This document shows, piece after piece, positions 1 through 64,000 of a stretch of DNA of 64,000 nt. Numbering within the stretch: the first letter of the stretch is position 1; each line of letters opens with the position of its first letter. The notes beneath the pieces were generated by a model. The model did no database searches. It was not told where the DNA came from and saw nothing but the letters and a program-made list of their open reading frames with translations. The position numbers and the translations under genes are program-made. Source of the DNA: an uncultured Treponema sp. Its GTDB lineage: Bacteria > Spirochaetota > Spirochaetia > Treponematales > Treponemataceae. The stretch spans positions 1 through 64,000 of the forward strand of contig NZ_CAMHSK010000007.1 in NCBI RefSeq assembly GCF_946187725.1. Reading direction: 5' to 3'.

Positions 1-201
1 ATCTATAATTTTATCCGCATAGTTCAACATCATTTTTTTAAGACGATTTTTTATTTTCTGTCGAAATTCCTTTTTGTCTGATTCCTCTGTAATTTGTTCC
101 CATGTTTTATTATGCTGTGTTGCCGCCGCCCACGACAGCATAAAAAATTCATCTGCGAGAAATCTGTTCTTTTCATTTTGAAGCAATATATTTTCGTTCA
201 T
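1..201 (-). CDS. Hypothetical protein, N-terminal part (runs off the window edge)
   Basis: An open frame on the minus strand starts with ATG at 201 and continues past base 1 without a stop, giving the first 67 residues (MNENILLQNEKNRFLADEFF...). It is rich in Lys, Asn and Glu, and begins 7 bases after the stop of the next gene upstream (209-670), so the two are probably co-transcribed. No family is recognisable from this fragment. The tail of the visible part (about residues 45-60) is strongly basic. Confidence 0.55.
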   Translation of the reverse strand, partial: MNENILLQNEKNRFLADEFFMLSWAAATQHNKTWEQITEESDKKEFRQKIKNRLKKMMLNYADKIID

Positions 202-208
202 TTTTCCC

Positions 209-670
209 TTACTTCTTTCCAAACATTCCACCGAAAGCCATACCAAAAGCGTTTTTAAGTTCTTTTTTCACATCGTTCATCGGCTTTGCAAGTTCATCTT
301 TCATTTGCTGCCCCGCTTCTGAGAATTGTTTTTTTGTTTCTTCTTTCATTTCTACAAACGGCTTTTTCATCACCTCTTTCATTTCCTCAATCGGTCGTGC
401 CGCCTCATCTTTCAGTTTTTCTAATTCGGTAAGCTCGCCTCTTGCCTTCCGCTCTTCAAAGTCGGCTTTCTTTTCGGCTTTTGCTTCAGCTGCGGCAAGT
501 TTGCACGCTTTTGAGCAGTAGTTTTTCTTTACGGTATGAATCGCTGTTCCTACAAGCCCGCCTGTCGCACCAAAAATGCCTTCTCCGTCACAGTTTTTAT
601 ATAGCTTTCCGCACCAATCGCAACGAACTTCGCCGGTCAACGCCGTTTTTGCATGATTTAAAAATCCCAT
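209..670 (-). CDS. Small protein with N-terminal zinc-binding cysteines and a long helical tail
   Basis: 153 residues with no family I can name. Near the N-terminus are CDWCGKLYKNC and, about 35 residues later, YCSKACK, which together look like a four-cysteine zinc ribbon (CxxC...CxxxC). Residues from about 58 onward are a Lys/Glu/Ala-rich amphipathic helix with repeated 'KKPFVEMKEE'-type segments, probably coiled coil; the C-terminus is glycine- and phenylalanine-rich (FGMAFGGMFGKK). There is no signal peptide or membrane segment. The upstream gene ends at 736, 65 bases away. The function is unknown; a nucleic-acid or protein-binding adaptor is possible but not shown. Confidence 0.6.
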   Translation of the reverse strand: MGFLNHAKTALTGEVRCDWCGKLYKNCDGEGIFGATGGLVGTAIHTVKKNYCSKACKLAAAEAKAEKKADFEERKARGELTELEKLKDEAARPIEEMKEVMKKPFVEMKEETKKQFSEAGQQMKDELAKPMNDVKKELKNAFGMAFGGMFGKK

Positions 671-735
671 TTTAATCCTCCAAATTTTTATTATTCATAC
701 ACGCATTTTATCCCACATTCCCAAATTCCCTTTGG

Positions 736-1521
736 TCATTCTTCCCAAGTTTCCTTTATTTTTTCTTTCACAAAGTGCGGAATGCCGCACTCTTTATCTA
801 CGGAAATTGAAAAGAGCAGCATTTCAGTTTCGTAGATTTTCTTAAATCCGAGTTTTTTTGTCAGGTCTTTTATCAGATAGCAGAAATTTGAATATGTTGT
901 AAATGTGTATTCAATTTCTCTTTCAAAAACTAAATTCGCGACCGTTTCAAGATTGTATTTTGGCATTGTTTGGTTTCTGCCAGAAAGCGGTCTAAAAAGA
1001 TGAATTTTATCATAGTCCAGCTGTGCAAAGAAAAGCACCCAGTTAAGGGCAAAAATATTCCGTGAATCACATATGACATACTCATCAGGGCTAAGGAAAG
1101 ACAGAACCTTTGAACGCGATGAAATTGAACCTGAAAGTCTTAAATCATCAATCTTGTCTTTACCGCTCTGGTTTTTATCGTAGAAGTTTTTAATGTCATT
1201 AATGATTTTGCCGAAATCTTTAAGTGAATGTATTCCGCCCCAATCATTAATAATCCAGTCGGCGAGCTTCTTATTCTGAGCATTGTCTCCGCCTTTTTCT
1301 GCACTGAAATACCTTTGAAGGATTTCCTTTAGCTGCAAGTTCTTTTCGTAGGAACTGTCCTGTTTTTCAATAAGCGCAAAATCTTCTTCGGAAAGAATGT
1401 CTTTTAAGCCATCAGTTTTGAATTCCCAGTCGAACTGATTTTTGCGATTTTCCTGATTTTTGAACCCATACAGAATATCCACGGTTTCATTTTCTATTGT
1501 GTTTTTTTCTGCTTTAGTCAT
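736..1521 (-). CDS. Hypothetical protein, partner of the FliM-like gene
   Basis: 261 residues, soluble, not assigned to a family. The start ATG at 1521 has a good upstream GAGGAG and overlaps the end of the FliM-like gene by 8 bases, so translation is probably coupled. The most distinctive stretch is in the middle (SSRSKVLSFLSPDEYVICDS, followed by RNIFALNWVLFF), which looks like a conserved core with a buried Asp and Arg. The rest is helical and Lys-rich. Such a core could belong to a DNA-processing fold, but I cannot establish that. Its role is best guessed from its coupling with the SpoA-domain protein upstream. Confidence 0.6.
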   Translation of the reverse strand: MTKAEKNTIENETVDILYGFKNQENRKNQFDWEFKTDGLKDILSEEDFALIEKQDSSYEKNLQLKEILQRYFSAEKGGDNAQNKKLADWIINDWGGIHSLKDFGKIINDIKNFYDKNQSGKDKIDDLRLSGSISSRSKVLSFLSPDEYVICDSRNIFALNWVLFFAQLDYDKIHLFRPLSGRNQTMPKYNLETVANLVFEREIEYTFTTYSNFCYLIKDLTKKLGFKKIYETEMLLFSISVDKECGIPHFVKEKIKETWEE

Positions 1522-2443
1522 TTTTTTTCTCCTCTGTTATTCCAAACATTTTTTCACATTCACGACGACCTTTTTCAAGTGCATCTTCCACAATTTCTTC
1601 CGGTGATTTTTCCACTACCTCGGAAATTTTCAAGCCAAAATTTTCGTCTATACTTATTACTTCTGCGTAGGCGGCAATTTTTCCGTCTTTTATAATTGGA
1701 AGCTGGCTTGTAACCATGGTGTTGAGCGGAATAATATCGTCCTTTTTGAACTTTGCTTCATCGTTCCAGTTGAATCCGCCTAGAACCGCAACTGCATTAC
1801 ACTCACCTTTCCATTCCACAATCTTTTGTTCCGGACAAAGAAAATCCGCGATTTTTACGACTTCATCTCTATCAAGGAAAATCGAGATTTCTACTTCGTC
1901 TTCCGTTTTTCTATTCAAATTGTCATCCAAGTAATAATTCAAAATATTCAGGCCCATCTGACACGAATCAACAAAAAGGCTTTGTGCTGTTTCTTTCGCG
2001 TTGTGAGTTTTATCATCTGGAATCTGGTAAAAATGAGAAAAATCAAGAGGATAATACGGCAATGTTTCTGTTGCAATTTCAAATTCCTCTTTGAACCGTT
2101 GAAGAACCTGCTTAAGCACATTGACCGGTGGATTATCCTTTGTGTATCGGGACTTCTTGGAAAGAGAAGCCATACAGATTTTTCCGTTGAGACGGAATTT
2201 GAAAAGAAAAGCGTTTTCTGTGCAAGATTTGATGTATTCATCAATGTTCAGTAATTCAAGTGAATATGCCGAGCCTGAGTTACAGAACAGTTTTTGAATC
2301 ACATCTTTCTGACGTTTAGCAAGAAAATCTGGTCGCTTAAAATCATAGGTGCGGATTTTAGGCTCCTGCGGCGAATTTGCATCTTCTGAAAGTGCATTCA
2401 ACAGAGTACAGATTTCTTTATTTGATAAGATTTCTTTTTGCAT
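1514..2443 (-). CDS. Divergent FliM-like flagellar switch protein (FliM N-motif plus SpoA domain)
   Basis: 309 residues. The N-terminus (ILSNKEICTLLNAL, then IRTYDFKRPD) matches the CheY-binding EIDALL helix and the following YDFKRPD segment of FliM. The C-terminal 60 residues (FKKDDIIPLNTMVTSQLP, then IIKDGKIAAYAEV) have the layout of a SpoA (FliN/FliM C-terminal) domain, where FliM reads 'vGDvIpL...'. The middle domain is poorly conserved, so the usual FliG contacts may be absent. It lies outside any flagellar operon and is paired with an unknown gene (736-1521). The start ATG at 2443 has GAGGAG upstream. Family knowledge says SpoA proteins form the flagellar C-ring or secretion sorting platforms; that this one is an alternative switch component is inference. 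Confidence 0.6.
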   Translation of the reverse strand: MQKEILSNKEICTLLNALSEDANSPQEPKIRTYDFKRPDFLAKRQKDVIQKLFCNSGSAYSLELLNIDEYIKSCTENAFLFKFRLNGKICMASLSKKSRYTKDNPPVNVLKQVLQRFKEEFEIATETLPYYPLDFSHFYQIPDDKTHNAKETAQSLFVDSCQMGLNILNYYLDDNLNRKTEDEVEISIFLDRDEVVKIADFLCPEQKIVEWKGECNAVAVLGGFNWNDEAKFKKDDIIPLNTMVTSQLPIIKDGKIAAYAEVISIDENFGLKISEVVEKSPEEIVEDALEKGRRECEKMFGITEEKKND

Positions 2444-2585
2444 ATTTGCTCCTCAATGATTTTTCATTGCAGATTGATTGCATGAAAATTATTCTATCTC
2501 ATGTTCCAAAATTCGCTTTGGTCGTTTTTCCCAAAAAAATCACTAAAATTTTGGGAGTTTTTCCTAAAACAAATTATGCGGCTTG

Positions 2586-2594
2586 TGATATACT
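2586..2594 (+). promoter_or_regulatory. Extended -10 promoter for the sensor kinase, predicted leaderless start
   Basis: TGATATACT at 2586-2594 fits an extended -10 (TGnTATAAT) with one mismatch. The predicted transcription start would fall at about 2601-2602, immediately before the ATG at 2603. There is no Shine-Dalgarno sequence before this ATG and no convincing -35 box. Confidence 0.4.
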
Positions 2595-2602
2595 TTTGTG
2601 AC

Positions 2603-3649
2603 ATGGAATCAAAGTTGCGTGGTCTGTTAAAAAAAATGTTCAAAATTGAACTTATATTCATTTATCTCGCACTCTTCATCTTTTTCTGTACGGTGTATTT
2701 TAAGCGCGCGAGTAACGCAAAAATCCAGCAGCTTGATTCCGATATGCTTTTGCTTCAGCTTGAACAAAATGAGACTTTCAGCGAACTAGTTCCGCAAAAA
2801 CTTAAAACTGATTATGAAGCCTACACTTATTTTGACGAAACGCTTAAAGCCGAGCTTACCGCCATCATCCAGAATCTTCAGACCGGCACTCAGGACACGG
2901 ACGCAATCATCAATTTTCAGAATCACATTCACGAAACCCAGACTCGCCTGAATTTCGGTTTTGACTCGCTTTTGTACAGCTCGCTCTTTCTTATCGCAAT
3001 CGCTGCCTTTATCATTTTGGAAAAATTTTTTAAGAATTCGATGCAACTGGAGCAGCTTAAAACCATGCAGACCGAGCAGACGAATTTCAGCCGCGACCTT
3101 CATGACGGAGTTGCACAAAATTTGGCTGCACTTAAAGTGTATCTTGAAAAAGAAGACATCAACAAATCAAAGTTCTACGCAAAGCAGGCACTCAACGAAA
3201 TCCGCTATATGATTGGCGCTGGCAGCATTGATTTTTCTGATGATTTGGAAAAAACTGTCCGCGAAATCTGCCAGGCATTTGAAGTGAATTTTTCGATAAA
3301 AACTGCCGTTTATGTTGCAAGTCAGAAAATCCTTGAACTTGATAAAAACACAAAATCGCACCTTGTCCGTATTTTGCAAGAATCGTTGAGCAATATTTCC
3401 CGCCATTCAAACGCAACGCAGGTCGAAATTAAAATCATAGACGCGATGGACGAATTCCGCTTTATAATTAGCGACAACGGAAAAGGCTTTGAGCAGTCGG
3501 AAGTTGACGAAAAGAACAAAAAAGATGCTGTAAAACATTACGGTGTTCACAATATTAAAAAACGAGCCGAACTTATCGGTGGCACTGTAGATTTTATAAA
3601 TGACGGAGGGCTTAACATTGCAATCACCATTAAAAATACTGTTCGTTGA
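2603..3649 (+). CDS. Membrane sensor histidine kinase (HisKA_3, NarL/DesK type)
   Basis: I chose the ATG at 2603 because it places a hydrophobic helix (about residues 14-34) at the N-terminus; an in-frame ATG at 2501 would only add the promoter region. Two membrane segments (14-34 and about 122-141) enclose an exported helical sensor domain of roughly 85 residues. They are followed by the phosphoacceptor box FSRDLHDGVAQN (His167), the N-box (LQESLSNISRHS) and the G-box DNGKGFEQ typical of HATPase_c. The family autophosphorylates on His and passes the phosphate to a LuxR-type regulator, here the overlapping next gene. The signal sensed is unknown; the downstream ECF-S-like gene suggests a small nutrient. 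Confidence 0.85.
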   Translation: MESKLRGLLKKMFKIELIFIYLALFIFFCTVYFKRASNAKIQQLDSDMLLLQLEQNETFSELVPQKLKTDYEAYTYFDETLKAELTAIIQNLQTGTQDTDAIINFQNHIHETQTRLNFGFDSLLYSSLFLIAIAAFIILEKFFKNSMQLEQLKTMQTEQTNFSRDLHDGVAQNLAALKVYLEKEDINKSKFYAKQALNEIRYMIGAGSIDFSDDLEKTVREICQAFEVNFSIKTAVYVASQKILELDKNTKSHLVRILQESLSNISRHSNATQVEIKIIDAMDEFRFIISDNGKGFEQSEVDEKNKKDAVKHYGVHNIKKRAELIGGTVDFINDGGLNIAITIKNTVR

Positions 3650-4295
3650 TGATCATCGTGGACTGCGCGACGGAATGATTTTTATGCTTCAGAGTAAAAA
3701 TCCTGCACTTTCAATTTCTGGCGCAAATGACATTGACGAAGCAATATCGAAACTCAATGCAGACAGCGAAATTCGCATCGTGATTCTTGATTTAACCCTT
3801 GACGGAGAAAATTCGCTTGATTCGATTCCGAAAATAAAAGAGTCTGCCCCGAACGCGTCAATTCTCGTCTATACGATGCACAATGATGAAGTTCATGTGG
3901 AAAAGGCTCTTCTTTCTGGGATTCAAGGCTTTGTCACCAAGGAAGCCTCGATTGAAGAACTGGAAAAAGCAATTGTTGCCATAAGCGATGGAAACACATA
4001 TTTTAACAGTGTCGCAAGCAAAGTTCTGCAAACACTCCTGCCACAAAACAGGGGAAAGCACTATGTTTACGATGAAAAATCTTATCTTTTCGACAATTAC
4101 AAAAGTCTTTCCAAAAAAGAACACGAAGTTTTTAATTATCTGATCGACGGTAAAAGTATTTCCGATATTGCGAAAATACTGAAAAAGGCGGAAAAAACGA
4201 TTTTGAATCAACGTGCATCAATTTATAGCAAGCTCGACATCCACGACCGTTACGAATTGATGGAAACAGCGAAAATTTTAGGGTTGGTATTTTAA
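3618..4295 (+). CDS. LuxR/NarL-family response regulator
   Basis: The receiver domain begins LKILFVDDHRGLRDG, with the phospho-acceptor Asp in VILDLTLDGE and the conserved Thr/Lys in YTMHND and VTKEAS. A C-terminal HTH of the LuxR type follows (LSKKEHEVFNYLIDGKSISD, then IAKILKKAEKTI). The frame is open from an ATG at 3600, but a TTG at 3618 has a perfect GGAGG eight bases upstream and starts right at the domain, so I prefer it. The gene overlaps the kinase by 32 bases and its stop overlaps the next ATG by one base (TAATG), so the three genes form one translationally coupled operon. Confidence 0.85.
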   Translation: MQSPLKILFVDDHRGLRDGMIFMLQSKNPALSISGANDIDEAISKLNADSEIRIVILDLTLDGENSLDSIPKIKESAPNASILVYTMHNDEVHVEKALLSGIQGFVTKEASIEELEKAIVAISDGNTYFNSVASKVLQTLLPQNRGKHYVYDEKSYLFDNYKSLSKKEHEVFNYLIDGKSISDIAKILKKAEKTILNQRASIYSKLDIHDRYELMETAKILGLVF

Positions 4296-4933
4296 TGAAA
4301 CGATATTACTTCATCACCATCTTCACTGTTGCAAGCATTGCTATAAACTATTTCTGTTCTTACCTTGCTGGTCTCATTGCATTTCCCCTGTATCTTGATT
4401 CTATTATGACTATCGCTGTATCAGCATTGTGCGGACTTGTGCCGGGAATTTTGTGTGCCGTGGCAAGCAATTTTCTTCTATATATATTTGCAAATACCGG
4501 GATTCTTTTTACATTGTGCCATATTTCAACAGCTGTGGTCGCGAGCCTTATATTCCGTGTAGAACACAAAAAATGCGTTCAAAATGCTTCCCCATTGCAC
4601 GAGAATTCAGGCAATGCAAAACCAACGGATTTTTCCTATTCAACCGAAAGTTTTATGTGGATTGGCTTTATCGCCGCTATCACAAATTCTGTCCTAGGCG
4701 ACACAATTTCATATTTCTTCTATTCCGCAAACACCACGATTCCGCAGGTAGACAACGCTGTGCAGGGCATCTATGTTGTGACCAAAAATCTATCGTTCGC
4801 GGCGTACTTCGGTGGCACGGTTACAAATCTGATTGATAAAGTGTTCAGCGCGACAGTCAGCTTGTTTGTGTATCGGGCGGGAAAACGATTTATAAACACA
4901 TCCCCAGAGCAAGCACTGTTGCAGCGTACATAA
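4295..4933 (+). CDS. ECF-transporter S-component-like membrane protein
   Basis: 212 residues with about six hydrophobic segments. The segment LDSIMTIAVSALCGLVPGIL is characteristic of substrate-capture (S) components of energy-coupling-factor vitamin transporters. A hydrophilic loop (about residues 93-118) divides the protein. The start is coupled to the regulator stop. No EcfA/EcfT genes are in the window, so a shared energising module would have to be encoded elsewhere. The last 44 bases overlap the 3' end of cbiB on the other strand. Its substrate is not evident; a sensor role together with the two-component pair is an alternative to transport. Confidence 0.6.
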   Translation: MKRYYFITIFTVASIAINYFCSYLAGLIAFPLYLDSIMTIAVSALCGLVPGILCAVASNFLLYIFANTGILFTLCHISTAVVASLIFRVEHKKCVQNASPLHENSGNAKPTDFSYSTESFMWIGFIAAITNSVLGDTISYFFYSANTTIPQVDNAVQGIYVVTKNLSFAAYFGGTVTNLIDKVFSATVSLFVYRAGKRFINTSPEQALLQRT

Positions 4934-5873
4934 GGACATTTGCACAAAAGATATCTTCATACTCAATTTCGCGCGTCTTGTCTCCGATAAAATCTTTCTT
5001 TTCGACGACTCCATCATAAACCGTGTCACCGGCAAGCTGAATGCCTAAAGCTCCGGCACACACGCTCTCACTTTGAGCAGAATTCGGGCTTGCGTGCTTG
5101 TAACGGTCCCGGAGAAAAATCTTTATTGAATTTATGGGATGAAATCTGGGTTTAACTGGAAAAATTGCAAGAATAAAGGTCGAGAAAATCATCAGAAGCG
5201 CACAGAGCCTTGCTGGAATCAGATTTGCAAAATCATCTAGTTTGGCGGCAAAAAATCCAAAATTCCTGTACCGCTCATTCTTATAGGCTATCATTGAATC
5301 CATTGTATTTATGGCTTTGTAGAGCATTCCACCACTGGCTCCAAAAAGTGCCATAAAAAACAACGGGGCAATTACTCCATCACTCGTGTTTTCGGCAACT
5401 GTTTCAACGGCGGCTTTTGCAATTCCTGTCTCATCAAGAACATCCGTGTCACGCCCTACAATCATGGAAACGGCAAATCTTGCACCTTCGACATTGCCTT
5501 TTTTCAGCTGATGATAGACTTTCATGCTTTCACTAAAAAGACTGCGGGCCGCTAAACACTGATAGCACATTACGGTTTCCACAGCAAGAAATAAAATCGG
5601 ATTAACAAGCCTGCATACAAACAAAATCGCATACGGAATCAAAAAGCCTGTCGAAGTCAAAAGAAAAACAAGGAAGAATCCCTTTATACGCTGAATCCTG
5701 GCCGAATCAGAAGACTTATTAAGGCGTTTTTCTAGAAAGGAAATAAAGCTTCCCATAAGACGCACCGGATGAGGAAAGCAATGCGGATCTCCAAGCAGAC
5801 AATCAAGCAAAAAACCCGCGAGAATCGAGAACGCTTTATGATGAGAAAGAATAAACTCTAGCTGCTGATTCAC
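4890..5873 (-). CDS. cbiB: Adenosylcobinamide-phosphate synthase CbiB
   Basis: 327 residues, the normal length for CbiB/CobD(Pseudomonas), an inner-membrane enzyme that attaches aminopropanol (phosphate) to adenosylcobyric acid. Recognisable family segments are LLDCLLGDPHCFPHPVRLMG near the N-terminus and TVAENTSDGVIAPLFF in the middle, with four or five membrane helices. The start is GTG at 5873, directly abutting the cobU stop (TAAGTG) with GGAGGGG upstream. It is the last gene of the metNI-cobDTU-cbiB operon. Its 3' end overlaps the ECF-S-like gene, which is transcribed toward it. Confidence 0.92.
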   Translation of the reverse strand: MNQQLEFILSHHKAFSILAGFLLDCLLGDPHCFPHPVRLMGSFISFLEKRLNKSSDSARIQRIKGFFLVFLLTSTGFLIPYAILFVCRLVNPILFLAVETVMCYQCLAARSLFSESMKVYHQLKKGNVEGARFAVSMIVGRDTDVLDETGIAKAAVETVAENTSDGVIAPLFFMALFGASGGMLYKAINTMDSMIAYKNERYRNFGFFAAKLDDFANLIPARLCALLMIFSTFILAIFPVKPRFHPINSIKIFLRDRYKHASPNSAQSESVCAGALGIQLAGDTVYDGVVEKKDFIGDKTREIEYEDIFCANVLMYAATVLALGMCL

Positions 5874-6911
5874 TTAACCCCTCCGGCTCATTTTTTGGGG
5901 AAGACCGCAGAAAATCCGTGTAACTTCGGCATTTTCTGCAATTTTCTGTAGCGAAAGGCCTGTCTCTTCGCGCAATTTTCGCTGGAACGCATCAATCGGA
6001 ACGACTCCACAGAAAATATCATCACAGATTATGATTTTATCGTCAGAAAAATGCGTTTGTGGCCGCAAATTGTTCTTCAGACAGTATGCGACATAGTTTT
6101 CGTAATGCGAAATGCACCGCTTTGAAAAATCAGGGGGAAAATCAGGATTACAGACAGAAATTTCGCTGTCAGAAAGAGCGAATTCTTTTTTTGCCCATGA
6201 AGCTTTTCCCTGATATGCACCGCCGATTACAAGCTGAAGTTTCGCCAGACTATGGGCCATTTCGTCTGATTCATGCAATTTTTTCTCAGTTTCCATTTTT
6301 TCGACCTTATTTTCGCCCGCCTGCGATTTTTTGTTTTCGATTTTCAGTTTTGCCGACATCTCAATCAGCTTATCACACCGTTCTGCGACGAATCTTTCTG
6401 TTTTTGCAAGAATTCTTCTATATAATTCCGTCGTTTTATCGTAGATTCTACCGTCATTGAAAATCGTATCGCTCACAAAGATTACGGATGCGGCCTGATT
6501 CATCAGAATTTCAAGCTCATTCTGAATTTTCTGAATGATTTCAGGCTCTTCTGCTTCAAGATTTTCAAATGGATTTTCTGCTGATTTAAGGCATGCATCG
6601 TCTTTTTCAAACATTTCATTGGCAACCAGTGCCGTAAGGCTGTCAAAAAGAACGACGCTACCCAACTCCAGATTTTTGGCAACTTCAGAAATGTTTTTAC
6701 CACATTCGATTGTCTTAAACCCCAGATTTTTTCGGTCATCACGATGCTTTTTGATTCGCTCATCGTCTTCACTGTCGTGCGGAATCATCGTGGCAAAATA
6801 AACCAAAGAAGACGGTCTGTTTTCATTTGCGGCGAGAGCTTCTTTTACCGCAAGTTCCTGAGCGTAAGAAGATTTTCCGTTTTTACAGCCACCTGAAATC
6901 AGGACTTTCAA
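5874..6911 (-). CDS. cobU: Double-domain CobU: adenosylcobinamide kinase / guanylyltransferase
   Basis: 345 residues, about twice the usual CobU length. Residues 1-190 are a full CobU: P-loop GGCKNGKS at 7-14, ATMIPHDSEDDERIKKHRDD, and FDSLTALVANEMF. After a Lys/Glu-rich linker a second CobU-like domain starts near 225: a P-loop-like GGAYQGKAS, then IICDDIFCGVVPIDAFQRKL and VTRIFCGLPQKM, which match the C-terminal half of CobU. CobU phosphorylates adenosylcobinamide and then transfers GMP. The fusion of a full domain and a short-form domain may divide these steps, which is inference. The start is TTG at 6911, overlapping the cobT stop by four bases. Confidence 0.85.
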   Translation of the reverse strand: MKVLISGGCKNGKSSYAQELAVKEALAANENRPSSLVYFATMIPHDSEDDERIKKHRDDRKNLGFKTIECGKNISEVAKNLELGSVVLFDSLTALVANEMFEKDDACLKSAENPFENLEAEEPEIIQKIQNELEILMNQAASVIFVSDTIFNDGRIYDKTTELYRRILAKTERFVAERCDKLIEMSAKLKIENKKSQAGENKVEKMETEKKLHESDEMAHSLAKLQLVIGGAYQGKASWAKKEFALSDSEISVCNPDFPPDFSKRCISHYENYVAYCLKNNLRPQTHFSDDKIIICDDIFCGVVPIDAFQRKLREETGLSLQKIAENAEVTRIFCGLPQKMSRRG

Positions 6912-8029
6912 TTTTTGCCTCTCAATTCATCAAGGTAACTGTCATTGATTTTTGCTTTTTCAAAAGTGGCCATTTCATTCATCAGAACACAGGCCGAATC
7001 GATTATCTCAAATGCAAGAGGACAGCCGCTTCCTTCACCAAGACGCATTCCTAGATTCAAATATGGAACTAACGAAAGTTCATTCATGGCGATTTTGTAG
7101 CCTTTTTCTTCAGAAAGATGTGACGGGAAAAAATAATCACCAGCAAGTAGACAGAATCTTTTGGCACAAAGGGCCGCAACAATCGAAATATAGCCGTCTA
7201 TAACTACCGGGAGTTTGTTTTTTGCCGCTCCAAGAAACACGCCGCACATCGCAGCCAAATCAAAACCGCCCACGCACGAAAGCACATCAAGCACATTTTC
7301 CCTTTCAGGGTGACTTTTGGCGATTGCTTCTTTTATGACAGTTTTTTTATGTTCGAGCATTTTATCGGTTATGCAGCCGCCACGCCCGGTGATTTCATCC
7401 GCATCAACTCCAGTCAAAACCGAAAGAACAGCCGTCGATGTCGTCGTGTTTCCGATTCCCATTTCGCCAACGCCGAGAATCGAAACACCGTCCGTTTTTG
7501 CCTGCTCAGCAAGCTCAATTCCAATTCTGACTGCCCTCGCCGCTTCTTCAAGGCTCATCGCCCGCCCATGAAGAATTGAATCCGTGCCTTTCCGTATTTT
7601 TCTGTTTAAAATCGCATCGCAATCATATTCACACTTGATTCCAACATCAACAACCTGAACCTCATTTCCGAAATGCTTTGCCAGTGACGACATTCCAGTG
7701 AGATATTTGGTCATGTTTACCGCCTGACTTGCAGTTACGCTTTGCGGAGCAGAAGAAACACCTTCATCAGCAACTCCGTTATCCGCGCACAGAACAACAA
7801 TACGCTTTTTTGGAAGAAAATTGTGCAGATTCCCGGTAATCCCCGAAAGTCTCTGGCCGATTTTAAGCAGCTCACCCATACTTTCGGGCGGCATTGCAAG
7901 CAAAGCCTGATATTGTTTTGCTTCATCGATTGCATTTTGATTCAGAGGGATGATTTGTGCAATTGTTTCCTGGATTTTTTCAACATCAGCTTCAAACATC
8001 AAAGTAATTGTATCACAAAATGTCGGCAT
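6908..8029 (-). CDS. cobT: Nicotinate-nucleotide--dimethylbenzimidazole phosphoribosyltransferase CobT
   Basis: 373 residues with the CobT signatures GVADEGVSSAPQSVT, GVGEMGIGNTTTSTA, AMCGVFLGAA and the C-terminal LGEGSGCPLA, whose Glu is the expected catalytic base. The cytosolic enzyme makes alpha-ribazole phosphate, the lower ligand of cobalamin. The start ATG overlaps the cobD stop (TAATG), which supports 8029. Homologues begin nearer the MFEADVEKIQ segment, so a start at about 7996 is the alternative. Nothing in the sequence tells which lower-ligand base is used. Confidence 0.93.
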   Translation of the reverse strand: MPTFCDTITLMFEADVEKIQETIAQIIPLNQNAIDEAKQYQALLAMPPESMGELLKIGQRLSGITGNLHNFLPKKRIVVLCADNGVADEGVSSAPQSVTASQAVNMTKYLTGMSSLAKHFGNEVQVVDVGIKCEYDCDAILNRKIRKGTDSILHGRAMSLEEAARAVRIGIELAEQAKTDGVSILGVGEMGIGNTTTSTAVLSVLTGVDADEITGRGGCITDKMLEHKKTVIKEAIAKSHPERENVLDVLSCVGGFDLAAMCGVFLGAAKNKLPVVIDGYISIVAALCAKRFCLLAGDYFFPSHLSEEKGYKIAMNELSLVPYLNLGMRLGEGSGCPLAFEIIDSACVLMNEMATFEKAKINDSYLDELRGKN

Positions 8030-9426
8030 TACAAAAGGGAAAAACTCTTTCCAAGGGAATCAGCCAGTGCTTCAATCAATTTTTCATTTTCTTCATGATT
8101 TTTGATTGCCGTACGGAAAAAATCCCCGGTCAACCCCACGAAATTTCCGCAATTTCTAAGAAGAATCCCCTGCTCAATCAATTTTTTATTAAAAGATTCC
8201 GTGAAATCCTTAGAATCCGCTTTGAACAAAATGAAATTCGCCTCGCTGGGATAGACCGTAAAACCTAAAGTCTTGAGTTTTTTATTCAGATAATCGCGCT
8301 CCCTGGAAATCAAACTGCAGGTTTCATGCAGATAGGCGTTTTCATTCAGGGCGGCAAGACCGGAAAGCTGTGCCAGAGATGATACATTCCATTCAGGCCG
8401 CAAAAAATTCACTTTTGCAAGCAGACCTTGATTTGATGAAAAGGCATAGCCAAGCCGAATTCCTGCCATACTATATACTTTTGTAAACGCATTAAGAACG
8501 ATTAAATGCGGATTTTCACTGACGAACTGAACATCCGAAAGATTTTCCTTTTCCGTAAAGCCGATGAAACATTCATCCACAAAAAGAAAAATACACCTCT
8601 CCTCGCAAAACGAAACAAGTTTCTTCAAAAGCTCAAAATCCGGCATTTTCCCGGTCGGATTATTCGGTGAACAGAGAAAAACCATGTCAGCGGCAGCATT
8701 CTCAATAGAAGAGAAAATTGTGCTGTCGAGCGTAAAATCATTTTCCTCTTTCAAAAGATGATAGTGAATCTTTGAGTAACAAATTTTCAACGCCCGCTCG
8801 TAGCCGGAAAAGGTTGGAGCGACAACAAGGGCATTTTTGGGGGAAACGGCCTGAACAATCAGCGAAATAAGCTCGCTTGCCCCATTGCCAATAATTATGT
8901 TTTCAGGGGAAATTTGTTCATTATGAACAAAAAGATTGTCATTTTCGATTTTTTCGGCAATTTTCTTTCTTAAAGCCGTGCAATTCTGGTCAGGATAGCG
9001 TTCAAGCTGCTCAATCGAGTTTTGAACCGCATTTTTAACACCATCAGGAAGCCCAAGCGGATTTGTATTAACCGAAAAATCATAGCAGACTTCTTCTGCC
9101 GGCTTCTCGTGCATCAATGAAGAAACAAACTCCCCACCGTGATGATATTCCTGAAAAACTTCGTCCGTTAAACTTTTTCCTTTTAAAAGCGACATGATTC
9201 TGTCGTAGTTTTCGGGCTTATGAGGGAAATTGCAGTCTGTACAGCGCTTTACGATTCTGCCGTCATCTTTTTTGATGTAAGTCGGATTTCCTGGGCAGGG
9301 AATTCTTGAATAAAGCGGACAGTAACAGAAAAGACAGTTGAAGCTTTCCCTGTCGTTGGATGAGCCTTTATGACAGGGAAAATAAGAGCAATCGGGATTG
9401 CTGAAAAAACGTGAGGAATTTTCCAT
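8029..9426 (-). CDS. cobD: Threonine-phosphate decarboxylase CobD with N-terminal cysteine-rich domain
   Basis: Residues 1-85 form a cysteine-rich small domain (FFSNPDCSYFPCHKG, FNCLFCYCPLYS, CTDCNFPH), probably a metal site. Residues from about 105 are a fold-type I PLP aminotransferase: IIGNGASELI, FLCSPNNPTGK, LFVDECFIGF, and the PLP lysine in LNAFTKVYSMAGIRLGY. CobD decarboxylates threonine phosphate to aminopropanol phosphate for the nucleotide loop of cobalamin. The cysteine domain is a known companion of CobD in anaerobes, and here it is fused. The gene begins 6 bases after metI. Histidinol-phosphate aminotransferase is the nearest paralogue, but the operon argues for CobD. Confidence 0.9.
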   Translation of the reverse strand: MENSSRFFSNPDCSYFPCHKGSSNDRESFNCLFCYCPLYSRIPCPGNPTYIKKDDGRIVKRCTDCNFPHKPENYDRIMSLLKGKSLTDEVFQEYHHGGEFVSSLMHEKPAEEVCYDFSVNTNPLGLPDGVKNAVQNSIEQLERYPDQNCTALRKKIAEKIENDNLFVHNEQISPENIIIGNGASELISLIVQAVSPKNALVVAPTFSGYERALKICYSKIHYHLLKEENDFTLDSTIFSSIENAAADMVFLCSPNNPTGKMPDFELLKKLVSFCEERCIFLFVDECFIGFTEKENLSDVQFVSENPHLIVLNAFTKVYSMAGIRLGYAFSSNQGLLAKVNFLRPEWNVSSLAQLSGLAALNENAYLHETCSLISRERDYLNKKLKTLGFTVYPSEANFILFKADSKDFTESFNKKLIEQGILLRNCGNFVGLTGDFFRTAIKNHEENEKLIEALADSLGKSFSLL

Positions 9427-9432
9427 CTGCGC

Positions 9433-10086
9433 CTAGCGTTTTGCCATCATCCTGTTTGTGATTTTGGTTCCGGCAAACTGAATCAGGGCAACCATGATGA
9501 TGATAACAATGACTGCCGCAATCATGATTCCTGTACGGAAACGCTGGTAGCCGTAACGAATGGCCAAATCGCCCAGTCCGCCGCCGCCCAAAGTACCGGC
9601 CATCGCAGAATAGCTCACAAGATTTATGATTGTAAGAGTGATTCCCGAAACAACAGAAGGAAGCGCTTCCGGGATAAGAACCTTGTATACAATCTGTGCA
9701 TTTGTGGAGCCCATAGCGCGAGCTGCCTGCACGACACCCGGATCAACTTCATTCAGTGCGGTTTCCGTGATTCTTGCAACAAAAGGAGCTGCCGCAATCG
9801 AAAGCGGAATTATTGTTGCCGCCGTGCCAATCGCGGTTCCCAAAATCAATCGTGTCAAAGGAAGAAGTACAATCATCAGAATAACGAACGGAAATGAACG
9901 AAGCACATCGATAATTCGGCTCAAAATCTGATTGAAAACTGCTTTTGGCGTGATTCCGTATTTGTTCGTGATATTAAGCAAAACTCCAAGCGGAAAGCCA
10001 ATCAAAATCGCAAAAAGCGTGGAAAAAAAGACCATCACGAGAGTTTCAAGCGTAGATGTTCCGACTAAAATTAAAATCTGTTCCAT
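9433..10086 (-). CDS. metI: Methionine ABC transporter permease MetI
   Basis: 217 residues with five membrane segments and the EAA loop expected of MetI (ARAMGSTNAQIVYKVLIPEA). The N-terminal TLETLVMVFFSTLFAILIGF and the C-terminal AIRYGYQRFRTGIM are typical of D/L-methionine permeases. It works with MetN (upstream, 21 bases apart) and an exported MetQ, which here is encoded separately at 18645-19424. The start ATG has AGGAGA upstream. The cobD gene follows after 6 bases, tying methionine uptake to the cobalamin genes. Confidence 0.93.
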   Translation of the reverse strand: MEQILILVGTSTLETLVMVFFSTLFAILIGFPLGVLLNITNKYGITPKAVFNQILSRIIDVLRSFPFVILMIVLLPLTRLILGTAIGTAATIIPLSIAAAPFVARITETALNEVDPGVVQAARAMGSTNAQIVYKVLIPEALPSVVSGITLTIINLVSYSAMAGTLGGGGLGDLAIRYGYQRFRTGIMIAAVIVIIIMVALIQFAGTKITNRMMAKR

Positions 10087-10107
10087 AAAATCTCCTGACT
10101 AAAACCG

Positions 10108-11133
10108 CTATTTTTTCTGTACCCGGACATTATTCTGCAAAAGCCATTGCACTACCCGTTCAATTTCTTCGTCCGTACCAAGTATGTCCGTTTCCATGTA
10201 GCCCACATCTTCATCCGGCAAGTGAGAAATGCCCGCAGCGAGGATATTGAAACTAACATCAAATTCCTTTGCCATTTTGCTCAAAATCGGCTCGCCTGTA
10301 GCACCGCCAACAAAATGAAGAAGATAAGAACCTGATTTTTCTGTCCACTTTACGATGTCACCATCACGCGAAGACGACTGTGCGGCAATATTTTTGATGA
10401 AATCGCGTGTCGTTTCAGTCTGCGGATTTGAGAAAATATCTTTGACCTTTCCGCACTCAACAACACGGCCGCTTTCGATAACAGCAACGCTTTCACAGGC
10501 ATCACGCACTACTTCCATCTGATGAGTAATCATAACGACTGTGAGGTTCATTTTTTTCTGAATTTCTTTAATAAGAGCGAGGATTTGACGGGTTGTGTTC
10601 GGATCAAGGGCACTCGTAGCCTCATCACAAAAAAGAATGCTCGGTTCGGTTGCAAGAGCACGGGCAATGGCAACACGCTGTTTCTGACCGCCGCTCAAAG
10701 TACTGATTGGCGCATTTTCCCTGTCAGAAAGTCCGACAAGCGCAAGCATTTCCTTTACCTTTGCTTTGATTTTATCTTTGGGAACACCAGCGATTTCAAG
10801 CGGATAAGCAACATTCTTACCTGCCGTTCTTGATGAAAAAAGATTGAAATTCTGAAAAATCATGCCGATTTTTCGACGCTGTGCAATCAGCTCATTTTTT
10901 GAAAGATTATCGACCCGCTTGTCACCATAGTAAACGGCACCTTCATCCGGTGTTTCAAGAAGGCTCACAAGCCGAACAAGCGAAGATTTTCCCGCACCGC
11001 TCTTTCCGATTATTCCGTAGATTGAATTCTCAGGGATTTCAAGCGAAACTCCATTGACAGCAGTAACGGAAGTCCGCTCTTTTTTTGAGACAGAAATGTA
11101 TGTTTTTTTGAGATTTTCAAGTTTTATCTGCAT
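10108..11133 (-). CDS. metN: Methionine ABC transporter ATP-binding protein MetN
   Basis: 341 residues, the standard MetN length. The ABC ATPase has Walker A GKSGAGKSS, signature LSGGQKQR, Walker B ILFCDEATSALD and the switch His in VMITHQME. A C-terminal NIL domain of about 95 residues (SYLLHFVGG...ILAAGISHLPDEDVG) binds methionine and causes trans-inhibition in known MetN proteins. It is the first gene of the operon running to cbiB. No Shine-Dalgarno sequence precedes the ATG; a promoter lies directly upstream, so translation may be leaderless. Confidence 0.93.
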   Translation of the reverse strand: MQIKLENLKKTYISVSKKERTSVTAVNGVSLEIPENSIYGIIGKSGAGKSSLVRLVSLLETPDEGAVYYGDKRVDNLSKNELIAQRRKIGMIFQNFNLFSSRTAGKNVAYPLEIAGVPKDKIKAKVKEMLALVGLSDRENAPISTLSGGQKQRVAIARALATEPSILFCDEATSALDPNTTRQILALIKEIQKKMNLTVVMITHQMEVVRDACESVAVIESGRVVECGKVKDIFSNPQTETTRDFIKNIAAQSSSRDGDIVKWTEKSGSYLLHFVGGATGEPILSKMAKEFDVSFNILAAGISHLPDEDVGYMETDILGTDEEIERVVQWLLQNNVRVQKK

Positions 11134-11139
11134 GAACTA

Positions 11140-11168
11140 ATAATGATGATAATAGAAGATTTTTGCAA
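11140..11168 (-). promoter_or_regulatory. Promoter of the metN-metI-cobDTU-cbiB operon
   Basis: On the minus strand there is TTGCAA (11168-11163), a 17-base spacer, and CATTAT (11145-11140). The metN ATG at 11133 begins only 6 bases after the -10, so the transcript should have almost no leader. No S-box, T-box or cobalamin aptamer is visible before metN. Confidence 0.45.
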
Positions 11169-11194
11169 GACTCTTTTTCTCTCTATTTTTCTCA

Positions 11195-12397
11195 CTATTT
11201 TGCTTCGGATTTCTCTACGATTGTGTCAATGATTTCCGGGAAATACCAGTTTAAATTCTTTCTATTAAAGAAGCCGAATTTCTCTTCAAAAGTGTTGTCT
11301 GCTTTCGGGTCGCCGTTATCCCAGAGGCAGGTAACCATTCCGTATTTGTGTGATTCGCCAACGAAATAAGAGAACCATTTTACGCGCTCATCGAGATTGT
11401 TTTTGTTTGTAGCACCATATTCACCGATGATGACAGGAATGCCTTTTGAAACAAAATGCTCGTTAAGCCATGTGAAATTGTATTCAAGCTCTGCGGCATG
11501 TTTTTCTTCAAAGACAGTTGCCCCCGGATTTTCCATTGCAAAGGTGTATGGAGTGTACAAATGAACAGAAACCATAAGTTTTCCCTCTGCAGAATCATTC
11601 GGGAGTTTCCATGATTCATCTGCCTGATAGCTGTTGATTGAAGCTGCAAGGCCGGTAACCATTATGAATCGGTTTGCATTGTTTTTGCCGGATGCACGGA
11701 TTGTATTGACTGCAAGCTGATTAAGTTTGTTGAGATTTGTGGCACCATCCTTACAGACAGTACAGCCCTGATTGTACCACCATTCATGCGAGTGACCGCG
11801 AAGACGAGGTTCATTAAGAACTTCAAAAATCAGATGCTCGTCATAGCCCTTATTGAAAGCGAGTGCAATCTGTGCCCAGACATTCTTAACGAAAAGCATC
11901 GACTCATTGTAATTGAGGGAACTTGGGTAATATCCCTTGCAATGAGGAATAAGGTTTTCACGCTCATAGTTATCGTGATGGTCATTGAGGATTACATAAA
12001 GACCGTCCTCAATCGCCCAGTCAACAATCTGCTTTACCCTCTTCATCCATGCAGAATCAATCGTATAATTTGAATCGACAAAGTGATTTGCCCAGCTGCA
12101 CGGAATTCGGATTGTCTTAAATCCTGCGGCAGCGATTGCATCAATCATCTCTTTTGTAGTATGAGGCTGCCCCCAGCTCAATTCAGAATCAAGGCCGGCA
12201 CAACCATTCGCATCAAGTGTATTTCCAAGGTTCCAGCCGCACTTCATCCTGTCAGCAAGTTCCTGTGCCGTACACTCATTGAACTGAACGGATTTCTTGT
12301 CTTTTACCGCTTTTTTTGCCGAAAAGAGATATTTTTCACCAGCAAAAGCACAGCTCAAATATATAGAAAAAAACAACACAGCAAGACATTTTTTCAT
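11195..12397 (-). CDS. Secreted GH5 endoglucanase (cellulase)
   Basis: I place the start at ATG 12397, preceded by AAGGAG; the open frame extends 16 codons further upstream without a ribosome site. The first 19 residues (MKKCLAVLFFSIYLSCAFA) are a signal peptide cut after AFA. The catalytic domain fills the rest: MKCGWNLGNTLDANG, TIRIPCSWANHF, the acid/base Glu in FEVLNEPRLRG, and the nucleophile Glu in IIGEYGATNK. GH5 enzymes of this type hydrolyse beta-1,4-glucans. There is no carbohydrate-binding module. The divergent neighbour is a glycoside-phosphorylase-like gene, so the pair may handle beta-glucan breakdown. Confidence 0.88.
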   Translation of the reverse strand: MKKCLAVLFFSIYLSCAFAGEKYLFSAKKAVKDKKSVQFNECTAQELADRMKCGWNLGNTLDANGCAGLDSELSWGQPHTTKEMIDAIAAAGFKTIRIPCSWANHFVDSNYTIDSAWMKRVKQIVDWAIEDGLYVILNDHHDNYERENLIPHCKGYYPSSLNYNESMLFVKNVWAQIALAFNKGYDEHLIFEVLNEPRLRGHSHEWWYNQGCTVCKDGATNLNKLNQLAVNTIRASGKNNANRFIMVTGLAASINSYQADESWKLPNDSAEGKLMVSVHLYTPYTFAMENPGATVFEEKHAAELEYNFTWLNEHFVSKGIPVIIGEYGATNKNNLDERVKWFSYFVGESHKYGMVTCLWDNGDPKADNTFEEKFGFFNRKNLNWYFPEIIDTIVEKSEAK

Positions 12398-12677
12398 AAA
12401 AAACTCCTTTAAAAACTCCGCGTTAGCGGCATTGCACGGAAGCAACGACTTCGCTTTTCTTCCTTTACTTTATATAAGCATTTTCCCCACAGACATAGCA
12501 AAAAAATCTGAAAAATATTCATTTTTTGTGATTATGTAAGAACAGAGCCTCGCGCCCCAAACAGCGTTTTTTCATCAATCATAAAAGACAAAACTTTGAT
12601 ATATATAAAAGTTTTTTGATATTTTTTTTACAGGTTTCATGCAAATAATTCATTAGTAATCAGGATGGAGGAAGAAT
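12398..12677. other. Divergent intergenic region between GH5 and phosphorylase-like genes
   Basis: 280 bases without a gene. It contains the AAGGAG of the cellulase on the minus side, an AT-rich core (TTTATATAAGC near 12470, GATATATATAAAAG near 12598) that probably holds back-to-back promoters, and a GGAGGAAG ribosome site just before 12678. No clear operator was seen. Confidence 0.35.
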
Positions 12678-15600
12678 ATGAAAAAAAGTGTTAATGGCGA
12701 GCAGGTGTTTCTTGATGGCGAACCATTTTACAAAATCGAAAATTTTGACCTGATGGATGATTTCTTTATGACAATCACCAGTTCCAGCGATGTATGGAAT
12801 TTCTGCTGGGCACAGGGTGGAATCAGTGCCGGACGCAAGAATTCTGACTTCCCGATTTTCCCCTATTATACATGCGACAAAATTCAGGACATGAAAGGCT
12901 CAACCGGCTCTCTCACAATCCTTAAAATCAAAAGCGAAGGAAAAAAAGGCATTATCTGGCAGCCTTTCGCAAATCTCTTCTATACCGGCGCCGACCGTTT
13001 TAATGAAGAAATCGGAATTCAGCGGAATCTCTACAAAAGCCTCAACGGTGACAAAATCTGGTTCGAGGAAACAAATTTGCTGGCGGGAATTTCGTTCCGC
13101 TACGGCTGGACATCAAGCTCAAAATTCGGCCTCGTAAAGCTCTGCAGGGTCGAAAACCTCACCGAACGAAAAATCTCCGTCAGCATTCTTGATGGAGCCA
13201 GAAACATCATGCCTTCATCATGCGACGCAAGCATCCAGAACAGCAAGAGCGTTCTTCTTGACGCATACAAAAAGAGCGAAGTCGAGCCTGTTTCAAATAT
13301 CGCACTCTTCACACTTTCTTCTATTGTAACTGACCGCGCTGAACCAAGCGAATCCCTCAAAACAAATGTCTGCTGGTTCACCACAAAAGATCCGGTTGTT
13401 CTTTCAGAAAATGCGATTGAATTGTTCCTCTCAGGAAAAGCAGAACTTCTTCAGGCACAGAAAAAAGAACTCAATGGCAGCCGCGGGCAGTGTTTTATTA
13501 TCCACGACAGCGAGCTTGTTGGAAAAAGCGCTGAATGTTGGGAACAGGTTTTTGATGTAGATTACGATGCCTCAAAACTCGTTGAACTGGCATCTCAGAT
13601 TACAGACCGTGAAACTGCATGGAAACTTCTTGCTGACGACATCAAGCAGACGGCGCTCGCGCTGGAAGACAAAATCGCACAGGCAGACGGAATTCAGGCG
13701 ACAGGAAGCAAAATTACTGATTTGCATCACCGAACAAATGTAATGTTCAACATCATGCGTGGCGGCATTTTCGCAAACGAAGGAAAAATCAGACTTTCAG
13801 ACTTCATCGAATTCGCCGAAACCCGCAATAAAAAGACGGGCAGCGAAATCAAAAATCTCATCGCAAATTCAAATCTCGCCGCAAAAACAGAAATATCACG
13901 CGACGAGCTTCAAAACCTCATTTTCGCACAGAATAATCCTCAGCACAAAAGGCTTTTCCTTGAATATCTGCCGCTCACATTCTCACGAAGACACGGCGAC
14001 CCAAGCAGACCATGGAACCGATTCAACATTGACCTCATCGCAAAAGACGGCTCTGAAAAAATCAACTACGAAGGCAACTGGCGCGACATTTTCCAGAACT
14101 GGGAAGCACTTTTGTGGTCTTATCCAGAATACGCAATCAACGCATGTTCAATCTTTGTAAACAACATGACGGTCGAAGGCTATAATCCTTACCGAATCTG
14201 CCGCGAAGGTCTTGACTGGGAAGTTCCTGAAGAAGGAAATCCATGGGCGCAGTACGGATATTGGGGCGACCATCAGGTCATCTATTTGCAGAAATTCCTT
14301 GAATTCCTTTGGAAATTTGATAAAAATCAGCTGCTCTCTTTAATGAACGAAAAATTGTTCTCAACGGCAAATCTTCCTTACAGAATCAAATCTTATGATG
14401 AAATCGTCAAAGACCCGCGTAATTCAATCTCTTTTGAACACGAAATGGACAAGGCACTGCGTCAAAAGGAAAAAGATTTCGGAACGGACGCACGAAGCAT
14501 CATCGATGAAGGCGCAAATTTGCAGCTCACAACGCTTTCAACAAAGCTAATGCAGCTCGTTCTCGCAAAAATCCTGAATCATATACCGGATGCGGGAATT
14601 TGGATGAATACACAGCGCCCTGAATGGAACGACGCAAACAATGCACTGGCCGGATGGGGTACTTCTGTCGTTACAATGTGCTACCTTGAAAGAATGTTGT
14701 CGTTCTTCATTGAAATGGCTGAAAACTGCGAAGATTACTTCCTCATCAATAAGACAGTCGCTGAAACGCTCGAAAAAGCATCTGAAATCTATAAAACTGT
14801 CGCTCATGTTTCTTCAGGAAAAACAACCGCAGAAGAGAGAAAATCATTCACTGACAAGCTCGGCCTTTTGTTCGAAACCGAACGAGACGAGCTCTACAAA
14901 AACGGATTTGCAGATGAATACGCTCAGATTCCGGCTAAAAAACTCGCACAGATTCTCAAAACTTTCAGGGATTCAATCGAAAAATCGATTCTCTCAAACA
15001 AGCGGGAAGACGGCCTTTTCCATTCATACAATTCAGTTGCGTTCTCAGATTCAAAAATCGAAATCGTAAACCTGAAACTTATGCTTGAAGGACAGGTCGC
15101 CGTTCTAAGCGGAAATATCCTCGGCAAAAACGAAAAAAAGCAGCTGCTTGAAGCAATGCGCTCAAGTGATTTGTTTGAAGAAAATCAGTATTCGTATATG
15201 CTTTACCCGAATTCCGTGCTTCCGAATTTTATGGAAAAAAACTGCATAAAAGAAGCAGATTTGGGCGGACTTACGGATTTTGTCAAAAAGAGCGGAAACA
15301 AGGTGCTCAAAAAAGATTTGAATGGCATCTATCATTTCAATGCTGATTTGCGAAATGCCGACTGCCTTAATCAGGTTCTTTCAAATCTTTCAGAAAGTGA
15401 AAAAGCAAGCGACGAAGAGAAAAATCTTCTCCACGCGCTTTACGAAAAGACTTTCCATCACCAGACTTTCACCGGCCGCTCAGGAACCTTCTATGCTTAC
15501 GAAGGATTGGGAAGCATCTACTGGCATCAGGTTTCAAAACTGCTGCTTGCGGTTCAGGAAAACATTTCTGGTGCAAAAGATCCGCTTCTTGCCTTCTACA

Positions 15601-16019
15601 AGGATATTAAAAAAGGCCTCGGAAGCAGCAAAACTCCGGTTGAATACGGTGCATTCCCATACGACCCGTATTCGCACACACCGTTCAAAAAAGGCGCAAG
15701 ACAACCGGGCATGACAGGTCAGGTCAAAGAAGAAATCCTTGGCCGCTGGAAAGAGCTTGGCCTCGACATTGACGACGGAAAAGCCGTTTTCAATCCGACC
15801 TATCTTGAGAAAAAAGATTACACTGACAATTATGACCTGCAATTCACCTGGTGCGGCACAAAAATTGTCTACAGCCAGCAGCTTCGTGAAGCAATCAGAG
15901 TAACCTTCAAAGACGGAAAAACGCTTTCTTTTGACACAAATACTCTTCCAAAAGAAGAAAGCTCGCTTCTCTTCTCTAGAAGCGGTGAAATCAAAGAAAT
16001 TCGCGTGAAAACAGTTTAG
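12678..16019 (+). CDS. Very large glycoside phosphorylase-like protein (GH94/GH149/GH161 clan candidate)
   Basis: 1113 residues, cytoplasmic (no signal peptide), start ATG 12678 after GGAGGAAG. The N-terminal half begins with a GH94-type beta-sandwich opening (DGEPFYKIENF, WNFCWAQGGISAG). A central (alpha/alpha)6-like region contains YEGNWRDIFQNWEALLWSYP, WAQYGYWGDHQVIYL and RPEWNDANNALAGWG. The last segment resembles the DWND general-acid motif of cellobiose phosphorylases, with Glu in place of the first Asp. GH94 enzymes are around 800 residues, so the size fits beta-1,3-glucan phosphorylase families better. Substrate and even activity are unproven. The neighbouring cellulase suggests a role in beta-glucan oligosaccharide use. 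Confidence 0.55.
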   Translation: MKKSVNGEQVFLDGEPFYKIENFDLMDDFFMTITSSSDVWNFCWAQGGISAGRKNSDFPIFPYYTCDKIQDMKGSTGSLTILKIKSEGKKGIIWQPFANLFYTGADRFNEEIGIQRNLYKSLNGDKIWFEETNLLAGISFRYGWTSSSKFGLVKLCRVENLTERKISVSILDGARNIMPSSCDASIQNSKSVLLDAYKKSEVEPVSNIALFTLSSIVTDRAEPSESLKTNVCWFTTKDPVVLSENAIELFLSGKAELLQAQKKELNGSRGQCFIIHDSELVGKSAECWEQVFDVDYDASKLVELASQITDRETAWKLLADDIKQTALALEDKIAQADGIQATGSKITDLHHRTNVMFNIMRGGIFANEGKIRLSDFIEFAETRNKKTGSEIKNLIANSNLAAKTEISRDELQNLIFAQNNPQHKRLFLEYLPLTFSRRHGDPSRPWNRFNIDLIAKDGSEKINYEGNWRDIFQNWEALLWSYPEYAINACSIFVNNMTVEGYNPYRICREGLDWEVPEEGNPWAQYGYWGDHQVIYLQKFLEFLWKFDKNQLLSLMNEKLFSTANLPYRIKSYDEIVKDPRNSISFEHEMDKALRQKEKDFGTDARSIIDEGANLQLTTLSTKLMQLVLAKILNHIPDAGIWMNTQRPEWNDANNALAGWGTSVVTMCYLERMLSFFIEMAENCEDYFLINKTVAETLEKASEIYKTVAHVSSGKTTAEERKSFTDKLGLLFETERDELYKNGFADEYAQIPAKKLAQILKTFRDSIEKSILSNKREDGLFHSYNSVAFSDSKIEIVNLKLMLEGQVAVLSGNILGKNEKKQLLEAMRSSDLFEENQYSYMLYPNSVLPNFMEKNCIKEADLGGLTDFVKKSGNKVLKKDLNGIYHFNADLRNADCLNQVLSNLSESEKASDEEKNLLHALYEKTFHHQTFTGRSGTFYAYEGLGSIYWHQVSKLLLAVQENISGAKDPLLAFYKDIKKGLGSSKTPVEYGAFPYDPYSHTPFKKGARQPGMTGQVKEEILGRWKELGLDIDDGKAVFNPTYLEKKDYTDNYDLQFTWCGTKIVYSQQLREAIRVTFKDGKTLSFDTNTLPKEESSLLFSRSGEIKEIRVKTV

Positions 16020-16022
16020 GCT

Positions 16023-16067
16023 AAATGTCGAGTTTTGATGCACTGACAACCACAAAACTCGACATTT
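16023..16067 (+). terminator. Perfect 15-bp hairpin after the phosphorylase-like gene (copy of a repeat arm)
   Basis: AAATGTCGAGTTTTG (16023-16037) is repeated as its exact reverse complement at 16053-16067 with a 15-base loop, four bases after the stop codon, and followed by a T-rich run. It probably terminates transcription. The same arm sequence occurs at 32282-32296 and 32700-32713. Confidence 0.7.
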
Positions 16068-16118
16068 TTCTGTTCCATACACATAAGAAAAATCTTTTGA
16101 TTTATGCTCATGTTTTCA

Positions 16119-16147
16119 TTGAGAATTTTTCTATATAACATTAAAAT
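16119..16147 (+). promoter_or_regulatory. Promoter of the UPRT-like gene
   Basis: TTGAGA (16119-16124), a 17-base spacer and TAAAAT (16142-16147) precede the AGGAGA ribosome site at 16165 and the ATG at 16175. Confidence 0.5.
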
Positions 16148-16174
16148 AAACGATTGAAAAATATAGGAGAAAAT

Positions 16175-17206
16175 ATGAGCAACAAAATTGTCCTCAAGGC
16201 AGAGGATTTGGACGGCTATCTTACAAGTCAGGATATGGCTGATTTGGCACGGCTTGACGAAATGTTCAAGGAAACCATGAAATCTTTCGACCCAGTTGAT
16301 AAAGACAAAATCATCGAGGGTTACGATAAAATGGGCCACGAAATGCACGCAATCTGCCGCAATCATCCGCAGATTAAAGTTTATTCCTTCGAAACAGATG
16401 TTCAGGCACAGGCAGAAGCAAGCCGCGTTATTTCCAAACTTCGCGATGCACGGACAGACCATCAGGAATTCATGTACTACAGCCAGCGGGCTTATGAAAT
16501 GCTTTTCCGCATGGCTTACACAAGTCAAAAAACCGACCAGAAAGGTCACATCATCGTAAAAACACCGGTTACATATCCTGTTCAGAACTACGCTGTCCAT
16601 AAAATTCCTTCAATCGACCACAAAATTCATAACACAGTCATGTGCGTCATGCTCCGTGGAGCACTTTTGCCAAGCATGATTGTTTCAAAAGAAATTGAAG
16701 AATACTCTTCCGACTCATATCTTACCCCATTCGCATTGTTCAAAATCAGCCGAAACGACAGCAAAAACGAGAACAACATGGAATATGTCCTTGACCTCGA
16801 CAAATCGTTCTTCAAGCTCGATCAGCTCGACGGAAAAGATTTGATTTTTGCAGACCCAATGAACGCAACCGGCGGTTCCCTTGTAACCGTTGTAAAATAC
16901 CTTCAGAGTCAGGGAGTAAAGCCAAAGTCAATAGCTTTCTTCAACACAATCTCCACCCTCAAAGGCTCAATCCGCGTAACCCGCGCCCTTGCAAACTGTA
17001 CCTGCTACACGCTCTGGATGGACCCGGTAATGAACGAAAAAGCATACATCATGCCAGGTCTCGGTGATGCCGGCGACCGTCTCAATGGCTGCGACACAAA
17101 AGAATGTCCTCGAAACATCATCCAGCTGCTCGCAGACTATGGCCACAACATTTCAAGCCTTTACAGAAGCCAGATGTTCGAAATCGAACGCACAGTATTA
17201 GGATAA
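16175..17206 (+). CDS. Uracil phosphoribosyltransferase-like protein with long N-terminal extension
   Basis: 343 residues from ATG 16175 (AGGAGA five bases upstream). The C-terminal two thirds is a type I phosphoribosyltransferase of the UPRT family: [20 protein letters not shown], the PRPP loop as [11 protein letters not shown], and the uracil-site motif [19 protein letters not shown] converts uracil plus PRPP to UMP. Bacterial Upp is about 208 residues. The extra 120 N-terminal residues are helical with no known domain. A related nucleobase or a regulatory role is therefore possible. A cysteine-cluster gene follows after 9 bases. Confidence 0.75.
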
Positions 17207-17215
17207 AAACAAGCC

Positions 17216-17698
17216 ATGTCCGAACCATTCTACAAAAACGGTCTTCATTTTGGCTGCCAGCGATGCTCGTTCTGTTGCGGGCATTCGCCTGGATTCGTCT
17301 ATCTTTCTTTGCGCGATTTAACCACGCTCCGCACATTTCTCAAAATGACAGTCACAGAGTTCGTTTCAAAATACTGCCGATGGGCGGATTATTATGAAGG
17401 CGAACAGGTTCTTGCCCTTCTCGAAAAAAAGAACTACGACTGCATTCTCTGGGAAAACGGCTGTTCCTGCTACGAAGCGCGTCCTGTCCAGTGCTCAACC
17501 TACCCGTTCTGGTCATGGATGATTAAAGACAAGGCAACATGGGATGAATGTGCCGCCGATTGTCCGGGTATGCGCAATCAGCAAGGCAAACTCTGGACAT
17601 TTGAAGAAATCGAAGCAAACAAAAACGCCTACGATTCAAACAAGCCGCTCACTCGTGCCGAAGTTGAAAAAATGATGGCCGGCGAAAACTCAAATTAG
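17216..17698 (+). CDS. YkgJ-family cysteine-cluster protein
   Basis: 160 residues with the spaced cysteines of the YkgJ/CxxCxxCC family: CQRCSFCCGHSPG near residue 20, NGCSCYEARPVQCSTYPFW in the middle, and a final Cys in CAADCPGM. These usually coordinate zinc or an Fe-S cluster. The biochemical role of the family is unsettled. It follows the UPRT-like gene by 9 bases and probably shares its transcript. Start ATG 17216 was chosen as the first codon before the cysteine motif. Confidence 0.82.
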   Translation: MSEPFYKNGLHFGCQRCSFCCGHSPGFVYLSLRDLTTLRTFLKMTVTEFVSKYCRWADYYEGEQVLALLEKKNYDCILWENGCSCYEARPVQCSTYPFWSWMIKDKATWDECAADCPGMRNQQGKLWTFEEIEANKNAYDSNKPLTRAEVEKMMAGENSN

Positions 17699-17712
17699 CA
17701 ATAACTAACAAT

Positions 17713-17761
17713 TTGCAATTAGTTCAATTCTGCTATATAATGGATTTGGTTTAAATACCAA
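17713..17761 (+). promoter_or_regulatory. Promoter with downstream palindromic operator for the SDR gene
   Basis: TTGCAA (17713-17718), a 17-base spacer and a perfect TATAAT (17736-17741). A palindrome TTGGT-TTAAAT-ACCAA spans 17746-17761, over the expected transcription start, as expected for a repressor site. GGAGG follows at 17768. No adjacent regulator gene is present. Confidence 0.6.
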
Positions 17762-17782
17762 GTAATAGGAGGATTTTTTTAT

Positions 17783-18556
17783 ATGACAAATTATTTCGAC
17801 TTGACAGGACAAGTCGCTATCGTCACAGGCTGTTCAACAGGTCTTGGTGTTCAAATGGCAAAGGCTCTTGCAAATCAGGGAGCAAAAATCGTTGCAATCG
17901 CACGCCGAAAAGAAATGATTGATGCAGTTGCAAAAGAAATTGCCGACACTTACAAAGTCGAAACACTTGCTGTTCAGTGTGATATCACTGATACAGAAAA
18001 GGTAAATGCCGCAGTTGATCAGGTTATGGCTAAATTCGGTCGAATCGATATTCTTATCAACAATGCAGGAACTGGTGCTGTTGCACCTGCAGAAGACATC
18101 ACCGACGATCAGTTCAACGGTGAATTAAATGTCGATTTGGGCGGAACATTCAAAATGGCTCGTGCCGTTGCCAAAAAAGCAATGATTCCAGCAAAATACG
18201 GCCGAATCATCAATATCGCTTCAATGTACGGCATGGTCGGAAACAAAGTAGCACCATGCTCACCATATCACGCAGCAAAAGGCGGTGTAGTAAACCTTAC
18301 AAGAGGCCTTGCTTCTGAATGGGGCAAATACAACATCAATGTAAACGCTGTCTGCCCAGGCTATTTCTACAGCCCGCTCACAAAAGAAACACTGGATTCA
18401 GATTTCTTCCAGCAGAACGCTCAGACAATGATTCCGCTTTCACGCTACGGCAACGAAGGAGAGCTTGACACCACGGCAATCTTCCTTTCAAGCCCGGCAT
18501 CAAGCTATGTCACCGGCGTAATCCTGCCAGTTGACGGCGGATACACCTGTATGTAA
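17783..18556 (+). CDS. Short-chain dehydrogenase (gluconate 5-dehydrogenase / 3-ketoacyl reductase-like)
   Basis: 257 residues, the classical SDR length. The Rossmann glycine motif is TGCSTGLG, with NNAG at about residue 93 and the catalytic Ser-Tyr-Lys in SMYGMVGNKVAPCSPYHAAK. Among SDRs the end of the sequence (FLSSPASSYVTGVILPVDGG) and overall style resemble sugar-acid dehydrogenases such as gluconate 5-dehydrogenase or 2-deoxy-gluconate 3-dehydrogenase more than FabG. The gene is monocistronic, with a strong promoter and operator in front and a hairpin terminator at its stop codon, which fits a substrate-induced sugar gene. The exact substrate is not determinable. Confidence 0.82.
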   Translation: MTNYFDLTGQVAIVTGCSTGLGVQMAKALANQGAKIVAIARRKEMIDAVAKEIADTYKVETLAVQCDITDTEKVNAAVDQVMAKFGRIDILINNAGTGAVAPAEDITDDQFNGELNVDLGGTFKMARAVAKKAMIPAKYGRIINIASMYGMVGNKVAPCSPYHAAKGGVVNLTRGLASEWGKYNINVNAVCPGYFYSPLTKETLDSDFFQQNAQTMIPLSRYGNEGELDTTAIFLSSPASSYVTGVILPVDGGYTCM

Positions 18557-18592
18557 AAAGAAAGGCTGTCCAATCGGGCAGCCTTTCTTTTT
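18556..18592 (+). terminator. Intrinsic terminator of the SDR gene
   Basis: AAAAGAAAGGCTGTCC pairs with GGGCAGCCTTTCTTTT around an AATC loop and is followed by T residues. It begins at the stop codon. The A-rich side could also act on transcripts from the minus strand. Confidence 0.85.
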
Positions 18593-18644
18593 AATGAAAC
18601 TTCAGCCTCAATTCAAAAGACTGAAGTTTTCAAGATTTCATCAA

Positions 18645-19424
18645 TTAGTAAACTACAACAACTTCACCGTTTGGATAACGCTCAGCAATGTAGTTCTTTA
18701 CTTTTTCGCTCTTTACAGCTTCAACCAAAGCCTTGATTTCTTCTTTGTTTTCGTTACCAGCTTTTACAGCGATAACATTGACATATGGTGAAGAAGAACC
18801 CTCAACGAAAAGTCCGTCTTTTTTAGCGCTCAAACCAGCAGGAATAGCATAGTTACCGTTGATTACAGCTGCATCAACATCATCCAAAACTCGTGGCAAA
18901 GAAGCAGCCTCAATTTCCTTGAACTTGAGCTTTTTCGGATTTTTTGCGATGTCAAACGGAGTTGCTTCGATTCCGGCATCTTTTTTAAGGGTGATAAGAC
19001 CTGCTTCCTGAAGCAAGAGCAATGCACGACCTTCATTAGTCGGGTCATTCGGGATTGCAATTGTAGCCTTTTTCTTCAAATCAGCAAGCTTTTTGATTTT
19101 GTTTGAGTAAAGTGCAACCGGCTCAACATGGATACCAGCCGCATTTACAAGATGATATCCCTTCTCTTTGTTGAAAGACTCAAGATAAGGAATGTGCTGG
19201 AAATAGTTTGCATCAATGTCACCGGCTTCAACGGCATCATTCGGTGTAACATAATCTGTGAATTCAACAACCTGAAGGTCGATTCCCTTTGCGGCCAAAT
19301 CTTCTTTTACAAGATTGAGGATTTCGGCGTGAGGCTCTGGAGTTGCCCCTACTTTGAGAGTTGTCTGTGCATAGACAGATGCTGCTGCCAAAACAGCTGA
19401 TACAAGTGCAATAATCTTTTTCAT
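18645..19424 (-). CDS. metQ: Methionine-binding protein MetQ, non-lipidated form
   Basis: 259 residues of the NlpA/MetQ family: TLKVGATPEPHAEILN after the signal peptide, YFQHIPYLESFNKEKG, and NDPTNEGRALLLLQEAG. It delivers methionine to MetNI, which are encoded 8.6 kb away at the head of the cobalamin operon. The signal peptide MKKIIALVSAVLAAASVYA ends with an Ala-x-Ala site and has no lipobox Cys, so the protein should be soluble in the periplasm, whereas most MetQ are lipoproteins. A palindromic operator lies upstream (19450-19466). Confidence 0.9.
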   Translation of the reverse strand: MKKIIALVSAVLAAASVYAQTTLKVGATPEPHAEILNLVKEDLAAKGIDLQVVEFTDYVTPNDAVEAGDIDANYFQHIPYLESFNKEKGYHLVNAAGIHVEPVALYSNKIKKLADLKKKATIAIPNDPTNEGRALLLLQEAGLITLKKDAGIEATPFDIAKNPKKLKFKEIEAASLPRVLDDVDAAVINGNYAIPAGLSAKKDGLFVEGSSSPYVNVIAVKAGNENKEEIKALVEAVKSEKVKNYIAERYPNGEVVVVY

Positions 19425-19449
19425 AATTCTGCTCCTATTTTTGATATAT

Positions 19450-19466
19450 TACCTAGCAACTAGGTA
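19450..19466 (-). promoter_or_regulatory. 17-bp palindromic operator upstream of metQ
   Basis: TACCTAG-CAA-CTAGGTA is a perfect 7-bp inverted repeat. It lies between a likely -10 (TATAAA on the minus strand, about 19476-19481) and the metQ ribosome site (AGGAG). This is a repressor-type position. The cognate regulator is not identified. Confidence 0.6.
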
Positions 19467-19488
19467 TGTTTTTATTTATACAGAGATT

Positions 19489-20253
19489 TTAAGATAATGT
19501 CAATCCCTTTCTGAATTCTGTCGTAAAATTCGGATCATAAAGCTTTGACCTTTCATAATCAGAATGAGAAACGACATTTCCAACGATTATGAGAGCCGTT
19601 TTTGAGATTCCCGCCGCACAGGCACTTTCAGCAAGATTTTTTACGGTGCAAACCACGCGCTTTTCGTCAGCCCATGTCGCCTTATAAACGATTGCAACAG
19701 GCGTTTCAGGCGCAATTCCCGCCGCCAGAAGCTCTTCTTGAACCTTTTCGCACATCCCCGAACTCAAAAAGAGCACCAAAGTGGCATTATGACTTGCAAG
19801 AGAACGAAGCGTTTCCTTTTCAGGAACAGGAGTCCGCCCCTGCAAGCGTGAAATAATGACGGACTGCGAAACCTCAGGAAGCGTATATTCAAGATTCAAA
19901 CTGGCCGCCGCCCCACAAAAAGAGCTAACGCCGGGCACGCTTTCATATTTTATTCCAAGCCGGTCAAGTTCATCCATTTGTTCCCGAATCGCGCCATACA
20001 AACACGGGTCACCAGTATGCAACCGAACGGTCATTTTTGCAGATTTTTCAGCCTCCTGCATCACAGAAAGCACCTGCTCAAGCGTCATTTCAGCACTATT
20101 ATAAATTTCTGTACCTTCAGAGCAATTTTCAAGCAATTCCGGGTTTACAAGCGAGCCTGCATAAATCACAACATCGGCCTTTTCGAGCAATTTTTGCCCC
20201 CGAATCGTAATCAAATCCGCCGCCCCAGGCCCTGCACCAACAAAATAAACCAT
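19489..20253 (-). CDS. cbiF: Cobalt-precorrin-4 methyltransferase CbiF/CobM
   Basis: 254 residues of the tetrapyrrole methylase family. The N-terminus VYFVGAGPGAADLITIRGQK is the SAM-binding start of CobM/CbiF, followed by VVIYAGSLVNPELL, MTVRLHTGDPCLYGAI and EYTLPEVSQSVIISR. The enzyme methylates C-11 of the corrin ring precursor. With CbiD, CbiC and CbiK nearby the early cobalt-insertion (anaerobic) route is indicated. It stands alone, 65 bases beyond the metQ start, and has the same orientation as metQ. Confidence 0.9.
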   Translation of the reverse strand: MVYFVGAGPGAADLITIRGQKLLEKADVVIYAGSLVNPELLENCSEGTEIYNSAEMTLEQVLSVMQEAEKSAKMTVRLHTGDPCLYGAIREQMDELDRLGIKYESVPGVSSFCGAAASLNLEYTLPEVSQSVIISRLQGRTPVPEKETLRSLASHNATLVLFLSSGMCEKVQEELLAAGIAPETPVAIVYKATWADEKRVVCTVKNLAESACAAGISKTALIIVGNVVSHSDYERSKLYDPNFTTEFRKGLTLS

Positions 20254-20636
20254 ACCTCATTTTACTCCGGGAATTTAGATGAATCAAGGCAGGCAATTGC
20301 CTGATTCAGAGGGATAAACAGGATTTTTTTTGCGCAACATTCCTTGTCCAAGACAAGTATGTCGAGTCTTCGCTTTTTAGAGTACCCCCCACATGGATGT
20401 GGGTAGGAGACGGATAATTTGCAAGAATTTTGCAAAGCAAAATTCTTGTTACGACATGGATGTCGAACGGTGCTGCCTTTCTTGTAATTATAACAAATTA
20501 TTATCTGTGGACATTGCCGAAACATGACTTTTTTTTCAAATAAATAGGTAGAAGAAAAAGAAAAGACCTCATGCCTAATCGCATGAAGAAGGATTAGTTT
20601 CTTCAAATCTTACTTATTCGAAAAAAGGAGTCTTTT
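20254..20636. repeat. Intergenic region with a cluster of small hairpins
   Basis: 383 bases with no credible gene. Three adjacent hairpins stand out: CCCACAT-GG-ATGTGGG (20388-20403), CAAGAATTTTGC-AAA-GCAAAATTCTTG (20422-20448), and CGACAT-GG-ATGTCG (20452-20465). The first and third share the core ACATGGATGT and bracket the second. A GGAG ribosome site for the Rpn gene closes the region. The cluster resembles a dispersed palindromic repeat rather than a terminator, as no T-run follows. Confidence 0.55.
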
Positions 20637-21560
20637 ATGGCACCAACAGAAGCAACAAATCAAAAACGCGATTACAAAAGCTCTCTCTTCGTGAACATGT
20701 TCGGGCGCAATGTGAATGCAAAGGAACATTTTCTTTCGCTCTACAACGCAATCCACGACACGAACTTTAAAATAGGCGAAGTCGAGATAAAACCGGTCAT
20801 GCTTGAAAATGTAGTCTACAACAACATCGAGAATGATGTATCGATGGAAATCAACGACAGCATAGTAGTTTTGGCAGAGCACCAGAGCACAATAAACAAC
20901 AACATGCCGTTCCGATGCCTCGAATATCTCGTTGCGCATTACAACCGATTCTACACCGACAACGACAAGTACAACACGAAAGAAATCAAATTGCCCCGCC
21001 CGGAGTGCTATGTTTTCTACAACGGCGACGACGCTTTCCCCCAGGAAAAAATCATGCGGCTTTCCGACGCGTTCAAGGAAATCAAGCAAGCGACAAACTT
21101 GAAGGATTTGCCCGAATCGCTATCGCTCGACCTGACAGTGAAAATCTACAACATCAACAAGAACGCGAATCACCCGATTCTCCAGAAATGCGAGCCTCTT
21201 CTTGCATATTCAAATTTTACGGAGTATGCTAGAATAGGAAAGCAAAACGGAGAGAAGAATCCCCCGAAGTACGCGCTCGACATGTGCCGCCAGGAAGCTC
21301 TTCTCACCGAGTATTTCAACAATCTGAGCAAGGAGGAGCAGTCCATGATTTTCGGCGAATGGGATCAAGAGAAGTTCATACAAGTGCAGAAACAGATTGC
21401 CTACGAAGATGGCGAAGAAGCCAACAAAATCGCAAATGCAAAAAATGCCCTTAGAATGGGGCTTTCTCTTGAACAAGCTGCAAAAATCACAGACCTTCCT
21501 CTTGCTCAAGTGTGTGCTATCAGGGAAGAACTAGCCCTAGAGTGCAAAATTCCAACCTGA
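20637..21560 (+). CDS. Rpn/PD-(D/E)XK nuclease family transposase-like protein
   Basis: 307 residues, start ATG 20637 after AAAAAAGGAG. The body matches Rpn-family (YhgA-like, PDDEXK_2) proteins common in Treponema: RDYKSSLFVNMFGRNVNAKE, EINDSIVVLAEHQSTINNNM (the E..Q segment of the nuclease core), and LARPECYVFYNG-like LPRPECYVFYNGDD. The C-terminus has the repeated-helix motif AKNALRMGLSLEQAAKITDL, resembling an HTH. Family members promote RecA-independent recombination in E. coli. No terminal inverted repeats were seen, so it is not a standard insertion sequence. It interrupts the cobalamin gene region. Confidence 0.8.
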   Translation: MAPTEATNQKRDYKSSLFVNMFGRNVNAKEHFLSLYNAIHDTNFKIGEVEIKPVMLENVVYNNIENDVSMEINDSIVVLAEHQSTINNNMPFRCLEYLVAHYNRFYTDNDKYNTKEIKLPRPECYVFYNGDDAFPQEKIMRLSDAFKEIKQATNLKDLPESLSLDLTVKIYNINKNANHPILQKCEPLLAYSNFTEYARIGKQNGEKNPPKYALDMCRQEALLTEYFNNLSKEEQSMIFGEWDQEKFIQVQKQIAYEDGEEANKIANAKNALRMGLSLEQAAKITDLPLAQVCAIREELALECKIPT

Positions 21561-21781
21561 GCAGGGAGACCTGCTATAAAAAGTCAATAGATTAAGATTA
21601 AGAATTCATAGCTTCGTCTGAAAGTTTAGAAACATCAATATTTGAAGAGCGGGTCATGCGAAACGGCAACAACAGATGCATGGGTTGACTTTTTTCATAT
21701 ACGATGAATCCTGATGTGAAGAGTATTTTTTTCCTAGAATAATAACGCAAAATTATAATTTTGTCAGATGGGTGAGAAAAA

Positions 21782-23059
21782 TCAGAGGATGTCCGTAAAA
21801 CTGTCGCTCCCCATCTCCGCGATAAAATCACTCACTCCTTCCGATTTTCCCAAAAGGCCGCTCTCTTTCGTGAAAATTATCACTTCCACATCGATTTTTC
21901 TGTCTGTCCAATCATATATTTGATTCCGTATCCGCCTTACGACTTCTCTCATAATCAAATTACGCGTTTTTCCTTCATCAATTAAATCCAGGACATGAAT
22001 CGCTTGCTCTGTCGTTATACAGGACATCAACCTTTCTTCAAACGAATCAAAATCTTCTATTATATTGAGATTTTTGGCCACATCACACAGGATTTCCATC
22101 CGCTTGTCACCGTACTTTGAGTGCGTATTTTTTACTCCCGCCGCAACTTTAACGAGTTTTCCGACATGACCGCAAAATAGCATCTTTTTAAAACCAGTTT
22201 TTACCGCCATCTGAACGGAATCATAAACAAAATTCGAACAGTGAACCGCCGTTTCGGGCGAAAAACCAAATTCAGCCTGCAAAAAATCGGCACCGTAATT
22301 TCCGGGAACAACCGCAAGGATTTCTCTCCCCTGCGCCTTCCGCATGTTTATCTCAAGCTGAATCGTATCCAAAATCGCCTGCTCACTCATCGGCTCAACG
22401 ATACCGCTCGTACCAAGAATCGAAATTCCGCTAACAATCCCAAGTTTCGGATTAAATGTCTGAGAGGCAATTTTTTCTCCATTCGGTACACTTATTTCAA
22501 CCTCAAGGCCAAAAGCACCGCCAAGAGAGTTTTTTCCATATCGTTTGATTTCACTTGCAAGCCCTTCCAAAATCATCTTTCGCGGAACAGAATTTATTGC
22601 TGCCTCGCCAGGCTTTTGGTCAAGTCCGGGCAAAGTAACACGCCCCACTCCATCCCCGCCAAGAATTCTGACAGACACACCATCAATTTCCGATTTCGTT
22701 CCCAGGGAAGCAGAGCGTTGAAAATTTGTTACCATTTTATCCGAAGGAACTTTTCTTACGCACGCAAAGATTTCAATTCCATTCGTTACATCAGGGTCAG
22801 TTCCGCTGAATTTTTGCACGGAGCAGGAAGCATGGTCTTTTTCAATGGATTGATTTTCAATTTCTATGCAGACTTTAATGCCTTTTGGCGTCGACAAAAT
22901 TACATACGGCACGATTTCACCAGTCAGAAGCATTCTCATTGCCGCAACACTCCCAGCCGCCGCACAAGTTCCGGTAGTAAAACCAATTTCGGGTTCAGAA
23001 AGCGCCTTTTTGAGGAAAAATGATTTTGTTTTATTGATATTTTGCGGCATTTTAATCAC
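21782..23059 (-). CDS. cbiD: Cobalt-precorrin-5B C1-methyltransferase CbiD
   Basis: 425 residues. CbiD hallmarks are GFTTGTCAAAGSVAAMRMLL near the N-terminus, GDGVGRVTLPGLDQKPGEAAI, and GTSGIVEPMSEQAI. The protein is longer than typical CbiD (about 365-380). It methylates C-1 of the ring. The frame opens with GTG at 23059, overlapping the cbiC stop by 8 bases; an ATG at 23050 is an equally possible start. It follows cbiC in the AKR-cbiC-cbiD operon. Confidence 0.92.
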   Translation of the reverse strand: MIKMPQNINKTKSFFLKKALSEPEIGFTTGTCAAAGSVAAMRMLLTGEIVPYVILSTPKGIKVCIEIENQSIEKDHASCSVQKFSGTDPDVTNGIEIFACVRKVPSDKMVTNFQRSASLGTKSEIDGVSVRILGGDGVGRVTLPGLDQKPGEAAINSVPRKMILEGLASEIKRYGKNSLGGAFGLEVEISVPNGEKIASQTFNPKLGIVSGISILGTSGIVEPMSEQAILDTIQLEINMRKAQGREILAVVPGNYGADFLQAEFGFSPETAVHCSNFVYDSVQMAVKTGFKKMLFCGHVGKLVKVAAGVKNTHSKYGDKRMEILCDVAKNLNIIEDFDSFEERLMSCITTEQAIHVLDLIDEGKTRNLIMREVVRRIRNQIYDWTDRKIDVEVIIFTKESGLLGKSEGVSDFIAEMGSDSFTDIL

Positions 23060-23714
23060 GCCTGTCGCTCATAGAATATAAAATGGCATTACAGATTGCG
23101 GCGGCAACCGTACTTCCGCCCTTTCGGCCTTCACTCACAATAAAAGGCACGCCGCTTTTCATAATCATTTCTTTGGCAGCAACAACATTCACGAATCCGA
23201 CAGGCACCCCGATTACCGCTACAGGTTTAAAACCGCCCTGCATAAGAGAGCAAAGTTCCACAAGTGCGGTAGGTGCGTTCCCGATTGCGAAAATCACTGG
23301 CTTTTGGATTTCACTCGCCTTTTTCATGCTCACGGCCGCACGCGTCATATTCAGCTCTTTTGCCTTTGCGGCGACTTCTTCATCCGCCATAAAGCAAAGA
23401 GCTTCCCCGCCAAAGCGGGAAAGTGTTTTTTTATTGATACCGGAAAGAGCCATATTTGTATCCGTCACGATACAGGCTCCGTTCGAGACCGCATTTTTTA
23501 CAATCTGCATGACATCAGGCGAGAATTTCAGCGTTTCAGCGTATTCAAAATCCGCCGTCGTATGAATCACCCGCATGATGACCGGCGCAAGCTCTTCTGG
23601 AAGAGAGATATTTTTTTCTTTCAGCTCACGAGCGATAATCGAAAAACTTGTCTTTTCAATATCAGCAGGCGCGACATGCTCAAAAGTTTCAAAAATCTCC
23701 GTACTGACAGACAT
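23052..23714 (-). CDS. cbiC: Cobalt-precorrin-8 methylmutase CbiC
   Basis: 220 residues, normal length. Family segments include MRVIHTTADFEYAETLKFSP with the catalytic His, GACIVTDTNMALSGINKKTL, FAIGNAPTALVEL and GVPVGFVNVVAAKE. The enzyme shifts the C-11 methyl group to C-12, giving hydrogenobyrinate/cobyrinate. The start ATG lies one base after the aldo/keto reductase stop, so it is cotranscribed with that gene and cbiD. Confidence 0.95.
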   Translation of the reverse strand: MSVSTEIFETFEHVAPADIEKTSFSIIARELKEKNISLPEELAPVIMRVIHTTADFEYAETLKFSPDVMQIVKNAVSNGACIVTDTNMALSGINKKTLSRFGGEALCFMADEEVAAKAKELNMTRAAVSMKKASEIQKPVIFAIGNAPTALVELCSLMQGGFKPVAVIGVPVGFVNVVAAKEMIMKSGVPFIVSEGRKGGSTVAAAICNAILYSMSDRRD

Positions 23715-23715
23715 T

Positions 23716-24711
23716 TTATGACCTTAAAATTGAATCGATTTCAGCAAGCTCTTCATTTGAAAAATCAAGCCTTTCCAAAGCCCTTACATTTTCTTCGATT
23801 TGAGACGGGCGGCTAGCACCAATCAGAACCGTAGAAACAGCATCATTATGAAGAAGCCATGCAATTGCCATCTGAGAAAGTTTTTGCCCTCTTCGTTCCG
23901 CAATCACATTCAGTCTTCCTGCTTTTTCAACAACGCCTTCATTGAAATTTTTGACGATTGAAGTTTTTCCTTTCGCGAGCCTTGAATCTTCAGGAATTCC
24001 GTTCAAATATTTGTCCGTAAGCAAGCCCTGATAAAGCGGAGAAAATACAGAAATTCCGATTCCGTTTGATTTTGCCCATTTGTCAAGACCGTCATCCTCA
24101 ACCCAGCGGTTCATCATTGAGTAACACGGCTGATTTACGATGAACGGCGTGTGAAGTTCCTTAAATATAGAAGAAATTTGCTCGGTCTGTGCCGTATTGT
24201 AATTTGAAACACCGACATACAAAGCCTTTCCTGAGCGGGCAATCTGATCAAGGGCAAGTGCCGTTTCTTCAAGCGGTGTATTCGGGTCAAAAACATGATG
24301 ATAGAAAATATCAACATAATCCAAGCCCATTCGCTTCAAACTCTGGTCAAGCGAAGAAATCAGATACTTGCGGCTGCCGTTTTTGTCACCATAAGGCCCC
24401 TGCCACATATCAAAACCTGCTTTAGTAGAAATACAAAGCTCATCGCGATACGAACGAAGCCCACGATCAAGTATTTTCTTAAAGTTCTCTTCCGCAGAAC
24501 CGTTAAACGGATGGCCGTAATTGTTTGCAAGATCAAAATGCGTAATTCCCAGATCAAAAGCCGTATGGCACATCTTCTCTGCATTCTCAAAAACAGAGCC
24601 GAAGCCAAAATTCTGCCAAAGACCAAGTGAAATTGCGGGTAATTTCAATCCGCTTTTACCACAATGACGGTAAATCATCTTTTCATAACGATTCTCATTT
24701 GCTTTGTACAT
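23716..24711 (-). CDS. Aldo/keto reductase, YghZ (glyceraldehyde 3-phosphate reductase) type
   Basis: 331 residues with an AKR14-like layout: YRHCGKSGLKLPAISLGLWQ, the catalytic Asp and Tyr in THFDLANNYGHPFNGSAEEN, Lys in ISTKAGFDMW and His in IFYHHVFD. NADPH-dependent reduction of small aldehydes such as methylglyoxal or L-glyceraldehyde 3-phosphate is the known role. The start at 24711 has a strong GAGGAGG. Why it heads an operon with cbiC and cbiD is unclear; cotranscription may be accidental. Confidence 0.88.
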   Translation of the reverse strand: MYKANENRYEKMIYRHCGKSGLKLPAISLGLWQNFGFGSVFENAEKMCHTAFDLGITHFDLANNYGHPFNGSAEENFKKILDRGLRSYRDELCISTKAGFDMWQGPYGDKNGSRKYLISSLDQSLKRMGLDYVDIFYHHVFDPNTPLEETALALDQIARSGKALYVGVSNYNTAQTEQISSIFKELHTPFIVNQPCYSMMNRWVEDDGLDKWAKSNGIGISVFSPLYQGLLTDKYLNGIPEDSRLAKGKTSIVKNFNEGVVEKAGRLNVIAERRGQKLSQMAIAWLLHNDAVSTVLIGASRPSQIEENVRALERLDFSNEELAEIDSILRS

Positions 24712-24801
24712 AAAGTCCTCCTCAAAAACTAGCCCATAGATTCTACCATAGTTTTTAAAATGGAGCGAGAAAAAATATTGTTATATTGAGCAGGTCCAGC
24801 G

Positions 24802-27336
24802 CTATTTTGAAATCATTTCATAGATTTTCTTCATATCAAGATGCTGCCTTAGCGTGTCTGCAAGAAGATTGTACTGACTTTCCTTAAATTCCTGAATGTT
24901 ACCGGGGATTTCTGCCTCAGCGTTGAAAATTTGTGACTTTTTCGAAGAATCTGAATCGTTCTGCACCGATTTTCCGTCTGATTTTTTGAGGCCAGCCCAC
25001 TTAAAGCCTTTCCGTTTTGCCAGAATTTTAACGAACTGAGCCGTAAATTCCAATTCATCAAAAAGACCGTGCAAATAAGTTCCAAAAACATTGCCTTTGA
25101 CCGCTCCGTCAAGCTTTTCCTCACCCGAAACTGAATCAATAACCTGAGCAAAACAAGAAACAGACGAATCCGCCCCCGAAGCAGAAGATTTTTCAAATTC
25201 TTCAGAAAATTTTGTCCGCCCCTGATGAATCTCATAGCCCGAAACCGAAAAATGTGAAAGCGGCGCAAAGATTGATTCATCACCGCCATCACAATGAAGA
25301 TTTTTCACCTTTCCGTTCACTCGGGTAAGAGCCTTTTCCGAAGAAAATTCCGTCTCCACAGGAAGCAAGCCCAGACCTTCAGTGATTTTTTTGGCAGAAG
25401 ACGGATTTTCATACTCGGCTTCACTTCCCGAAAGTCTTTCTCCAAGCATCTGGAAGCCGCCGCAAATTCCCAGAACAGGAGTTCCTTTCGCAGCCTCTTT
25501 TTGAATCAAATCAGCAAAACCCGAATCATTAAGCCACTTCAGGTCACCAAGCGTATTTTTTGTTCCCGGAATGATTATGCAGTCAGGAAAACCCAAATCC
25601 TCAGGTTTTTGCACATAGTATGAATTAACGGCATCAAGATTTTGAAGAGGATTGAAGTCCGTGAAGTTTGAAATATGCGGCAAACGAACGATAGCAAGCT
25701 GAATTTCGTTATTTTTATTTCTAAATTTTGCCAAACTGTGCAGATTTTCAGACAGTGAATCCTCATCATCTAGCCGAATCTTAACATAAGGCACGGTTCC
25801 AACAACAGGAATCCCGGTTTTCTCTTCGAGCATTTTTATTCCGCTGTCAAGAATCGATTTATCACCCCTGAATTTGTTTATGACAAGACCTTTTATACGA
25901 GCACGCTCTTCAGGTTCAAGCAATTCAATCGTTCCGACAAGCTGCGCAAACACTCCGCCACGGTCAATATCAGCAACCAGAAGCACCGGGCTGTCAGCAA
26001 TCTTTGCCATGCCCATATTCACGATGTCATTTTCTTTAAGGTTGATTTCGGCAGGACTGCCCGCCCCTTCAATCACAATCACATCATGAGAAGAAGCCAG
26101 TTTATCGAAAGCATCTTTTATCTGTGGCACAAGCGATTTTTTAAAAGCAAAATAATCTTTTGCCCTCATATTCCCGATTGCCTTACCATTCACAATCACC
26201 TGACTTCCAACATCACTCACCGGTTTCAGAAGAATCGGATTCATAAGAACGCTTGGCTCAAGGCCGGCCGCTTCCGCCTGCATGACTTGCGCGCGCCCCA
26301 TTTCAAGCCCTTCTTTTGTAACAAAAGAATTCAATGCCATGTTCTGAGATTTAAACGGCGCGACAGAAAGCCCGTCCTGCTTAAAAATGCGGCACAATCC
26401 AGCTACGATAAAACTCTTGCCCGCATTAGACATCGTTCCCTGAATCATCAGCGGACGACAATGAAGATGATCGGCCTCACAAGCTGAATTTTGACCGATT
26501 CCCGGCGAGGCCTGCGCCCCAATCACTCCCTTCTTTTCGCAAAATTTCCTTACAAGCTCCGAATACGACTTTTCATTATCAAAGAAATCACCCCCAAGCT
26601 CATAAAGATTACAAATCTGCTTTTTACACTCAGACTCATCGCGGGAAAGTTCCGAAACCTCATCTTCGCCCACACACAAAATTCTGTCCGACACTTTGAG
26701 TGCAAGATCAAGCTCATGCAACGAAGAAATCACCGTCACGCCATTTTTACACAAATCTTTCAGAACAGAAAGCAGCTCCAAACGCCAGCGAATATCAAGA
26801 TATGAAGTCGGCTCATCCAAAACCAAAACCCTTGGGTTCTGAGCCAATGCCCGTGCTATCAGAATACGCTGCTTCTGGCCGTCACTGACTTTCATAAAAT
26901 CCTGACTCGCAAATTTTTCAGCCTTAACAAGCGAAATCACTTCGTCAATTTTTGCATTATCTTCATCAGTTAAAAGTCCAAAATGCCCGGTATAAGGATA
27001 ACGACCGCCGGCAACCACATCCCGGCAAGTCAGCAGCTCAGGCTTAATGCTAACCGTAAGCAAGGCCGACATCACGCAGGAACGCTCCTTTGCAGAATAA
27101 TCAAGCAAATCCCTGTTATTTAAGAAGATTTTCCCTGAAACCGGCGGAATTTCACCAATCAGGGTTTTAAGAATAGTTGATTTACCAGAACCGTTCGCAC
27201 CAATCAGAGAGATAAACTGCCCTTCCTCTAAAGAAAATGAAAAAGGCCGATGAAGCGGGCGCGAACCATAACCCACTGCAAGATTTTGAAATTTTACAAC
27301 CGAAGAATGTGATTCCGTTTTCGTATTTCGCTCCAA
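24802..27336 (-). CDS. cbiP: Fusion: BtuD/FecE-type ABC ATPase + cobyric acid synthase CbiP
   Basis: 844 residues. Residues 13-245 are an ABC ATPase of the iron-siderophore/B12 class: Walker A GANGSGKST (46-54), signature VSDGQKQR (150-157), Walker B RVLVLDEPT (169-177). After a 45-residue linker, residues about 292-800 are a full CbiP/CobQ: QGTMSNAGKSF (299-309), FKSQNMALNSFVT, LLVADIDRGGVFAQL, and a GATase domain with Cys625 in LGICGGFQMLG and a late His in YLHGLFDE. CbiP amidates four side chains of cobyrinate diamide; the ATPase would drive a BtuCF-type importer. Matching permease and binding-protein genes lie at 29489 and 34072. Translation starts at a TTG (27336); no in-frame ATG precedes the ATPase. 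Confidence 0.9.
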   Translation of the reverse strand: MERNTKTESHSSVVKFQNLAVGYGSRPLHRPFSFSLEEGQFISLIGANGSGKSTILKTLIGEIPPVSGKIFLNNRDLLDYSAKERSCVMSALLTVSIKPELLTCRDVVAGGRYPYTGHFGLLTDEDNAKIDEVISLVKAEKFASQDFMKVSDGQKQRILIARALAQNPRVLVLDEPTSYLDIRWRLELLSVLKDLCKNGVTVISSLHELDLALKVSDRILCVGEDEVSELSRDESECKKQICNLYELGGDFFDNEKSYSELVRKFCEKKGVIGAQASPGIGQNSACEADHLHCRPLMIQGTMSNAGKSFIVAGLCRIFKQDGLSVAPFKSQNMALNSFVTKEGLEMGRAQVMQAEAAGLEPSVLMNPILLKPVSDVGSQVIVNGKAIGNMRAKDYFAFKKSLVPQIKDAFDKLASSHDVIVIEGAGSPAEINLKENDIVNMGMAKIADSPVLLVADIDRGGVFAQLVGTIELLEPEERARIKGLVINKFRGDKSILDSGIKMLEEKTGIPVVGTVPYVKIRLDDEDSLSENLHSLAKFRNKNNEIQLAIVRLPHISNFTDFNPLQNLDAVNSYYVQKPEDLGFPDCIIIPGTKNTLGDLKWLNDSGFADLIQKEAAKGTPVLGICGGFQMLGERLSGSEAEYENPSSAKKITEGLGLLPVETEFSSEKALTRVNGKVKNLHCDGGDESIFAPLSHFSVSGYEIHQGRTKFSEEFEKSSASGADSSVSCFAQVIDSVSGEEKLDGAVKGNVFGTYLHGLFDELEFTAQFVKILAKRKGFKWAGLKKSDGKSVQNDSDSSKKSQIFNAEAEIPGNIQEFKESQYNLLADTLRQHLDMKKIYEMISK

Positions 27337-27381
27337 ATTTGATTATGCTCAAATTATATCATAAAAAAATTCAGAGTGCTA

Positions 27382-27415
27382 TTGACAATTTTTATTGTAT
27401 CAAATATTATTTGAT
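27382..27415 (+). promoter_or_regulatory. Promoter and OhrR-type operator of the gpx-trxB-ohrR operon
   Basis: TTGACA (27382-27387), a 17-base spacer, and TATTAT (27405-27410). The -10 lies inside a perfect inverted repeat ATCAAAT-ATT-ATTTGAT (27399-27415). This AT-rich palindrome has the size and position of a MarR/OhrR operator, and the operon encodes such a repressor. Confidence 0.72.
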
Positions 27416-27463
27416 TAAATTAAACATCCTGGTTAAGCCATCATACAGGAAACGGAGGTAAAT

Positions 27464-28003
27464 ATGGCAATTTATGACTACACAGTTTTGGACAGAAAAG
27501 GAAACGAAGTTTCTATGGCTAATTTCAAGGACAAGGTTCTTCTGATTGTAAACACAGCAACAGGCTGCGGCTTTACCCCGCAATACAAAGGCCTTGAAGA
27601 ACTTTGGCAGAAATATCACGACAAGGGGCTTGAAATCCTCGATTTCCCATGCGATCAGTTTGGTCATCAGGCACCCGGCGATGATGATGAAATCCACGAA
27701 TTCTGCCAGCTCAAATACAAGACAAGTTTCGACAATTTCAAGAAGATTGAAGTGAACGGCGAAAATGAACTTCCGCTCTTCACCTTCCTCAAGAGCCAGC
27801 AGGGTTTCAAAGGCTTCACCGGCATCAAGGGAGCGTTAATGAATACTGTTGTCGGAAAAATCGACCCGGACTTCAAAAACAATGCAAACATCAAGTGGAA
27901 CTTCACGAAATTCCTGGTTGACAGAAACGGCAATGTAGTTGACCGCTTTGAGCCAACTGTTGAACCAAAGAAAATCGAAGAAAAAATCGAGAACCTACTG
28001 TAA
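27464..28003 (+). CDS. Glutathione-peroxidase-family thiol peroxidase (Cys form)
   Basis: 179 residues, start ATG 27464 after GGAGG. The peroxidatic centre is VNTATGCGFTPQYKGLEELW with cysteine, not selenocysteine. FPCDQFGHQAPGDDDEI carries the usual Gln and a possible resolving Cys, and IKWNFTKFLVDRNG contains the Trp and Asn of the active-site tetrad. Bacterial members generally use thioredoxin rather than glutathione, which fits the trxB-like gene 17 bases downstream. It is the first gene of a peroxide-responsive operon. Reduction of organic hydroperoxides is the most likely role. Confidence 0.9.
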   Translation: MAIYDYTVLDRKGNEVSMANFKDKVLLIVNTATGCGFTPQYKGLEELWQKYHDKGLEILDFPCDQFGHQAPGDDDEIHEFCQLKYKTSFDNFKKIEVNGENELPLFTFLKSQQGFKGFTGIKGALMNTVVGKIDPDFKNNANIKWNFTKFLVDRNGNVVDRFEPTVEPKKIEEKIENLL

Positions 28004-28020
28004 AAAACGGAGGCGAAACC

Positions 28021-28944
28021 ATGACTTTTGACATAATCATCATCGGAGCGGGTCCGGCAGGAGTTTCTGCAGCCCTTTACGCAAAACGCGCAAACCTCAA
28101 TGTCGCAGTTATCTACTCAGGCGAAAGCCAGCTCGAAAAGGCTCATAAAATCGATAACTACTACGGTTTCCCACAAGGAATCCCAGGCCCGGACCTTTAC
28201 AAAAACGGAATCGAACAGGCAAAAAATCTTGGCGTGCAGGTAATACAGGCAGAAGTCACCCACCTTGAAATGCTTGCCCCGCCGCCAAAAACCCAATATT
28301 CTGTTAAGGCCGGTGGCAATGAATATTCTTCATCAGCATTGATTCTTGCGACAGGAAACAAAAAGCTCCGCCCGCCAATCGAAGGAATTCTTGACTTCGA
28401 AGGAAAAGGCCTGTCCTATTGTGCAGTATGCGACGGATTTTTCTACCGCAAAAAGAATGTTGCCGTAATTGGAAACGGAACTTTTGCCGTAGAAGAAGCA
28501 AGTCACCTCGCTCACATTGCGGACAGCGTTACAATCCTCACTGACGGAAAACCTGATGATGAAGTACAATCAGTGCTGTCAAAAGATTCTTCGCTTGCCG
28601 AAAAAATCAAAACCGACAAAAGGAAAGTCACCAAAATCCTCCCAAATTCAGAAAACACTAAACTTGGCGGCGTTCTTTTTGAAGACGGCGAACAGCTCGC
28701 TCTTGACGGAGTTTTTGTCGCACTCGGTTCAGCAGGTGCCGCTGATTTTGCGAAAAAGCTTGGTCTCATGTTAAACGGAGATTCAATCGCCACAAACGAA
28801 AAAATGGCAACGAATGCCCCTGGAATCTTCTCATGCGGCAACGCAAACGGCGGTCTGCTTCAGGTTTGCAAGGCTGTCTATGAGGGCGGTGTTGCGGGCT
28901 TGAGTGCGGTCGATTATATCCGCCAGATGAATAAAACGGAATAA
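28021..28944 (+). CDS. Thioredoxin-reductase-like flavoprotein lacking the usual NADPH motif
   Basis: 307 residues. FAD binding is shown by IIIIGAGPAGVSAALYAKRA and the C-terminal GIFSCGNANGG; the redox pair is Cys134-Cys137 in YCAVCDGFF. At the pyridine nucleotide site the glycine motif reads GNGTFAVEEAS, and the HRRxxxR motif that binds the NADPH phosphate is absent (TDGKPDDEV instead). Relatives without this motif can use other electron donors, for example reduced ferredoxin or flavin, so the donor here is uncertain. It sits between the peroxidase gene and ohrR and presumably recycles the peroxidase, perhaps through a thioredoxin encoded elsewhere. Confidence 0.85.
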   Translation: MTFDIIIIGAGPAGVSAALYAKRANLNVAVIYSGESQLEKAHKIDNYYGFPQGIPGPDLYKNGIEQAKNLGVQVIQAEVTHLEMLAPPPKTQYSVKAGGNEYSSSALILATGNKKLRPPIEGILDFEGKGLSYCAVCDGFFYRKKNVAVIGNGTFAVEEASHLAHIADSVTILTDGKPDDEVQSVLSKDSSLAEKIKTDKRKVTKILPNSENTKLGGVLFEDGEQLALDGVFVALGSAGAADFAKKLGLMLNGDSIATNEKMATNAPGIFSCGNANGGLLQVCKAVYEGGVAGLSAVDYIRQMNKTE

Positions 28945-28957
28945 TAAGGAAGATTGT

Positions 28958-29410
28958 ATGCAGAACGAAATCGAAAAATCAGATTCAGGTAAGTATTCCT
29001 GTTTAAGATTGCAGAATCAGCTATGTTTCCCACTATATGCTGCTTCCCGTGAGATTCTGCGCAATTACACTCCTCTTCTCAAAGAGCTTGACCTCACTTA
29101 CACACAGTACATCGTGCTTATGGTTCTTTGGGAAGAAAAAATTGTTTCCGTTGGGGATTTAGGGAACAGACTTTTCCTCGACACAGGCACTCTCTCCCCA
29201 CTCCTGAAGTCTATGGAAAAGAAATCCCTGCTCAAACGAACCCGTGATTCTGCTGACGAAAGAATTGTCAAAATCTCGATTACGGAAGAAGGCGAAAAAC
29301 TCAAAGAAAAAGCCGTCACCATTCCAGAAAAAATCGGAGGATGCCTTAAAATCTCAAAAGACGAAGCCGAATCCCTTTACAAGATTTTGTACAAGATTCT
29401 TTCAAATTAG
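28958..29410 (+). CDS. ohrR: OhrR-type MarR-family peroxide-sensing repressor
   Basis: 150 residues. LQNQLCFPLYAASREI carries the peroxide-sensing Cys23 seen in OhrR (Cys15 in B. subtilis). Tyr37 and Tyr48 stand at the same +14 and +25 offsets as the two tyrosines that contact that cysteine. The winged helix follows (LTYTQYIVLMVLWEE, LFLDTGTLSPLLKSMEKKSL, RDSADERIV). OhrR represses until an organic hydroperoxide oxidises the cysteine. It is the last gene of gpx-trxB-ohrR, and the palindrome at 27399 is its likely operator, giving autoregulation. Confidence 0.88.
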   Translation: MQNEIEKSDSGKYSCLRLQNQLCFPLYAASREILRNYTPLLKELDLTYTQYIVLMVLWEEKIVSVGDLGNRLFLDTGTLSPLLKSMEKKSLLKRTRDSADERIVKISITEEGEKLKEKAVTIPEKIGGCLKISKDEAESLYKILYKILSN

Positions 29411-29465
29411 AGCATTGTTCGATTTTCGGTCATAAGGGAGTTCTAAAAGCAATAAACACGGTTTC

Positions 29466-29490
29466 AGGGGGGCTAAGCTCCCCCTTTTTT
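29466..29490 (+). terminator. Terminator of the gpx-trxB-ohrR operon
   Basis: GGGGGG and TCCCCC pair around CTAAGC (29467-29484, one G-T pair), followed by TTTTTT. It sits at the junction with the convergent permease gene. Confidence 0.8.
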
Positions 29491-30499
29491 ACTTCCCTTT
29501 CCGTCTTGAAATCAGCATGAAAATCACGACGGGCGCACCGAAAATCGAAGTGACCGTGCTGATGCTCAGTTCCAGCGGAGCAAACACGCTTCGGGCAATC
29601 AAATCGCAAACAAGGCAGAAAAGCGCACCGCCCAAAAAAGAAGCGGGAATCACTGTAAGCGGCTTTGAAGTCTGAAACAACTGCTTAATCAAAAAAGGAA
29701 CCGCGATTCCAACAAAAGAGACAGGGCCGGCAAATGCAGTAACACAGGCAGAAAGCACGCTCGACAGAAGAATCAAAAGAGGCCTGAAAAGCTTTGTATT
29801 CACGCCCATCGTTCTCGCATAAGATTCGCCCAGCTGGTATGCAGAAATGGGCTTTGCCAGCAGAAAGACAAAAATCACGCACAGAAGAATAATCACGCCG
29901 CTCACCGCACAATCAGAAAGCGAAAAGCCCGCAAAACTTCCCTTCGACCAGTTATGAAGATTCACAATGTCTGCATCCTGAGCAAAAGTGACAAAAAAAT
30001 CAGTAAGTGCCGAAGTGATGTAGCCAATCATGATTCCAGCCACTAGAAGCGAACCGATATGATGAACTTTTTTCGAAATCAGCAATATAAAAAGCGTAGA
30101 GAAAATTGCGCCCGCAAAGCTTGATGTGACCAGCGCGGCAGAACCAACGGAAATTCCCCGCTGCAAGAAAAAAATCATCGTCATTGCCACGAACATTTTC
30201 GCACCCGAAGAAATTCCAAGCACAAAAGGACCGGCAATCGGATTCTGAAAATAAGTCTGTAGCAGAAATCCCGAAAGCGAAAGTCCGCCCCCCAAAAGAA
30301 AGGCCATAATCACGCGCGGAAGCCGAATCTGCAAAACGATATTGCTTTCCTGCAGCGAGTGCGTTCCATGCAAAAAGAGAATCTGAAATACACGCAAAGG
30401 CGGAATATGAACGGAGCCAGAACAAACAGAAACAAGGGATGCCAAAAAGACCGCAAAAATGAGAAAAACGAAAATCAAAGGCGAACGGAATTTACTCAT
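29489..30499 (-). CDS. FecCD/BtuC-family ABC permease (cobalamin or metal chelate)
   Basis: 336 residues with about nine or ten membrane helices. Family segments are LRVFQILFL, IRLPRVIMAFLLGGGLSLSG, FQNPIAGPFVLGISSGA and the coupling stretch GPVSFVGIAVPFL. BtuC-type permeases dimerise and import vitamin B12, heme or siderophores. Its natural partners here are the ATPase domain fused to CbiP (24802) and the BtuF-like lipoprotein (34072), neither of which is adjacent. It begins 3 bases after the HAD gene stop, so these two are cotranscribed. Cobalamin or cobinamide is the inferred substrate. Confidence 0.85.
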   Translation of the reverse strand: MSKFRSPLIFVFLIFAVFLASLVSVCSGSVHIPPLRVFQILFLHGTHSLQESNIVLQIRLPRVIMAFLLGGGLSLSGFLLQTYFQNPIAGPFVLGISSGAKMFVAMTMIFFLQRGISVGSAALVTSSFAGAIFSTLFILLISKKVHHIGSLLVAGIMIGYITSALTDFFVTFAQDADIVNLHNWSKGSFAGFSLSDCAVSGVIILLCVIFVFLLAKPISAYQLGESYARTMGVNTKLFRPLLILLSSVLSACVTAFAGPVSFVGIAVPFLIKQLFQTSKPLTVIPASFLGGALFCLVCDLIARSVFAPLELSISTVTSIFGAPVVIFMLISRRKGK

Positions 30500-30502
30500 A
30501 GT

Positions 30503-31165
30503 TTAACAGGAAGCCGGCTTAAAAGACGAGGAAACAACATCGTTGAGTTCTGAAAATTTATCGATTTTTGCAAAATAATCATCTGTCTCCGGACGGCCAA
30601 AACCATACGCCGCCCAGATAAACGGAACGCCTGCCTTCTGACAAGCCTCAAAATCCCCCTGCGTATCACCGACATAAACAGGAGCTTTCAATCCGTTGCG
30701 TTCTGCAAGAAGACGGATATTTTCTGCTTTTCCAAGCCCTGTGTTTCCGTAACACTCAAAATCTTTAATCAGGCCGGAGATTTTATTTTTTTCAATGACA
30801 AGCTCGATGTACCCTTTCTGGCAGTTGCTGACTATAAAAACCGGGATTTTTCCGGCAATCACCTTCAAGGTATCGATTACGCCTTCATAAGTGATGTTTT
30901 TTGTATTTGAAAGAAGTGCCTTCTGTTCCCGCTCGCAGCATTTGTCCATAAGGATTTGCTTTTCGTCGGAAGATAATTTGCCAAAAAGATTATCCGCAAT
31001 CACATCCATCGTTTTTCCGAACTGACCTTTAAGGATTTCGGCCGTTACATGCGGAACCTGCGGAAAATTTTCATCTATTGCCTCATTCCAGGCTTGCGCG
31101 ACAATCCCGGTTGTATTCCAGATTGTTCCATCGACATCAAGAATTACGCCATCAAATTTGCTCAT
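30503..31165 (-). CDS. HAD-family phosphatase (phosphoglycolate phosphatase-like)
   Basis: 220 residues. Motif I is ILDVDGTIW, motif II FIVSNCQKG, the conserved Lys and motif III appear as GLGKAENIRLL and YVGDTQGDFEACQKAG. A helical cap lies between residues 15 and 85. Such enzymes dephosphorylate small metabolites; PGP-like or beta-phosphoglucomutase-like activity cannot be separated here. Start ATG 31165 has GAGGAA upstream. It shares a transcript with the BtuC-like permease, so a role in cobalamin handling (for example alpha-ribazole phosphate dephosphorylation) is conceivable but only inferred. Confidence 0.8.
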   Translation of the reverse strand: MSKFDGVILDVDGTIWNTTGIVAQAWNEAIDENFPQVPHVTAEILKGQFGKTMDVIADNLFGKLSSDEKQILMDKCCEREQKALLSNTKNITYEGVIDTLKVIAGKIPVFIVSNCQKGYIELVIEKNKISGLIKDFECYGNTGLGKAENIRLLAERNGLKAPVYVGDTQGDFEACQKAGVPFIWAAYGFGRPETDDYFAKIDKFSELNDVVSSSFKPASC

Positions 31166-31310
31166 AAAAGTTCCTCTTTACGCGGAAAGGCTTTTGCGTT
31201 TTTCATATTTATGAGATTATAATATATACGGTATTTGAGATTTTTTTCAATCCGGCAAATTTTATTGTCGCAGTCAGAATCCTGATGCAAATCTTTTGGG
31301 AGCTTTAACA

Positions 31311-31907
31311 ATGAATATTTATGTTGATTTTGATGATTGCCTGTGTGAAACCGCCCGCCACTTCTCAACCCTTGCGAAAGAGCTTTTTGGAATAGATTTG
31401 CCCTACGAACGCATAAAATACTTTAACCTGCAAAAATCATTTTCCCTCACCGACAAACAGTATGAAGAGATGATGATTAAGGCGCACCAGCCGGAAATTC
31501 TTCTGTCTTATAAAGAAACGCCCGGTGCATCAAACACCCTCAACAACTGGCTCGATAAAGGCTACGATGTATCAATAATAACAGGCCGTCCTTTCAGTGC
31601 CTGGGAACCATCACGAGAATGGCTCAATCAGCACGGTCTTGAACGAGTCAAATTATACTGCTTTGATAAATATGGCAGAGACGCATTTATTAAAGACAGC
31701 AGCTTCAGCCTGAAACCCGAAGATTACTATAAAATGCACTACGATTTTGCCGTAGAAGATTCCCCTGCCGCATTCAAATTCTTTGACCATTTGCCGGATT
31801 TGAAAGTGATGGTCTTTGACCGCCCGTGGAACCAGGAATGTGAATTCCCCGGAGCAAACTATAAGAGGTGCATTGACTGGCAGATGATAAGTGAGCTTGT
31901 GGGATGA
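31311..31907 (+). CDS. 5'(3')-deoxyribonucleotidase-like HAD protein
   Basis: 198 residues, start ATG 31311 (GGGAG about 12 bases upstream; a TTG at 31296 is in frame but weaker). The motif I is YVDFDDCLCETA with two catalytic Asp residues; motif II is SIITGRPFSAWEPSREWL and motif III FAVEDSPAAFKFF. This matches NT5C-type cytosolic nucleotidases and related uncharacterised proteins. The likely reaction is removal of phosphate from a nucleoside monophosphate. It stands alone on the plus strand between cobalamin-related genes. Confidence 0.75.
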   Translation: MNIYVDFDDCLCETARHFSTLAKELFGIDLPYERIKYFNLQKSFSLTDKQYEEMMIKAHQPEILLSYKETPGASNTLNNWLDKGYDVSIITGRPFSAWEPSREWLNQHGLERVKLYCFDKYGRDAFIKDSSFSLKPEDYYKMHYDFAVEDSPAAFKFFDHLPDLKVMVFDRPWNQECEFPGANYKRCIDWQMISELVG

Positions 31908-31945
31908 TTTTATTGAAGCTGCTAGCGCAAATTGAAAGATAAACT

Positions 31946-32224
31946 CTAAAATCTGATTCTAAAGCCGTGCTCAACAGGATTTACAGGAACTGTGCGGCAT
32001 TCAATGCTGTCAATGTTTAGGAAACAGTCGGTTTTAAGCTGTTTTATCAATGCCGCGACTTTAGCTTCCGGGCCCTGGGCTTCAAGCTCAACTGAACCGT
32101 CAGACTTGTTTTTTACCCAACCCGAAAGCCCTAATCCTCTTGCATCGAACTGGGCTGTACAACGGAATCCTACCCCCTGAACCATGCCGACAAATCTGAA
32201 ATGCTGCCGTATAACATTTTCCAT
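31946..32224 (-). CDS. Acylphosphatase
   Basis: About 92 residues from ATG 32224 (MENVIRQHFRFVGMVQGVGF). The acylphosphatase signature VQGVGFRCTAQFDARGLGLS, with the catalytic Arg, and GWVKNKSDGSVELEAQG, with the catalytic Asn, are complete. The enzyme hydrolyses acyl phosphates. An in-frame ATG at 32254 would add ten residues. I prefer 32224 because the region between the two ATGs looks like an extended -10 (TGATATAGT), implying a leaderless transcript. Confidence 0.88.
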   Translation of the reverse strand: MENVIRQHFRFVGMVQGVGFRCTAQFDARGLGLSGWVKNKSDGSVELEAQGPEAKVAALIKQLKTDCFLNIDSIECRTVPVNPVEHGFRIRF

Positions 32225-32281
32225 ATCAAAAACTATATCACGACAGCATTTCATTTTCTATAGCAATTAAGCTAAAAGGTA

Positions 32282-32714
32282 AAATGTCGAGTTTTGCAAA
32301 TCTTCTGAAAACAACAAAAACAAGCTCTCGGCGGGAACATGGCACTGAACTCCACGGTTGTGCGAAATTGGAAATTAGACTCGCTTCGCTCGCTCGCACA
32401 AAGTGGGTTCGTGCCATAACCCCGCCTACGCTTGTTTTTGCATCACTCAGCAAATGCAAAACTCGGCATTTTTCCATTATATGCCGATATAGCCATCTAA
32501 TGGCGAGTTTTGAACTTACCGGATATGGCAAAAACGGCGCGAGGGAGCGAAACGGCTTACGAAAACACTCGTTTTGTGCTGCCGCGCAAGCGGCAAATGT
32601 ATATAGTTACAAGCACAAAACGCGTGTAGCAGGCTAGCCTGCGGTTTCGATAAGCCGTTATCACGACTGGGAGCCGTTTTTGCAACAGTCAGTAATTTTC
32701 AAAACTCGACATTA
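32282..32714. repeat. Two tandem long-hairpin palindromic elements
   Basis: Unit 1 (32282-32472) opens with AAATGTCGAGTTTTGC and closes with GCAAAACTCGGCATTT; inner matching arms include CAAAAACAAGC/GCTTGTTTTTG, ATGGCAC/GTGCCAT and TTGTGCGA/TCGCACAA. Unit 2 (about 32502-32714) runs from AATGGCGAGTTTTG to CAAAACTCGACATT, with inner arms GGCAAAAACGGC/GCCGTTTTTGC, AACGGCTTA/TAAGCCGTT and GTTTTGTGC/GCACAAAAC. No convincing coding content. The arm also forms the hairpin at 16023-16067. This looks like a dispersed structured repeat, possibly mobile. Confidence 0.75.
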
Positions 32715-32738
32715 GACATGGAAGAACTAAACACCGGA

Positions 32739-33776
32739 TTAGCGTCGTTTTACGCCTTCACCGTAAATTGTCTTCCAGTCGTCTTTCATTGAGATAGGAA
32801 TCCAACCGAACTTTTCGCAGTCGCTCTTCATTTGAGCGGCCTTTTTTGGATTTCCATATTCGCGTTCGGTATCATCACAGCAAAGCATAAATCCGAGTGC
32901 CTTGTACGGATTATTGTTAATCGTATAATTTACCATGCTCGCATCACTCATAGCATTTCCGAATGCAAGAACCGGCTGAACTCCAACTTCCTGCGCAATC
33001 ACGGCAACCTTGTTCATCTGAAGATTTTTAACAAGATTTTTGCCTCCGAGAATGAGCTCATCGCCCTTTGTGAAAGTATATGAAAGTCCGTCAATTTCAC
33101 CCTGATTGCTTGAAATAATCGTGCTGTCAGAACCGATAACCTGATACGGTCGGAGAACAGGAAGATTCTTTGCAACAAGCGGCCGAACTGTGAGACGGTC
33201 CGTGCCGCTGCAAATATAAACGGTAAAACCATTTTCAGAAAGATAATTCACGACTTCGACCATCGGTTTATAGAATGATTCACCACGCTTCATTCCAATA
33301 AATCCCGGCTGATCCTGTTCCATAAAATCGGTAATGAATTCCTCAAATTCTTTCAAAGAAAGACCTGTGTAAACTTTTGAGACCATGCTTTCTCGCTTTG
33401 AGCTGAGATTAGGCATAATCCCTTTTTCGCGTGAATTTCGCGCGATTTCACGCTCTTCCTCGCTTGCATTATAGCGGGGATCATCAAGAACGCGATGCTC
33501 AAACAAAGCCCAGTCAAAATAAGTCGGGTCCGTTTCAAGAATCAGGGTGCCGTCAAGATCAAAAACTGCGATTCGATTTTCAAGCGGAATGAAATCAGCA
33601 GAATCCTTTTTTGTCACCGATTCAACATACTCAACGAGAGCTTTCTTTGCAGGCGCATTTTCTGTCCATGAAGAAAGATTTTCGTTTGTTGCCCGTGAAC
33701 AGCTGAATGTTAGCAAAGCAACCGCAAAGACCAGAAACAGATTTTCAAGAAGATGCTTTTTAGAATTTATTTTCAT
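32739..33776 (-). CDS. Lipoprotein HAD phosphatase
   Basis: 345 residues from ATG 33776 (GGAG upstream; an in-frame ATG at 33878 would start before the hairpins). A signal peptide with lipobox LTFSC anchors it in a membrane. HAD motifs: AVFDLDGTLILETDP, YICSGTDRLTVRP, and LAFGNAMSDASMV. A cap of about 110 residues follows motif I, as in PSP-like (HAD subclass I) enzymes. An exported acid phosphatase that salvages phosphate or substrates outside the cytoplasm is likely. It is not closely linked to any neighbour. Confidence 0.8.
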   Translation of the reverse strand: MKINSKKHLLENLFLVFAVALLTFSCSRATNENLSSWTENAPAKKALVEYVESVTKKDSADFIPLENRIAVFDLDGTLILETDPTYFDWALFEHRVLDDPRYNASEEEREIARNSREKGIMPNLSSKRESMVSKVYTGLSLKEFEEFITDFMEQDQPGFIGMKRGESFYKPMVEVVNYLSENGFTVYICSGTDRLTVRPLVAKNLPVLRPYQVIGSDSTIISSNQGEIDGLSYTFTKGDELILGGKNLVKNLQMNKVAVIAQEVGVQPVLAFGNAMSDASMVNYTINNNPYKALGFMLCCDDTEREYGNPKKAAQMKSDCEKFGWIPISMKDDWKTIYGEGVKRR

Positions 33777-33792
33777 TTGTAAAAAACTCCTA

Positions 33793-33950
33793 TAAAAAGT
33801 CAAGAAGAAAGTTTCAACTTTCGATTGACTTTTTAAGCTGCTCCGTAATGAAATGAGGAGCGGCAATTGATAATGCAAGTTTCCAACGGAAACTTGTCAA
33901 GATAAAAAGCAGGCGCTATTTCAGACTGCTTTTTATCCTAACTCCTTATA
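33793..33950 (-). promoter_or_regulatory. Hairpins between btuF-like and HAD lipoprotein genes
   Basis: Three inverted repeats lie here: AAAAAGTCAA...TTGACTTTTT (33796-33835) with an inner AAAGT/ACTTT, CAAGTTTCC-AAC-GGAAACTTG (33874-33898 region), and AAAAAGCAG...CTGCTTTTT (about 33915-33948). The last is followed by T residues in either direction and probably terminates the cbiK-btuF transcript. The first sits in the leader of the HAD lipoprotein gene and could attenuate it. Confidence 0.6.
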
Positions 33951-34071
33951 TATATTTATACGAGGAAAATTCAAAAAAAGCCAGAAAATTTTAATATTTT
34001 TTAAGGATTTGCCGGAATCATGCCGGAATAACTCACAACTGCATGCAGGGCCGCACAGCCCACGAACAGGT

Positions 34072-35205
34072 CTACTCTACCCTTTCCAGAAACAAAGTCT
34101 CTTCGCCGCGCCCATCCACAATTTTCTGTAAATCGAGAATCATGTCACCAATTCTGTCCGTCGCCTGATAAAGATATTTTCCAGTTGCCCAAACTTCATC
34201 CGCTGCAATCGCTTTGAATTCCTTAAAAAGCGGATTTTTTTCAATAAGTTCCTGTTTAGAATGAATCGAATTGTCAATCGCAGAATTGTAAATCAGAATG
34301 TCAGCATCTGCACTCATCGCATAGAATTGTTCCATCGAAATCTGAACCGAAGGACTTCTGCTCTTTCGTGTCTCCGTAAAAGCATATTTTCCGCCCGCAA
34401 GTTCTATCATCTTAACGATGTAATCATCACTTCCACGAATTACAACCATGCCAGTAGGTGTTATATAGAAGAAAGATACCTTTTTTGAAGGGCGCGGATT
34501 AGAATCAGAATGGATGCCCAGTTTTTCAACCTGCCTGTCAAAAAAAGATTTAGCCTCACTGGCCTTGCCAAAAAGCAGTCCGTAAAGCTTAATCCATTCA
34601 AGCCGGCCGAGCGGATGTTCCTCATAACTCGATTTATCAACAAACACCGTGATTCCAAGTGACTCAAGTTTTTCCAGAATTGAAGGCGTATGATAAATCA
34701 TGGTGGATTCAATCGCAAGCGGGCAATTTTCTTTAAGCAGAAGCTCAAAGTCCGGGGAATTGTATTTTCCAGCATACAAAAGCGTGCCGTTTTCAATTGC
34801 ACGCAAAGGCTCTTCAATGTTCCAGTCTTTTTTTTGAATCGCCGAAAAACGAATCGAATCAACAGAGCCAAGCCTTGCAATCAAAGACATTGCCGATGAA
34901 GCACACAGATAAGCGTTTTTAACCGGAAGATTTATCGTTCGAATTTCAGGCGGAAGATTTTCCGGAGCACTGTGATTTTCTGGAATCAATAGATAACGGT
35001 CTGAATCAAGAACCGTCAGAAGAACAAAGTCATCAGCACCGTCACTGTACACATCAGCGCGAAATGCCGTGGCATAATCCAACGAAATAGTATGATTAAA
35101 AGTCAGGCCTTCGATTTGAGGAATAGCCTGAGAAACATTACGCGAGCATGAAACAAGCAGGAAAAACAGTATAATCAGCGAACAACGCTTGATTTTTGAA
35201 ATCAT
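34072..35205 (-). CDS. BtuF-like substrate-binding lipoprotein
   Basis: 377 residues with lipobox LLVSC in the signal peptide. The fold is the iron/B12 periplasmic-binding type: VDSIRFSAIQKKDW, IESTMIYHTPSILEKLESLG, ITVFVDKSSYEEHPLGRLEW, and ADADILIYNS near the end. In this operon (cbiK, NEAT-like gene, this gene) under a cobalamin riboswitch, the ligand is probably cobalamin or a cobalt/corrinoid precursor. It overlaps the upstream gene by four bases. Partner permease: 29489; partner ATPase: N-terminus of the CbiP fusion. Confidence 0.82.
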   Translation of the reverse strand: MISKIKRCSLIILFFLLVSCSRNVSQAIPQIEGLTFNHTISLDYATAFRADVYSDGADDFVLLTVLDSDRYLLIPENHSAPENLPPEIRTINLPVKNAYLCASSAMSLIARLGSVDSIRFSAIQKKDWNIEEPLRAIENGTLLYAGKYNSPDFELLLKENCPLAIESTMIYHTPSILEKLESLGITVFVDKSSYEEHPLGRLEWIKLYGLLFGKASEAKSFFDRQVEKLGIHSDSNPRPSKKVSFFYITPTGMVVIRGSDDYIVKMIELAGGKYAFTETRKSRSPSVQISMEQFYAMSADADILIYNSAIDNSIHSKQELIEKNPLFKEFKAIAADEVWATGKYLYQATDRIGDMILDLQKIVDGRGEETLFLERVE

Positions 35206-36092
35206 TTTTTCTTTTTAGTTTTTTTGGCAGATTTTGAATCGAATTCCAGCCAATAATGAATTTCGTGACTTTTGCTCATGGCAACAGTGTCAGCGGTAAC
35301 AGGCATTTTTTTATCGAACACATAGACAGGAATTTCAAAGGTAGAATTTCCGCCTTTTTCAAGATTTTTTTGATTTACATCAAAGCGGGAACGATTGACC
35401 TTCATGTAATCATAGTTTGCACTGCTCCACTCTAGCTCGGCAGTCGCAAGCCCGTCTTTTACCGTTATGTATGCCGGACTCTTAACAAAAGCTCTTCCGC
35501 TCCCACCAGAGAGTTTTACATTGATTTTATATAAGCCATCTTTGAGAGCGATTTTTTGCTGCTTTTTGGGCGATATAAAAATCGATTCCTCCGGGAGAGA
35601 AGAAGCATCAAATAGAATATCCCGGTCATACCACTTTTGTTTTTTTGAGCTGAATGCAGCACATTTAATAGAAGAATTTAACGCTTCTAAAGGAAATTCA
35701 AAGCAGTAAGAACCGTTTTCATTCTGTGAAAAAGGAATATCGTCTGTGCCCCCCGCACTTGCCGCATCCAAAGCCGTTCCAAGAAACAGCTTTGTGTATG
35801 ACTTTCCGCTCAGCGTGATGTTTGCACGAATTGAGCCTGAGCCGCTTTCATCGGATTTTACAATAATCTTTGCCGCAACAATCCTGAACATTGAAGAGCT
35901 TGATTCCGTTTCAACAGAATACTCGCCTTCCGCAATGTCGTCCGCAAAAACTGGAATCATGTCTTCGGTTCCAACCTTCTGCGGAGTGAGAACTTCGTTC
36001 CCCGAAGCGACAAGACTTTCTACAGACTGCGCAAATGAAGCATTGAAAAGCAAAAACTGAAAGATTACAGCAAGTACGAGAGATTTTCGCAT
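35202..36092 (-). CDS. Exported two-module NEAT-like protein of the cobalt/cobalamin operon
   Basis: 296 residues with signal peptide MRKSLVLAVIFQFLLFNASFAQ (cut after SFA, no lipobox). Two beta-sandwich modules can be seen: residues about 50-165 (EGEYSVETESSS, IRANITLSGKSYTKLFLGTA) and about 180-285 (DGLYKINVKLSGGSGRAFVK, DGLATAELEWSSANYDYMKV). The pattern resembles NEAT/iron-transport-associated domains found with metal-chelate importers in Firmicutes. The C-terminus is Lys-rich. It lies between CbiK and the binding lipoprotein with tight spacing, so a periplasmic or surface role in tetrapyrrole or cobalt capture is inferred. Confidence 0.65.
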   Translation of the reverse strand: MRKSLVLAVIFQFLLFNASFAQSVESLVASGNEVLTPQKVGTEDMIPVFADDIAEGEYSVETESSSSMFRIVAAKIIVKSDESGSGSIRANITLSGKSYTKLFLGTALDAASAGGTDDIPFSQNENGSYCFEFPLEALNSSIKCAAFSSKKQKWYDRDILFDASSLPEESIFISPKKQQKIALKDGLYKINVKLSGGSGRAFVKSPAYITVKDGLATAELEWSSANYDYMKVNRSRFDVNQKNLEKGGNSTFEIPVYVFDKKMPVTADTVAMSKSHEIHYWLEFDSKSAKKTKKKK

Positions 36093-36103
36093 AGGATTCT
36101 ATT

Positions 36104-36991
36104 CTACAGTGATTTTACAGCAGCTTTTGCATGCTCAACATAAATCTGCTGAATTGTTGCGTCCTGTCCCAATCCTTCGAGAACGCACTCAACCTCAAAG
36201 CCAGCTGCCTTGAAAATTGATTTCCATGAATCGTCCTCATCACCTGCCATGTCATTGTTTGCATGATCACCAGCAACAACCATGAGAGGAAGAAGAACGA
36301 CTTTTGAATATGTGCCTTTTGCCTTGATTGCCTCAACCAAATCCTCTACAGAAGGTTTTGCTTCGACAGTGCCTACATAATAGTTAGCGAAACCTTTTGC
36401 AGTGAGAGTTTCCTGCATCTTAGAATAGATTTTGTTTGATTCAGCTTCTGTTCCGTGACCCATGAAACAGATTGCGCTTTTGCCATCGTCAAATTTTGCT
36501 GTTTTTGCAGTGATTGCGGCAGCAACTGAATCGAAATCAGCATCGCTTGAAAGAAGAGGCTTTGAAAGGACAACCTTTGAGAATTTGCTTTCATATTTTG
36601 AAAGGATTTTCTGCAAGTCATTGTACTCAAATCCGTCCATCAGGTGAGTTGGCTGAACAACCAGTGTTTTGACACCGTTATTTGCAGCTCGTGTAAGAGC
36701 CTCGTCAACATTGTCAATTACAAGATTTTCGCGCTCTTTAAGGATTTTGATGATTGTATCAGCAGTAAAAGCGCGGGCAACAGTGTAGTCAGGGAAAGCC
36801 TTTGCAATTGCATTTTCGATTCCGCCGATTGTGAGGTCGCGGGAAGAATTGTAGCTGGTTCCGAAGCTGACGACAAGAATTTCTTTGTCATTTGAAGCGA
36901 CTTTTGCTGTACTTCCACAAGATGTGAAAACCGAAGCGAAGAGAACACTTGCACCCATTGCAAGTGCGGCCAATTTAGAACATTTGTTCAT
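36104..36991 (-). CDS. cbiK: Lipoprotein sirohydrochlorin cobaltochelatase CbiK
   Basis: 295 residues. CbiK features: EILVVSFGTSYNSSRDLTIG, LVVQPTHLMDGFEYNDL, FMGHGTEAESNKIY with a metal-site His, and LLPLMVVAGDHANNDMAGDE. The enzyme inserts Co2+ into sirohydrochlorin, the first committed step of the anaerobic cobalamin route. An N-terminal signal peptide with lipobox FTSCGS is present, so this copy is exported and lipidated, unlike cytosolic CbiK. Start ATG 36991 follows AAGGAG. The gene is directly behind a cobalamin riboswitch. An exported CbiK could act in cobalt or heme capture instead. Confidence 0.9.
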   Translation of the reverse strand: MNKCSKLAALAMGASVLFASVFTSCGSTAKVASNDKEILVVSFGTSYNSSRDLTIGGIENAIAKAFPDYTVARAFTADTIIKILKERENLVIDNVDEALTRAANNGVKTLVVQPTHLMDGFEYNDLQKILSKYESKFSKVVLSKPLLSSDADFDSVAAAITAKTAKFDDGKSAICFMGHGTEAESNKIYSKMQETLTAKGFANYYVGTVEAKPSVEDLVEAIKAKGTYSKVVLLPLMVVAGDHANNDMAGDEDDSWKSIFKAAGFEVECVLEGLGQDATIQQIYVEHAKAAVKSL

Positions 36992-37032
36992 TTAAAAACT
37001 CCTTTGTCTCGAAGAAGACTTTTAATATTAAC

Positions 37033-37161
37033 TTTAGGCTGGTGTCTGACTCGAAATAACTTCTCACAGTAGCGGCACTGCTTGGGATTTTCACCCAATT
37101 CCCAGTTAGGAGCCTGCCCGTATCATCTGATTCAACGATATGTAAGCAGACTCACCTAAAA
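37033..37161 (-). ncRNA. Cobalamin (AdoCbl) riboswitch upstream of cbiK
   Basis: Read on the minus strand, the B12 box AGTCAGACACCAGCC lies at 37051-37037. The core GGGAATTGGGTGAAAATCCC followed by AAGCAGTGCCGCTACTGTGA is at about 37104-37063. Closing helix P1 is TTTTAGG (37161-37155) with CCTAAA (37038-37033). A short GTCT/AGAC hairpin lies just before the AAGGAG of cbiK, so translation control is plausible. It should repress cbiK and the two downstream genes when cobalamin is abundant. Confidence 0.92.
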
Positions 37162-37189
37162 TCGACTTTTAATTTATCATTTAAGGAAA

Positions 37190-37300
37190 AAATTTTCAAT
37201 TATGGGCGCAAACCAACTGTCTACGGGTGTTCCGCGGCTTGCTAACGCGCGGTGCCTAAACGGCACTGGCTTTGCCACCGCTCCATACCCGGGCGCACAT
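37190..37300. repeat. GC-rich palindromic element beside the outer-membrane protein gene
   Basis: A GC-rich stretch in an AT-rich context contains nested inverted repeats: CGGGT (about 37218) with ACCCG (about 37288), and GGTGCC-TAAAC-GGCACT (about 37249-37265). It lies between the riboswitch and the stop of the barrel gene. It shares style, not sequence, with the other dispersed repeats here. Termination of the upstream gene is possible. Confidence 0.45.
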
Positions 37301-38461
37301 TTACTTGCCGCCAACGCGATACTTTGCAGTAATTGGAACTGTCCATAGCCAGCGATATTCGCCGTCAGCAATTTCTTTATAGAACATATCCAAGCCGGCC
37401 GTGAGCGTCCATTTTTCAATTTCAAGCACTACCCTTGGGTAAAATTCCCAGGTATCGAAAGAATTTGAAGAATCAGATGTGTCAAAGGCAGCATAATAAC
37501 CGACCATAGGCTTCAAGGAAATCGCTTCAGCAACAGGGAACTGAACCTGCAATGCCGAATAAAACGGAACGATGCTTCCATCAACAGAATGTCCGATTTC
37601 ACTTTCACTCGTGATTTTTACGATTCCGATTACAGGGCGAATTGCCAGCGAAAAGAGATTTGATTTTTTGACATCCGCATACATCGGCGATTTGCTGCTG
37701 CTCACGACCGCAACAGGGCTTAATACGGTGTGCGCGACAAAAGGCCTGACATTATGAGAAAAGGCTGCAAAAACTCCAAGATTCTTAAACGCGCCGATAT
37801 TCCGACCTGAATAGTTTATTGAAAGACATTCAGAAAAATCTTTCTCAGAAATTGAATTTACATCAGCGTCATCATCACCGGTTGCGGAATACAAAATGTC
37901 CGCGCCAAGAACGACAGGAAGGCTTTTTGAAACCGTGGCAAAATCATAGCTCACTGCGGCATTCAACCCCCAGTTCTTTCTATATTCAACATAGCTTTCG
38001 GTAAGAGGCAGGGCAAGTCCGAAAGTCAGTCCGTTTCGTTCAATTTTTGCACCGAAGCCTGTTTCACCCCAACGGGCAGCTCCGGTGTAAGTCTCTGTAA
38101 GTGAAAAATATCCGCCAGGAAGATAATATGAATAGAGCTTTCCGAGTGCGAATTCAAAAGAATTGTTTCCGAACGGCCTGATCTTTATATACGCGCGCTT
38201 AACATCAAGTTTCTGAGATTCCGCTTCTTTTGAATCGGTCTTGTTGAGGCGATAATACAATTTTCCGCCAAGCGTGACAAAATCATCGCTCATCACACTT
38301 TCGGCCAAAAAATATGCTCCGCCGAATTGAACATCATCGGTTTCATCCTTGTCGATTGGTGTGACAGAGAAAGTCAAAGTCGTATTGTTTTTGCTTCCAG
38401 ATGCAAAAACCGAAGCGACAGAAAGAACTGCCGCAAGAAGATTGGCAAATACTTTTTTCAT
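37301..38461 (-). CDS. Outer-membrane beta-barrel-type protein
   Basis: 386 residues from ATG 38461, whose product begins with signal peptide MKKVFANLLAAVLSVASVFA; the open frame extends 22 codons further upstream but without a signal-like start. The body alternates short amphipathic strands (LYYRLNKTD, YIKIRPFGNNSFEFALGKLY, WTLTAGLDMFYKEI), as in spirochaete outer-membrane porin-like proteins. It ends in YRVGGK, not the usual aromatic residue. It precedes the riboswitch-controlled cobalt operon in the same orientation, so it might serve substrate entry for that system, but this is inference from position only. Confidence 0.6.
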   Translation of the reverse strand: MKKVFANLLAAVLSVASVFASGSKNNTTLTFSVTPIDKDETDDVQFGGAYFLAESVMSDDFVTLGGKLYYRLNKTDSKEAESQKLDVKRAYIKIRPFGNNSFEFALGKLYSYYLPGGYFSLTETYTGAARWGETGFGAKIERNGLTFGLALPLTESYVEYRKNWGLNAAVSYDFATVSKSLPVVLGADILYSATGDDDADVNSISEKDFSECLSINYSGRNIGAFKNLGVFAAFSHNVRPFVAHTVLSPVAVVSSSKSPMYADVKKSNLFSLAIRPVIGIVKITSESEIGHSVDGSIVPFYSALQVQFPVAEAISLKPMVGYYAAFDTSDSSNSFDTWEFYPRVVLEIEKWTLTAGLDMFYKEIADGEYRWLWTVPITAKYRVGGK

Positions 38462-38533
38462 GCGTGAGATTATGGCGGAAATCAGAAAATTGGGCAATGA
38501 AAAACCAGCAGATTCCGACAGGTTCAAAAACCT

Positions 38534-39325
38534 TTATTTCCGGGCCACAATCACCATCGTGCGTGCATTCTGATTATATGGAGAAAAATCGAAATCACCG
38601 TAAATTTCTACTGACTTAAACCCGATTCCAATCATTATGCGTTTTAATTCGATTGCCGAGTAAAGCCGCTGAACAAATTCATGCTCAATCCGCTCGCCAG
38701 TTTCATTGTCAATCAAAATCCAGCGGGAACGAAGACCTTCCCAAGCACCCACGACGCTGAAATCAGTGAGGACAGTCTTACCGGCTCGTTCAAACCATTC
38801 GCCTTCAGTAAAATCTTTGATTGCGATTTCTCGGCTGATGTTTTCGAGAATGAAAAATCCGCCGTCACGAATAGAATTGAAAATCGATTTTAAAATCTGC
38901 ACATCTTCTTCGATTGTATCGCAGTAGCCAAATGATGTGTAAAGATTAATCGCGCAGTCATATTTTTTTTCGGTTGTAAAAGTGCGCAAATCTGCTTTTA
39001 TCAGCTCCAAATCAACGCCTTCTGCACTGGCACTTTCGGCCGCCGCATCAAGCTCTGACTGAATCAAATCAACACCGGTGACCTCAAGGCCTCGTGAAGC
39101 GAGTTCCACGGCGATTCTTCCAGGACCACAGCCTGCATCAAGGATTTTTGCTCCCTTGCCAAGACCGGCGATTTTACAGACGCTCTCTGCGACACTCGGA
39201 GCTTCTGCCCAGCGGGCCGCGTCAAACATAATCGGAGCATAATTGTTCCAGAAATCTTCTTTTTCAAACCACTCAGTTTTTGCGCTTGTTGGTTCCGATT
39301 TTTTTGACTCTTTTTTCTTCGCCAT
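38534..39325 (-). CDS. Class I SAM-dependent methyltransferase
   Basis: 263 residues, start ATG 39325 after GGGAGA. The SAM site is ILDAGCGPGRIAVELASRGL, followed by VTGVDLIQSELDAAA and AINLYTSFGYC; the post-I Asp and the motif IV region are intact. The N-terminus is Lys/Glu/Ser-rich and disordered. The substrate is not recognisable; small-molecule or tetrapyrrole-side methylation are both possible. It ends just before the barrel gene and begins about 50 bases from the relic ribD tail of the CRISPR locus. Confidence 0.82.
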   Translation of the reverse strand: MAKKKESKKSEPTSAKTEWFEKEDFWNNYAPIMFDAARWAEAPSVAESVCKIAGLGKGAKILDAGCGPGRIAVELASRGLEVTGVDLIQSELDAAAESASAEGVDLELIKADLRTFTTEKKYDCAINLYTSFGYCDTIEEDVQILKSIFNSIRDGGFFILENISREIAIKDFTEGEWFERAGKTVLTDFSVVGAWEGLRSRWILIDNETGERIEHEFVQRLYSAIELKRIMIGIGFKSVEIYGDFDFSPYNQNARTMVIVARK

Positions 39326-39376
39326 GATTTTCTCCCTAAAACTATTTTAACACGCTTTTAACGATTTTGGAACTAA

Positions 39377-39475
39377 TCACGCACCTTTTCCATATTCAAG
39401 CAGAATATCGTCATCGAAACGGGTGCTTTTTTCAAGGTGGAATTTGAAGGCTTCATCGGGGAGATTTACACCCTC
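39377..39475 (-). pseudogene. Displaced 3' fragment of ribD (direct repeat of the ribD end)
   Basis: Read on the minus strand this encodes the last part of RibD (NLPDEAFKFHLEKSTRFDDD then ILLEYGKGA, stop at 39377), in the ribD frame. Bases 39391-39457 match 43162-43228 at 65 of 67 positions; both substitutions are silent, and weaker similarity continues to about 39476. The intact ribD with this end is at 43154-44293. The fragment and ribD therefore bracket the whole cas region, as expected if the locus inserted at the ribD end or was acquired with a donor ribD tail. Confidence 0.85.
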
Positions 39476-39488
39476 GTGAGGGAGCGAC
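39471..39488 (-). CRISPR. Partial type I-C-like CRISPR repeat, remnant of a lost array
   Basis: On the minus strand the sequence reads GTCGCTCCCTCACGAGGG, then passes directly into the ribD fragment (TGTAAATC...). It has the GTCGC start and CTCCCTC/GAGGG stem of type I-C repeats, which usually end in GTGGATTGAAAY. It is in the right place and direction, downstream of cas2 after an AT-rich leader. No second repeat or spacer exists, so the array appears deleted with the break inside the first repeat. Confidence 0.45.
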
Positions 39489-39640
39489 ACTATATGCTTT
39501 AAATCTTTGTCATACAACAAATTACTATCATATTTCTGCGAACCTGCAATACGGCAAAAAGACTTAAATCATAATTCATTGTATTTCAAGGAAATATAAA
39601 AATCAATAGAAAATGTTCTCCGTAGGTTCGCAGAAGCATT
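39489..39640 (-). other. Probable former CRISPR leader with a 12-bp inverted repeat
   Basis: An AT-rich gap of 152 bases between cas2 and the repeat remnant. It contains TTCTGCGAACCT (39534-39545) and its exact reverse complement AGGTTCGCAGAA (39624-39635) around a 78-base loop. No gene is present. Leader regions of CRISPR arrays are AT-rich and carry integration signals, which fits the position. The paired TGCGAACC motifs may be such signals or a simple hairpin. Confidence 0.45.
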
Positions 39641-39928
39641 TTACAAAATCAGAACGCCTTGAGGATTTATAGGTTCTTTTTGACCAATGTGTTCAACTTT
39701 TCTCTGCCAATTTGCTCCGAGTGAATAGAATCTTAAACTGTCATATTCGGGATTTATTTCTTTCAACAATTTTGTCTTTAGTTCGACCCACTGTGCGGGA
39801 TCAACAAGGCATTCAAATACTGAGTACTGAACACGCTGGCCATAATCTTCAAGGATCTTTGCTACATGCCTTAACCGTTTTTCACCCTTTTCATCTTTTG
39901 CTACATCATAACTCACAAGCATCATCAT
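39641..39928 (-). CDS. cas2: CRISPR-associated endonuclease Cas2 (type I-C)
   Basis: 95 residues of normal length: MLVSYDVAKDEKGEKRLRHV with the conserved Asp, YGQRVQYSVFECLVDPAQW, and a C-terminal tail (PQGVLIL). Cas2 dimers bridge two Cas1 dimers in spacer integration. The ATG at 39928 follows TGGAGG; two more ATG codons follow directly. Normally cas2 is a few bases after cas1, but here 771 bases holding a NYN gene intervene, so cas2 needs its own promoter. Confidence 0.93.
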   Translation of the reverse strand: MMMLVSYDVAKDEKGEKRLRHVAKILEDYGQRVQYSVFECLVDPAQWVELKTKLLKEINPEYDSLRFYSLGANWQRKVEHIGQKEPINPQGVLIL

Positions 39929-39957
39929 TTTAAGCCTCCAAAATAAGAAAAACTGTA

Positions 39958-40041
39958 TTGACTACACACAAAAATAGTGTTATATTTAATACATAAAGAC
40001 CGAAAGTAGGGTTTTATATCAAACACATTTTTGTGTACCCT
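39958..40041 (+). promoter_or_regulatory. Promoter and hairpin leader of the NYN gene
   Basis: TTGACT (39958-39963), a 17-base spacer and TATATT (39981-39986). The leader then forms AGGGT (40008-40012) / ACCCT (40037-40041) with inner ACACA-TTTT-TGTGT (40023-40036). The promoter spacer holds a related ACACAAAAATAGTGT (39966-39980), so one protein might bind both, which is speculative. Confidence 0.55.
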
Positions 40042-40075
40042 AAGTAGGTCTATTTTTTTTGAGGGGGTAAATGTT

Positions 40076-40699
40076 GTGAACACAGCAGTACTTATAGATG
40101 GCGCTTTTCTTCGTAAAAAGTTCCATGCTGCTTATAAAAAAGATATTACAGCAGAAAATATCAATAAATTTGCAAACTCCTTGCTCACACATTTTAATCT
40201 TCCTTTGAATGAACTCCATCGAATCTATTATTACGATTGTTCTCCTTGCACGGCAAAAAGTTCTCTCCCCGTAACAAACCGTGCTTTTCTGTTTGAGAAA
40301 ACTCCCCAATTTTCTTATGGTAAACAACTTCTTTCTGACATAAAAAAACTTAATTTTTTTGCCGTCAGAGAAGGAACTCTTCAATTTTCCGGTTGGAAAC
40401 TCAAAAAAACTGCATACAATAAACAGCCTCTCACTGATGATGACTTTGAGCCAGAACTTCACCAAAAAGGGGTAGATATAAAAATCGGTCTTGACCTTGC
40501 ATGGATTAGTTTTAATCACATCGCTGAGCGAGTAATCTTCGTTACTGGTGATTCCGATTTTATCCCAGCAATAAAAACTGCTCGTAGAAACGGTATTTTT
40601 ATTTATCTCGCAACATTGAATCATATGGTTCGTCCTGAATTGCCTGACAATTGCGATCTTTCGCTCTCAGATTCTATAAAAATATTCAACTGCATATAG
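40076..40699 (+). CDS. NYN-domain (PIN-like, LabA type) RNase inserted between cas1 and cas2
   Basis: 207 residues from GTG 40076, which has GAGGGGG eight bases upstream; the frame is open further back but only into the hairpin leader. NYN landmarks are TAVLIDGAFLRKKFHAAY near the start, GVDIKIGLDLAWISF, and VIFVTGDSDFIPAIKTARRN, supplying the clustered acidic residues of a Mg2+-dependent ribonuclease. The gene faces against the cas operon, and its stop abuts the cas1 stop exactly (40699/40700). It probably cleaves RNA. A defence or regulatory role next to CRISPR genes is inference. Confidence 0.88.
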   Translation: MNTAVLIDGAFLRKKFHAAYKKDITAENINKFANSLLTHFNLPLNELHRIYYYDCSPCTAKSSLPVTNRAFLFEKTPQFSYGKQLLSDIKKLNFFAVREGTLQFSGWKLKKTAYNKQPLTDDDFEPELHQKGVDIKIGLDLAWISFNHIAERVIFVTGDSDFIPAIKTARRNGIFIYLATLNHMVRPELPDNCDLSLSDSIKIFNCI

Positions 40700-41731
40700 T
40701 TATTTCCAGATATAAACAGGATAGCCGTTAATATCTCCACGCAGATGTCTGGCTAAAAGACGAGCCTGAGTTTGAAACAAAATCGCAAGATGCATTTTCT
40801 TTTCTACATACGGATGATTGAGCACGGCTTCTTTCTTTTTCTGATACGCCTGAACCACTGTTTTTCGTGCGGTTTCATTCATAATTACTGCACCGCTTGC
40901 AGTTTTTTCAAATTGACTGGCAGTAACTTCATTGCGATTTATCAGCGAAAGCACAAGTCTGTCTGCAAAAAACGCACGGAACTCTTCCATCAAGTCAAGC
41001 GCAAGGCTAAGTCGCCCTGGTCGGTCACGGTGCATGAATCCAACTGCGGGGTCAAGGCCGACGACTTCGCATGCGCTAATCATATCGTGGTACAAAAGTG
41101 TGTAAACATAAGAAAGAAGTGCGTTAACATTGTCGAGAGGCGGTCGGCGATTTCGTCCTCCGAATTTAAATCCACCTTTTTGGGAAGTAATAAGTTCATC
41201 GAACACCGAAAAATATGTTTCAGCTGAATCGCCTTCAATTCCACGGAGCTTGTCCAAATCATTTTCTCGCTCAACTTTTTCTAGGCTTCGGCTCAAACTG
41301 TCGATTGCAGTTTGAAGGCGTGGAACATCAACTTTGTCTTTGTGGTCGCGAACTGCACGCTGCAATACGGTTCTCTGATTTGCGATTTTTCCCATAATGA
41401 AATATTTTGCAACCTGAGCAGATTTTTCCTTATCATCTGAAACTCGGTACTGAGCTTTACGAAGAAGAACATTTCCTGAAACAGGACCTTGAACACGGGC
41501 AAGGAATTTTCCAGTTTCGGAAAGAAAGCTGATTGTAATGTTGTGCTCAGGAGCAGCACCAAGCAGAAACGGACTTACATAAATGTTTCCAAAACAGACA
41601 ATACTGTCGAGGTTTATCATCGGAATTGAAGCGACGGTTTTATCTTCCACAATGACTTCAATAGCTTCGCCTTTTTTATGAAGATAAGTTTTCTGTGTCG
41701 TAACATACAATGTGTTCAAAAATCTTTGCAT
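40700..41731 (-). CDS. cas1: CRISPR-associated integrase Cas1 (type I-C)
   Basis: 343 residues, full length. Landmarks are RFLNTLYVTTQKTYLHKKGE at the N-terminus, the active-site Glu in GIEGDSAETYF, His in VGFMHRDRPGRLSLALDL, and acidic residues in MEEFRAFFADRL. Cas1 integrates prespacers into the array with Cas2. The start ATG follows the cas4 stop with no gap. All catalytic residues appear intact even though the array and effector genes are lost, so the protein may still be functional. Confidence 0.95.
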   Translation of the reverse strand: MQRFLNTLYVTTQKTYLHKKGEAIEVIVEDKTVASIPMINLDSIVCFGNIYVSPFLLGAAPEHNITISFLSETGKFLARVQGPVSGNVLLRKAQYRVSDDKEKSAQVAKYFIMGKIANQRTVLQRAVRDHKDKVDVPRLQTAIDSLSRSLEKVERENDLDKLRGIEGDSAETYFSVFDELITSQKGGFKFGGRNRRPPLDNVNALLSYVYTLLYHDMISACEVVGLDPAVGFMHRDRPGRLSLALDLMEEFRAFFADRLVLSLINRNEVTASQFEKTASGAVIMNETARKTVVQAYQKKKEAVLNHPYVEKKMHLAILFQTQARLLARHLRGDINGYPVYIWK

Positions 41732-42373
41732 TTACACCTCGTCAATTCCAATTGTTTCAGACTGAATCCGCCGTTTTAGATAAGTTTCGACAGATTTGTT
41801 CCGCCCTGCAGATTCTGGAAAACACTCGTCAATGAATGAACATGATTCGCATTTTCTTTTGTATTCCGCTAGCGGAGTTTTTCCGCTTTCGACAAGTTCA
41901 TGGAATTTTCTTGCAAGTTCAATCGTCTCTAATCTAAGCTCATCCGTAATTTTTACAGGAATTCTTCTGCGGATTTTAAAATAATACAACGCACCTTCTT
42001 CAATCTTACAACCAAGCATTTCTTCAAGGCAGATGACTTGCGCACAAAGCTGAACTTCATCACAAGAATCTTCTTTCGGCTCGCCGTGCTTATATTCAAT
42101 GGGAATAACAGTTCCATCTGAATAAAACTCTACAGCATCGGTTTGACCAGTAATGCCGAGGAAACTTGAGGCGATTTTTAAATCACGCTCAGTTCGCACT
42201 ATACGCCGAGATTCCCCTACTCCGCTGTGAACTTTTTCGTGCTGGGCACGACCAGATGCGGTGAAGAAGTTTTCATGCCAGAGTTGTTCAATATGTATGA
42301 GTGCACACTGCCGCGGACAGAACTTTATATGTTGCAGTCCGCTGAGCAGGAGGTAGTCGGATTCTTGATACAT
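41732..42373 (-). CDS. cas4: CRISPR-associated exonuclease Cas4 (type I-C)
   Basis: 213 residues. The four Fe-S cysteines are present: one N-terminal in IKFCPRQCALIH and three in KCESCSFIDEC. The RecB-like nuclease residues lie in GITGQTDAVEFY, VIPIEYKHG and CDEVQLCAQVICLEE. Cas4 trims prespacers and selects PAM-bearing ends before integration. The ATG overlaps the stop of the cas7 fragment by one base (TGATG) as in an intact I-C operon, and cas1 follows directly. Confidence 0.94.
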   Translation of the reverse strand: MYQESDYLLLSGLQHIKFCPRQCALIHIEQLWHENFFTASGRAQHEKVHSGVGESRRIVRTERDLKIASSFLGITGQTDAVEFYSDGTVIPIEYKHGEPKEDSCDEVQLCAQVICLEEMLGCKIEEGALYYFKIRRRIPVKITDELRLETIELARKFHELVESGKTPLAEYKRKCESCSFIDECFPESAGRNKSVETYLKRRIQSETIGIDEV

Positions 42374-42762
42374 CAGACTGTCACTATTGTTTTGATTTCA
42401 GATAAAGGATTACCATCCAAAGTGATTGTATAATCGGAAAAATCACGGGCAGGCGTATTTCCTGTGTGCTCGCATTTAACTCGATTGAACAATTCATCAG
42501 CTGGCTTTGAACCAAGTGCGGAATTATGCTCAAAAATCACAAGTCTGCGAGTTGTCATAAGTCCTCGAGCTGCAGCACGGTCAACTTCGAACATCTGCAT
42601 AAGTGCTTCCCAAAGCAAATCCAAATCTTCTGTTGAAAACCCTGTGCTTGAAGCGAAATGCGGAGAAACAAAACCGCAGGCTTTGTACAAACCGTATGGA
42701 ACGGTGTATTTGCGTCCCATAGTTCTTTCTTTATCGACATCCTCTTCTTTTGTTACTGCCAT
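42373..42762 (-). pseudogene. C-terminal fragment of cas7 (csd2)
   Basis: An open frame of 129 residues matches only the C-terminal part of type I-C Cas7 (Csd2): EDVDKERTMGRKYTVPYGLY, FSTEDLDLLWEALMQMFEVD, RLVIFEHNSALGSKPADELF. Full Csd2 is about 280-290 residues, so the N-terminal half is missing. The ATG at 42762 is an accident of the junction (GAATGGCAG) rather than the native start. With the cas3 fragment just upstream it marks a deletion that removed the cas3 helicase, cas5, cas8c and the start of cas7. A crRNA-binding backbone cannot form from this piece. Confidence 0.88.
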
Positions 42763-43151
42763 TCGTGTAGTTTATCAAGATATGCAAAATCATAATCTTG
42801 TAAAATCGATTTCAAGCTATTTCCGCTACCAGCAGAATAATCCGGAAGTCCTGCGTGGTGACCTGCAATCAGATATGGAATTACTTTTGCAATCGGGTCT
42901 TTTGAATTCATCTTAGAATATGCATATTGTGCACCAGCTTCACTGTGGTTTACTGATGTTGATTTTTCGCCACGAATATACTTCTGCCAGTCATTGTCCG
43001 CTTTTCCAAAGTCGTGAAAAAGCCCTGCATAGTTTGCCCAATCTGAGTTGTTGAATGTCTTTGCAAAACCAGAAGCAAGGCGTGCAACATTTTTCAGATG
43101 CTCGTCTAAAGTCTGTATCTCTGTTTCGTTTTTATGTGCTATCGCTTCCAT
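42753..43151 (-). pseudogene. N-terminal HD-nuclease fragment of cas3
   Basis: 132 residues, covering only the HD domain start of type I-C Cas3: LDEHLKNVARLASGFAKTF, the HD pair in YAGLFHDFGKADNDWQKYI, VNHSEAGAQYAYSKM, and YLIAGHHAGLPDY. Full Cas3 has about 750-800 residues with a helicase; here the frame stops at 42753 within the junction to cas7. The ATG at 43151 is two bases after the ribD stop. Whether this short HD protein is still expressed and cleaves DNA is unknown. Confidence 0.88.
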
Positions 43152-43153
43152 AT

Positions 43154-44293
43154 TTAAATTACATATTCAAGCAGAATATCGTCATCAAAGCGGGTGCTTT
43201 TTTCAAGGTGGAATTTGAAGGCTTCATCCACAAGATTCACGCCCTCGCCACCGACAGGCGATTTTGCATTTCCACCAAAGATTTTGGGCGCGACAAAGGC
43301 ATAGATTTTGTTCACAAGACCCGAATTCAGCATTGAATAATGAACTTCGCCGCCACCTTCGACAAGCACACTGTCAATCTGCTTTTCACCCAGAATCTTC
43401 ATAAGCTCAAGGACATCGACCTGAGCCTTATGCGTTTTTTCGTCCATGAAGGACTTTGTGCACAAGATTTCAACACCCGCTTTTTCAAGGGCAGCTCTTT
43501 TTGACTGAAAATCGGGGCAGGAATCACAGCAGGCGGCAATCGTTTTGATTTCTCTAGCAGATTTTACGATTTTGCTTTCAAGAGGAATTTTGAGATTTGA
43601 ATCAAGGATAATGCGCACCGGATTTCTGCCAGTCAATTCCCCGGAGTCGTTGCAGAGACGGCAGTTTAGCATCGGGTCATCTTTTAGGACAGTATTGATT
43701 CCAGCAAGAATTCCTGAGTAACAATTTCTCAACGCATGGACATATTCGCGGGATTTTTCGTTTGAAATCCATTTTGATTCGCCAGTTTTACACGCGATTT
43801 TTCCATCGAGCGTCATCGCGAATTTGAGCGCGACATATGGCAATTTTTTCTGTATATAATAGAGGAAAATTGGATTTAAAGCGTCACATTCGCTTCGCAA
43901 AAAGTCTTCTTCGACAAGAATTCCGTGCTCGCGGAGGTAAGAATTGCCTTTTCCGTGGACAAGAGGATTGGGATCACGGCTTCCGACCACGACTCTGGCG
44001 ATTTTTGCCTCGACAAGCGCATGAGTACACGGGGGCTGCTTTCCAAAATGACAGCATGGCTCCAAAGTGACATAAATTGTCGCGCCCTCAGGATTTTTGC
44101 CATTTTGGTAACAATTTTTCAACGCTTCCCGCTCTGCATGGAGTTCTCCCCAGGCATGATGCCAGCCTTCACCGATAATCTCGCCGTTTTTTACGATTAC
44201 AGCCCCTACGAGAGGATTTGGATTCGTGCGGCCTGTACCGAAGCGGGCAAGTTCGATTGCCCGAAGCATGAATTTTTCTGAGAGAGCTTCCAT
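43154..44293 (-). CDS. ribD: Riboflavin biosynthesis deaminase/reductase RibD
   Basis: 379 residues. The N-terminal deaminase has AIELARFGTGRTNPNPLVGA, the zinc motif GELHAEREALKN and TLEPCCHFGKQPPC. The C-terminal reductase has LPYVALKFAMTLDGKIACKT, GINTVLKDDPMLNCR and DSVLVEGGGEVHYSML. It performs steps two and three of riboflavin synthesis. No other rib genes or FMN riboswitch are adjacent. Its last about 86 bases are duplicated at 39391-39476 beyond the cas locus. The ATG at 44293 has no ribosome site; a TAGAAT six bases upstream suggests a leaderless transcript. Confidence 0.93.
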   Translation of the reverse strand: MEALSEKFMLRAIELARFGTGRTNPNPLVGAVIVKNGEIIGEGWHHAWGELHAEREALKNCYQNGKNPEGATIYVTLEPCCHFGKQPPCTHALVEAKIARVVVGSRDPNPLVHGKGNSYLREHGILVEEDFLRSECDALNPIFLYYIQKKLPYVALKFAMTLDGKIACKTGESKWISNEKSREYVHALRNCYSGILAGINTVLKDDPMLNCRLCNDSGELTGRNPVRIILDSNLKIPLESKIVKSAREIKTIAACCDSCPDFQSKRAALEKAGVEILCTKSFMDEKTHKAQVDVLELMKILGEKQIDSVLVEGGGEVHYSMLNSGLVNKIYAFVAPKIFGGNAKSPVGGEGVNLVDEAFKFHLEKSTRFDDDILLEYVI

Positions 44294-44335
44294 AGAGTTA
44301 TTCTATCTTTCAGTGAGGAAATTGTAAACTCGCAA

Positions 44336-44387
44336 AGACCTGTGAGGAAACAGCGGTTGCGTAGCAACTAGCGGTTTCCTCACAGGT
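44336..44387. terminator. Strong hairpin upstream of ribD (15-bp perfect stem)
   Basis: GACCTGTGAGGAAAC (44336-44350) pairs exactly with GTTTCCTCACAGGTC (44373-44387), and the loop holds GTTGC-GTA-GCAAC. There is no T-run, so it is a structured repeat or insulator rather than a typical terminator. Confidence 0.55.
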
Positions 44388-44397
44388 CGATAAATGC

Positions 44398-44484
44398 CGC
44401 TCCGCCGTGGAACCCCTTTAGTTCTGGAGTGAAACGGAAGAATGAGCGCGAGCGAAGGGTGGAAGGGCGGCAGACGATAAAATT
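44398..44484 (+). repeat. Dispersed structured repeat, copy A
   Basis: Aligns with the minus strand of 63066-63155. Both begin GCTCCG, share AACCCC, then ATGAGCGCGAGCGAAGGGTGGAA, and end CGGCAGACGAT(A/G)AAATTC. In copy A CCGCC (44401-44405) pairs with GGCGG (44465-44469); in copy B the same pair reads CCGTT/AACGG, a compensatory double change. ACCC/GGGT continues the helix. Confidence 0.7.
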
Positions 44485-44555
44485 CGCGCAAAATAGAAAA
44501 AACTACACAAAATCGCTTATAAATTGGTAAGATTTGCACAAATTAAAAAAAACAT

Positions 44556-44583
44556 TTGACTTATTCAAATAATGATTTAGACT
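44556..44583 (+). promoter_or_regulatory. Promoter of mglB
   Basis: TTGACT (44556-44561), a 16-base spacer and TAGACT (44578-44583), followed by AAAGGAGG before the ATG at 44632. The preceding part of the intergenic gap (44294-44555) holds only the hairpin and repeat listed separately. Confidence 0.5.
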
Positions 44584-44616
44584 ATTACGAAGTGAATTTT
44601 GTTTTTCATAATATAA

Positions 44617-45834
<1,218 letters not shown>

Positions 45835-45903
45835 ACCGAAAATCATGCGGCAAAACGGCAAATTGCTTTTCTTTTGCCGTGTGATTTTTCACTCTTTGTG
45901 TTA

Positions 45904-45929
45904 CCCCACATCCGTGTGGGGATTTTTTA
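45904..45929 (+). terminator. Hairpin with T-run between mglB and mglA (partial terminator)
   Basis: CCCCACA-TCCG-TGTGGGG (45904-45921) is followed by ATTTTTT. Placed between the binding-protein gene and the ATPase gene, it probably lets only part of the transcription continue, giving excess MglB. Confidence 0.8.
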
Positions 45930-45943
45930 ATTTAAGGAAAATT

Positions 45944-47437
45944 ATGAGCGAACTAGTTCTACAGATAAAAAACCTGTCAAAATCGTTCGGCAAAAACAAG
46001 GTCCTCGACGGAATCAATCTTGAGGTCGGCGAAGGCTCTGTGCTGGGTTTGATGGGTGAAAATGGTGCGGGAAAATCCACCATGATGAAATGTCTTTTCG
46101 GCATCTATGCCAAAGACGAAGGGCAGTTCCTTTTGTGTGGAAAGCCCGTTAATTTTAAGAATCCAAAAGAAGCACTTGAAAGCGGTGTTGCAATGGTTCA
46201 TCAGGAATTGAACCAGTGTCTGGACCGTTCGGTTGCAGACAATCTTTATCTTGGCCGCTATCCAAAGAAATTCGGCGTAATTGATGAAGCTAAAATGCTT
46301 AAAGACAGCATCAATCTTTTTGCATCTTTAAATATGAATGTCAATCCGCGTACAATCATGCGCACAATGTCGGTCTCACAGCGTCAGATGGTCGAAATTG
46401 CAAAGGCAGTCTCTTATGACGCAAAGATTATCGTTCTCGATGAGCCGACTTCTTCCCTCACAGAAAATGAAGTTCTGAAACTCTTCTCTATCGTCCGTGA
46501 TTTGAAGAAAAAAGGAGTTTCGTTTGTCTATATTTCTCACAAAATGGATGAGATTTTCCAGATTTGTGACCAGGTTGCAGTCCTCCGCGACGGCAAGATG
46601 ATTATGCAGAAAAACTCAGAGGAAACTGAGATGGGCGAGCTGATTACAGCTATGGTCGGCCGCTCTCTCGACAAACGCTTCCCTGATGTTGACAATGTTC
46701 CTGGCGATTACTGCCTTGAAGTCAACAATCTTTCGACAAGATATGCGCCTAATCTTGAGAATATTTCATTTAAGGTACGAAAAGGCGAGATTTTCGGTCT
46801 TTACGGACTCGTCGGTGCAGGACGTTCGGAATTGCTTGAATCACTTTTTGGTGTCCGGACAATCTCTACAGGCACGATTTCTTACGCGGGCAAAAAACTT
46901 CACTTTTCAAGCAGTAAGGATGCCATGGAGCACGGTTTCGCTCTTGTAACAGAAGAGCGCAAGCTCAACGGTATGTTCGGAAAGGACACGATTAAGTTCA
47001 ATACGGTCATAACGAACCTTGAAAGTTACAAGACCGGCGGAATTCTTTCTGAACGCAAAATGGCAGAAGCCGCTGACCGCGAAATCGTTCAGATGCACAC
47101 AAAATGTGTCTCGTCTGATGAGCTTATCTCGTCTCTTTCAGGCGGAAACCAGCAGAAAGTCATCATCGGTAAATGGATGGAGCGAAGTCCTGAAGTTTTC
47201 CTTCTTGATGAACCGACCCGTGGTATTGATGTCGGAGCAAAATACGAAATCTACCAGCTGATTATCCGCATGGCAAAGGAAGGAAAGACAATCATCGTAG
47301 TTTCAAGCGAAATGCCTGAAATCTTAGGTATCACAAACCGAATTGCCGTCATGTCGAACCATCGCCTTGCCGGAATTGTGGACACAAAAACAACTGACCA
47401 GGAAGCACTTTTGAAGCTTTCTGCGATGTATTTGTAA
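45944..47437 (+). CDS. mglA: Galactose ABC transporter ATPase MglA (two ABC domains)
   Basis: 497 residues from ATG 45944, preceded by AAGGAAA; an in-frame ATG at 45845 precedes the terminator hairpin and is not used. Two ABC domains are present. The first has GENGAGKSTM, LDEPTSSLTENE and ISHKMDEI. The second has LYGLVGAGRSELL, LSGGNQQKVIIGKW and FLLDEPTRGIDVG. This is the standard tandem layout of CUT2 sugar transporters such as MglA and RbsA. It energises uptake through MglC. Confidence 0.94.
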   Translation: MSELVLQIKNLSKSFGKNKVLDGINLEVGEGSVLGLMGENGAGKSTMMKCLFGIYAKDEGQFLLCGKPVNFKNPKEALESGVAMVHQELNQCLDRSVADNLYLGRYPKKFGVIDEAKMLKDSINLFASLNMNVNPRTIMRTMSVSQRQMVEIAKAVSYDAKIIVLDEPTSSLTENEVLKLFSIVRDLKKKGVSFVYISHKMDEIFQICDQVAVLRDGKMIMQKNSEETEMGELITAMVGRSLDKRFPDVDNVPGDYCLEVNNLSTRYAPNLENISFKVRKGEIFGLYGLVGAGRSELLESLFGVRTISTGTISYAGKKLHFSSSKDAMEHGFALVTEERKLNGMFGKDTIKFNTVITNLESYKTGGILSERKMAEAADREIVQMHTKCVSSDELISSLSGGNQQKVIIGKWMERSPEVFLLDEPTRGIDVGAKYEIYQLIIRMAKEGKTIIVVSSEMPEILGITNRIAVMSNHRLAGIVDTKTTDQEALLKLSAMYL

Positions 47438-47474
47438 GGACCGTCAAAACAGCGACGGTGACAAGGAGTATAAA

Positions 47475-49136
47475 ATGGAAGATAAAGAACTTAACGAATA
47501 TTCAGCACGGCTTAATGAGCTAAGAAAGGACGGTGTAAACCTGATTTCTGCACTCAAACAGGAAAATGCCGCCGCAAAACGCAATAAATTACTTTCGGCT
47601 GATGAACGCGCAAAGCTTATCGCCGGTAATAATGCAAAAATCGAACAGGCAAAAACTGTTGCCGAAAAAAACAAGGCCGAAATTGCCGAAATCGTCAAAA
47701 AAGCTGTTGCACGAAACAATGAGCTTTCAAAGGCAGAAATTGCAAAAGTCAACGCTGAGCAGAACGATGTAATCGCAAAACTCAAGGCCGAATATGCAGA
47801 GAAAATCGTAAAAATTGACGAAGAAACTCTCGCACGCAAAAAGGAAATCGTTGCATCTTATGCCGGCAAAACAAGCCAGAAAGACAACGAAGACTGCAAG
47901 GAAGATTTGCGAGTAGCCGAATACGAGCACAATTCAGCGCTTTTCGACGCAAAAAACAAATTCACTTCAGCTGTGGATGCGGCAAAAGCAATCAAAAATC
48001 AGGCTTATGTGGATTATGTTCAGAAAAACCGTGCGTTCCGCAATGGTCAGACAAATTTCAAAGAAGATTTCACTCTTTCAGTCCAGAATTACATCAACAA
48101 GTTCAAGATGTCGAAATTCCTTCTCGACAACGGCTTGTATCTTGCCATTCTGGTATTCTTCATCGTGTGTATCATTCTCGCTCCACTGTCTGGAAGCGGA
48201 AACCTGCTCTCTCTGCCTAACATTTTCACAATCCTCGAACAGTCATCTGTCCGAATGTTCTACGCTCTCGGCGTTGCGGGCCTTATCTTGCTTGCCGGTA
48301 CAGATTTGAGCGTTGGCCGAATGGTCGCTATGGGTGCAGTTGTCACTGGTCTTTTCCTGCATCCGGGTCAGAACATCGTAACAGTCTTTGGCCTCGGTCC
48401 ATGGGATTTCACTACTTGTAGCATGGTTCTTCGCCTTGCTCTGGCTTTGTTCCTCTCAATTTTCCTCTGCGTTGCATTCAGTGCATTTGCAGGCGTTTTC
48501 TCAGCAAAACTTAAAATCCATCCGTTCATCTCAACTCTTGCAACACAGTTGATTATTTACGGCTTGCTCTTCTTCGGAACAAGTGGTACTCCGGTCGGCT
48601 CAATTGACGCAGGTATCAAAGATTTGATTGGCGGTCGCTGGATTCTTGGTCAGCTTGGCGGCGAGTTAATCACATTCCCGAAACTGATTATCCCGGCAAT
48701 CATCGCAATCATCGTTGCATGGTTCATCTGGAACAAAACTACTTTCGGAAAAAACATGTATGCTGTCGGCGGCAATGCTGAAGCTGCAAGCGTTTCTGGA
48801 ATCAGCGTATTCTGGGTAACAATGGGCGTATTCATCATGGCCGGTATTTTCTACGGCTGCGGTGCATTCCTTGAGGCATTCAAGGCAAACGCTTCTGCTG
48901 GTACAGGTCAGGGCTACGAGCTTGATGCAATCGCTGCCTGTGTCGTCGGTGGAATCTCATTCAACGGCGGTATCGGTAAAATCGGTGGTGCAGTAATCGG
49001 TGTTATCATCTTCACAAGCTTAACCTACTGTCTCACATTCCTTGGAATTGATACAAACCTTCAGTTCGTTTTCAAAGGATTGATTATCATTGCAGCTGTC
49101 GCACTTGATAGCGTCAAATATTTGAAACGAAAGTAA
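47475..49136 (+). CDS. mglC: Galactose ABC permease MglC with a long N-terminal coiled-coil extension
   Basis: 553 residues against about 335 for E. coli MglC. Residues about 215-553 are the normal CUT2 permease: AGLILLAGTDLSVGRMVAMG, KLKIHPFISTLATQLIIYGL, GISVFWVTMGVF, AIAACVVGGISFNGGIGKIG. The first about 205 residues are Lys/Glu/Ala/Asn-rich, with heptad-like spacing and no hydrophobic helix, so they form a cytoplasmic coiled coil. The frame is continuous with the permease, and ATG 47475 has AAGGAG before it. Its role is unknown; interaction with MglA, cytoskeleton or regulator is possible. Confidence 0.88.
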   Translation: MEDKELNEYSARLNELRKDGVNLISALKQENAAAKRNKLLSADERAKLIAGNNAKIEQAKTVAEKNKAEIAEIVKKAVARNNELSKAEIAKVNAEQNDVIAKLKAEYAEKIVKIDEETLARKKEIVASYAGKTSQKDNEDCKEDLRVAEYEHNSALFDAKNKFTSAVDAAKAIKNQAYVDYVQKNRAFRNGQTNFKEDFTLSVQNYINKFKMSKFLLDNGLYLAILVFFIVCIILAPLSGSGNLLSLPNIFTILEQSSVRMFYALGVAGLILLAGTDLSVGRMVAMGAVVTGLFLHPGQNIVTVFGLGPWDFTTCSMVLRLALALFLSIFLCVAFSAFAGVFSAKLKIHPFISTLATQLIIYGLLFFGTSGTPVGSIDAGIKDLIGGRWILGQLGGELITFPKLIIPAIIAIIVAWFIWNKTTFGKNMYAVGGNAEAASVSGISVFWVTMGVFIMAGIFYGCGAFLEAFKANASAGTGQGYELDAIAACVVGGISFNGGIGKIGGAVIGVIIFTSLTYCLTFLGIDTNLQFVFKGLIIIAAVALDSVKYLKRK

Positions 49137-49140
49137 AATA

Positions 49141-49260
49141 AAAGGGGGGAAAGCCTTCCCCTCGCTCCAGACGAAGTGGTTTCGACAAGCTCAACCACCT
49201 CGTCTTTCGCTACCCCTTCTCCTAGGGGATACCCCTAAAACCCCATCACCACAAAAGCAC
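49141..49260 (+). repeat. Structured repeat and terminator after mglC
   Basis: The region contains AGACGA...TCGTCT-type pairing (AGACGAAGTGGTTTCGACAA with CTCAACCACCTCGTCT), that is GTGGTT/AACCAC and AGACGA/TCGTCT arms around TTCGACAAGCTC. It also has GGGG tracts that can pair with CCCC tracts (AGGGG/CCCCT near 49232-49246). It likely combines a REP-like element with the operon terminator. Confidence 0.55.
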
Positions 49261-49353
49261 CGCACATCCGCACTAACAATTTTTTCTGTAGATTTTTAGA
49301 CCATTATCCTTTATAATAGAAGAAATATTCAATTCATACAAATTGGAGACTTT

Positions 49354-51270
49354 ATGGAAACTACACTCCCCCGCCTTTTCAGAAAACGAGCTTCAGAATA
49401 TCCCGATTTGGCATTCCAGATGTCCAGATTCAAGGACGGTCATTTTGAGCCTACTACTTACCGTGAAGCTTACGAAACTGCTGTAGCCTTTGCAGGCGGA
49501 CTCCTTTCTCATGGTGTTGTACGCGAAGAACATATCGGTCTCATTTCTGATAACCGCAAAGAATGGGAACACGCTGACATGGGCTTGATGATGCTGGGCG
49601 CGATTGATGTTCCGCGTGGTTGCGATGCTACTATCGGTGATTTAGAGTACATCCTTTCTTTCTCAGAAGTTAAACGCGTTATTGTCGAAAATTCTGCTCA
49701 AATCGAAAAAATCCTCGGCATCAAGGAAAAGCTTCCTCTTGTAAAAGAGCTGATTGTTTTTGAAAATCCGGGCGAAAAAGAGCAGGAATCTTGCAAAGCA
49801 GCAGGAGTTTCCCTCTTTTCATTTGAAGAAATTGTCGCAGACGGCAAAAAATACAACGAAGCAAATCCCGGCAAAGTCGAAGAAGAAATCGATAAGGGCA
49901 AATGGGATGATTTGGCAACGATTATCTTCACTTCGGGCACAACCGGCAAGCCAAAGGGCGTAATGCTCTCACACGGCAATTTTATCACCCAGCTCGATGA
50001 AGTCTGCGAACGAATTTACCTCTATCCTGGCGACCGTGGCATGATGGTTCTTCCTGTATGGCATGCGTTCCAGCGGGCAGTTGAATATGTCGTTTTGAAT
50101 CAGGGTGCCACAATTTGCTACTCAAAGCCGGTCGGTCCAATCCTTCTTGCAGACCTCAAAACGCTCAATCCGCAGGTTTTGCCGGCAGTTCCGCGAGTAT
50201 TCGAGGCTGTTTACGATGGAATCTGGCGAAATATGCGAAAGACAGGCGGCATGGTTTTCCGCGTATTCAAATTCTTCGTCACAGTTGCGCTTTTCCACTC
50301 AAAACTTGACCGTGTTCTTTTTGACCGCACAACCCGCTACGGCATGGACAAACGATGGCTTCAGTGGCCTGCTTTCGTTCTGCCATGGCTCATTTTCTAT
50401 CCGATAAAACTTCTTGGCGGTGCCATCGTTTTCCGTAAAATCCGAAAAATGCTCGGTACGGGTTTCCGTTCAGGTGTTGCAGGCGGAGGAGCTTTGCCAC
50501 CAGCAGTCGATAAATTCTTCTGGGCAGTTGGTGTTAAACTTGTCGAAGGATATGGCCTCACAGAAACAGCTCCAATCATCTCAGTCCGACCGATTGACCG
50601 TCCGGTTTTGGGCAATGTCGGTTCTGCTGTGCGCGGCATTTCTGCCCGCGTAGTTGACCCAATCACCCGTAAGCCACTCAAACAGGGCAAAAAAGGTGTT
50701 CTCGAAATCAAAGGTGGCACCGTCATGAAGGGCTATTACAAGCAGCCTGAACTCACAGCAAAAGTAATCGATGAAAACGGTTGGTTTGACACAGGTGATT
50801 TGGCTCGCCTCACTGCAAAAAATGAAATTGTTCTTCGTGGTCGAATGAAAGACACAATCGTTCAGACTGGTGGTGAAAATATCGAGCCGCTTCCTATTGA
50901 AATGAAAATGCAGGAATCACGCTTCATTCAATCGGCAGTTGTTCTTGGCCAGGATCAGCGTTATCTTGCGGCACTGGTAGTTCCTGAAAAAGCCGAAGTT
51001 GAGTCTTTCTGCAAAGAATCTGGTCTTCCGTATAAAAAATACTCTGATATGGTTAAGAGTGCTGAAGTCTTGCATTTAATCGAAACTGAGGTTGCGACAC
51101 GCGTAAACGCTAAAAACGGATTCAAGATGTATGAGAGAATCAATAAAATCGCGCTTATCGAAAAGCCGTTTGAAGTAGGCGTTGAGCTTTCTGCCAAGCA
51201 GGAAATCATGCGCTTCAGAATCAACGAGATTTATTCCAGCGAAATCAAAAAGCTTTTTAAAGAAAAATAA
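49354..51270 (+). CDS. Long-chain acyl-CoA synthetase (AMP-forming)
   Basis: 638 residues. The AMP-binding P-loop motif IIFTSGTTGKPKGVMLSHGN is followed by EGYGLTETAPIIS, GWFDTGDLARL and the C-terminal RMKDTIVQTGGENIEP, which hold the adenylation Asp and Arg. There is a hydrophobic stretch (about residues 310-370) found in FadD/FAA-type enzymes of spirochaetes. It activates fatty acids for lipid synthesis or remodelling at the membrane. The start ATG has TGGAGA upstream, and hairpins follow the stop. Confidence 0.9.
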   Translation: METTLPRLFRKRASEYPDLAFQMSRFKDGHFEPTTYREAYETAVAFAGGLLSHGVVREEHIGLISDNRKEWEHADMGLMMLGAIDVPRGCDATIGDLEYILSFSEVKRVIVENSAQIEKILGIKEKLPLVKELIVFENPGEKEQESCKAAGVSLFSFEEIVADGKKYNEANPGKVEEEIDKGKWDDLATIIFTSGTTGKPKGVMLSHGNFITQLDEVCERIYLYPGDRGMMVLPVWHAFQRAVEYVVLNQGATICYSKPVGPILLADLKTLNPQVLPAVPRVFEAVYDGIWRNMRKTGGMVFRVFKFFVTVALFHSKLDRVLFDRTTRYGMDKRWLQWPAFVLPWLIFYPIKLLGGAIVFRKIRKMLGTGFRSGVAGGGALPPAVDKFFWAVGVKLVEGYGLTETAPIISVRPIDRPVLGNVGSAVRGISARVVDPITRKPLKQGKKGVLEIKGGTVMKGYYKQPELTAKVIDENGWFDTGDLARLTAKNEIVLRGRMKDTIVQTGGENIEPLPIEMKMQESRFIQSAVVLGQDQRYLAALVVPEKAEVESFCKESGLPYKKYSDMVKSAEVLHLIETEVATRVNAKNGFKMYERINKIALIEKPFEVGVELSAKQEIMRFRINEIYSSEIKKLFKEK

Positions 51271-51272
51271 AA

Positions 51273-51382
51273 ATGTTCAGAAAACTCTCTCAAACAGAGT
51301 AAATTTTCTGAACATCAGTAAAAGTTAGAACGGTTCGGAAAGTGCTGTTTTCGTAATGATTACAGCACCCGAACCGATTTTT
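51273..51382. terminator. Two convergent terminators between acyl-CoA synthetase and Rsm22-like genes
   Basis: ATGTTCAGAAAA (51273-51284) pairs with TTTTCTGAACAT (51304-51315). A second hairpin has CGGTTCGG (51331-51338) and GTGCTGT (51342-51348) pairing with ACAGCAC (51362-51368) and CCGAACCG (51369-51376), followed by TTTTTT. Together they separate the convergent genes. Confidence 0.8.
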
Positions 51383-52833
51383 TATATCCTGACAATAAGT
51401 GCGCCTGATTTTTTGTCACGCTCACCTAAATCTTCAGGTGTCTTGATTTGAAGCAGCTCGCCGTTTTTGGGCTGAATATGACTTTCATCTATGGCAAGCA
51501 GCATTCCGTATTTGCTGCAGGCATAGTAGCCGGATTTATGAAGCTCAGGCAAACGAATGAAGTCAGAAGCAACACGGATGAACATTTTTTCTGAAAGTTC
51601 TGTGCCGGAAGTTTTTTGACTTTGACGGCGTTCATCACTTCGGACAGTAGCAGACACATCTTTTTTTGCGACGATAAAACTCAAGCTTGCCCGCTCTTTT
51701 TGCAAGCCGGCCTTCTCGGAGAGTTTTTTTAATCTGACCGGAGCCGATTCAGCGTCAAATGCAAAATTACACCATTTTGCGTTTTTTCCATAAGAATTGG
51801 TCGTTTTTCCGTTTGTGCGGCCTGCCATCGGACAGTCAGCGATATGCGGGCATGGAGCGACAGGAAGGAAATTCTGACGAATCAATGCGTCACGCATAAG
51901 AGATATGAATCGTGCAGAATGAGGGTCGCCCGGTTCTACCAGCAGAACTGCGGAATTTTCGTTCTTGAGATAAGAAACAAGCTCGCCGGTATATTTTTTT
52001 GCTAGGAAGTCCGTCGGCATTTCATTTCGTTGAAGGATTTCATTGAATACATTCCCGCAAGTGATAAAATCGGCTTTTTCCTTTATATCGGTACCAAACG
52101 CTCCTTTTACACGGATTATTGTCCATGGCTCAGAAGATGCATCTGGGGTTTGGGGCGCAGCCCCAGGAGATGGGGGTGTCGGCACAACGGAGTGTGCCGC
52201 AGGGGGCAGGCTTGCCCCCTTTAAAGTCCTTGCGGCAATCGAAAGATACAAATCTTCACCAGCAGAAAGTGCGGTCTGGCTCAAATCCATGCAATACCAC
52301 TTGATTTTTTTGCTTCGAAGTTCAGGGCGGGCAAGCCAAAGCGCGATTACGACGGTAAGGGTGCCACTCCCGATATCAATCGCGACCGGATTTTCAGATT
52401 TTACGAGCGGTTCAAATGACGACTTGGGAAGATTTGCGAAAAGGAGCGTCTGTCGGACGAGATTCCACCACATAAAGTAATTGATGTAAGCACTGATGTA
52501 TGTGGCTTCGTTCATATATCCAAGACGACGGCTGTTTCTGTCATCCGTGAGCTGATGCGAAAGATTTTTGATTGCACCATAGAGCGAAACTTTCTGCTTC
52601 CCGCTCATTCCGCGGACACTTTCCACGATTTCGTCAAATTTTTCGATAATCTGGCGGCTTTCCTCGGAGACTGCCGAAAAATCAAACATCTCTCGACGGA
52701 TTGACGCTGATTTTTTTCGTTCGGAAAGCTCTTTTCGGTGAGCATGGGTGCGCTTACGGTCAATTCTTGTTTTTGAAGTTGAAGAAACTCTTTCTACATT
52801 CGGATTGTCTTGTCGCTTAAAATCTGTTCTCAT
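51382..52833 (-). CDS. Rsm22-like methyltransferase with an in-frame palindromic insertion
   Basis: 483 residues. SAM binding is seen at VAIDIGSGTLTVVIALWLAR. The Rsm22 (mitochondrial small-subunit-like) family end has LLVEPGDPHSARFISLMRDA, CPHIADCPMAG and the later CNF, with conserved cysteines that ligate an Fe-S cluster. The family acts on ribosome small subunit assembly. Residues about 204-231 (KGASLPPAAHSVVPTPPSPG, APQTPDASS) are a Pro/Ala/Ser insert encoded by a GC-rich triple hairpin (52143-52224), within the SAM domain. The gene still has an open frame. The first 45 residues are very basic. Confidence 0.78.
   Translation of the reverse strand: MRTDFKRQDNPNVERVSSTSKTRIDRKRTHAHRKELSERKKSASIRREMFDFSAVSEESRQIIEKFDEIVESVRGMSGKQKVSLYGAIKNLSHQLTDDRNSRRLGYMNEATYISAYINYFMWWNLVRQTLLFANLPKSSFEPLVKSENPVAIDIGSGTLTVVIALWLARPELRSKKIKWYCMDLSQTALSAGEDLYLSIAARTLKGASLPPAAHSVVPTPPSPGAAPQTPDASSEPWTIIRVKGAFGTDIKEKADFITCGNVFNEILQRNEMPTDFLAKKYTGELVSYLKNENSAVLLVEPGDPHSARFISLMRDALIRQNFLPVAPCPHIADCPMAGRTNGKTTNSYGKNAKWCNFAFDAESAPVRLKKLSEKAGLQKERASLSFIVAKKDVSATVRSDERRQSQKTSGTELSEKMFIRVASDFIRLPELHKSGYYACSKYGMLLAIDESHIQPKNGELLQIKTPEDLGERDKKSGALIVRI
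52143..52224. repeat. GC-rich palindromic element inserted in frame inside a coding sequence
   Basis: Three hairpins lie in a row: GGGGC-GCA-GCCCC (52152-52164), CGGCACA-ACGGAG-TGTGCCG (52180-52199) and AGGGGGCA-GGCT-TGCCCCCT (52201-52220). GC content is far above the flanks. The element is about 82 bases and keeps the host frame open, adding a low-complexity segment to the Rsm22-like protein. Confidence 0.75.
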
Positions 52834-52889
52834 TTCCTTTCGATTATAGCATGAAAATCATTGCACTTTCTATAGGTCAGGATTAGGGG

Positions 52890-52940
52890 AAAAAAAATCC
52901 CGCAGTGCAAGCCAGCATAATACCGGTCCACACTGCGGGA
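52890..52940 (-). terminator. Terminator of the pullulanase gene
   Basis: On the minus strand TCCCGCAGTG and CACTGCGGGA pair (52931-52940 with 52898-52907) and end in a run of seven to eight T (A-run at 52890-52897 on the plus strand). Confidence 0.8.
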
Positions 52941-52962
52941 AAACTCCCTCCCCTAAGAAGTT

Positions 52963-55581
52963 TTATTTTTTCAAAATTACGAATGATTTAGCTGCAACTT
53001 TAGCTGGAACCGATGCGCTTTCGCTCGGTGTTCCGCTTGCAACATCGACCAGCTTGGTGTAGCCGGTTGTGTCAATTGTCTGCTCTGTGTCAGTGGCGTT
53101 GAAGTAGACGAGGAAGTCGCCTGTGGTGTATTTTGTTACGCCCTTTACGCTCTTGTATGTTTCAGCTTCTGCAGTTGTGTTTGCTCCGAATGCAGCAGGA
53201 TTTGCTTTGCGGAGAGCAATCAAGCCTTTGTAGGTGTTGTAGACATCGGCGTAGGTGTCCTTCATGGTTAAGTCAATCTGGTTAATTACATCTGATGAGC
53301 TGTAGCTGTTCTCGTTTCCTTTCTTGGTTCTCAGGAATTCCTGACCACCATTGATGAATGGAGTGCCCTGTGAAAGGAAAAGATATGCTGCGGCAAGTTT
53401 ATCTTCTGCCTTGATAGTTGCAAGACCAGTGCCTGCATCTTTGCCTTTTTCAGTATCATAAGAATTAACTGCGGCAAACAGGTCAATAGCTGCCTTACAT
53501 TCAGTGATTCCAATATAACTCATTGCAAGTTTATCAAAGAGAGTATAATTGTCGTGGCACTCTGCATAATGAAGAGAAAGTTCTGGTTTGCCTGTGTCAT
53601 TTCGATTTGTGCTGGCTCCTTTCAAGCCTTTTTTAATCGCTGCATCAGCAAATTTGCCCTGAACATGACCAAGTGCAAAGCCACCGAATTCTTTTCCTTT
53701 AATTGCATCACGGAATGAATCATCGAAAGCACCGTAACCGATTCCAGAAGTTCCTTCACCAGCTTTAGTTGCACCGTTTACTACAGCAGAACTTCCACCA
53801 GTCCAAGGCTCACCGTAAACCATAACATTCTGGTCGATTTTATAAAGCTCATCATAGATTTCTTTCATTGTCTCGGCTTCCTGACAGCCCATAAGGTCAA
53901 AGCGGAATCCGTTAACATGATAGTCAAGCATCCAATGTTTGAGAGATTCAATTACATAGGTTTTTACGACGCTGTGATTTGTAGCAATTTCATTTCCACA
54001 ACCAGAGCCATTCATGTACTGACCGTCAACGACACGATAGAAATATTCAGGAACTGTGAGGTCATAAAGTGAAGCTACGCCTGTTCCACTAGTGTGATTG
54101 TAAACAACATCCATGTTTACAGCGATACCATTCTCATGAAGTTTACCAATCAATGTTCTGAATTCAAGAACTGCCTGTGTACCATCTTTGTAGTTCTTTG
54201 TGACATATCTTCCTTCCGGAACATTGTAATGATACGGATTGTAGCCCCAGTTATAAGCAGAACTTGCATTCTTTTCTGCATGGTCAAAAGAAGGCAAGAT
54301 TTGAACATGAGTTACGCCCAAATCTTTGAGATGAGCCATAAATTCTTCAGAATTTGCAAGATCAAGGAATTTTCCTGTTGAATCAGTAACAAAAGCTCTA
54401 GACCAGTCACGGACATGCATTTCATAAATGACTGCATCTGAGTAAGATTTTACTTCACTTCCATTGTTGCCAAACGGGTTATAGTATCCGTCCTTTGTTC
54501 CCCATGAACTGTCTTTTGAACCTGTATAAATAGCACTTGCATCTGCATTAATATCAACAAGCTGAGATGCTACAGAATCTGCGCTACATGATTTTGCCCA
54601 AATATCGCAGACATCACTTGTCTTATCAGGATTTGCAATTCTGTACTTATAATATTTGAAGCCTGTAATGTCGACAGAGTCTAATGTCCAAATACCCTTT
54701 GTACCTGCCGTCATATCAACGCAACTGTCTTCGGTTGTAAGTGATGAAGAATCTGCAAACAAAAGCAATTTGACATCAGAAGCAAGCGGTGCCCACATCT
54801 TGAATGAAGCGGTGCTTCCATTCACTGTTACACCAAAATCCTTATCTGTAAGACCATAAACATTGTCAATAACATCACCTGTTATCGGACAAGAAATTGT
54901 CTTATTACCATATGATACGGTATAAGGTGTTTTATCAATATTGCCAGCTTTAAGAATGATTTTTTCAAGAGTTGCACTTTCAACCTCAAGAACATTTCCA
55001 TCGCTGTCTTTGACAGTAAGCTGAGAAACATCGATAGATTCTATTCGGCTGGTGCTGATAGAAATTTCTTTGTCGGAAACAAGGTTTGCGCCCATAATTC
55101 CGAAACTGTCTTCATAAGTCGTGTAATACATTTTTGGATTCGCAAAATTAAAGTAAAATGTGTTGTATTTGAGAAGCTCATCTTTAGGAACGATAACATC
55201 GTTTGTCTGAGGGCTTCCCGCACTGTTTACAAAAAGAATACCAAAATCTGCCGTTGTGTCAAGCTGCATATCGCAGTAACTTCCGTAACTATCTGACTTA
55301 TCAAGAACGAATGTTCCGCCCGGCCATGATTTTGTATCATAGTTTGTATCACCTGAGCTAGCTCTCTTCCATGCCCAAATCTGCCAAGTTTCTGCCGCAG
55401 GCTTGTCTAGAAGATAAATTCTCCAATAACCCTCTGGTACCGGAATAGTTGTTTTAGTATTATCTGACGATGAATCCTTTTTTGATGAGGAGTCATCATC
55501 TCCACTGCTACATGACATGAAGTTGAAGAGCAGCGCCGCAGTTCCAAAAATCATAACGATTTTTTTCATTAATTTTTTCAT
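52963..55581 (-). CDS. Type I pullulanase, lipoprotein (GH13)
   Basis: 872 residues, start ATG 55581 after GGAGG. A signal peptide with lipobox NFMSC is followed by a Ser/Asp/Lys linker. Residues about 50-150 form a CBM41-type starch module (YWRIYLLDKPAAETWQIWAW). Then come a CBM48-like N-domain (FKMWAPLASDVKLLLF) and the GH13 barrel, which has the pullulanase sign YNWGYNPYHYNVPEG. The four conserved regions are NMDVVYNHTS, GFRFDLMGC, MVYGEPWTGG and YAECHDNYTL. It cleaves alpha-1,6 branch points of starch or glycogen, anchored at the cell surface or periplasm. It is the last gene of a starch cluster on the same strand. Confidence 0.93.
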   Translation of the reverse strand: MKKLMKKIVMIFGTAALLFNFMSCSSGDDDSSSKKDSSSDNTKTTIPVPEGYWRIYLLDKPAAETWQIWAWKRASSGDTNYDTKSWPGGTFVLDKSDSYGSYCDMQLDTTADFGILFVNSAGSPQTNDVIVPKDELLKYNTFYFNFANPKMYYTTYEDSFGIMGANLVSDKEISISTSRIESIDVSQLTVKDSDGNVLEVESATLEKIILKAGNIDKTPYTVSYGNKTISCPITGDVIDNVYGLTDKDFGVTVNGSTASFKMWAPLASDVKLLLFADSSSLTTEDSCVDMTAGTKGIWTLDSVDITGFKYYKYRIANPDKTSDVCDIWAKSCSADSVASQLVDINADASAIYTGSKDSSWGTKDGYYNPFGNNGSEVKSYSDAVIYEMHVRDWSRAFVTDSTGKFLDLANSEEFMAHLKDLGVTHVQILPSFDHAEKNASSAYNWGYNPYHYNVPEGRYVTKNYKDGTQAVLEFRTLIGKLHENGIAVNMDVVYNHTSGTGVASLYDLTVPEYFYRVVDGQYMNGSGCGNEIATNHSVVKTYVIESLKHWMLDYHVNGFRFDLMGCQEAETMKEIYDELYKIDQNVMVYGEPWTGGSSAVVNGATKAGEGTSGIGYGAFDDSFRDAIKGKEFGGFALGHVQGKFADAAIKKGLKGASTNRNDTGKPELSLHYAECHDNYTLFDKLAMSYIGITECKAAIDLFAAVNSYDTEKGKDAGTGLATIKAEDKLAAAYLFLSQGTPFINGGQEFLRTKKGNENSYSSSDVINQIDLTMKDTYADVYNTYKGLIALRKANPAAFGANTTAEAETYKSVKGVTKYTTGDFLVYFNATDTEQTIDTTGYTKLVDVASGTPSESASVPAKVAAKSFVILKK

Positions 55582-55644
55582 GTTTCCTCCATAAAACTAA
55601 AATCAAACAAGGGCAGAATCATAAAAATGATTCCGCCACATTAT

Positions 55645-58600
55645 TTACTCAATTACAATCACATTATTTGTTTCATCACAGACAAGCGGTACATCATCAA
55701 CGGAAAGAGTACCACTACCAAACTTGTACCGGTCAGAATCCCCGGCTTTAAGACCGCGCGGACTTCCCATATCGAAATCCCATGTATTGATGTAGAACTT
55801 ATAGCCTGTAATATCGCTCGGATATCCCATTGCCGCTGCAGAAATTTTAATCCAAATCATGCCAGGCTTATCCGCCCATACGCTGCCAATTTCTGGTGCG
55901 TAGCCGGACCAGTCAAGTTTTGCATATTTTTCGATTACAGCACCTTCACTATCCAAATCCTGATACTGTTCAAGAGTTTTGCCGTCCGCATCTTCAAGCT
56001 GTTCCCATGCGACAGTCGGGGTATTTGCTGGAGCAGGAGTTACGGCCTTACCAAAAGTAGAACTGTCTGCACCACTTGAAGAATAGTAAGACTGTCCCCA
56101 ACCGTTGCACTGGAACATATAGTCCCACTTGCCAAACGAATCAGGCAGTTTGTAATTGCTCTTCGGATGATATTCACATCCGTCCGAATCATTGCCATTC
56201 GAAATAAATATATATGGAACAACATGATCGAACTGATTTGAAGTCGGATTCCAGCCATGACTTACGGCACCCATTTTCACACCAAGAAGCACATCGTTTC
56301 CGCTTCGATAAACTTCAACACCCTGAATGTCCAAAGCGCCTTTAAATGGAGCATCGGTCGGTCTCTGAAGGATTCCTTTAGCTACCCCTACTCCATTGTC
56401 ATCGTCTTTTGGATCATCAACACGCTTAATCAAAGTAAACGGTCGCTCAATCGTAAAGCTCTTCTGCTCTGAATAACAGATTACTCCGTCTACAGTCTGA
56501 ATCATCTGAACTGTAATCTTTCCGTTAGAATAAGCCTTTACATCGATATCCTTAGAGAATTGAACATTTGCAGTTGCATTAACTGTCTGTGCAAGTGTAT
56601 AGTCGCCGTTCAATACGATTTTGACATCACCTGAAACTGTCGTTTTACCTTTTACAGTGATGCTGGAACCAGTGACCTTATCTGTTGGAATCTCATCAAC
56701 AGTAATTTCACATCCACTTGCGCCAGCATCAAGGCCTTTTTCAGTAAGGATATAGACAGCACAGCTGTTTGCCGGAACGATAAGTTTTACATTTCCTTTT
56801 TTGCCGTCAGCAGAAGCAACAAAACTTTCTTCGATTTGAGTTCCATCTGCCGGACATACTGAAATTCCTTCATAAGGAACAAGCGTGAATTTATCTCCAA
56901 CAGCGATATTCGCATAGCTTGCGTCAAGAATTTTATCCGTGCTCGCAGTATTCATTACGAAAATTGCTTTATTTCCAATGTCTGCAAGATATTTTTCAGC
57001 ATCTGCAGGGTCTCTTTCACGAACAATATAGGCAAAGATTCCGGCACTATCTGCGGTTTCCTGCAAGACTTTAAGCGTATTGTATCTGAAGACACGATTT
57101 TCCTTTCGCATTTTGTTCAGATTCTGGAAATACTTGTACCAGTCACCATTCGTATCAAATGAATCAGAAGTTTTTGTAGTTCCAGGAGTGTAGAAACTTC
57201 CTTCGAACATACCTTCACGACACTGACCGTCAAATCCCTGCTCGCTTCCATAGTAAACCTGCGGAATTCCTGGAATTGTGTAGATGATATTATAGGCAGC
57301 CTTCATCAACTCCGTGTTGCCCTTCATTGTCTGACCCCATCGGTCAATATCATGGTTGTCAATGAATGTAACAAGCCTGTCAGGATTTGCATAATAACCT
57401 TTTGTATAACGATTATTAAGAACAGTACCGATTGCATTTGTTTTTCCGCCAGAACTGATTGTGTCTGCAAGAGCATAGCGCAACGGGAAGTAAATCATAC
57501 CGTCCATGCGGGCAGTTCCAGAAGAAGACTTCGTGTAGCTTCCGACAATCTTTTCATCCTGACTGAAAGCCTCACCGAAATTAATGAAATCTTTTTTTCC
57601 TTTTGAAAGACCATATTCACGCACACCCATGTTGTTTGCATCAGTGTCGTTTATAAATCCTTCAAAGAAATCCGGTTCGACATAGAGGGCTGTGTCGATT
57701 CGGTAACCGTCGATTCCACATTTATCAATCCAATATCGGAAATAACCACGCAGCAAATTTCTTACGACTTCATTCTCCGTTACCATGTCGTCCAGATTCG
57801 AAGAAGAATGTGTGTACATATTGTACTGATTTGTATAATCACTGATTTCGGTGTTGAAATGATAGAATGAGTTATTCTGCCATTCGTCAAGAGTGATATC
57901 ACGCACATCATTCAAAGCCCACGGAAGCTGCTCCGGATGGCTGAACGGAATTGATTTTGGCTCAAAGTAAAATTCTGAAGAAGGAATATCCCATTTTTCT
58001 TCAGTAACATTCCATTTCTCTGCGGTGACATCTTTTTTTATCTGTTGATAATCGCCAAGATGATTAACGACAATATCCTGAATTACATAAAGGCCAAGGT
58101 CGTGAGCCTCTTTTACAAATCTTTGATACTGTGCAAGCGTTCCCATATGGCTGTCTACTTTTGTAAAATCACTTGCCCAATAACCGTGATAACCATGATA
58201 ATTTGATTCCGCAATCTGACATTTTACAGGCGGCGTCATCCAGATTGCAGTGAATCCCAAATCCTTTATATAGGAAAGTTTCTGTCTGATTCCTTCGATA
58301 TCTCCACCGTTGTAACCAGAAGCGGGTTGTCCTTCCAGCACATCCCGTTCGTTATATGGGTTTCCGTTCGGATCAGTAAGGCCTTCAACATGGTCATTTG
58401 TTGTATCGCCATTGAAAAAACGGTCTGTAAGAATGAAATAAATTGTCTGATCCTGCCAGTTATCACTTTCTGGATTTACAGGAGTCCATGAACCATCAAA
58501 ATCGGTTGAGCGGTCAAGGTCAAAATCAAAGCTTGTCATGGCATAGCGTTTCGTTCCGTCAGGGAATTTTGCCATTGCACGAACAATACACTGTTCTCCA

Positions 58601-58992
58601 ACTTCAAATGCGCCGTTGTATTTTGTAGATTCTTCAGTTGGCTTCGACTTTGCAACAGAATTTTTCCATGCAGTTTCGTTCCAATTTCCATTTGAATCCA
58701 ACGCAGCAGTTAAAACTGTATAAAAGATTTCACTGGCACCTTCACAGGAAATAGCGACATTCTGTTTCGTCTTATAAAATCCACCGACAGGACTGAAAAC
58801 CGGAACCGTAGGCTCAGCAGTTTTAGGTGGATTTGATGGCTCTGGCTCAGGTTCGGGTTTAGGTGTTTCCTGTGCATTGTCGTTTCCGCCAGAGTCACTG
58901 TCAGAACAAGAAATCAATCCCATGCCAGAAAATGACATAAGCAATGCCATGGCAGCAACAAAGGCTATCGCCTTACTTTTTGTTTTTTTCAT
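55645..58992 (-). CDS. Large alpha-amylase-family lipoprotein with C-terminal glucodextranase-type domain
   Basis: 1115 residues with lipobox GLISC and a Pro/Glu linker. A chitobiase-like module (FSPVGGFYKTKQNVAISCEG) is followed by the GH13 barrel, about residues 170-690: FFNGDTTNDH, GYHGYWASDF, DIVVNHLGDY, GYRIDTALYVEPDF (nucleophile Asp), FGEAFSQDEK (acid Glu) and FIDNHDIDRW. An Ig-like module (about 755-860) and a C-terminal DOMON-like glucodextranase domain (DDPKDDDNGVGV..., CNGWGQSYYSS) follow. It likely hydrolyses alpha-1,4 glucans. Start ATG 58992 follows AGGAGA. It precedes the pullulanase by 63 bases, where an imperfect hairpin lies (55611-55637). Confidence 0.9.
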   Translation of the reverse strand: MKKTKSKAIAFVAAMALLMSFSGMGLISCSDSDSGGNDNAQETPKPEPEPEPSNPPKTAEPTVPVFSPVGGFYKTKQNVAISCEGASEIFYTVLTAALDSNGNWNETAWKNSVAKSKPTEESTKYNGAFEVGEQCIVRAMAKFPDGTKRYAMTSFDFDLDRSTDFDGSWTPVNPESDNWQDQTIYFILTDRFFNGDTTNDHVEGLTDPNGNPYNERDVLEGQPASGYNGGDIEGIRQKLSYIKDLGFTAIWMTPPVKCQIAESNYHGYHGYWASDFTKVDSHMGTLAQYQRFVKEAHDLGLYVIQDIVVNHLGDYQQIKKDVTAEKWNVTEEKWDIPSSEFYFEPKSIPFSHPEQLPWALNDVRDITLDEWQNNSFYHFNTEISDYTNQYNMYTHSSSNLDDMVTENEVVRNLLRGYFRYWIDKCGIDGYRIDTALYVEPDFFEGFINDTDANNMGVREYGLSKGKKDFINFGEAFSQDEKIVGSYTKSSSGTARMDGMIYFPLRYALADTISSGGKTNAIGTVLNNRYTKGYYANPDRLVTFIDNHDIDRWGQTMKGNTELMKAAYNIIYTIPGIPQVYYGSEQGFDGQCREGMFEGSFYTPGTTKTSDSFDTNGDWYKYFQNLNKMRKENRVFRYNTLKVLQETADSAGIFAYIVRERDPADAEKYLADIGNKAIFVMNTASTDKILDASYANIAVGDKFTLVPYEGISVCPADGTQIEESFVASADGKKGNVKLIVPANSCAVYILTEKGLDAGASGCEITVDEIPTDKVTGSSITVKGKTTVSGDVKIVLNGDYTLAQTVNATANVQFSKDIDVKAYSNGKITVQMIQTVDGVICYSEQKSFTIERPFTLIKRVDDPKDDDNGVGVAKGILQRPTDAPFKGALDIQGVEVYRSGNDVLLGVKMGAVSHGWNPTSNQFDHVVPYIFISNGNDSDGCEYHPKSNYKLPDSFGKWDYMFQCNGWGQSYYSSSGADSSTFGKAVTPAPANTPTVAWEQLEDADGKTLEQYQDLDSEGAVIEKYAKLDWSGYAPEIGSVWADKPGMIWIKISAAAMGYPSDITGYKFYINTWDFDMGSPRGLKAGDSDRYKFGSGTLSVDDVPLVCDETNNVIVIE

Positions 58993-59099
58993 ATACTTTC
59001 TCCTTTACTATTTTTTTTACAATGTCAGAAAAACGCTAGATGCCCATATAAACAATTACACTCATTTTTGAATATAATTGTTTATGTGAACATTTACAG

Positions 59100-59131
59100 A
59101 AAAAGGGCTAGGCTTTCGCCCAGCCCTTTTC
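59100..59131 (-). terminator. Terminator of the starch-binding lipoprotein gene
   Basis: On the minus strand AAAAGGGCTGGGC pairs with GCCTAGCCCTTTT around GAAA, followed by TC. It separates the barrel/lipoprotein pair from the amylase gene downstream. Confidence 0.75.
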
Positions 59132-59156
59132 GTTGTTTTACAAATTAATGTAAAAC

Positions 59157-60425
59157 TTATTCAACAAATGCAGTTGTTGCAGAATTAGCTGTGAGATCTA
59201 CTGTACAAAGATAAACACCAGCTTTATCTACTGTGAAACTAATTGGGAAGTTAGCTCCGCTAACTTTAATTTCTCCGTTTGTAGAAGCAATATCTCCTGC
59301 AGCATCAGGTTCACCCCAGTATCCACAAGCTTCGTATGAAACTGTATCACCAGTGTTCATTGCCTTTGCAGTGAAGATAGTGATTTCTGCTGTACCTTTG
59401 TCAGTGATTTCAGCATGGTACAAATCTTCGTATGATTTGCTTCCACCCCATGCTGTAGTCCAACCAGATGTCCATCCATCAAAACTACCACCGAGAACAG
59501 CAATCTGTCCTTCAGCGTCAGCAATGCCCTTTACAAGAACTTTAAGGGTTACAGCAGTAACTTCTTCAACCTTGAATGAAACTTCGCCCTCTGGAGTTGT
59601 AAGAACAGAAATCTTGTATGGGAAGCCAACTTTCATTCCTGTAATTTTATTGTTAGGACCACCGTCTTTTACTGTTTTTACATAATCTGTAGTAGTTCCA
59701 ACAGCAAATGTTCCTTCAACATATTTTGTAGCCCAGCCTTTAGTACCGATACCAAATTCAATTTCTGCTGCACCAGCATTAAATGAATAAGTATAAGTAA
59801 GCTCAGCAGTTCTGTTGTTTCTTGTAGGATTTACAAGAAGTGTGTCTACACTTGCAGCCCAAGTTGCATTACCACCAATGTTTTCATTTCCAAGAATGAA
59901 GTATCCGTCAAGGTAGAATGGCTCAGGTCCAGATGAACCAGCACCAGATTCAACTTCAACTTTTACAGTAAGATATGTAGCATCAGGTGTGATTGTGAGA
60001 GTAACTTTATCGCCTTCCTGAGTTCCAGAAATAAAACAACAGTCAGCAGACTGTCCCTGATAAACTTTCTGCTCCATTCCATCACTTTCACTGAATGTAT
60101 TTGCAGTATCACCCAGGCTTTTTGGCTGTGCCAAGCGATATGCTGTATTCCATGAACCATCACCACATTCAATAACAGCAAAGGCATCACCTTTAACGCC
60201 ACCTCTTTCTTGAGTTCCTGTTGCCGTAAAGCTTACTGTATAAGTACCGTCTCCGTTTGCAGTAAGAGGAATATCAGAAGCATCATCCCAGCCAGATTCC
60301 TTTGCTGAACCACGAATTCCGTAACCAGTAAGGTCAATCAATTCTGTATCATGCAAGTCGCCAGAACAGCCGATAAGACCGAGAGCAAGCGTACCTGCTG
60401 CAAGTAATGAAATTATTTTCTTCAT
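59157..60425 (-). CDS. Surface lipoprotein with several beta-sandwich modules, SusE/SusF-like
   Basis: 422 residues with a clear lipobox (LGLIGC). Three beta-rich modules, each of about 100-125 residues, follow: DTELIDLTGYGIRGSAKESG, EPFYLDGYFILGNENIGGNA, and TLKVLVKGIADAEGQIAVLG with GGSFDGWTSGWTT. The aromatic-rich sandwiches (GWDD, SWNTAYR, GWATKY, GWTSGW) recall outer-membrane starch-binding SusE/SusF modules and CBM-like folds. There is no enzyme motif. It follows the CBM/barrel gene by 23 bases, so the two are an operon. Starch binding is inferred from the neighbours. ATG 60425 follows AAGGAG. Confidence 0.7.
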   Translation of the reverse strand: MKKIISLLAAGTLALGLIGCSGDLHDTELIDLTGYGIRGSAKESGWDDASDIPLTANGDGTYTVSFTATGTQERGGVKGDAFAVIECGDGSWNTAYRLAQPKSLGDTANTFSESDGMEQKVYQGQSADCCFISGTQEGDKVTLTITPDATYLTVKVEVESGAGSSGPEPFYLDGYFILGNENIGGNATWAASVDTLLVNPTRNNRTAELTYTYSFNAGAAEIEFGIGTKGWATKYVEGTFAVGTTTDYVKTVKDGGPNNKITGMKVGFPYKISVLTTPEGEVSFKVEEVTAVTLKVLVKGIADAEGQIAVLGGSFDGWTSGWTTAWGGSKSYEDLYHAEITDKGTAEITIFTAKAMNTGDTVSYEACGYWGEPDAAGDIASTNGEIKVSGANFPISFTVDKAGVYLCTVDLTANSATTAFVE

Positions 60426-60448
60426 TATTTAACTCCTTAAAACTCGTT

Positions 60449-62755
60449 TTAGAATTCCCAGCGGATTCCGCCACGAATTGCTGCATAACCATCGTAATAG
60501 TCAACAGCATCAATACCACCAAGCTGTTTGTCCCATCGGTCGCTTACATTAGCTCCGTTAAGGGCAAGCTGATCCTGTCCGTCACCAAATTTCTTATACG
60601 GATCCATGTTGTATACGAACTGTGCGTAAAGGATTGGAGACTTGATTCGTTTAATCTGTTTAGATACACCAAGTGCGAAACCAAGCATATTGTTCAAATC
60701 TTTATTGTATCCGTCTGCTGCATCAGTGCTCTTTACAGTCTTGAGACCAAACGCTGCGCTTACTTTGAAGTCCATTGGAAGTGTTGCAGAAGCAACCAAA
60801 GTATTGAACATACGAGTATCATTTGAATTGTCCAAACCATAGTAAAGGTTCAAGTTCTTGATTACATCAGAAACATCGCTGTATTCAAGTGTGATACCTG
60901 CATTTTTGAAGAGGAATGCACTGTCAGATGCAGCATACTTGTTCATTTCTCCATCATCATCGCCATCATACTTGTATGCATCGTATTTGAATCCTGCATC
61001 CAAAGTAATGCTGATATCATCAGTGAGATAGTAAGCAGCAGTTGGGTTAATCTTAAACTCTGCACCGCTCTTGATACCGAACAAAGGCATCATCTCGCTA
61101 CCACATCGGCTTGCATACCAACCTTTTCCATTGTTCCAAACAGCCTCTTTAGACCAGCCTGTAACTACATCTGAATCACCTTCAAGATGTTTCAAAGGAA
61201 GAGCTGCATTTGCATCAAGTGCGAGATAAAGGGCATCTTCCATAAGGTTTGCATAAGCAGAAAGTCCGATGTTCTGGCTGTTAAGAACGCCAAGTGTCTC
61301 AGAAAGGTCGAATGTACCATCGTCATGATTTTCGCGGAGGAAGAGCATTGAAGCCTCAGCACCACGCAAACGATAATCAACAGTTACACCCCAAGCCTGT
61401 TCAGCAGCATCGTAAATCAATTTAGCTTCAGCAGCCATATTGTTGATGCTGTTATCGCCAGAGCGATAGAATACATCTGTAGAATAACCCATGTAATCAG
61501 CAATAGCATTGCCCAAGTCATCACTTGTCTTCTGGTGTGTAGCCATAAGGCCCTGAGCAGCAAATGTGATTGAACCAGCATCTGCAAGATTAAGTTTTTC
61601 TTTCAAACCGAAAACGAAATCTCGTTCAACAGAATCTTCAAACATTACATCGCCGTCGAACATACCGTTAGACTGGAAATCTACAGTAAGACCCAAGTCC
61701 TCGAATTCAGAACCGAGCCAACCGATATATCCATATTTTGTACCTTTGCGGTCTGCACTCTTGTTTGGAACAAAACCTGCATCAAGTTTGATACCTTTGT
61801 CAGCCAAAAGCTCCTGAGCTTTAATACCAGTGCTGAATGAAGCGAATCCACCAACATGCTGATAGCCAGCATCCCAGTTACCATCGATTGTTGTCCAAAG
61901 GATTTTTGCTCGTTTGTCCTGTTTTGCATAGTTGAAACCTGTGCTGTAGTTAACCCAAGGTGTCTCAAAACCGAACTTCAAGTGGCCGAGATACGGATTT
62001 GTTCCCGGTCCCTGTGCAGTTGAATTGCTATTGTCAGTAGATTTTCCGAACCATGAGAGAGGGTTTGAAAGAAGACCGCTTGCACTCTGGCGGAATGATT
62101 TTGTTACTGTGCCGTCAGCTGCTTTTTTATAGAGAGAAATTGGGCTGTCTTTGCTATCTGGATGAAGAGCATCATCAAGCTCAGTTTCTGCAACAGCAAG
62201 CTCTACATATACAGGCATTTCCGGTGTGATATTACCAGCGAATTTAGCATAGCTCTTTGCACCAACAGTAACTTCATCCAAGTCCATGCCTTTCTTAGTT
62301 GCGTCAGAAGCACCCTGTGTAAGGAACTTAGCCTGTGAACCAAGCATAGTCCATGTCAAGAATTTAATATTTGCTCTTTTAGCGTTGGAATCGTTTCCGC
62401 CGCCAACCAAAGTATCTAGCTCACCCATTGAGTTCTTTCCACCAAAACCGTCATCGACGAAATCCGGTGCTTTCAAGTCGGTTGTCCATGAACCGTCTAC
62501 GATAAACTTGTATTTTACAGTTGTACCTTTTGGGAACACTTTGGTGAGTGTGAATCCTTTCTCACCCTTTTCCATTGGTATTGCTCCCTCTTGCCAGTTT
62601 GTGAAGTCACCGGCGATGACAACCTCTGTTGCACGAGGGTTACCATAGAAGAATGTTGCTTCTACTGAACCGTCGTCCAGTTTTTTGGCAGTGATGTCAG
62701 CGAACAGTGCTGAGCAGACAGCCAAGACCGAGATGAAAGACAGTAATTTTTTCAT
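60449..62755 (-). CDS. Outer-membrane beta-barrel protein with N-terminal glycogen-binding (CBM48/AMPK-type) domain
   Basis: 768 residues from ATG 62755 (GGAGG six bases upstream; an in-frame ATG at 62767 overlaps that ribosome site). Signal peptide MKKLLSFISVLAVCSALFA is followed by an AMPK/CBM48 domain, about residues 20-105: EVVIAGDFTNWQEGAIPMEK, FPKGTTVKYKFIVDGSWTTD. The rest is a large barrel of alternating strands (YSTGFNYAKQDKRAKILWTT, AAFGLKTVKSTDAADGYNKD), and it ends in GGIRWEF with the terminal Phe expected for barrel assembly. Glycogen-binding domains are usually cytoplasmic enzyme parts, so this fusion is unusual. A maltodextrin porin or starch anchor is inferred. Confidence 0.85.
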   Translation of the reverse strand: MKKLLSFISVLAVCSALFADITAKKLDDGSVEATFFYGNPRATEVVIAGDFTNWQEGAIPMEKGEKGFTLTKVFPKGTTVKYKFIVDGSWTTDLKAPDFVDDGFGGKNSMGELDTLVGGGNDSNAKRANIKFLTWTMLGSQAKFLTQGASDATKKGMDLDEVTVGAKSYAKFAGNITPEMPVYVELAVAETELDDALHPDSKDSPISLYKKAADGTVTKSFRQSASGLLSNPLSWFGKSTDNSNSTAQGPGTNPYLGHLKFGFETPWVNYSTGFNYAKQDKRAKILWTTIDGNWDAGYQHVGGFASFSTGIKAQELLADKGIKLDAGFVPNKSADRKGTKYGYIGWLGSEFEDLGLTVDFQSNGMFDGDVMFEDSVERDFVFGLKEKLNLADAGSITFAAQGLMATHQKTSDDLGNAIADYMGYSTDVFYRSGDNSINNMAAEAKLIYDAAEQAWGVTVDYRLRGAEASMLFLRENHDDGTFDLSETLGVLNSQNIGLSAYANLMEDALYLALDANAALPLKHLEGDSDVVTGWSKEAVWNNGKGWYASRCGSEMMPLFGIKSGAEFKINPTAAYYLTDDISITLDAGFKYDAYKYDGDDDGEMNKYAASDSAFLFKNAGITLEYSDVSDVIKNLNLYYGLDNSNDTRMFNTLVASATLPMDFKVSAAFGLKTVKSTDAADGYNKDLNNMLGFALGVSKQIKRIKSPILYAQFVYNMDPYKKFGDGQDQLALNGANVSDRWDKQLGGIDAVDYYDGYAAIRGGIRWEF

Positions 62756-62820
62756 CTTTTCCTCCATTTTTTTATTCGCGCTTACCTTTAAGCCATGCCT
62801 CTTTGCTAGACAGAACCGCC

Positions 62821-62826
62821 ATTATA
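62821..62826 (-). promoter_or_regulatory. Likely -10 box for the starch barrel operon
   Basis: The minus strand reads TATAAT at 62826-62821, about 65 bases before the start codon. The -35 region is weak (TTTAAG at too short a spacing), so an activator may be required. Confidence 0.35.
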
Positions 62827-62903
62827 GTAAGTTGAATTATCCTTAAATTTTGCTTGGAGAATGATGAAATTCTGATTTTTCTTGAGTTTTTAAAGCTTAT
62901 CTC

Positions 62904-62933
62904 TTGACACGGAGGGCAATTTTTTTATATAAT
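62904..62933 (+). promoter_or_regulatory. Promoter of tRNA-Val
   Basis: TTGACA (62904-62909), an 18-base spacer and TATAAT (62928-62933). The predicted start at about 62940 coincides with the first base of the leader helix described at 62941. Confidence 0.75.
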
Positions 62934-62940
62934 AGATTTC

Positions 62941-63052
62941 AACATCAGCACTGTCTGCGGGGTTAGCTCAGTTGGTTAGAGCATCACGTTGACATCGTGG
63001 GGGTCAGTAGTTCGAATCTACTATTCCGCAAAGAGTGCTGATGTTTTTTTTA
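62941..63052 (+). terminator. Leader/trailer helix enclosing tRNA-Val, with terminal T-run
   Basis: AACATCAGCACT (62941-62952) is exactly complementary to AGTGCTGATGTT (63034-63045), which is followed by TTTTTTT. The 12-bp helix has the whole tRNA as its loop, and it probably serves both as terminator stem and as the processing stalk. Confidence 0.75.
62957..63030 (+). tRNA. tRNA-Val(GAC)
   Basis: A 74-base cloverleaf. The acceptor stem is GCGGGGT/ATTCCGC with discriminator A at 63030; the D arm is GCTC-AGTTGGTTA-GAGC; the anticodon arm is TCACG-TTGACAT-CGTGG with anticodon GAC; the T arm is AGTAG-TTCGAAT-CTACT. The CCA end is not encoded. It reads GUC and GUU valine codons. Confidence 0.95.
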
Positions 63053-63065
63053 TTTTAAAGCGCTA

Positions 63066-63155
63066 GAATTTCATCGTCTGCCGTTGTTCCACCCTTCGCT
63101 CGCGCTCATAGCCTGATTCTTCGCATCAGGCTACTTCGGGGTTTCATAACGGAGC
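63066..63155 (-). repeat. Dispersed structured repeat, copy B
   Basis: Inverted copy of the element at 44398-44484. On the minus strand it runs from GCTCCGTTATGAAACCCC to CGGCAGACGATGAAATTC and adds an internal hairpin AGCCTGAT-GCGAAGA-ATCAGGCT. CCGTT (63152-63148) pairs with AACGG (63085-63081), where copy A has CCGCC/GGCGG. Confidence 0.7.
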
Positions 63156-63167
63156 AGAATTTTCCGT

Positions 63168-63653
63168 TCAAATCAATTTGCGCTCTTCATTCCATTTTGC
63201 AAGTTTTTCTTCTATTATTGTGCGTTCATTTTCATATTCACTGATTTCTGCGCTTAACTTTTCTTCTTTTTCGTAATCCGTCGTCACGATTTTTTCTTTC
63301 CTTAAATCATCAAGGAGCGCGTCCAGTTCAAGGCTTCGTTTTCGTAATTCCGTGATTTCTTTGGGCGGACGGCCGCCTTTCTTGCCGTTTTCCTTGCTTG
63401 CTGCTTTTTTCGCGTTGCTCGTCGATTTTCCGTTAAAAGAATAAAGTGATGAAATCCAAAAACGGAGAGATTTTATCTGCTGCCCCATTTCAAATTCAAT
63501 ATTTTCCAGATGATGGCTTTCTTCAGCGGTGAATTTGTCATCTGCGGCGTTTTTTGCCCTTTCAATCTGATTTATAATCGAAATCTGGTTCTTTAAATCT
63601 TCAAGTGCCTCGATTGCCTTGTAAATCTGCTCAGTTTTCTTAGACATATTCAT
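63168..63653 (-). CDS. Coiled-coil protein with a basic GRP motif
   Basis: 161 residues, no recognised family. Residues 5-75 and 100-155 are helical and coiled-coil-like (KTEQIYKAIEALEDLKNQIS, LSAEISEYENERTIIEEKLA). Between them is a Lys/Gly-rich stretch KENGKKGGRPPKEI resembling an AT-hook (GRP), so DNA binding is possible. No signal peptide. Similar small proteins occur among phage and plasmid accessory genes, but that does not prove mobility here. It converges on the tRNA/repeat region and has no close operon partner. Confidence 0.55.
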   Translation of the reverse strand: MNMSKKTEQIYKAIEALEDLKNQISIINQIERAKNAADDKFTAEESHHLENIEFEMGQQIKSLRFWISSLYSFNGKSTSNAKKAASKENGKKGGRPPKEITELRKRSLELDALLDDLRKEKIVTTDYEKEEKLSAEISEYENERTIIEEKLAKWNEERKLI

Positions 63654-63826
63654 ATTTTAACCTAAGATTTTAGGTTTTTGCAATACCGACACAAACTTTC
63701 TTTCCAGGATAAGTCCAATATTTTTTTTGCTTTTTACAGATTTGGCACTTATAATAAAAGGATAAGCAGGTTTCAAAACCGTTTGACTTTTGAAACAGCA
63801 TCAAATCATTTTTCAAGGGGTACTTT

Positions 63827-64000
63827 ATGGCTCAATTCTTCAGATGCAAAAAATGTGGAAAAATCTTGGAAATCGTAAACAAGGGCTGTCCAGTCGTTGT
63901 TTGCTGTGGCGAGGAAATGGTCGAACTAAAGGCAAACACAACTGACGCTGCGACAGAAAAACATGTTCCTGTAATCGAAGTAAACGGTGACAAAGTATGC
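63827..64000 (+). CDS. Desulfoferrodoxin / superoxide reductase, N-terminal part (window edge)
   Basis: ATG 63827 after AAGGGG; the frame runs off the end at 58 residues. The N-terminus is a desulforedoxin domain: FFRCKKCGKILEIVNKGCPV, with VVCCGEEM supplying the last two cysteines, giving the Fe(SCys)4 site. EKHVPVIEV begins the superoxide reductase domain with its first iron-binding His. The enzyme reduces superoxide to peroxide in anaerobes without releasing oxygen, complementing the peroxidase operon at 27.4 kb. The C-terminal catalytic Cys/His residues lie beyond the window. Confidence 0.93.
   Translation, partial: MAQFFRCKKCGKILEIVNKGCPVVVCCGEEMVELKANTTDAATEKHVPVIEVNGDKVC

What the first reader, a model, noticed from the sequence alone, without database searches (positions are those of the whole stretch)
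34072..37161. Riboswitch-controlled operon with exported CbiK, NEAT-like protein and BtuF-like lipoprotein
The chelatase carries a lipoprotein signal, which is unexpected for cytosolic corrin synthesis. It is coupled to an exported two-module NEAT-like protein and a binding lipoprotein under a B12 riboswitch. Together these look like a periplasmic cobalt or tetrapyrrole capture system rather than a pure biosynthetic step.
Basis: partly seen in the sequence, partly recalled or inferred. Interest (0 to 1): 0.66.

Follow-up and report, generated by a model that had tools for sequence, protein, structure and literature searches.

The report
Exported CbiK operon for B12-precursor salvage
A gut-type Treponema carries, under a vitamin-B12-sensing RNA switch, an operon that puts a cobalt-inserting enzyme outside the cell together with a haem-protein-like carrier and an import protein, and since the bacterium lacks key enzymes for making the ring precursor, this is probably how it picks up a ready-made ring to finish into vitamin B12.

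Summary
In detail: cobalamin riboswitch (37020-37174), lipoprotein CbiK (36104-36991), exported two-module NEAT-fold protein (35202-36092) and Peripla_BP_2 lipoprotein (34072-35205), all minus strand, nearly abutting. The genome has one CbiK, no CobN, no separate CbiX. It encodes the corrin pathway from CbiL onward but lacks HemC and SUMT, so it should not make its own sirohydrochlorin. In 98 same-genus genomes CbiK and CbiC co-occur (29 share both); only 2 have HemC and SUMT. The same operon, CbiK again exported, occurs in gut/rumen Firmicutes (NEAT in 75, BtuF-type in 70 of 77 loci; riboswitch in 9 of 9 tested). Natural fusions CbiK::NEAT, NEAT::BtuF and one CbiK::BtuF tie CbiK to the outside of the membrane and to the importer. 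Best reading: an extracytoplasmic system that captures a sirohydrochlorin-type tetrapyrrole, inserts cobalt, and imports the product for B12 completion. Against exclusivity: 20 of 50 tested Firmicutes carriers have HemC, and four treponemes pair a cytosolic CbiK with no HemC. Ligand and activity are inferred, not shown. Exported CbiKs were known singly (D. vulgaris CbiK-P, P. gingivalis IhtB/FetB); I found no description of this operon.

The parts
37020..37174 (-). Cobalamin (AdoCbl) riboswitch aptamer
   Evidence: RF00174, 64.6 bits vs gathering 31.5; only one in genome
36993..37026 (-). Predicted hairpin pairing the Shine-Dalgarno AGGAG of cbiK (likely expression platform)
   Evidence: MFE fold, -49.7 kcal/mol for 201 nt, z -1.99; coordinates read off the fold; role inferred
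36104..36991 (-). Exported CbiK chelatase; signal with lipobox residues 1-25; E122, H179, H243 invariant in 12 aligned sequences
   Evidence: PF06180 1.1e-82; alignment A1; PDB 9b86/1qgo/2xvx
35202..36092 (-). Exported two-module NEAT-fold protein
   Evidence: AF2 model pLDDT 94.7, NEAT structural matches, Pfam NEAT in 34 of 43 aligned members
34072..35205 (-). BtuF-type substrate-binding lipoprotein
   Evidence: PF01497 5e-29
29489..30499 (-). FecCD/BtuC-type permease, displaced from the operon here, contiguous with it in relatives
   Evidence: PF01032 3e-73; best NCBIfam BtuC, below cut-off
24802..27336 (-). ABC ATPase fused to cobyric acid synthase CbiP
   Evidence: PF00005 31-178, CbiA 296-519, GATase_3 547-761; NCBIfam cobyric acid synthase 5e-187
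23052..23714 (-). CbiC
   Evidence: PF02570; NCBIfam
21782..23059 (-). CbiD
   Evidence: PF01888 1.1e-88; TIGR00312
19489..20253 (-). CbiF
   Evidence: TIGR01465 1.2e-101
8029..9426 (-). CobD-type aminotransferase
   Evidence: PF00155; the name CobD is inferred from context
6908..8029 (-). CobT
   Evidence: PF02277 9.8e-120
5874..6911 (-). CobU
   Evidence: PF02283 2.5e-35
4890..5873 (-). CbiB
   Evidence: TIGR00380 8e-72
37301..38527 (-). Exported protein, candidate outer-membrane partner (weak)
   Evidence: No Pfam/NCBIfam hit; homologue within the fetched stretch in 6 of 28 exported-CbiK Treponema loci; AF2 model unusable, pLDDT 32.5

Best explanation
The operon encodes an extracytoplasmic tetrapyrrole capture and import system that feeds cobamide synthesis. 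Proposed working: when adenosylcobalamin is low the riboswitch lets the operon be expressed. The CbiK lipoprotein takes a sirohydrochlorin-class ring from the surroundings (released by other microbes, possibly from sirohaem) and inserts cobalt. The two NEAT modules pass the product to the BtuF-type protein; the BtuC-type permease and the ABC ATPase import it. CbiL and the following Cbi/Cob enzymes then finish the corrin. Shown by sequence: parts, order, riboswitch, export signals, NEAT fold, CbiK active-site residues, corrin genes from CbiL onward, absence of HemC and SUMT, fusions. Inferred: the ligand, that cobalt goes in outside, the hand-over direction, and that the products are active.
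For: (1) Own genome: one PF06180, CbiX search finds only the same gene, no CobN, no HemC, no SUMT at cut-off; all five tetrapyrrole-methylase hits are CbiF, CbiH, CbiE, CbiL and an RsmI-like protein (named by eye). (2) Genus: full-length CbiK 33 of 98, CbiC 30 of 98, both 29 (Fisher 1.9e-19, no phylogenetic correction); HemC 2 of 98, SUMT over cut-off the same 2. (3) Riboswitch: RF00174 beside exported CbiK in 22 of 24 Treponema loci and in 9 of 9 Firmicutes loci. (4) Gene order CbiK-NEAT-BtuF-BtuC-ATPase running into CbiP/CbiC/CbiD/CbiF (L048, L062; L093). (5) Fusions in single frames: CbiK::NEAT x6, NEAT::BtuF x8, CbiK::BtuF x1 (L159 by Pfam). (6) Of 50 Firmicutes carriers, 29 lack both HemC and SUMT while all 50 hold sub-cut-off or better corrin-type methylase matches; a second CbiK is present in 11 of 20 HemC+ but 2 of 30 HemC- genomes (p 2.2e-4), and the second copies I read have no convincing export signal. 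(7) Exported CbiKs group with SH-aLRT 99 (quick tree). (8) NEAT module 2 has [H38/Y5]-x-x-x-Y(43 of 43) where NEAT domains carry YxxxY (the YxxxY signature is recalled).
Against: 20 of 50 Firmicutes carriers have HemC and SUMT, so the system is not confined to ring auxotrophs; 9 of those 20 show no second CbiK. Treponeme G028 has HemC, SUMT and only an exported CbiK. Four treponemes (G041, G061, G062, G078) lack HemC/SUMT yet have a cytosolic CbiK, so export is not the only solution there; their CbiK follows a Peripla_BP_2 gene (3 of these 4 tested). NEAT and BtuF-type proteins are known haem binders, which fits haem use too. The BtuF-like protein has no close solved relative (best E 0.63, an iron-uptake binding protein). 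The 80 named loci were picked for closeness to this CbiK (best 80 of 589), so shared features are partly by selection. Genomes are drafts. HemA, HemB, HemD and cobalt importers were not searched.
Confidence: 0.6

Rival explanations
1. Haem or iron acquisition: exported CbiK acts as haem-binding or iron-removing protein as proposed for P. gingivalis IhtB/FetB, NEAT modules carry haem, BtuFCD imports haem or iron.
For: Closest solved relative is FetB 'heme-binding protein'; IhtB is thought to remove iron from haem (PMC10913741, passages); NEAT fold matches haem-bound domains.
Against: AdoCbl riboswitch in 22 of 24 and 9 of 9 loci; near-perfect co-occurrence with CbiC in the genus; operon runs into corrin genes; ABC ATPase fused to CbiP. 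None of these is expected of haem uptake.
Confidence: 0.17
2. Finished-cobamide or cobinamide uptake: BtuFCD imports corrinoids and exported CbiK/NEAT are accessory surface binders.
For: B12 riboswitch and BtuFCD type fit classical B12 import; the best permease model is BtuC, though below its cut-off.
Against: CbiK E122/H179/H243 are invariant in 12 aligned sequences, unexpected for a mere binder; corrinoid import would not explain why the corrin genes are kept in HemC-/SUMT- genomes.
Confidence: 0.13
3. The signal is not used: CbiK works in the cytosol as an ordinary biosynthetic cobaltochelatase.
For: Only CbiK in the genome.
Against: Signals kept in 75 of 77 and 27 of 28 loci, the three misses being cut by contig ends; fusions to NEAT and BtuF domains; genome lacks HemC and SUMT, so no internal substrate.
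Confidence: 0.05
4. Cobalt scavenging: exported CbiK and NEAT load cobalt on a tetrapyrrole used as a metal carrier, the ring being incidental.
For: CbiK chemistry; cobalt uptake genes have been identified by B12 riboswitches (PMC7689651, passages).
Against: Would not by itself supply the ring that HemC-/SUMT- genomes need.
Confidence: 0.05

Closest known systems
CbiK-P of Desulfovibrio vulgaris (PDB 2xvx)
   Same: Exported CbiK-family cobaltochelatase (called periplasmic in PMC4063343, passage); one B12 element covers cbiK-cbiL and btuCDF in Desulfovibrio (PMC545781, passages). Conserved E, H, H.
   Different: NEAT partner not reported in what I read; by title (reference entry only) D. vulgaris has two functional CbiKs, whereas this genome has one; less similar than FetB or Salmonella CbiK (120 bits).
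IhtB/FetB of Porphyromonas gingivalis (PDB 9b86), Iht system
   Same: Closest solved relative (1.7e-47); lipoprotein with a binding protein, permease and ATPase (PMC10913741, passages); P. gingivalis lacks the steps to precorrin-2 (Shelton 2019, passage).
   Different: Iht has a TonB-dependent receptor and is read as a haem/iron system; no NEAT component among the listed Iht parts; whether it has a riboswitch was not tested.
NEAT haem-transfer proteins (IsdX1, IsdX2, IsdH)
   Same: Fold of module 2 (Z 12.6).
   Different: His instead of Tyr at the presumed axial position in 38 of 43; linked to corrin genes and a B12 riboswitch, not to iron regulation.
Tetrapyrrole-precursor salvagers (Shelton et al. 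2019, PMC6461909)
   Same: Corrin genes present, early steps missing; mostly Firmicutes; T. primitia tested (passages and section 13).
   Different: The tested cases take ALA; no uptake system for a macrocycle is named in the passages read.

Membership tests
CbiK cobaltochelatases (PF06180) | Whole-domain match above curated cut-off | tested here: met
   277.8 bits vs 26.2, positions 1-261 of 262
CbiK cobaltochelatases (PF06180) | Active-site Glu and two His (E89, H145, H207 in Salmonella CbiK; residues recalled) | tested here: met
   E122, H179, H243 align and are invariant in A1
CbiK cobaltochelatases (PF06180) | Cobalt insertion into sirohydrochlorin | not testable with these tools
   NCBIfam equivalog NF047852 hit is below cut-off (235 vs 400 bits)
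NEAT domain proteins (PF05031) | NEAT fold | tested here: met
   (module 2, model 161-269); module 1 is homologous to it by profile
NEAT domain proteins (PF05031) | Pfam score over gathering cut-off | tested here: not met
   window protein 19 bits vs 32.8; relatives reach E 5.6e-11; I therefore call it NEAT-fold, not a Pfam-certified NEAT protein
NEAT domain proteins (PF05031) | YxxxY haem-ligand motif (recalled) | tested here: inconclusive
   module 2 HxxxY (38 of 43) or YxxxY (5 of 43); module 1 Y in 43 of 43 but no second Y; no structure-based residue alignment made
Cobalamin riboswitch (RF00174) | Score over gathering | tested here: met
   64.6 vs 31.5 bits
BtuF/BtuCDF B12 importer | Equivalog-level match | tested here: not met
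   binding protein hits only IsdE at 21.6 bits (cut-off 298.65); permease hits BtuC at 193 bits (cut-off 334); so BtuF/BtuC 'type' only
Tetrapyrrole-precursor salvager | Corrin ring genes present, upstream genes absent | tested here: met
   for HemC and SUMT; HemA/B/D not searched

The most novel reading that the evidence does not exclude
Cobalt insertion, the first committed step of anaerobic B12 synthesis, has been moved outside the cytoplasm: these bacteria assemble Co-sirohydrochlorin at the cell surface from a scavenged ring and import ring and cobalt together through a dedicated CbiK-NEAT-BtuFCD system shared by horizontal transfer between Treponema and gut Firmicutes, which implies that sirohydrochlorin-class rings are a traded commodity in gut communities.
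Probability: 0.42. Interest if true: 0.86.

Novelty: new variant of a known kind. Interest (0 to 1): 0.73.

Why it matters
Bacteria that keep the corrin pathway but cannot make its ring precursor have been noted (Shelton 2019; P. gingivalis) without, in what I read, an uptake system for the ring. This operon is a concrete candidate, present in Treponema and rumen/gut Firmicutes, and it makes the question testable with gene deletions and feeding tests. It would also mean that genomes called B12 producers because they hold CbiK may in fact depend on neighbours, and that annotated 'BtuFCD' next to such CbiKs may carry a precursor, not B12.

Tried and rejected
Second cytosolic chelatase in the own genome: looked for CbiK, CbiX, CobN, none. 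Pure HemC-absence rule for exported CbiK: rejected as a strict rule, since 20 of 50 Firmicutes carriers have HemC. Solved structures by sequence for the NEAT-like protein: none; only fold comparison found it. Outer-membrane role for 37301-38527: single-sequence model useless (pLDDT 32.5). Divergent ~220-230-aa CbiK-like genes beside another binding protein/BtuC/ATPase (L081, L082, L083, L086) were set apart as a different group. Careful tree not finished; the quick tree is reported. Papers: no hit joining NEAT domain and cobalamin riboswitch; one hit for CbiK and NEAT as words, not opened; searches showed no description of this operon in the titles or abstract starts listed or in the passages opened. 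My first count of neighbour genes used longest-ORF picking and missed genes under antisense ORFs; it was redone on all frames, except the count of 37301-38527 homologues, which rests. The export test also calls L060 and L061 positive, because their frame runs back into the upstream gene; the likely start gives no signal.

Rows left out: 27 of the 77 Firmicutes loci were not given to (limit 50 per call; the first 50 in list order were used, Treponema left out); 68 of the 77 were not tested for riboswitches; three genomes with only the divergent short match (G014, G071, G092) were left out of the full-length count of 33. In the tree L064, L080, L124 and rows under 225 residues were left out.
Full report
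What is there. On the minus strand of the window, in order: a cobalamin riboswitch (37020-37174), cbiK (36104-36991), a NEAT-like gene (35202-36092) and a Peripla_BP_2 lipoprotein gene (34072-35205). The genes nearly abut: 11 bp between cbiK and the NEAT gene, a 4-bp overlap between the NEAT and binding-protein genes. The fold of the leader puts the Shine-Dalgarno of cbiK in a hairpin right behind the aptamer (z -1.99, 6 of 200 shuffles fold as well), which would fit control of translation; this is inferred. The riboswitch is the only RF00174 in the genome.

CbiK. The domain is complete and the three residues that act in Salmonella CbiK (recalled: E89, H145, H207) are present as E122, H179, H243 and invariant in a 12-sequence alignment. 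Ahead of the domain lies only a signal with lipobox and a short linker. Closest solved chains: P. gingivalis FetB, Salmonella CbiK, D. vulgaris CbiK-P. No signal-peptide program was available; export rests on reading, on a hydropathy and start-codon test and on fusions.

NEAT-like protein. The window protein alone is below the Pfam cut-off, but 34 of 43 aligned members match NEAT at E<=0.01 and the model of the window protein (pLDDT 94.7, pTM 0.84) matches haem-bound NEAT domains. VIA alignments cover mainly module 2; module 1 is tied to it by cross-matching profiles. At the place of the recalled NEAT signature YxxxY, module 2 has His or Tyr followed four residues on by Tyr (H 38, Y 5, Tyr 43 of 43), and module 1 has an invariant Tyr. 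In full-length numbering these are H276, Y280 and Y155.

The genome. It holds CbiL, CbiH, CbiF, CbiG, CbiD, a CbiJ-CbiE-CbiT fusion, CbiC, CbiA, CbiP, CbiB, CobU, CobT and a CobD-like aminotransferase (CbiL scores 161.5 bits, just under its cut-off of 163.25). It has one CbiK, no CobN, no separate CbiX, no HemC and no SUMT. So the corrin pathway starts at cobalt-factor II with no internal source of sirohydrochlorin. The draft is 98.08% complete, but the absence is a genus trait: HemC in 2 of 98, SUMT over cut-off in the same 2.

The genus. Full-length CbiK occurs in 33 of 98 genomes, CbiC in 30, both in 29. CbiC without CbiK: G013; CbiK without CbiC: G022, G023, G043, G055. Of 33 fetched CbiK loci of this group, 28 were taken as the exported class, 27 of these with a signal (the other starts at a contig end), 24 with NEAT, 23 with the BtuF type. 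RF00174 lies beside CbiK in 22 of 24 exported loci searched (misses: L029, cut by a contig end, and L039). In L048 and L062 and L093 the order is CbiK, NEAT, BtuF, BtuC, ATPase, CbiP, CbiC, CbiD, CbiF. In the window the permease (29489-30499) and the ATPase, fused to CbiP (24802-27336), lie apart. A homologue of the window's 37301-38527 gene was found in 6 of 28 exported loci.

A second topology. Five treponemes have a CbiK without signal (L053, L056, L059, L060, L061). There the gene just upstream is a Peripla_BP_2 protein in the four tested, and an AdoCbl-II riboswitch is found in four of the five. Four of these five genomes also lack HemC and SUMT. This tells against export being needed in every case, and at the same time ties CbiK to a BtuF-type protein whichever side of the membrane it is on.

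Firmicutes. A scan of GTDB genomes gave 589 relatives, of which the best 80 were kept: 3 Treponema or Spirochaetaceae and 77 others, nearly all gut or rumen Firmicutes. On all frames: NEAT in 75 of 77, BtuF type in 70, both in 69; export signal in 75 (67 with lipobox), the 2 misses lying at contig ends. The riboswitch is upstream in 9 of 9 searched. For 50 of the 77: HemC in 20, SUMT over cut-off in 21 (the 20 and G112), methylase matches of some grade in all 50. A second CbiK is found in 11 of 20 HemC+ and 2 of 30 HemC- genomes (p 2.2e-4, no phylogenetic correction). The second copies I read lack a convincing signal. Cells that can make the ring thus tend to keep a cytosolic CbiK besides the exported one; cells that cannot mostly rely on the exported one alone.

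Fusions. Single open frames join CbiK to NEAT (L096, L134, L141, L142, L152, L072), NEAT modules to the BtuF type (L148, L114, L161, L150, L125, L074, L078, L069) and CbiK directly to the BtuF type (L159) (Pfam on L159: CbiK 70-324, Peripla_BP_2 418-665). A binding protein works outside the cytoplasmic membrane, so these fusions place CbiK there and suggest hand-over from CbiK through NEAT to the importer.

Tree. In a quick maximum-likelihood tree of 113 CbiK domains, the exported ones of both phyla (plus L079) form one group (SH-aLRT 99), apart from the cytosolic treponeme CbiKs and from the second Firmicutes copies. Root and long branches are unsure; the careful search did not finish. The spread over two phyla suggests horizontal transfer.

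Reading. Putting ring-auxotrophic genomes, sole exported CbiK, B12 control, corrin genes in the same operon, and CbiK-NEAT-BtuF fusions together, the best account is capture of a siro-type ring outside, cobalt insertion there, and import of the product. The ring must already carry the two SUMT methyl groups, as the cell has no SUMT: sirohydrochlorin, precorrin-2, sirohaem after iron removal, or Co-sirohydrochlorin itself. Haem is not a usable ring source for this pathway (established chemistry, recalled). What is not shown: ligand, activity, side of insertion, direction of transfer. The haem reading stays the main rival, because NEAT domains and FetB are haem proteins; the riboswitch and the tie to corrin genes tell against it.

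What is known. Exported CbiKs have been described singly: D. vulgaris CbiK-P (called periplasmic in PMC4063343, passage) and P. gingivalis IhtB (PMC10913741, passages), the latter read as a haem or iron protein. A rumen metagenome paper (PMC12654859, passages) credits cobaltochelatase, citing a 2008 D. vulgaris paper that I saw only as a reference entry, with a role in carrying sirohydrochlorin; so an idea of transport is in print. B12 elements over cbiK-cbiL with btuCDF were noted in Desulfovibrio (PMC545781, passages). Precursor salvagers were defined by Shelton et al. (PMC6461909, passages and section 13), who tested ALA use in three species. I found no report of the CbiK-NEAT-BtuFCD operon or of its link to missing HemC and SUMT in searches, which cover open-licence papers only.

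Noticed in passing
window 33788-33907 (-): TD-1 RNA (RF03155, 66.5 bits vs 64.5) upstream of a HAD-type lipoprotein gene at 32739-33785.
   Followed up: no
L014 2412-2502 (+): A TD-2 RNA match (RF03162) lies between the riboswitch and cbiK of a relative, antisense to the operon.
   Followed up: no
L081, L082, L083, L086: A divergent CbiK-like protein of about 220-230 aa without signal precedes its own binding protein, BtuC-type permease and ATPase (G043, G092, G020, G014); three of these four genomes (all but G020) show no CbiC hit. Possibly a related import system for another ligand.
   Followed up: partly
L032-L041 (Treponema subtype): A second Treponema subtype of exported CbiK mostly carries a short insert (about 80 aa) between signal and CbiK domain.
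   Followed up: no
window 39641-42373 (-): Cas2-like, Cas1-like and Cas4-like ORFs beside the B12 region (named by eye, no search run).
   Followed up: no
window 9433-11133 and 18645-19424 (-): Methionine-type ABC importer genes (the NlpA-family binding protein at 18645 by Pfam; permease and ATPase by eye) lie among the B12 genes.
   Followed up: no

Follow-up and report, generated by a model that had tools for sequence, protein, structure and literature searches.

Spirochaetes are common degraders of fibre and starch in the rumen and in termite guts. Since no TonB/SusCD-type outer-membrane importer could be detected in the genome of the uncultured Treponema sp. analysed here, the route by which this rumen organism takes up glycans is an open question. 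The stretch of DNA under study (the window; 64,000 nucleotides, positions 1 to 64,000 of contig NZ_CAMHSK010000007.1) carries a gene whose product joins a CBM48-type domain to a predicted outer-membrane barrel, followed by genes for three lipoproteins (Table 1). Is this protein an outer-membrane channel for starch fragments, and is its family confined to starch? A preliminary description of the window had called it a possible starch porin, and had suggested a spirochaete counterpart of the Sus system built on a different transporter.

Table 1. Features of the porin locus, with positions in the window
Feature	Position	Strand	Basis
CBM48-barrel protein, predicted outer-membrane glycan porin, 768 aa	60449..62755	(-)	ORF, AMPK1_CBM Pfam match, full-length Spirochaetia homologues
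Sec signal peptide, residues 1-19 (MKKLLSFISVLAVCSALFA)	62699..62755	(-)	Read from translation
AMPK/CBM48-type glycogen-binding domain, about residues 30-115	62411..62668	(-)	Pfam, AlphaFold model, Foldseek, VIA, conservation
Predicted beta-barrel region, residues 126-768	60452..62380	(-)	Amphipathic strands; no PDB or Pfam match
C-terminal beta-signal RGGIRWEF	60452..60475	(-)	Motif frequency in family vs other ORFs
Partner lipoprotein, 422 aa, 23 nt downstream of porin gene	59157..60425	(-)	Lipobox, pairing, homology to relatives' partners
LHD signature, residues 24-26, shortly after lipidated Cys20	60348..60356	(-)	LH[DN] enrichment in partners
Intrinsic-terminator-like hairpin and U-tract, right after partner gene	59100..59131	(-)	dG, z; relatives
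Lipoprotein GH13 alpha-amylase, 1115 aa, with Glucodextran_C module	55645..58992	(-)	Pfam
Hairpin between amylase and pullulanase genes	55612..55637	(-)	dG -16.3 kcal/mol, z -5.33
Lipoprotein type-I pullulanase-like enzyme, 872 aa (PUD, CBM48, GH13)	52963..55581	(-)	Pfam, TIGR02104

An exported AMPK/CBM48-type domain

The open reading frame of the porin encodes 768 amino acids when read from an inner ATG and 772 when read from position 62767. Its translation starts with a signal peptide that ends in SALFA, ahead of DIT. Residues 41 to 102 match the Pfam family AMPK1_CBM (E=1.5e-11; 44.8 bits against a gathering cut-off of 26.8) and CBM_48 is matched as well (E=3.9e-5). With the signal peptide and a Pfam match above the gathering cut-off, the exported domain named in the preliminary description was borne out. 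The AMPK1_CBM match recurs in 14 of 15 family members.

An AlphaFold model of the domain alone, built from an 11-sequence alignment, had a pLDDT of 81. The top Foldseek match of this model was the glycogen-binding domain of AMPK beta1 (1z0m_B; TM 0.88 by target, rmsd 1.4), and a VIA comparison with 1z0m gave a Z of 11.9 with an rmsd of 1.5 over 81 residues. The predicted model and both comparisons thus agree on a beta-sandwich fold. The glucan contacts of AMPK beta1, which we take to be W100, K126, W133 and N150, correspond to W54, K83, W90 and N108 of the porin; the first three were matched by phmmer alignment and N108 by eye. Across the 43 family members with this domain, W54, K83 and N108 are invariant and position 90 is always tryptophan or tyrosine. 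The absence of carbohydrate-contact aromatics, which would have refuted the starch-porin proposal, was therefore not observed. Judged from sequence matches and the predicted fold, the porin holds a real AMPK/CBM48 glycogen-binding domain; that it binds alpha-glucan is inferred, and there are no binding data.

Two variants of the domain were seen in relatives. Three genomes encode an exported CBM48 protein of 119 to 127 amino acids without a barrel, among similar neighbour genes (L041:5170-5553, L122:9533-9916 and L123:9797-10156). At another locus (L102:8310-10655 and 11411-11869, genome G214) a shortened copy of the N-terminal CBM part of the CBM-barrel gene, identical at its start, precedes that gene.

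A sigma-70 scan of the region returned 30 matches against 26.5 in shuffled sequence, which is no excess. A perfect consensus promoter (TTGACA, 18 nt, TATAAT) lies 5' of a tRNA-Val(GAC) gene (window 62904-63031, plus strand). This gene and its promoter diverge from the porin gene and are ordinary.

A predicted outer-membrane barrel of an unclassified family

The remainder of the protein has the general marks of an outer-membrane barrel, namely a signal peptide ahead of it, amphipathic strands and a C-terminal beta-signal. The last residues are RGGIRWEF, and the pattern x-G-x-x-[WFYI]-x-[FLWYI]-end occurs in 42 of 48 family members but in only 6 of 659 other ORFs at their loci. Amphipathic strand-like segments, scored on single sequences, reached 3.41 per 100 amino acids, compared with 2.0 in the sequences' own shuffles and 2.13 in GH13 enzymes from those loci. 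Values of about 2.6 were obtained for E. coli LamB, OmpC and FadL, and E. coli TrmA, a non-barrel control, scores 2.62, so that the single-sequence score is weak on its own. When the segments were averaged over the alignment, 30 were found, against 17.1 +/- 2.8 (maximum 25 in 500) with the columns permuted. A full-length AlphaFold model, for which only a four-sequence alignment was available, had a pLDDT of 27 and says nothing either way on the barrel; the assignment of residues 126 to 768 as an outer-membrane beta-barrel is therefore a prediction from sequence statistics, with strong signs and no structure. Of the "barrel ending in Phe" described earlier, the C-terminal phenylalanine stands and the barrel has this statistical support only.

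A search for a known porin by sequence found none. Residues 126 to 768 had no Pfam match among the 46 members scanned, the barrel region had no NCBIfam match, and PDB sequences gave no match to the barrel profile even at E=10. By these tests the barrel family is previously unclassified and is matched by no described porin family. The protein could still be an ordinary maltoporin of the LamB type, or another known porin, that acquired a CBM and diverged beyond recognition. Maltose-type ABC genes next to barrel loci do recall the LamB/MalEFG arrangement, but with the PDB result and no match to LamB, OprB, FadL or any other porin Pfam family in the 46 members we regard this origin as very improbable, while a shared fold is not excluded.

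A partner lipoprotein and lipoprotein starch enzymes

In all 50 sampled loci the gene directly after the barrel gene shares its strand, and the gap is usually no more than 30 nt. A lipobox was recognised in 46 of these 50 partners, and in at least one other (L115) a lipobox seems to have been missed. The partners range from about 140 to more than 800 amino acids. In the window the lipobox is LIGC and the mature part begins C-S-G-D-L-H-D. Of the 46 recognised partners, 21 have an L-H-[DN] motif within 16 residues of the lipidated cysteine; among 89 other lipoproteins from these loci, 1 has it (Fisher p=5.8e-11; the loci are not phylogenetically independent). This one is a neighbour at an amylase locus or, in L116, the partner lipoprotein that belongs to a galactan barrel.

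The window's partner is homologous to the partner lipoproteins of relatives, some of which carry starch modules (CBM26 at E=1.3e-10 and CBM_20 at E=1e-5 among ten lipoproteins of related loci). No starch-module match above the Pfam cut-off was found in the window's own partner. This protein had been described as a "SusE-like lipoprotein". That it is a lipoprotein holds; homology to SusE was rejected, as the SusE and SusF_SusE profiles had no match at E<=1 either in it or in the ten lipoproteins of related loci.

A strong terminator-like hairpin follows the partner gene (dG -32.8 kcal/mol for a 67-nt stretch, z -7.55), and similar hairpins follow it in L006, L007, L008, L098, L111 and L124. This points to joint production of barrel and lipoprotein as a pair, with the hydrolases expressed by read-through or from promoters of their own.

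The lipoprotein amylase and lipoprotein pullulanase that the preliminary description placed downstream on the same strand were confirmed by Pfam and by the best match of the second enzyme, which is type I pullulanase TIGR02104 (E=5e-136, slightly below the NCBI cut-off). GH13 genes at E<1e-20 occur in 28 of 43 sampled loci, compared with about 9% of 20-kb stretches expected by chance (about 16 GH13 genes per 3.27 Mb in this genome), although the sampled loci are not phylogenetically independent. Of the 15 loci without GH13 at the strict cut-off, several are truncated by contig ends, and L093, L095 and L096 hold GH13 enzymes with weaker matches. Maltose-type solute-binding proteins and permeases adjoin barrel loci in T. 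ruminis and others, and the T. ruminis lipoprotein amylase has a SusG C-terminal domain. In the genome studied here, contig 24 encodes a maltose-type transporter, a lipoprotein amylase, a pullulanase-like protein and a neopullulanase-like protein.

Both GH13 lipoproteins of the window have acidic stretches just after the lipidated cysteine, for example CSSGDDDSSS. Such stretches recall Bacteroidota lipoprotein export signals.

Distribution of the family and a branch without CBM48

Full-length relatives are present across many Treponema and also occur in several further families and orders of Spirochaetia, and the T. ruminis relative is about 78-80% identical to the porin. Three CBM-barrels are encoded in the present genome, two on contig 7 (60 kb and 91 kb) and one on contig 2 (134 kb). 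Of 200 Treponema genomes, 30 show a match at E<=1e-20, which makes the barrel an accessory trait. Beyond the class, most further matches within the phylum are to the CBM alone and membership there is uncertain. A single-sequence scan of about 85,000 species found relatives of full or nearly full length in spirochaetes alone, and elsewhere matches to the CBM only, which does not show that the family is restricted to Spirochaetota. No homologues were found in viral contigs.

Four loci from other families of the order and class (L038, L039, L040 and L092) have the tandem order barrel-lipoprotein-barrel-lipoprotein. The two barrels of each pair fall on separate branches of the tree, which suggests an old duplication; the two may possibly form a hetero-oligomer. 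Two different CBM-barrel contigs (L124:129-1292 and L125:129-1292, genome G414) share the same start of a neighbouring ATPase-like ORF, which suggests repeats or recombination among copies.

Barrels without a CBM, which form one branch of the barrel tree, are homologous to that of the window (hhalign probability 99.9, E=4.9e-31, 512 columns). They lie in Treponema galactan operons with a LacI regulator, a solute-binding protein, two permeases, a GH35 beta-galactosidase, a GH53 endo-galactanase and one or more small lipoproteins that carry GLHNQ. Pfam confirmed GH53 in L116 and L117 and GH35 in L116. The present genome has such an operon on contig 8 at about 22.2-34.7 kb (L138:2157-14664), with a solute-binding protein, two permeases, GH35, GH53, a CBM-less barrel, a GLHNQ lipoprotein and further lipoproteins; its GH35 and GH53 genes were called by resemblance to L116. 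It follows that the CBM is a module which a general glycan barrel has gained or lost. As far as these homologies go, the barrel family is not limited to starch.

A profile of the mature parts of galactan-locus partners retrieved the starch-locus partners L095 (1e-33) and L109, L006 and L096 (6e-6 to 2.4e-5); the partners of the two branches are therefore related. In the small galactan-locus partners of L140, L141 and L142, a G-[DN]-F-N-x-W stretch resembles the CBM48 core. A profile of the small partners weakly matches the CBM of many barrels in register, but hhalign gives a probability of only 2.5. That these partners themselves have a CBM48-like fold is only suggested by their sequences, and hhalign is not convincing.

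Absence of TonB and Sus components

The absence of SusC, SusD and TonB genes, noted earlier for the window, extends to the whole genome, which is 98% complete: the Plug, SusD_RagB and TonB_C domains had 0 matches each. The same Plug search gave matches in control genomes, and no Plug match was found in the porin itself at E<=1. Many relatives that carry the barrel family do have Plug proteins, which makes the absence a feature of this genome. The lack of all three domains is the ground for supposing that the barrel need not be energised by TonB; the TonB independence of the whole family is inferred, chiefly from this genome. The proposed Sus counterpart with a different transporter is supported by gene clusters conserved across several Spirochaetia families, together with the missing SusC, SusD and TonB and the homologous CBM-less barrel in galactan operons.

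The lack of any SusC, SusD or TonB candidate in this genome also bears on whether the protein is a channel at all. It might instead organise the starch enzymes, either as a structural or surface-scaffold barrel or as a large beta protein with no barrel, and the missing direct evidence for a pore and the uninformative full-length model leave room for this. A scaffold would not, however, account well for the outer-membrane beta-signal and amphipathic strands, or for the way in which oligosaccharide ABC importers for two substrates recur beside the family, and we consider it quite unlikely.

A model for glycan uptake

We propose that the porin is a maltodextrin outer-membrane channel, belongs to an undescribed spirochaete family of glycan porins, and works in a pair with its lipoprotein in surface hydrolysis (probability roughly 0.6). 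The grounds for this reading come from sequence analysis: the domain with its predicted fold and conserved contact residues, the order and pairing of the genes, the homologous galactan branch, and a genome without TonB and Sus components. Insertion of the barrel, the pore, transport, the substrate, the periplasmic position of the CBM and the contact between barrel and lipoprotein are inferred.

In such a model, lipoprotein amylases and pullulanases would cleave starch on the cell surface. The partner lipoprotein, which has starch-binding modules in several relatives, may gather glucan above the barrel mouth on the outer face, and oligosaccharides would cross the barrel without TonB, by facilitated diffusion. 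Placed in the lumen or at the periplasmic mouth, the N-terminal CBM48 could grip the entering alpha-glucan chain as a trap or plug and give import its direction, and a maltose-type ABC importer would then take the glucan into the cytoplasm. For galactan, the barrel would operate without a CBM.

Ordinary outer-membrane barrels have both ends in the periplasm. Since the CBM48 is N-terminal to a barrel with a C-terminal beta-signal, a place in the periplasm or the pore is more likely for it than a role as starch grip on the surface; this topology is inferred. The main rival places the domain on the cell surface, by autotransporter-like display or as a starch adhesin, with the barrel mainly an anchor. 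An N-terminal domain before a C-terminal barrel is an autotransporter layout too, and starch binding outside would suit the nearby lipoprotein amylases. The barrel region, at about 570-640 amino acids, is nevertheless large for a display barrel, the Autotransporter beta-domain profile had no match at E<=1, and homologous barrels stand without any passenger in galactan operons. Surface display thus seems unlikely, and we retain the channel with an inward-facing CBM48.

A broader proposal, to which we lean only slightly, is that Spirochaetota own a general TonB-independent glycan-import module parallel to SusCD. Its putative parts would be an unclassified barrel and, obligately paired with it, a lipoprotein that often bears LH[DN]. 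For starch the barrel would have a CBM48 that acts as trap or plug, for galactan it would have no CBM, and other versions perhaps exist. The barrel family probably lets these bacteria take in pieces of starch and, in its sister version, plant galactan.

Comparison with known systems

No earlier report of such a porin was found in the open-access literature; subscription papers and preprints were outside the scope of the search. Glycan-uptake loci made of an outer-membrane transporter and a lipoprotein are already known as a kind, whereas the family of this transporter, its fusion to a CBM and a setting free of TonB appear to be new.

Other outer-membrane proteins of spirochaetes, mostly beta-barrels, include the pore families MSP, T-Por, OmpL1, P66 and P13, which are covered in a survey of 76 families (PMC4827864), and the PopA superfamily, which includes T. 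denticola TDE_2508 (PMC12228718). In the available portions of those two papers no carbohydrate-binding domain or link to glycan operons is noted for them (PMC4827864, PMC12228718). There was no Pfam match between the porin family and the known spirochaete pore families. The AMPK beta glycogen-binding domain and CBM48 have their fold and aligned contact residues in common with the porin domain, but the porin's copy is exported and fused to a predicted outer-membrane barrel.

The LamB-MalEFGK system of E. coli likewise has a presumed passive pore that supplies a maltose-type ABC importer. The spirochaete porin differs in having no LamB match, its own CBM48, surface lipoprotein enzymes and a partner lipoprotein. 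A binding domain in place of TonB could give import its direction, and a recognisable barrel-lipoprotein pair would allow glycan-uptake loci to be predicted in Spirochaetota, as SusCD pairs do in Bacteroidota.

The SusCD systems of Bacteroidota likewise combine an outer-membrane barrel, an adjacent lipoprotein and surface lipoprotein amylases. Unlike SusC, the spirochaete barrel has no TonB plug and is unrelated by the family tests run, this genome has neither SusD nor TonB, and the inner membrane is served by an ABC importer. On the sequence comparisons made here, the best reading is that the barrel and its lipoprotein form a TonB-independent pair for glycan uptake, functionally like SusCD or LamB, and unrelated to either.
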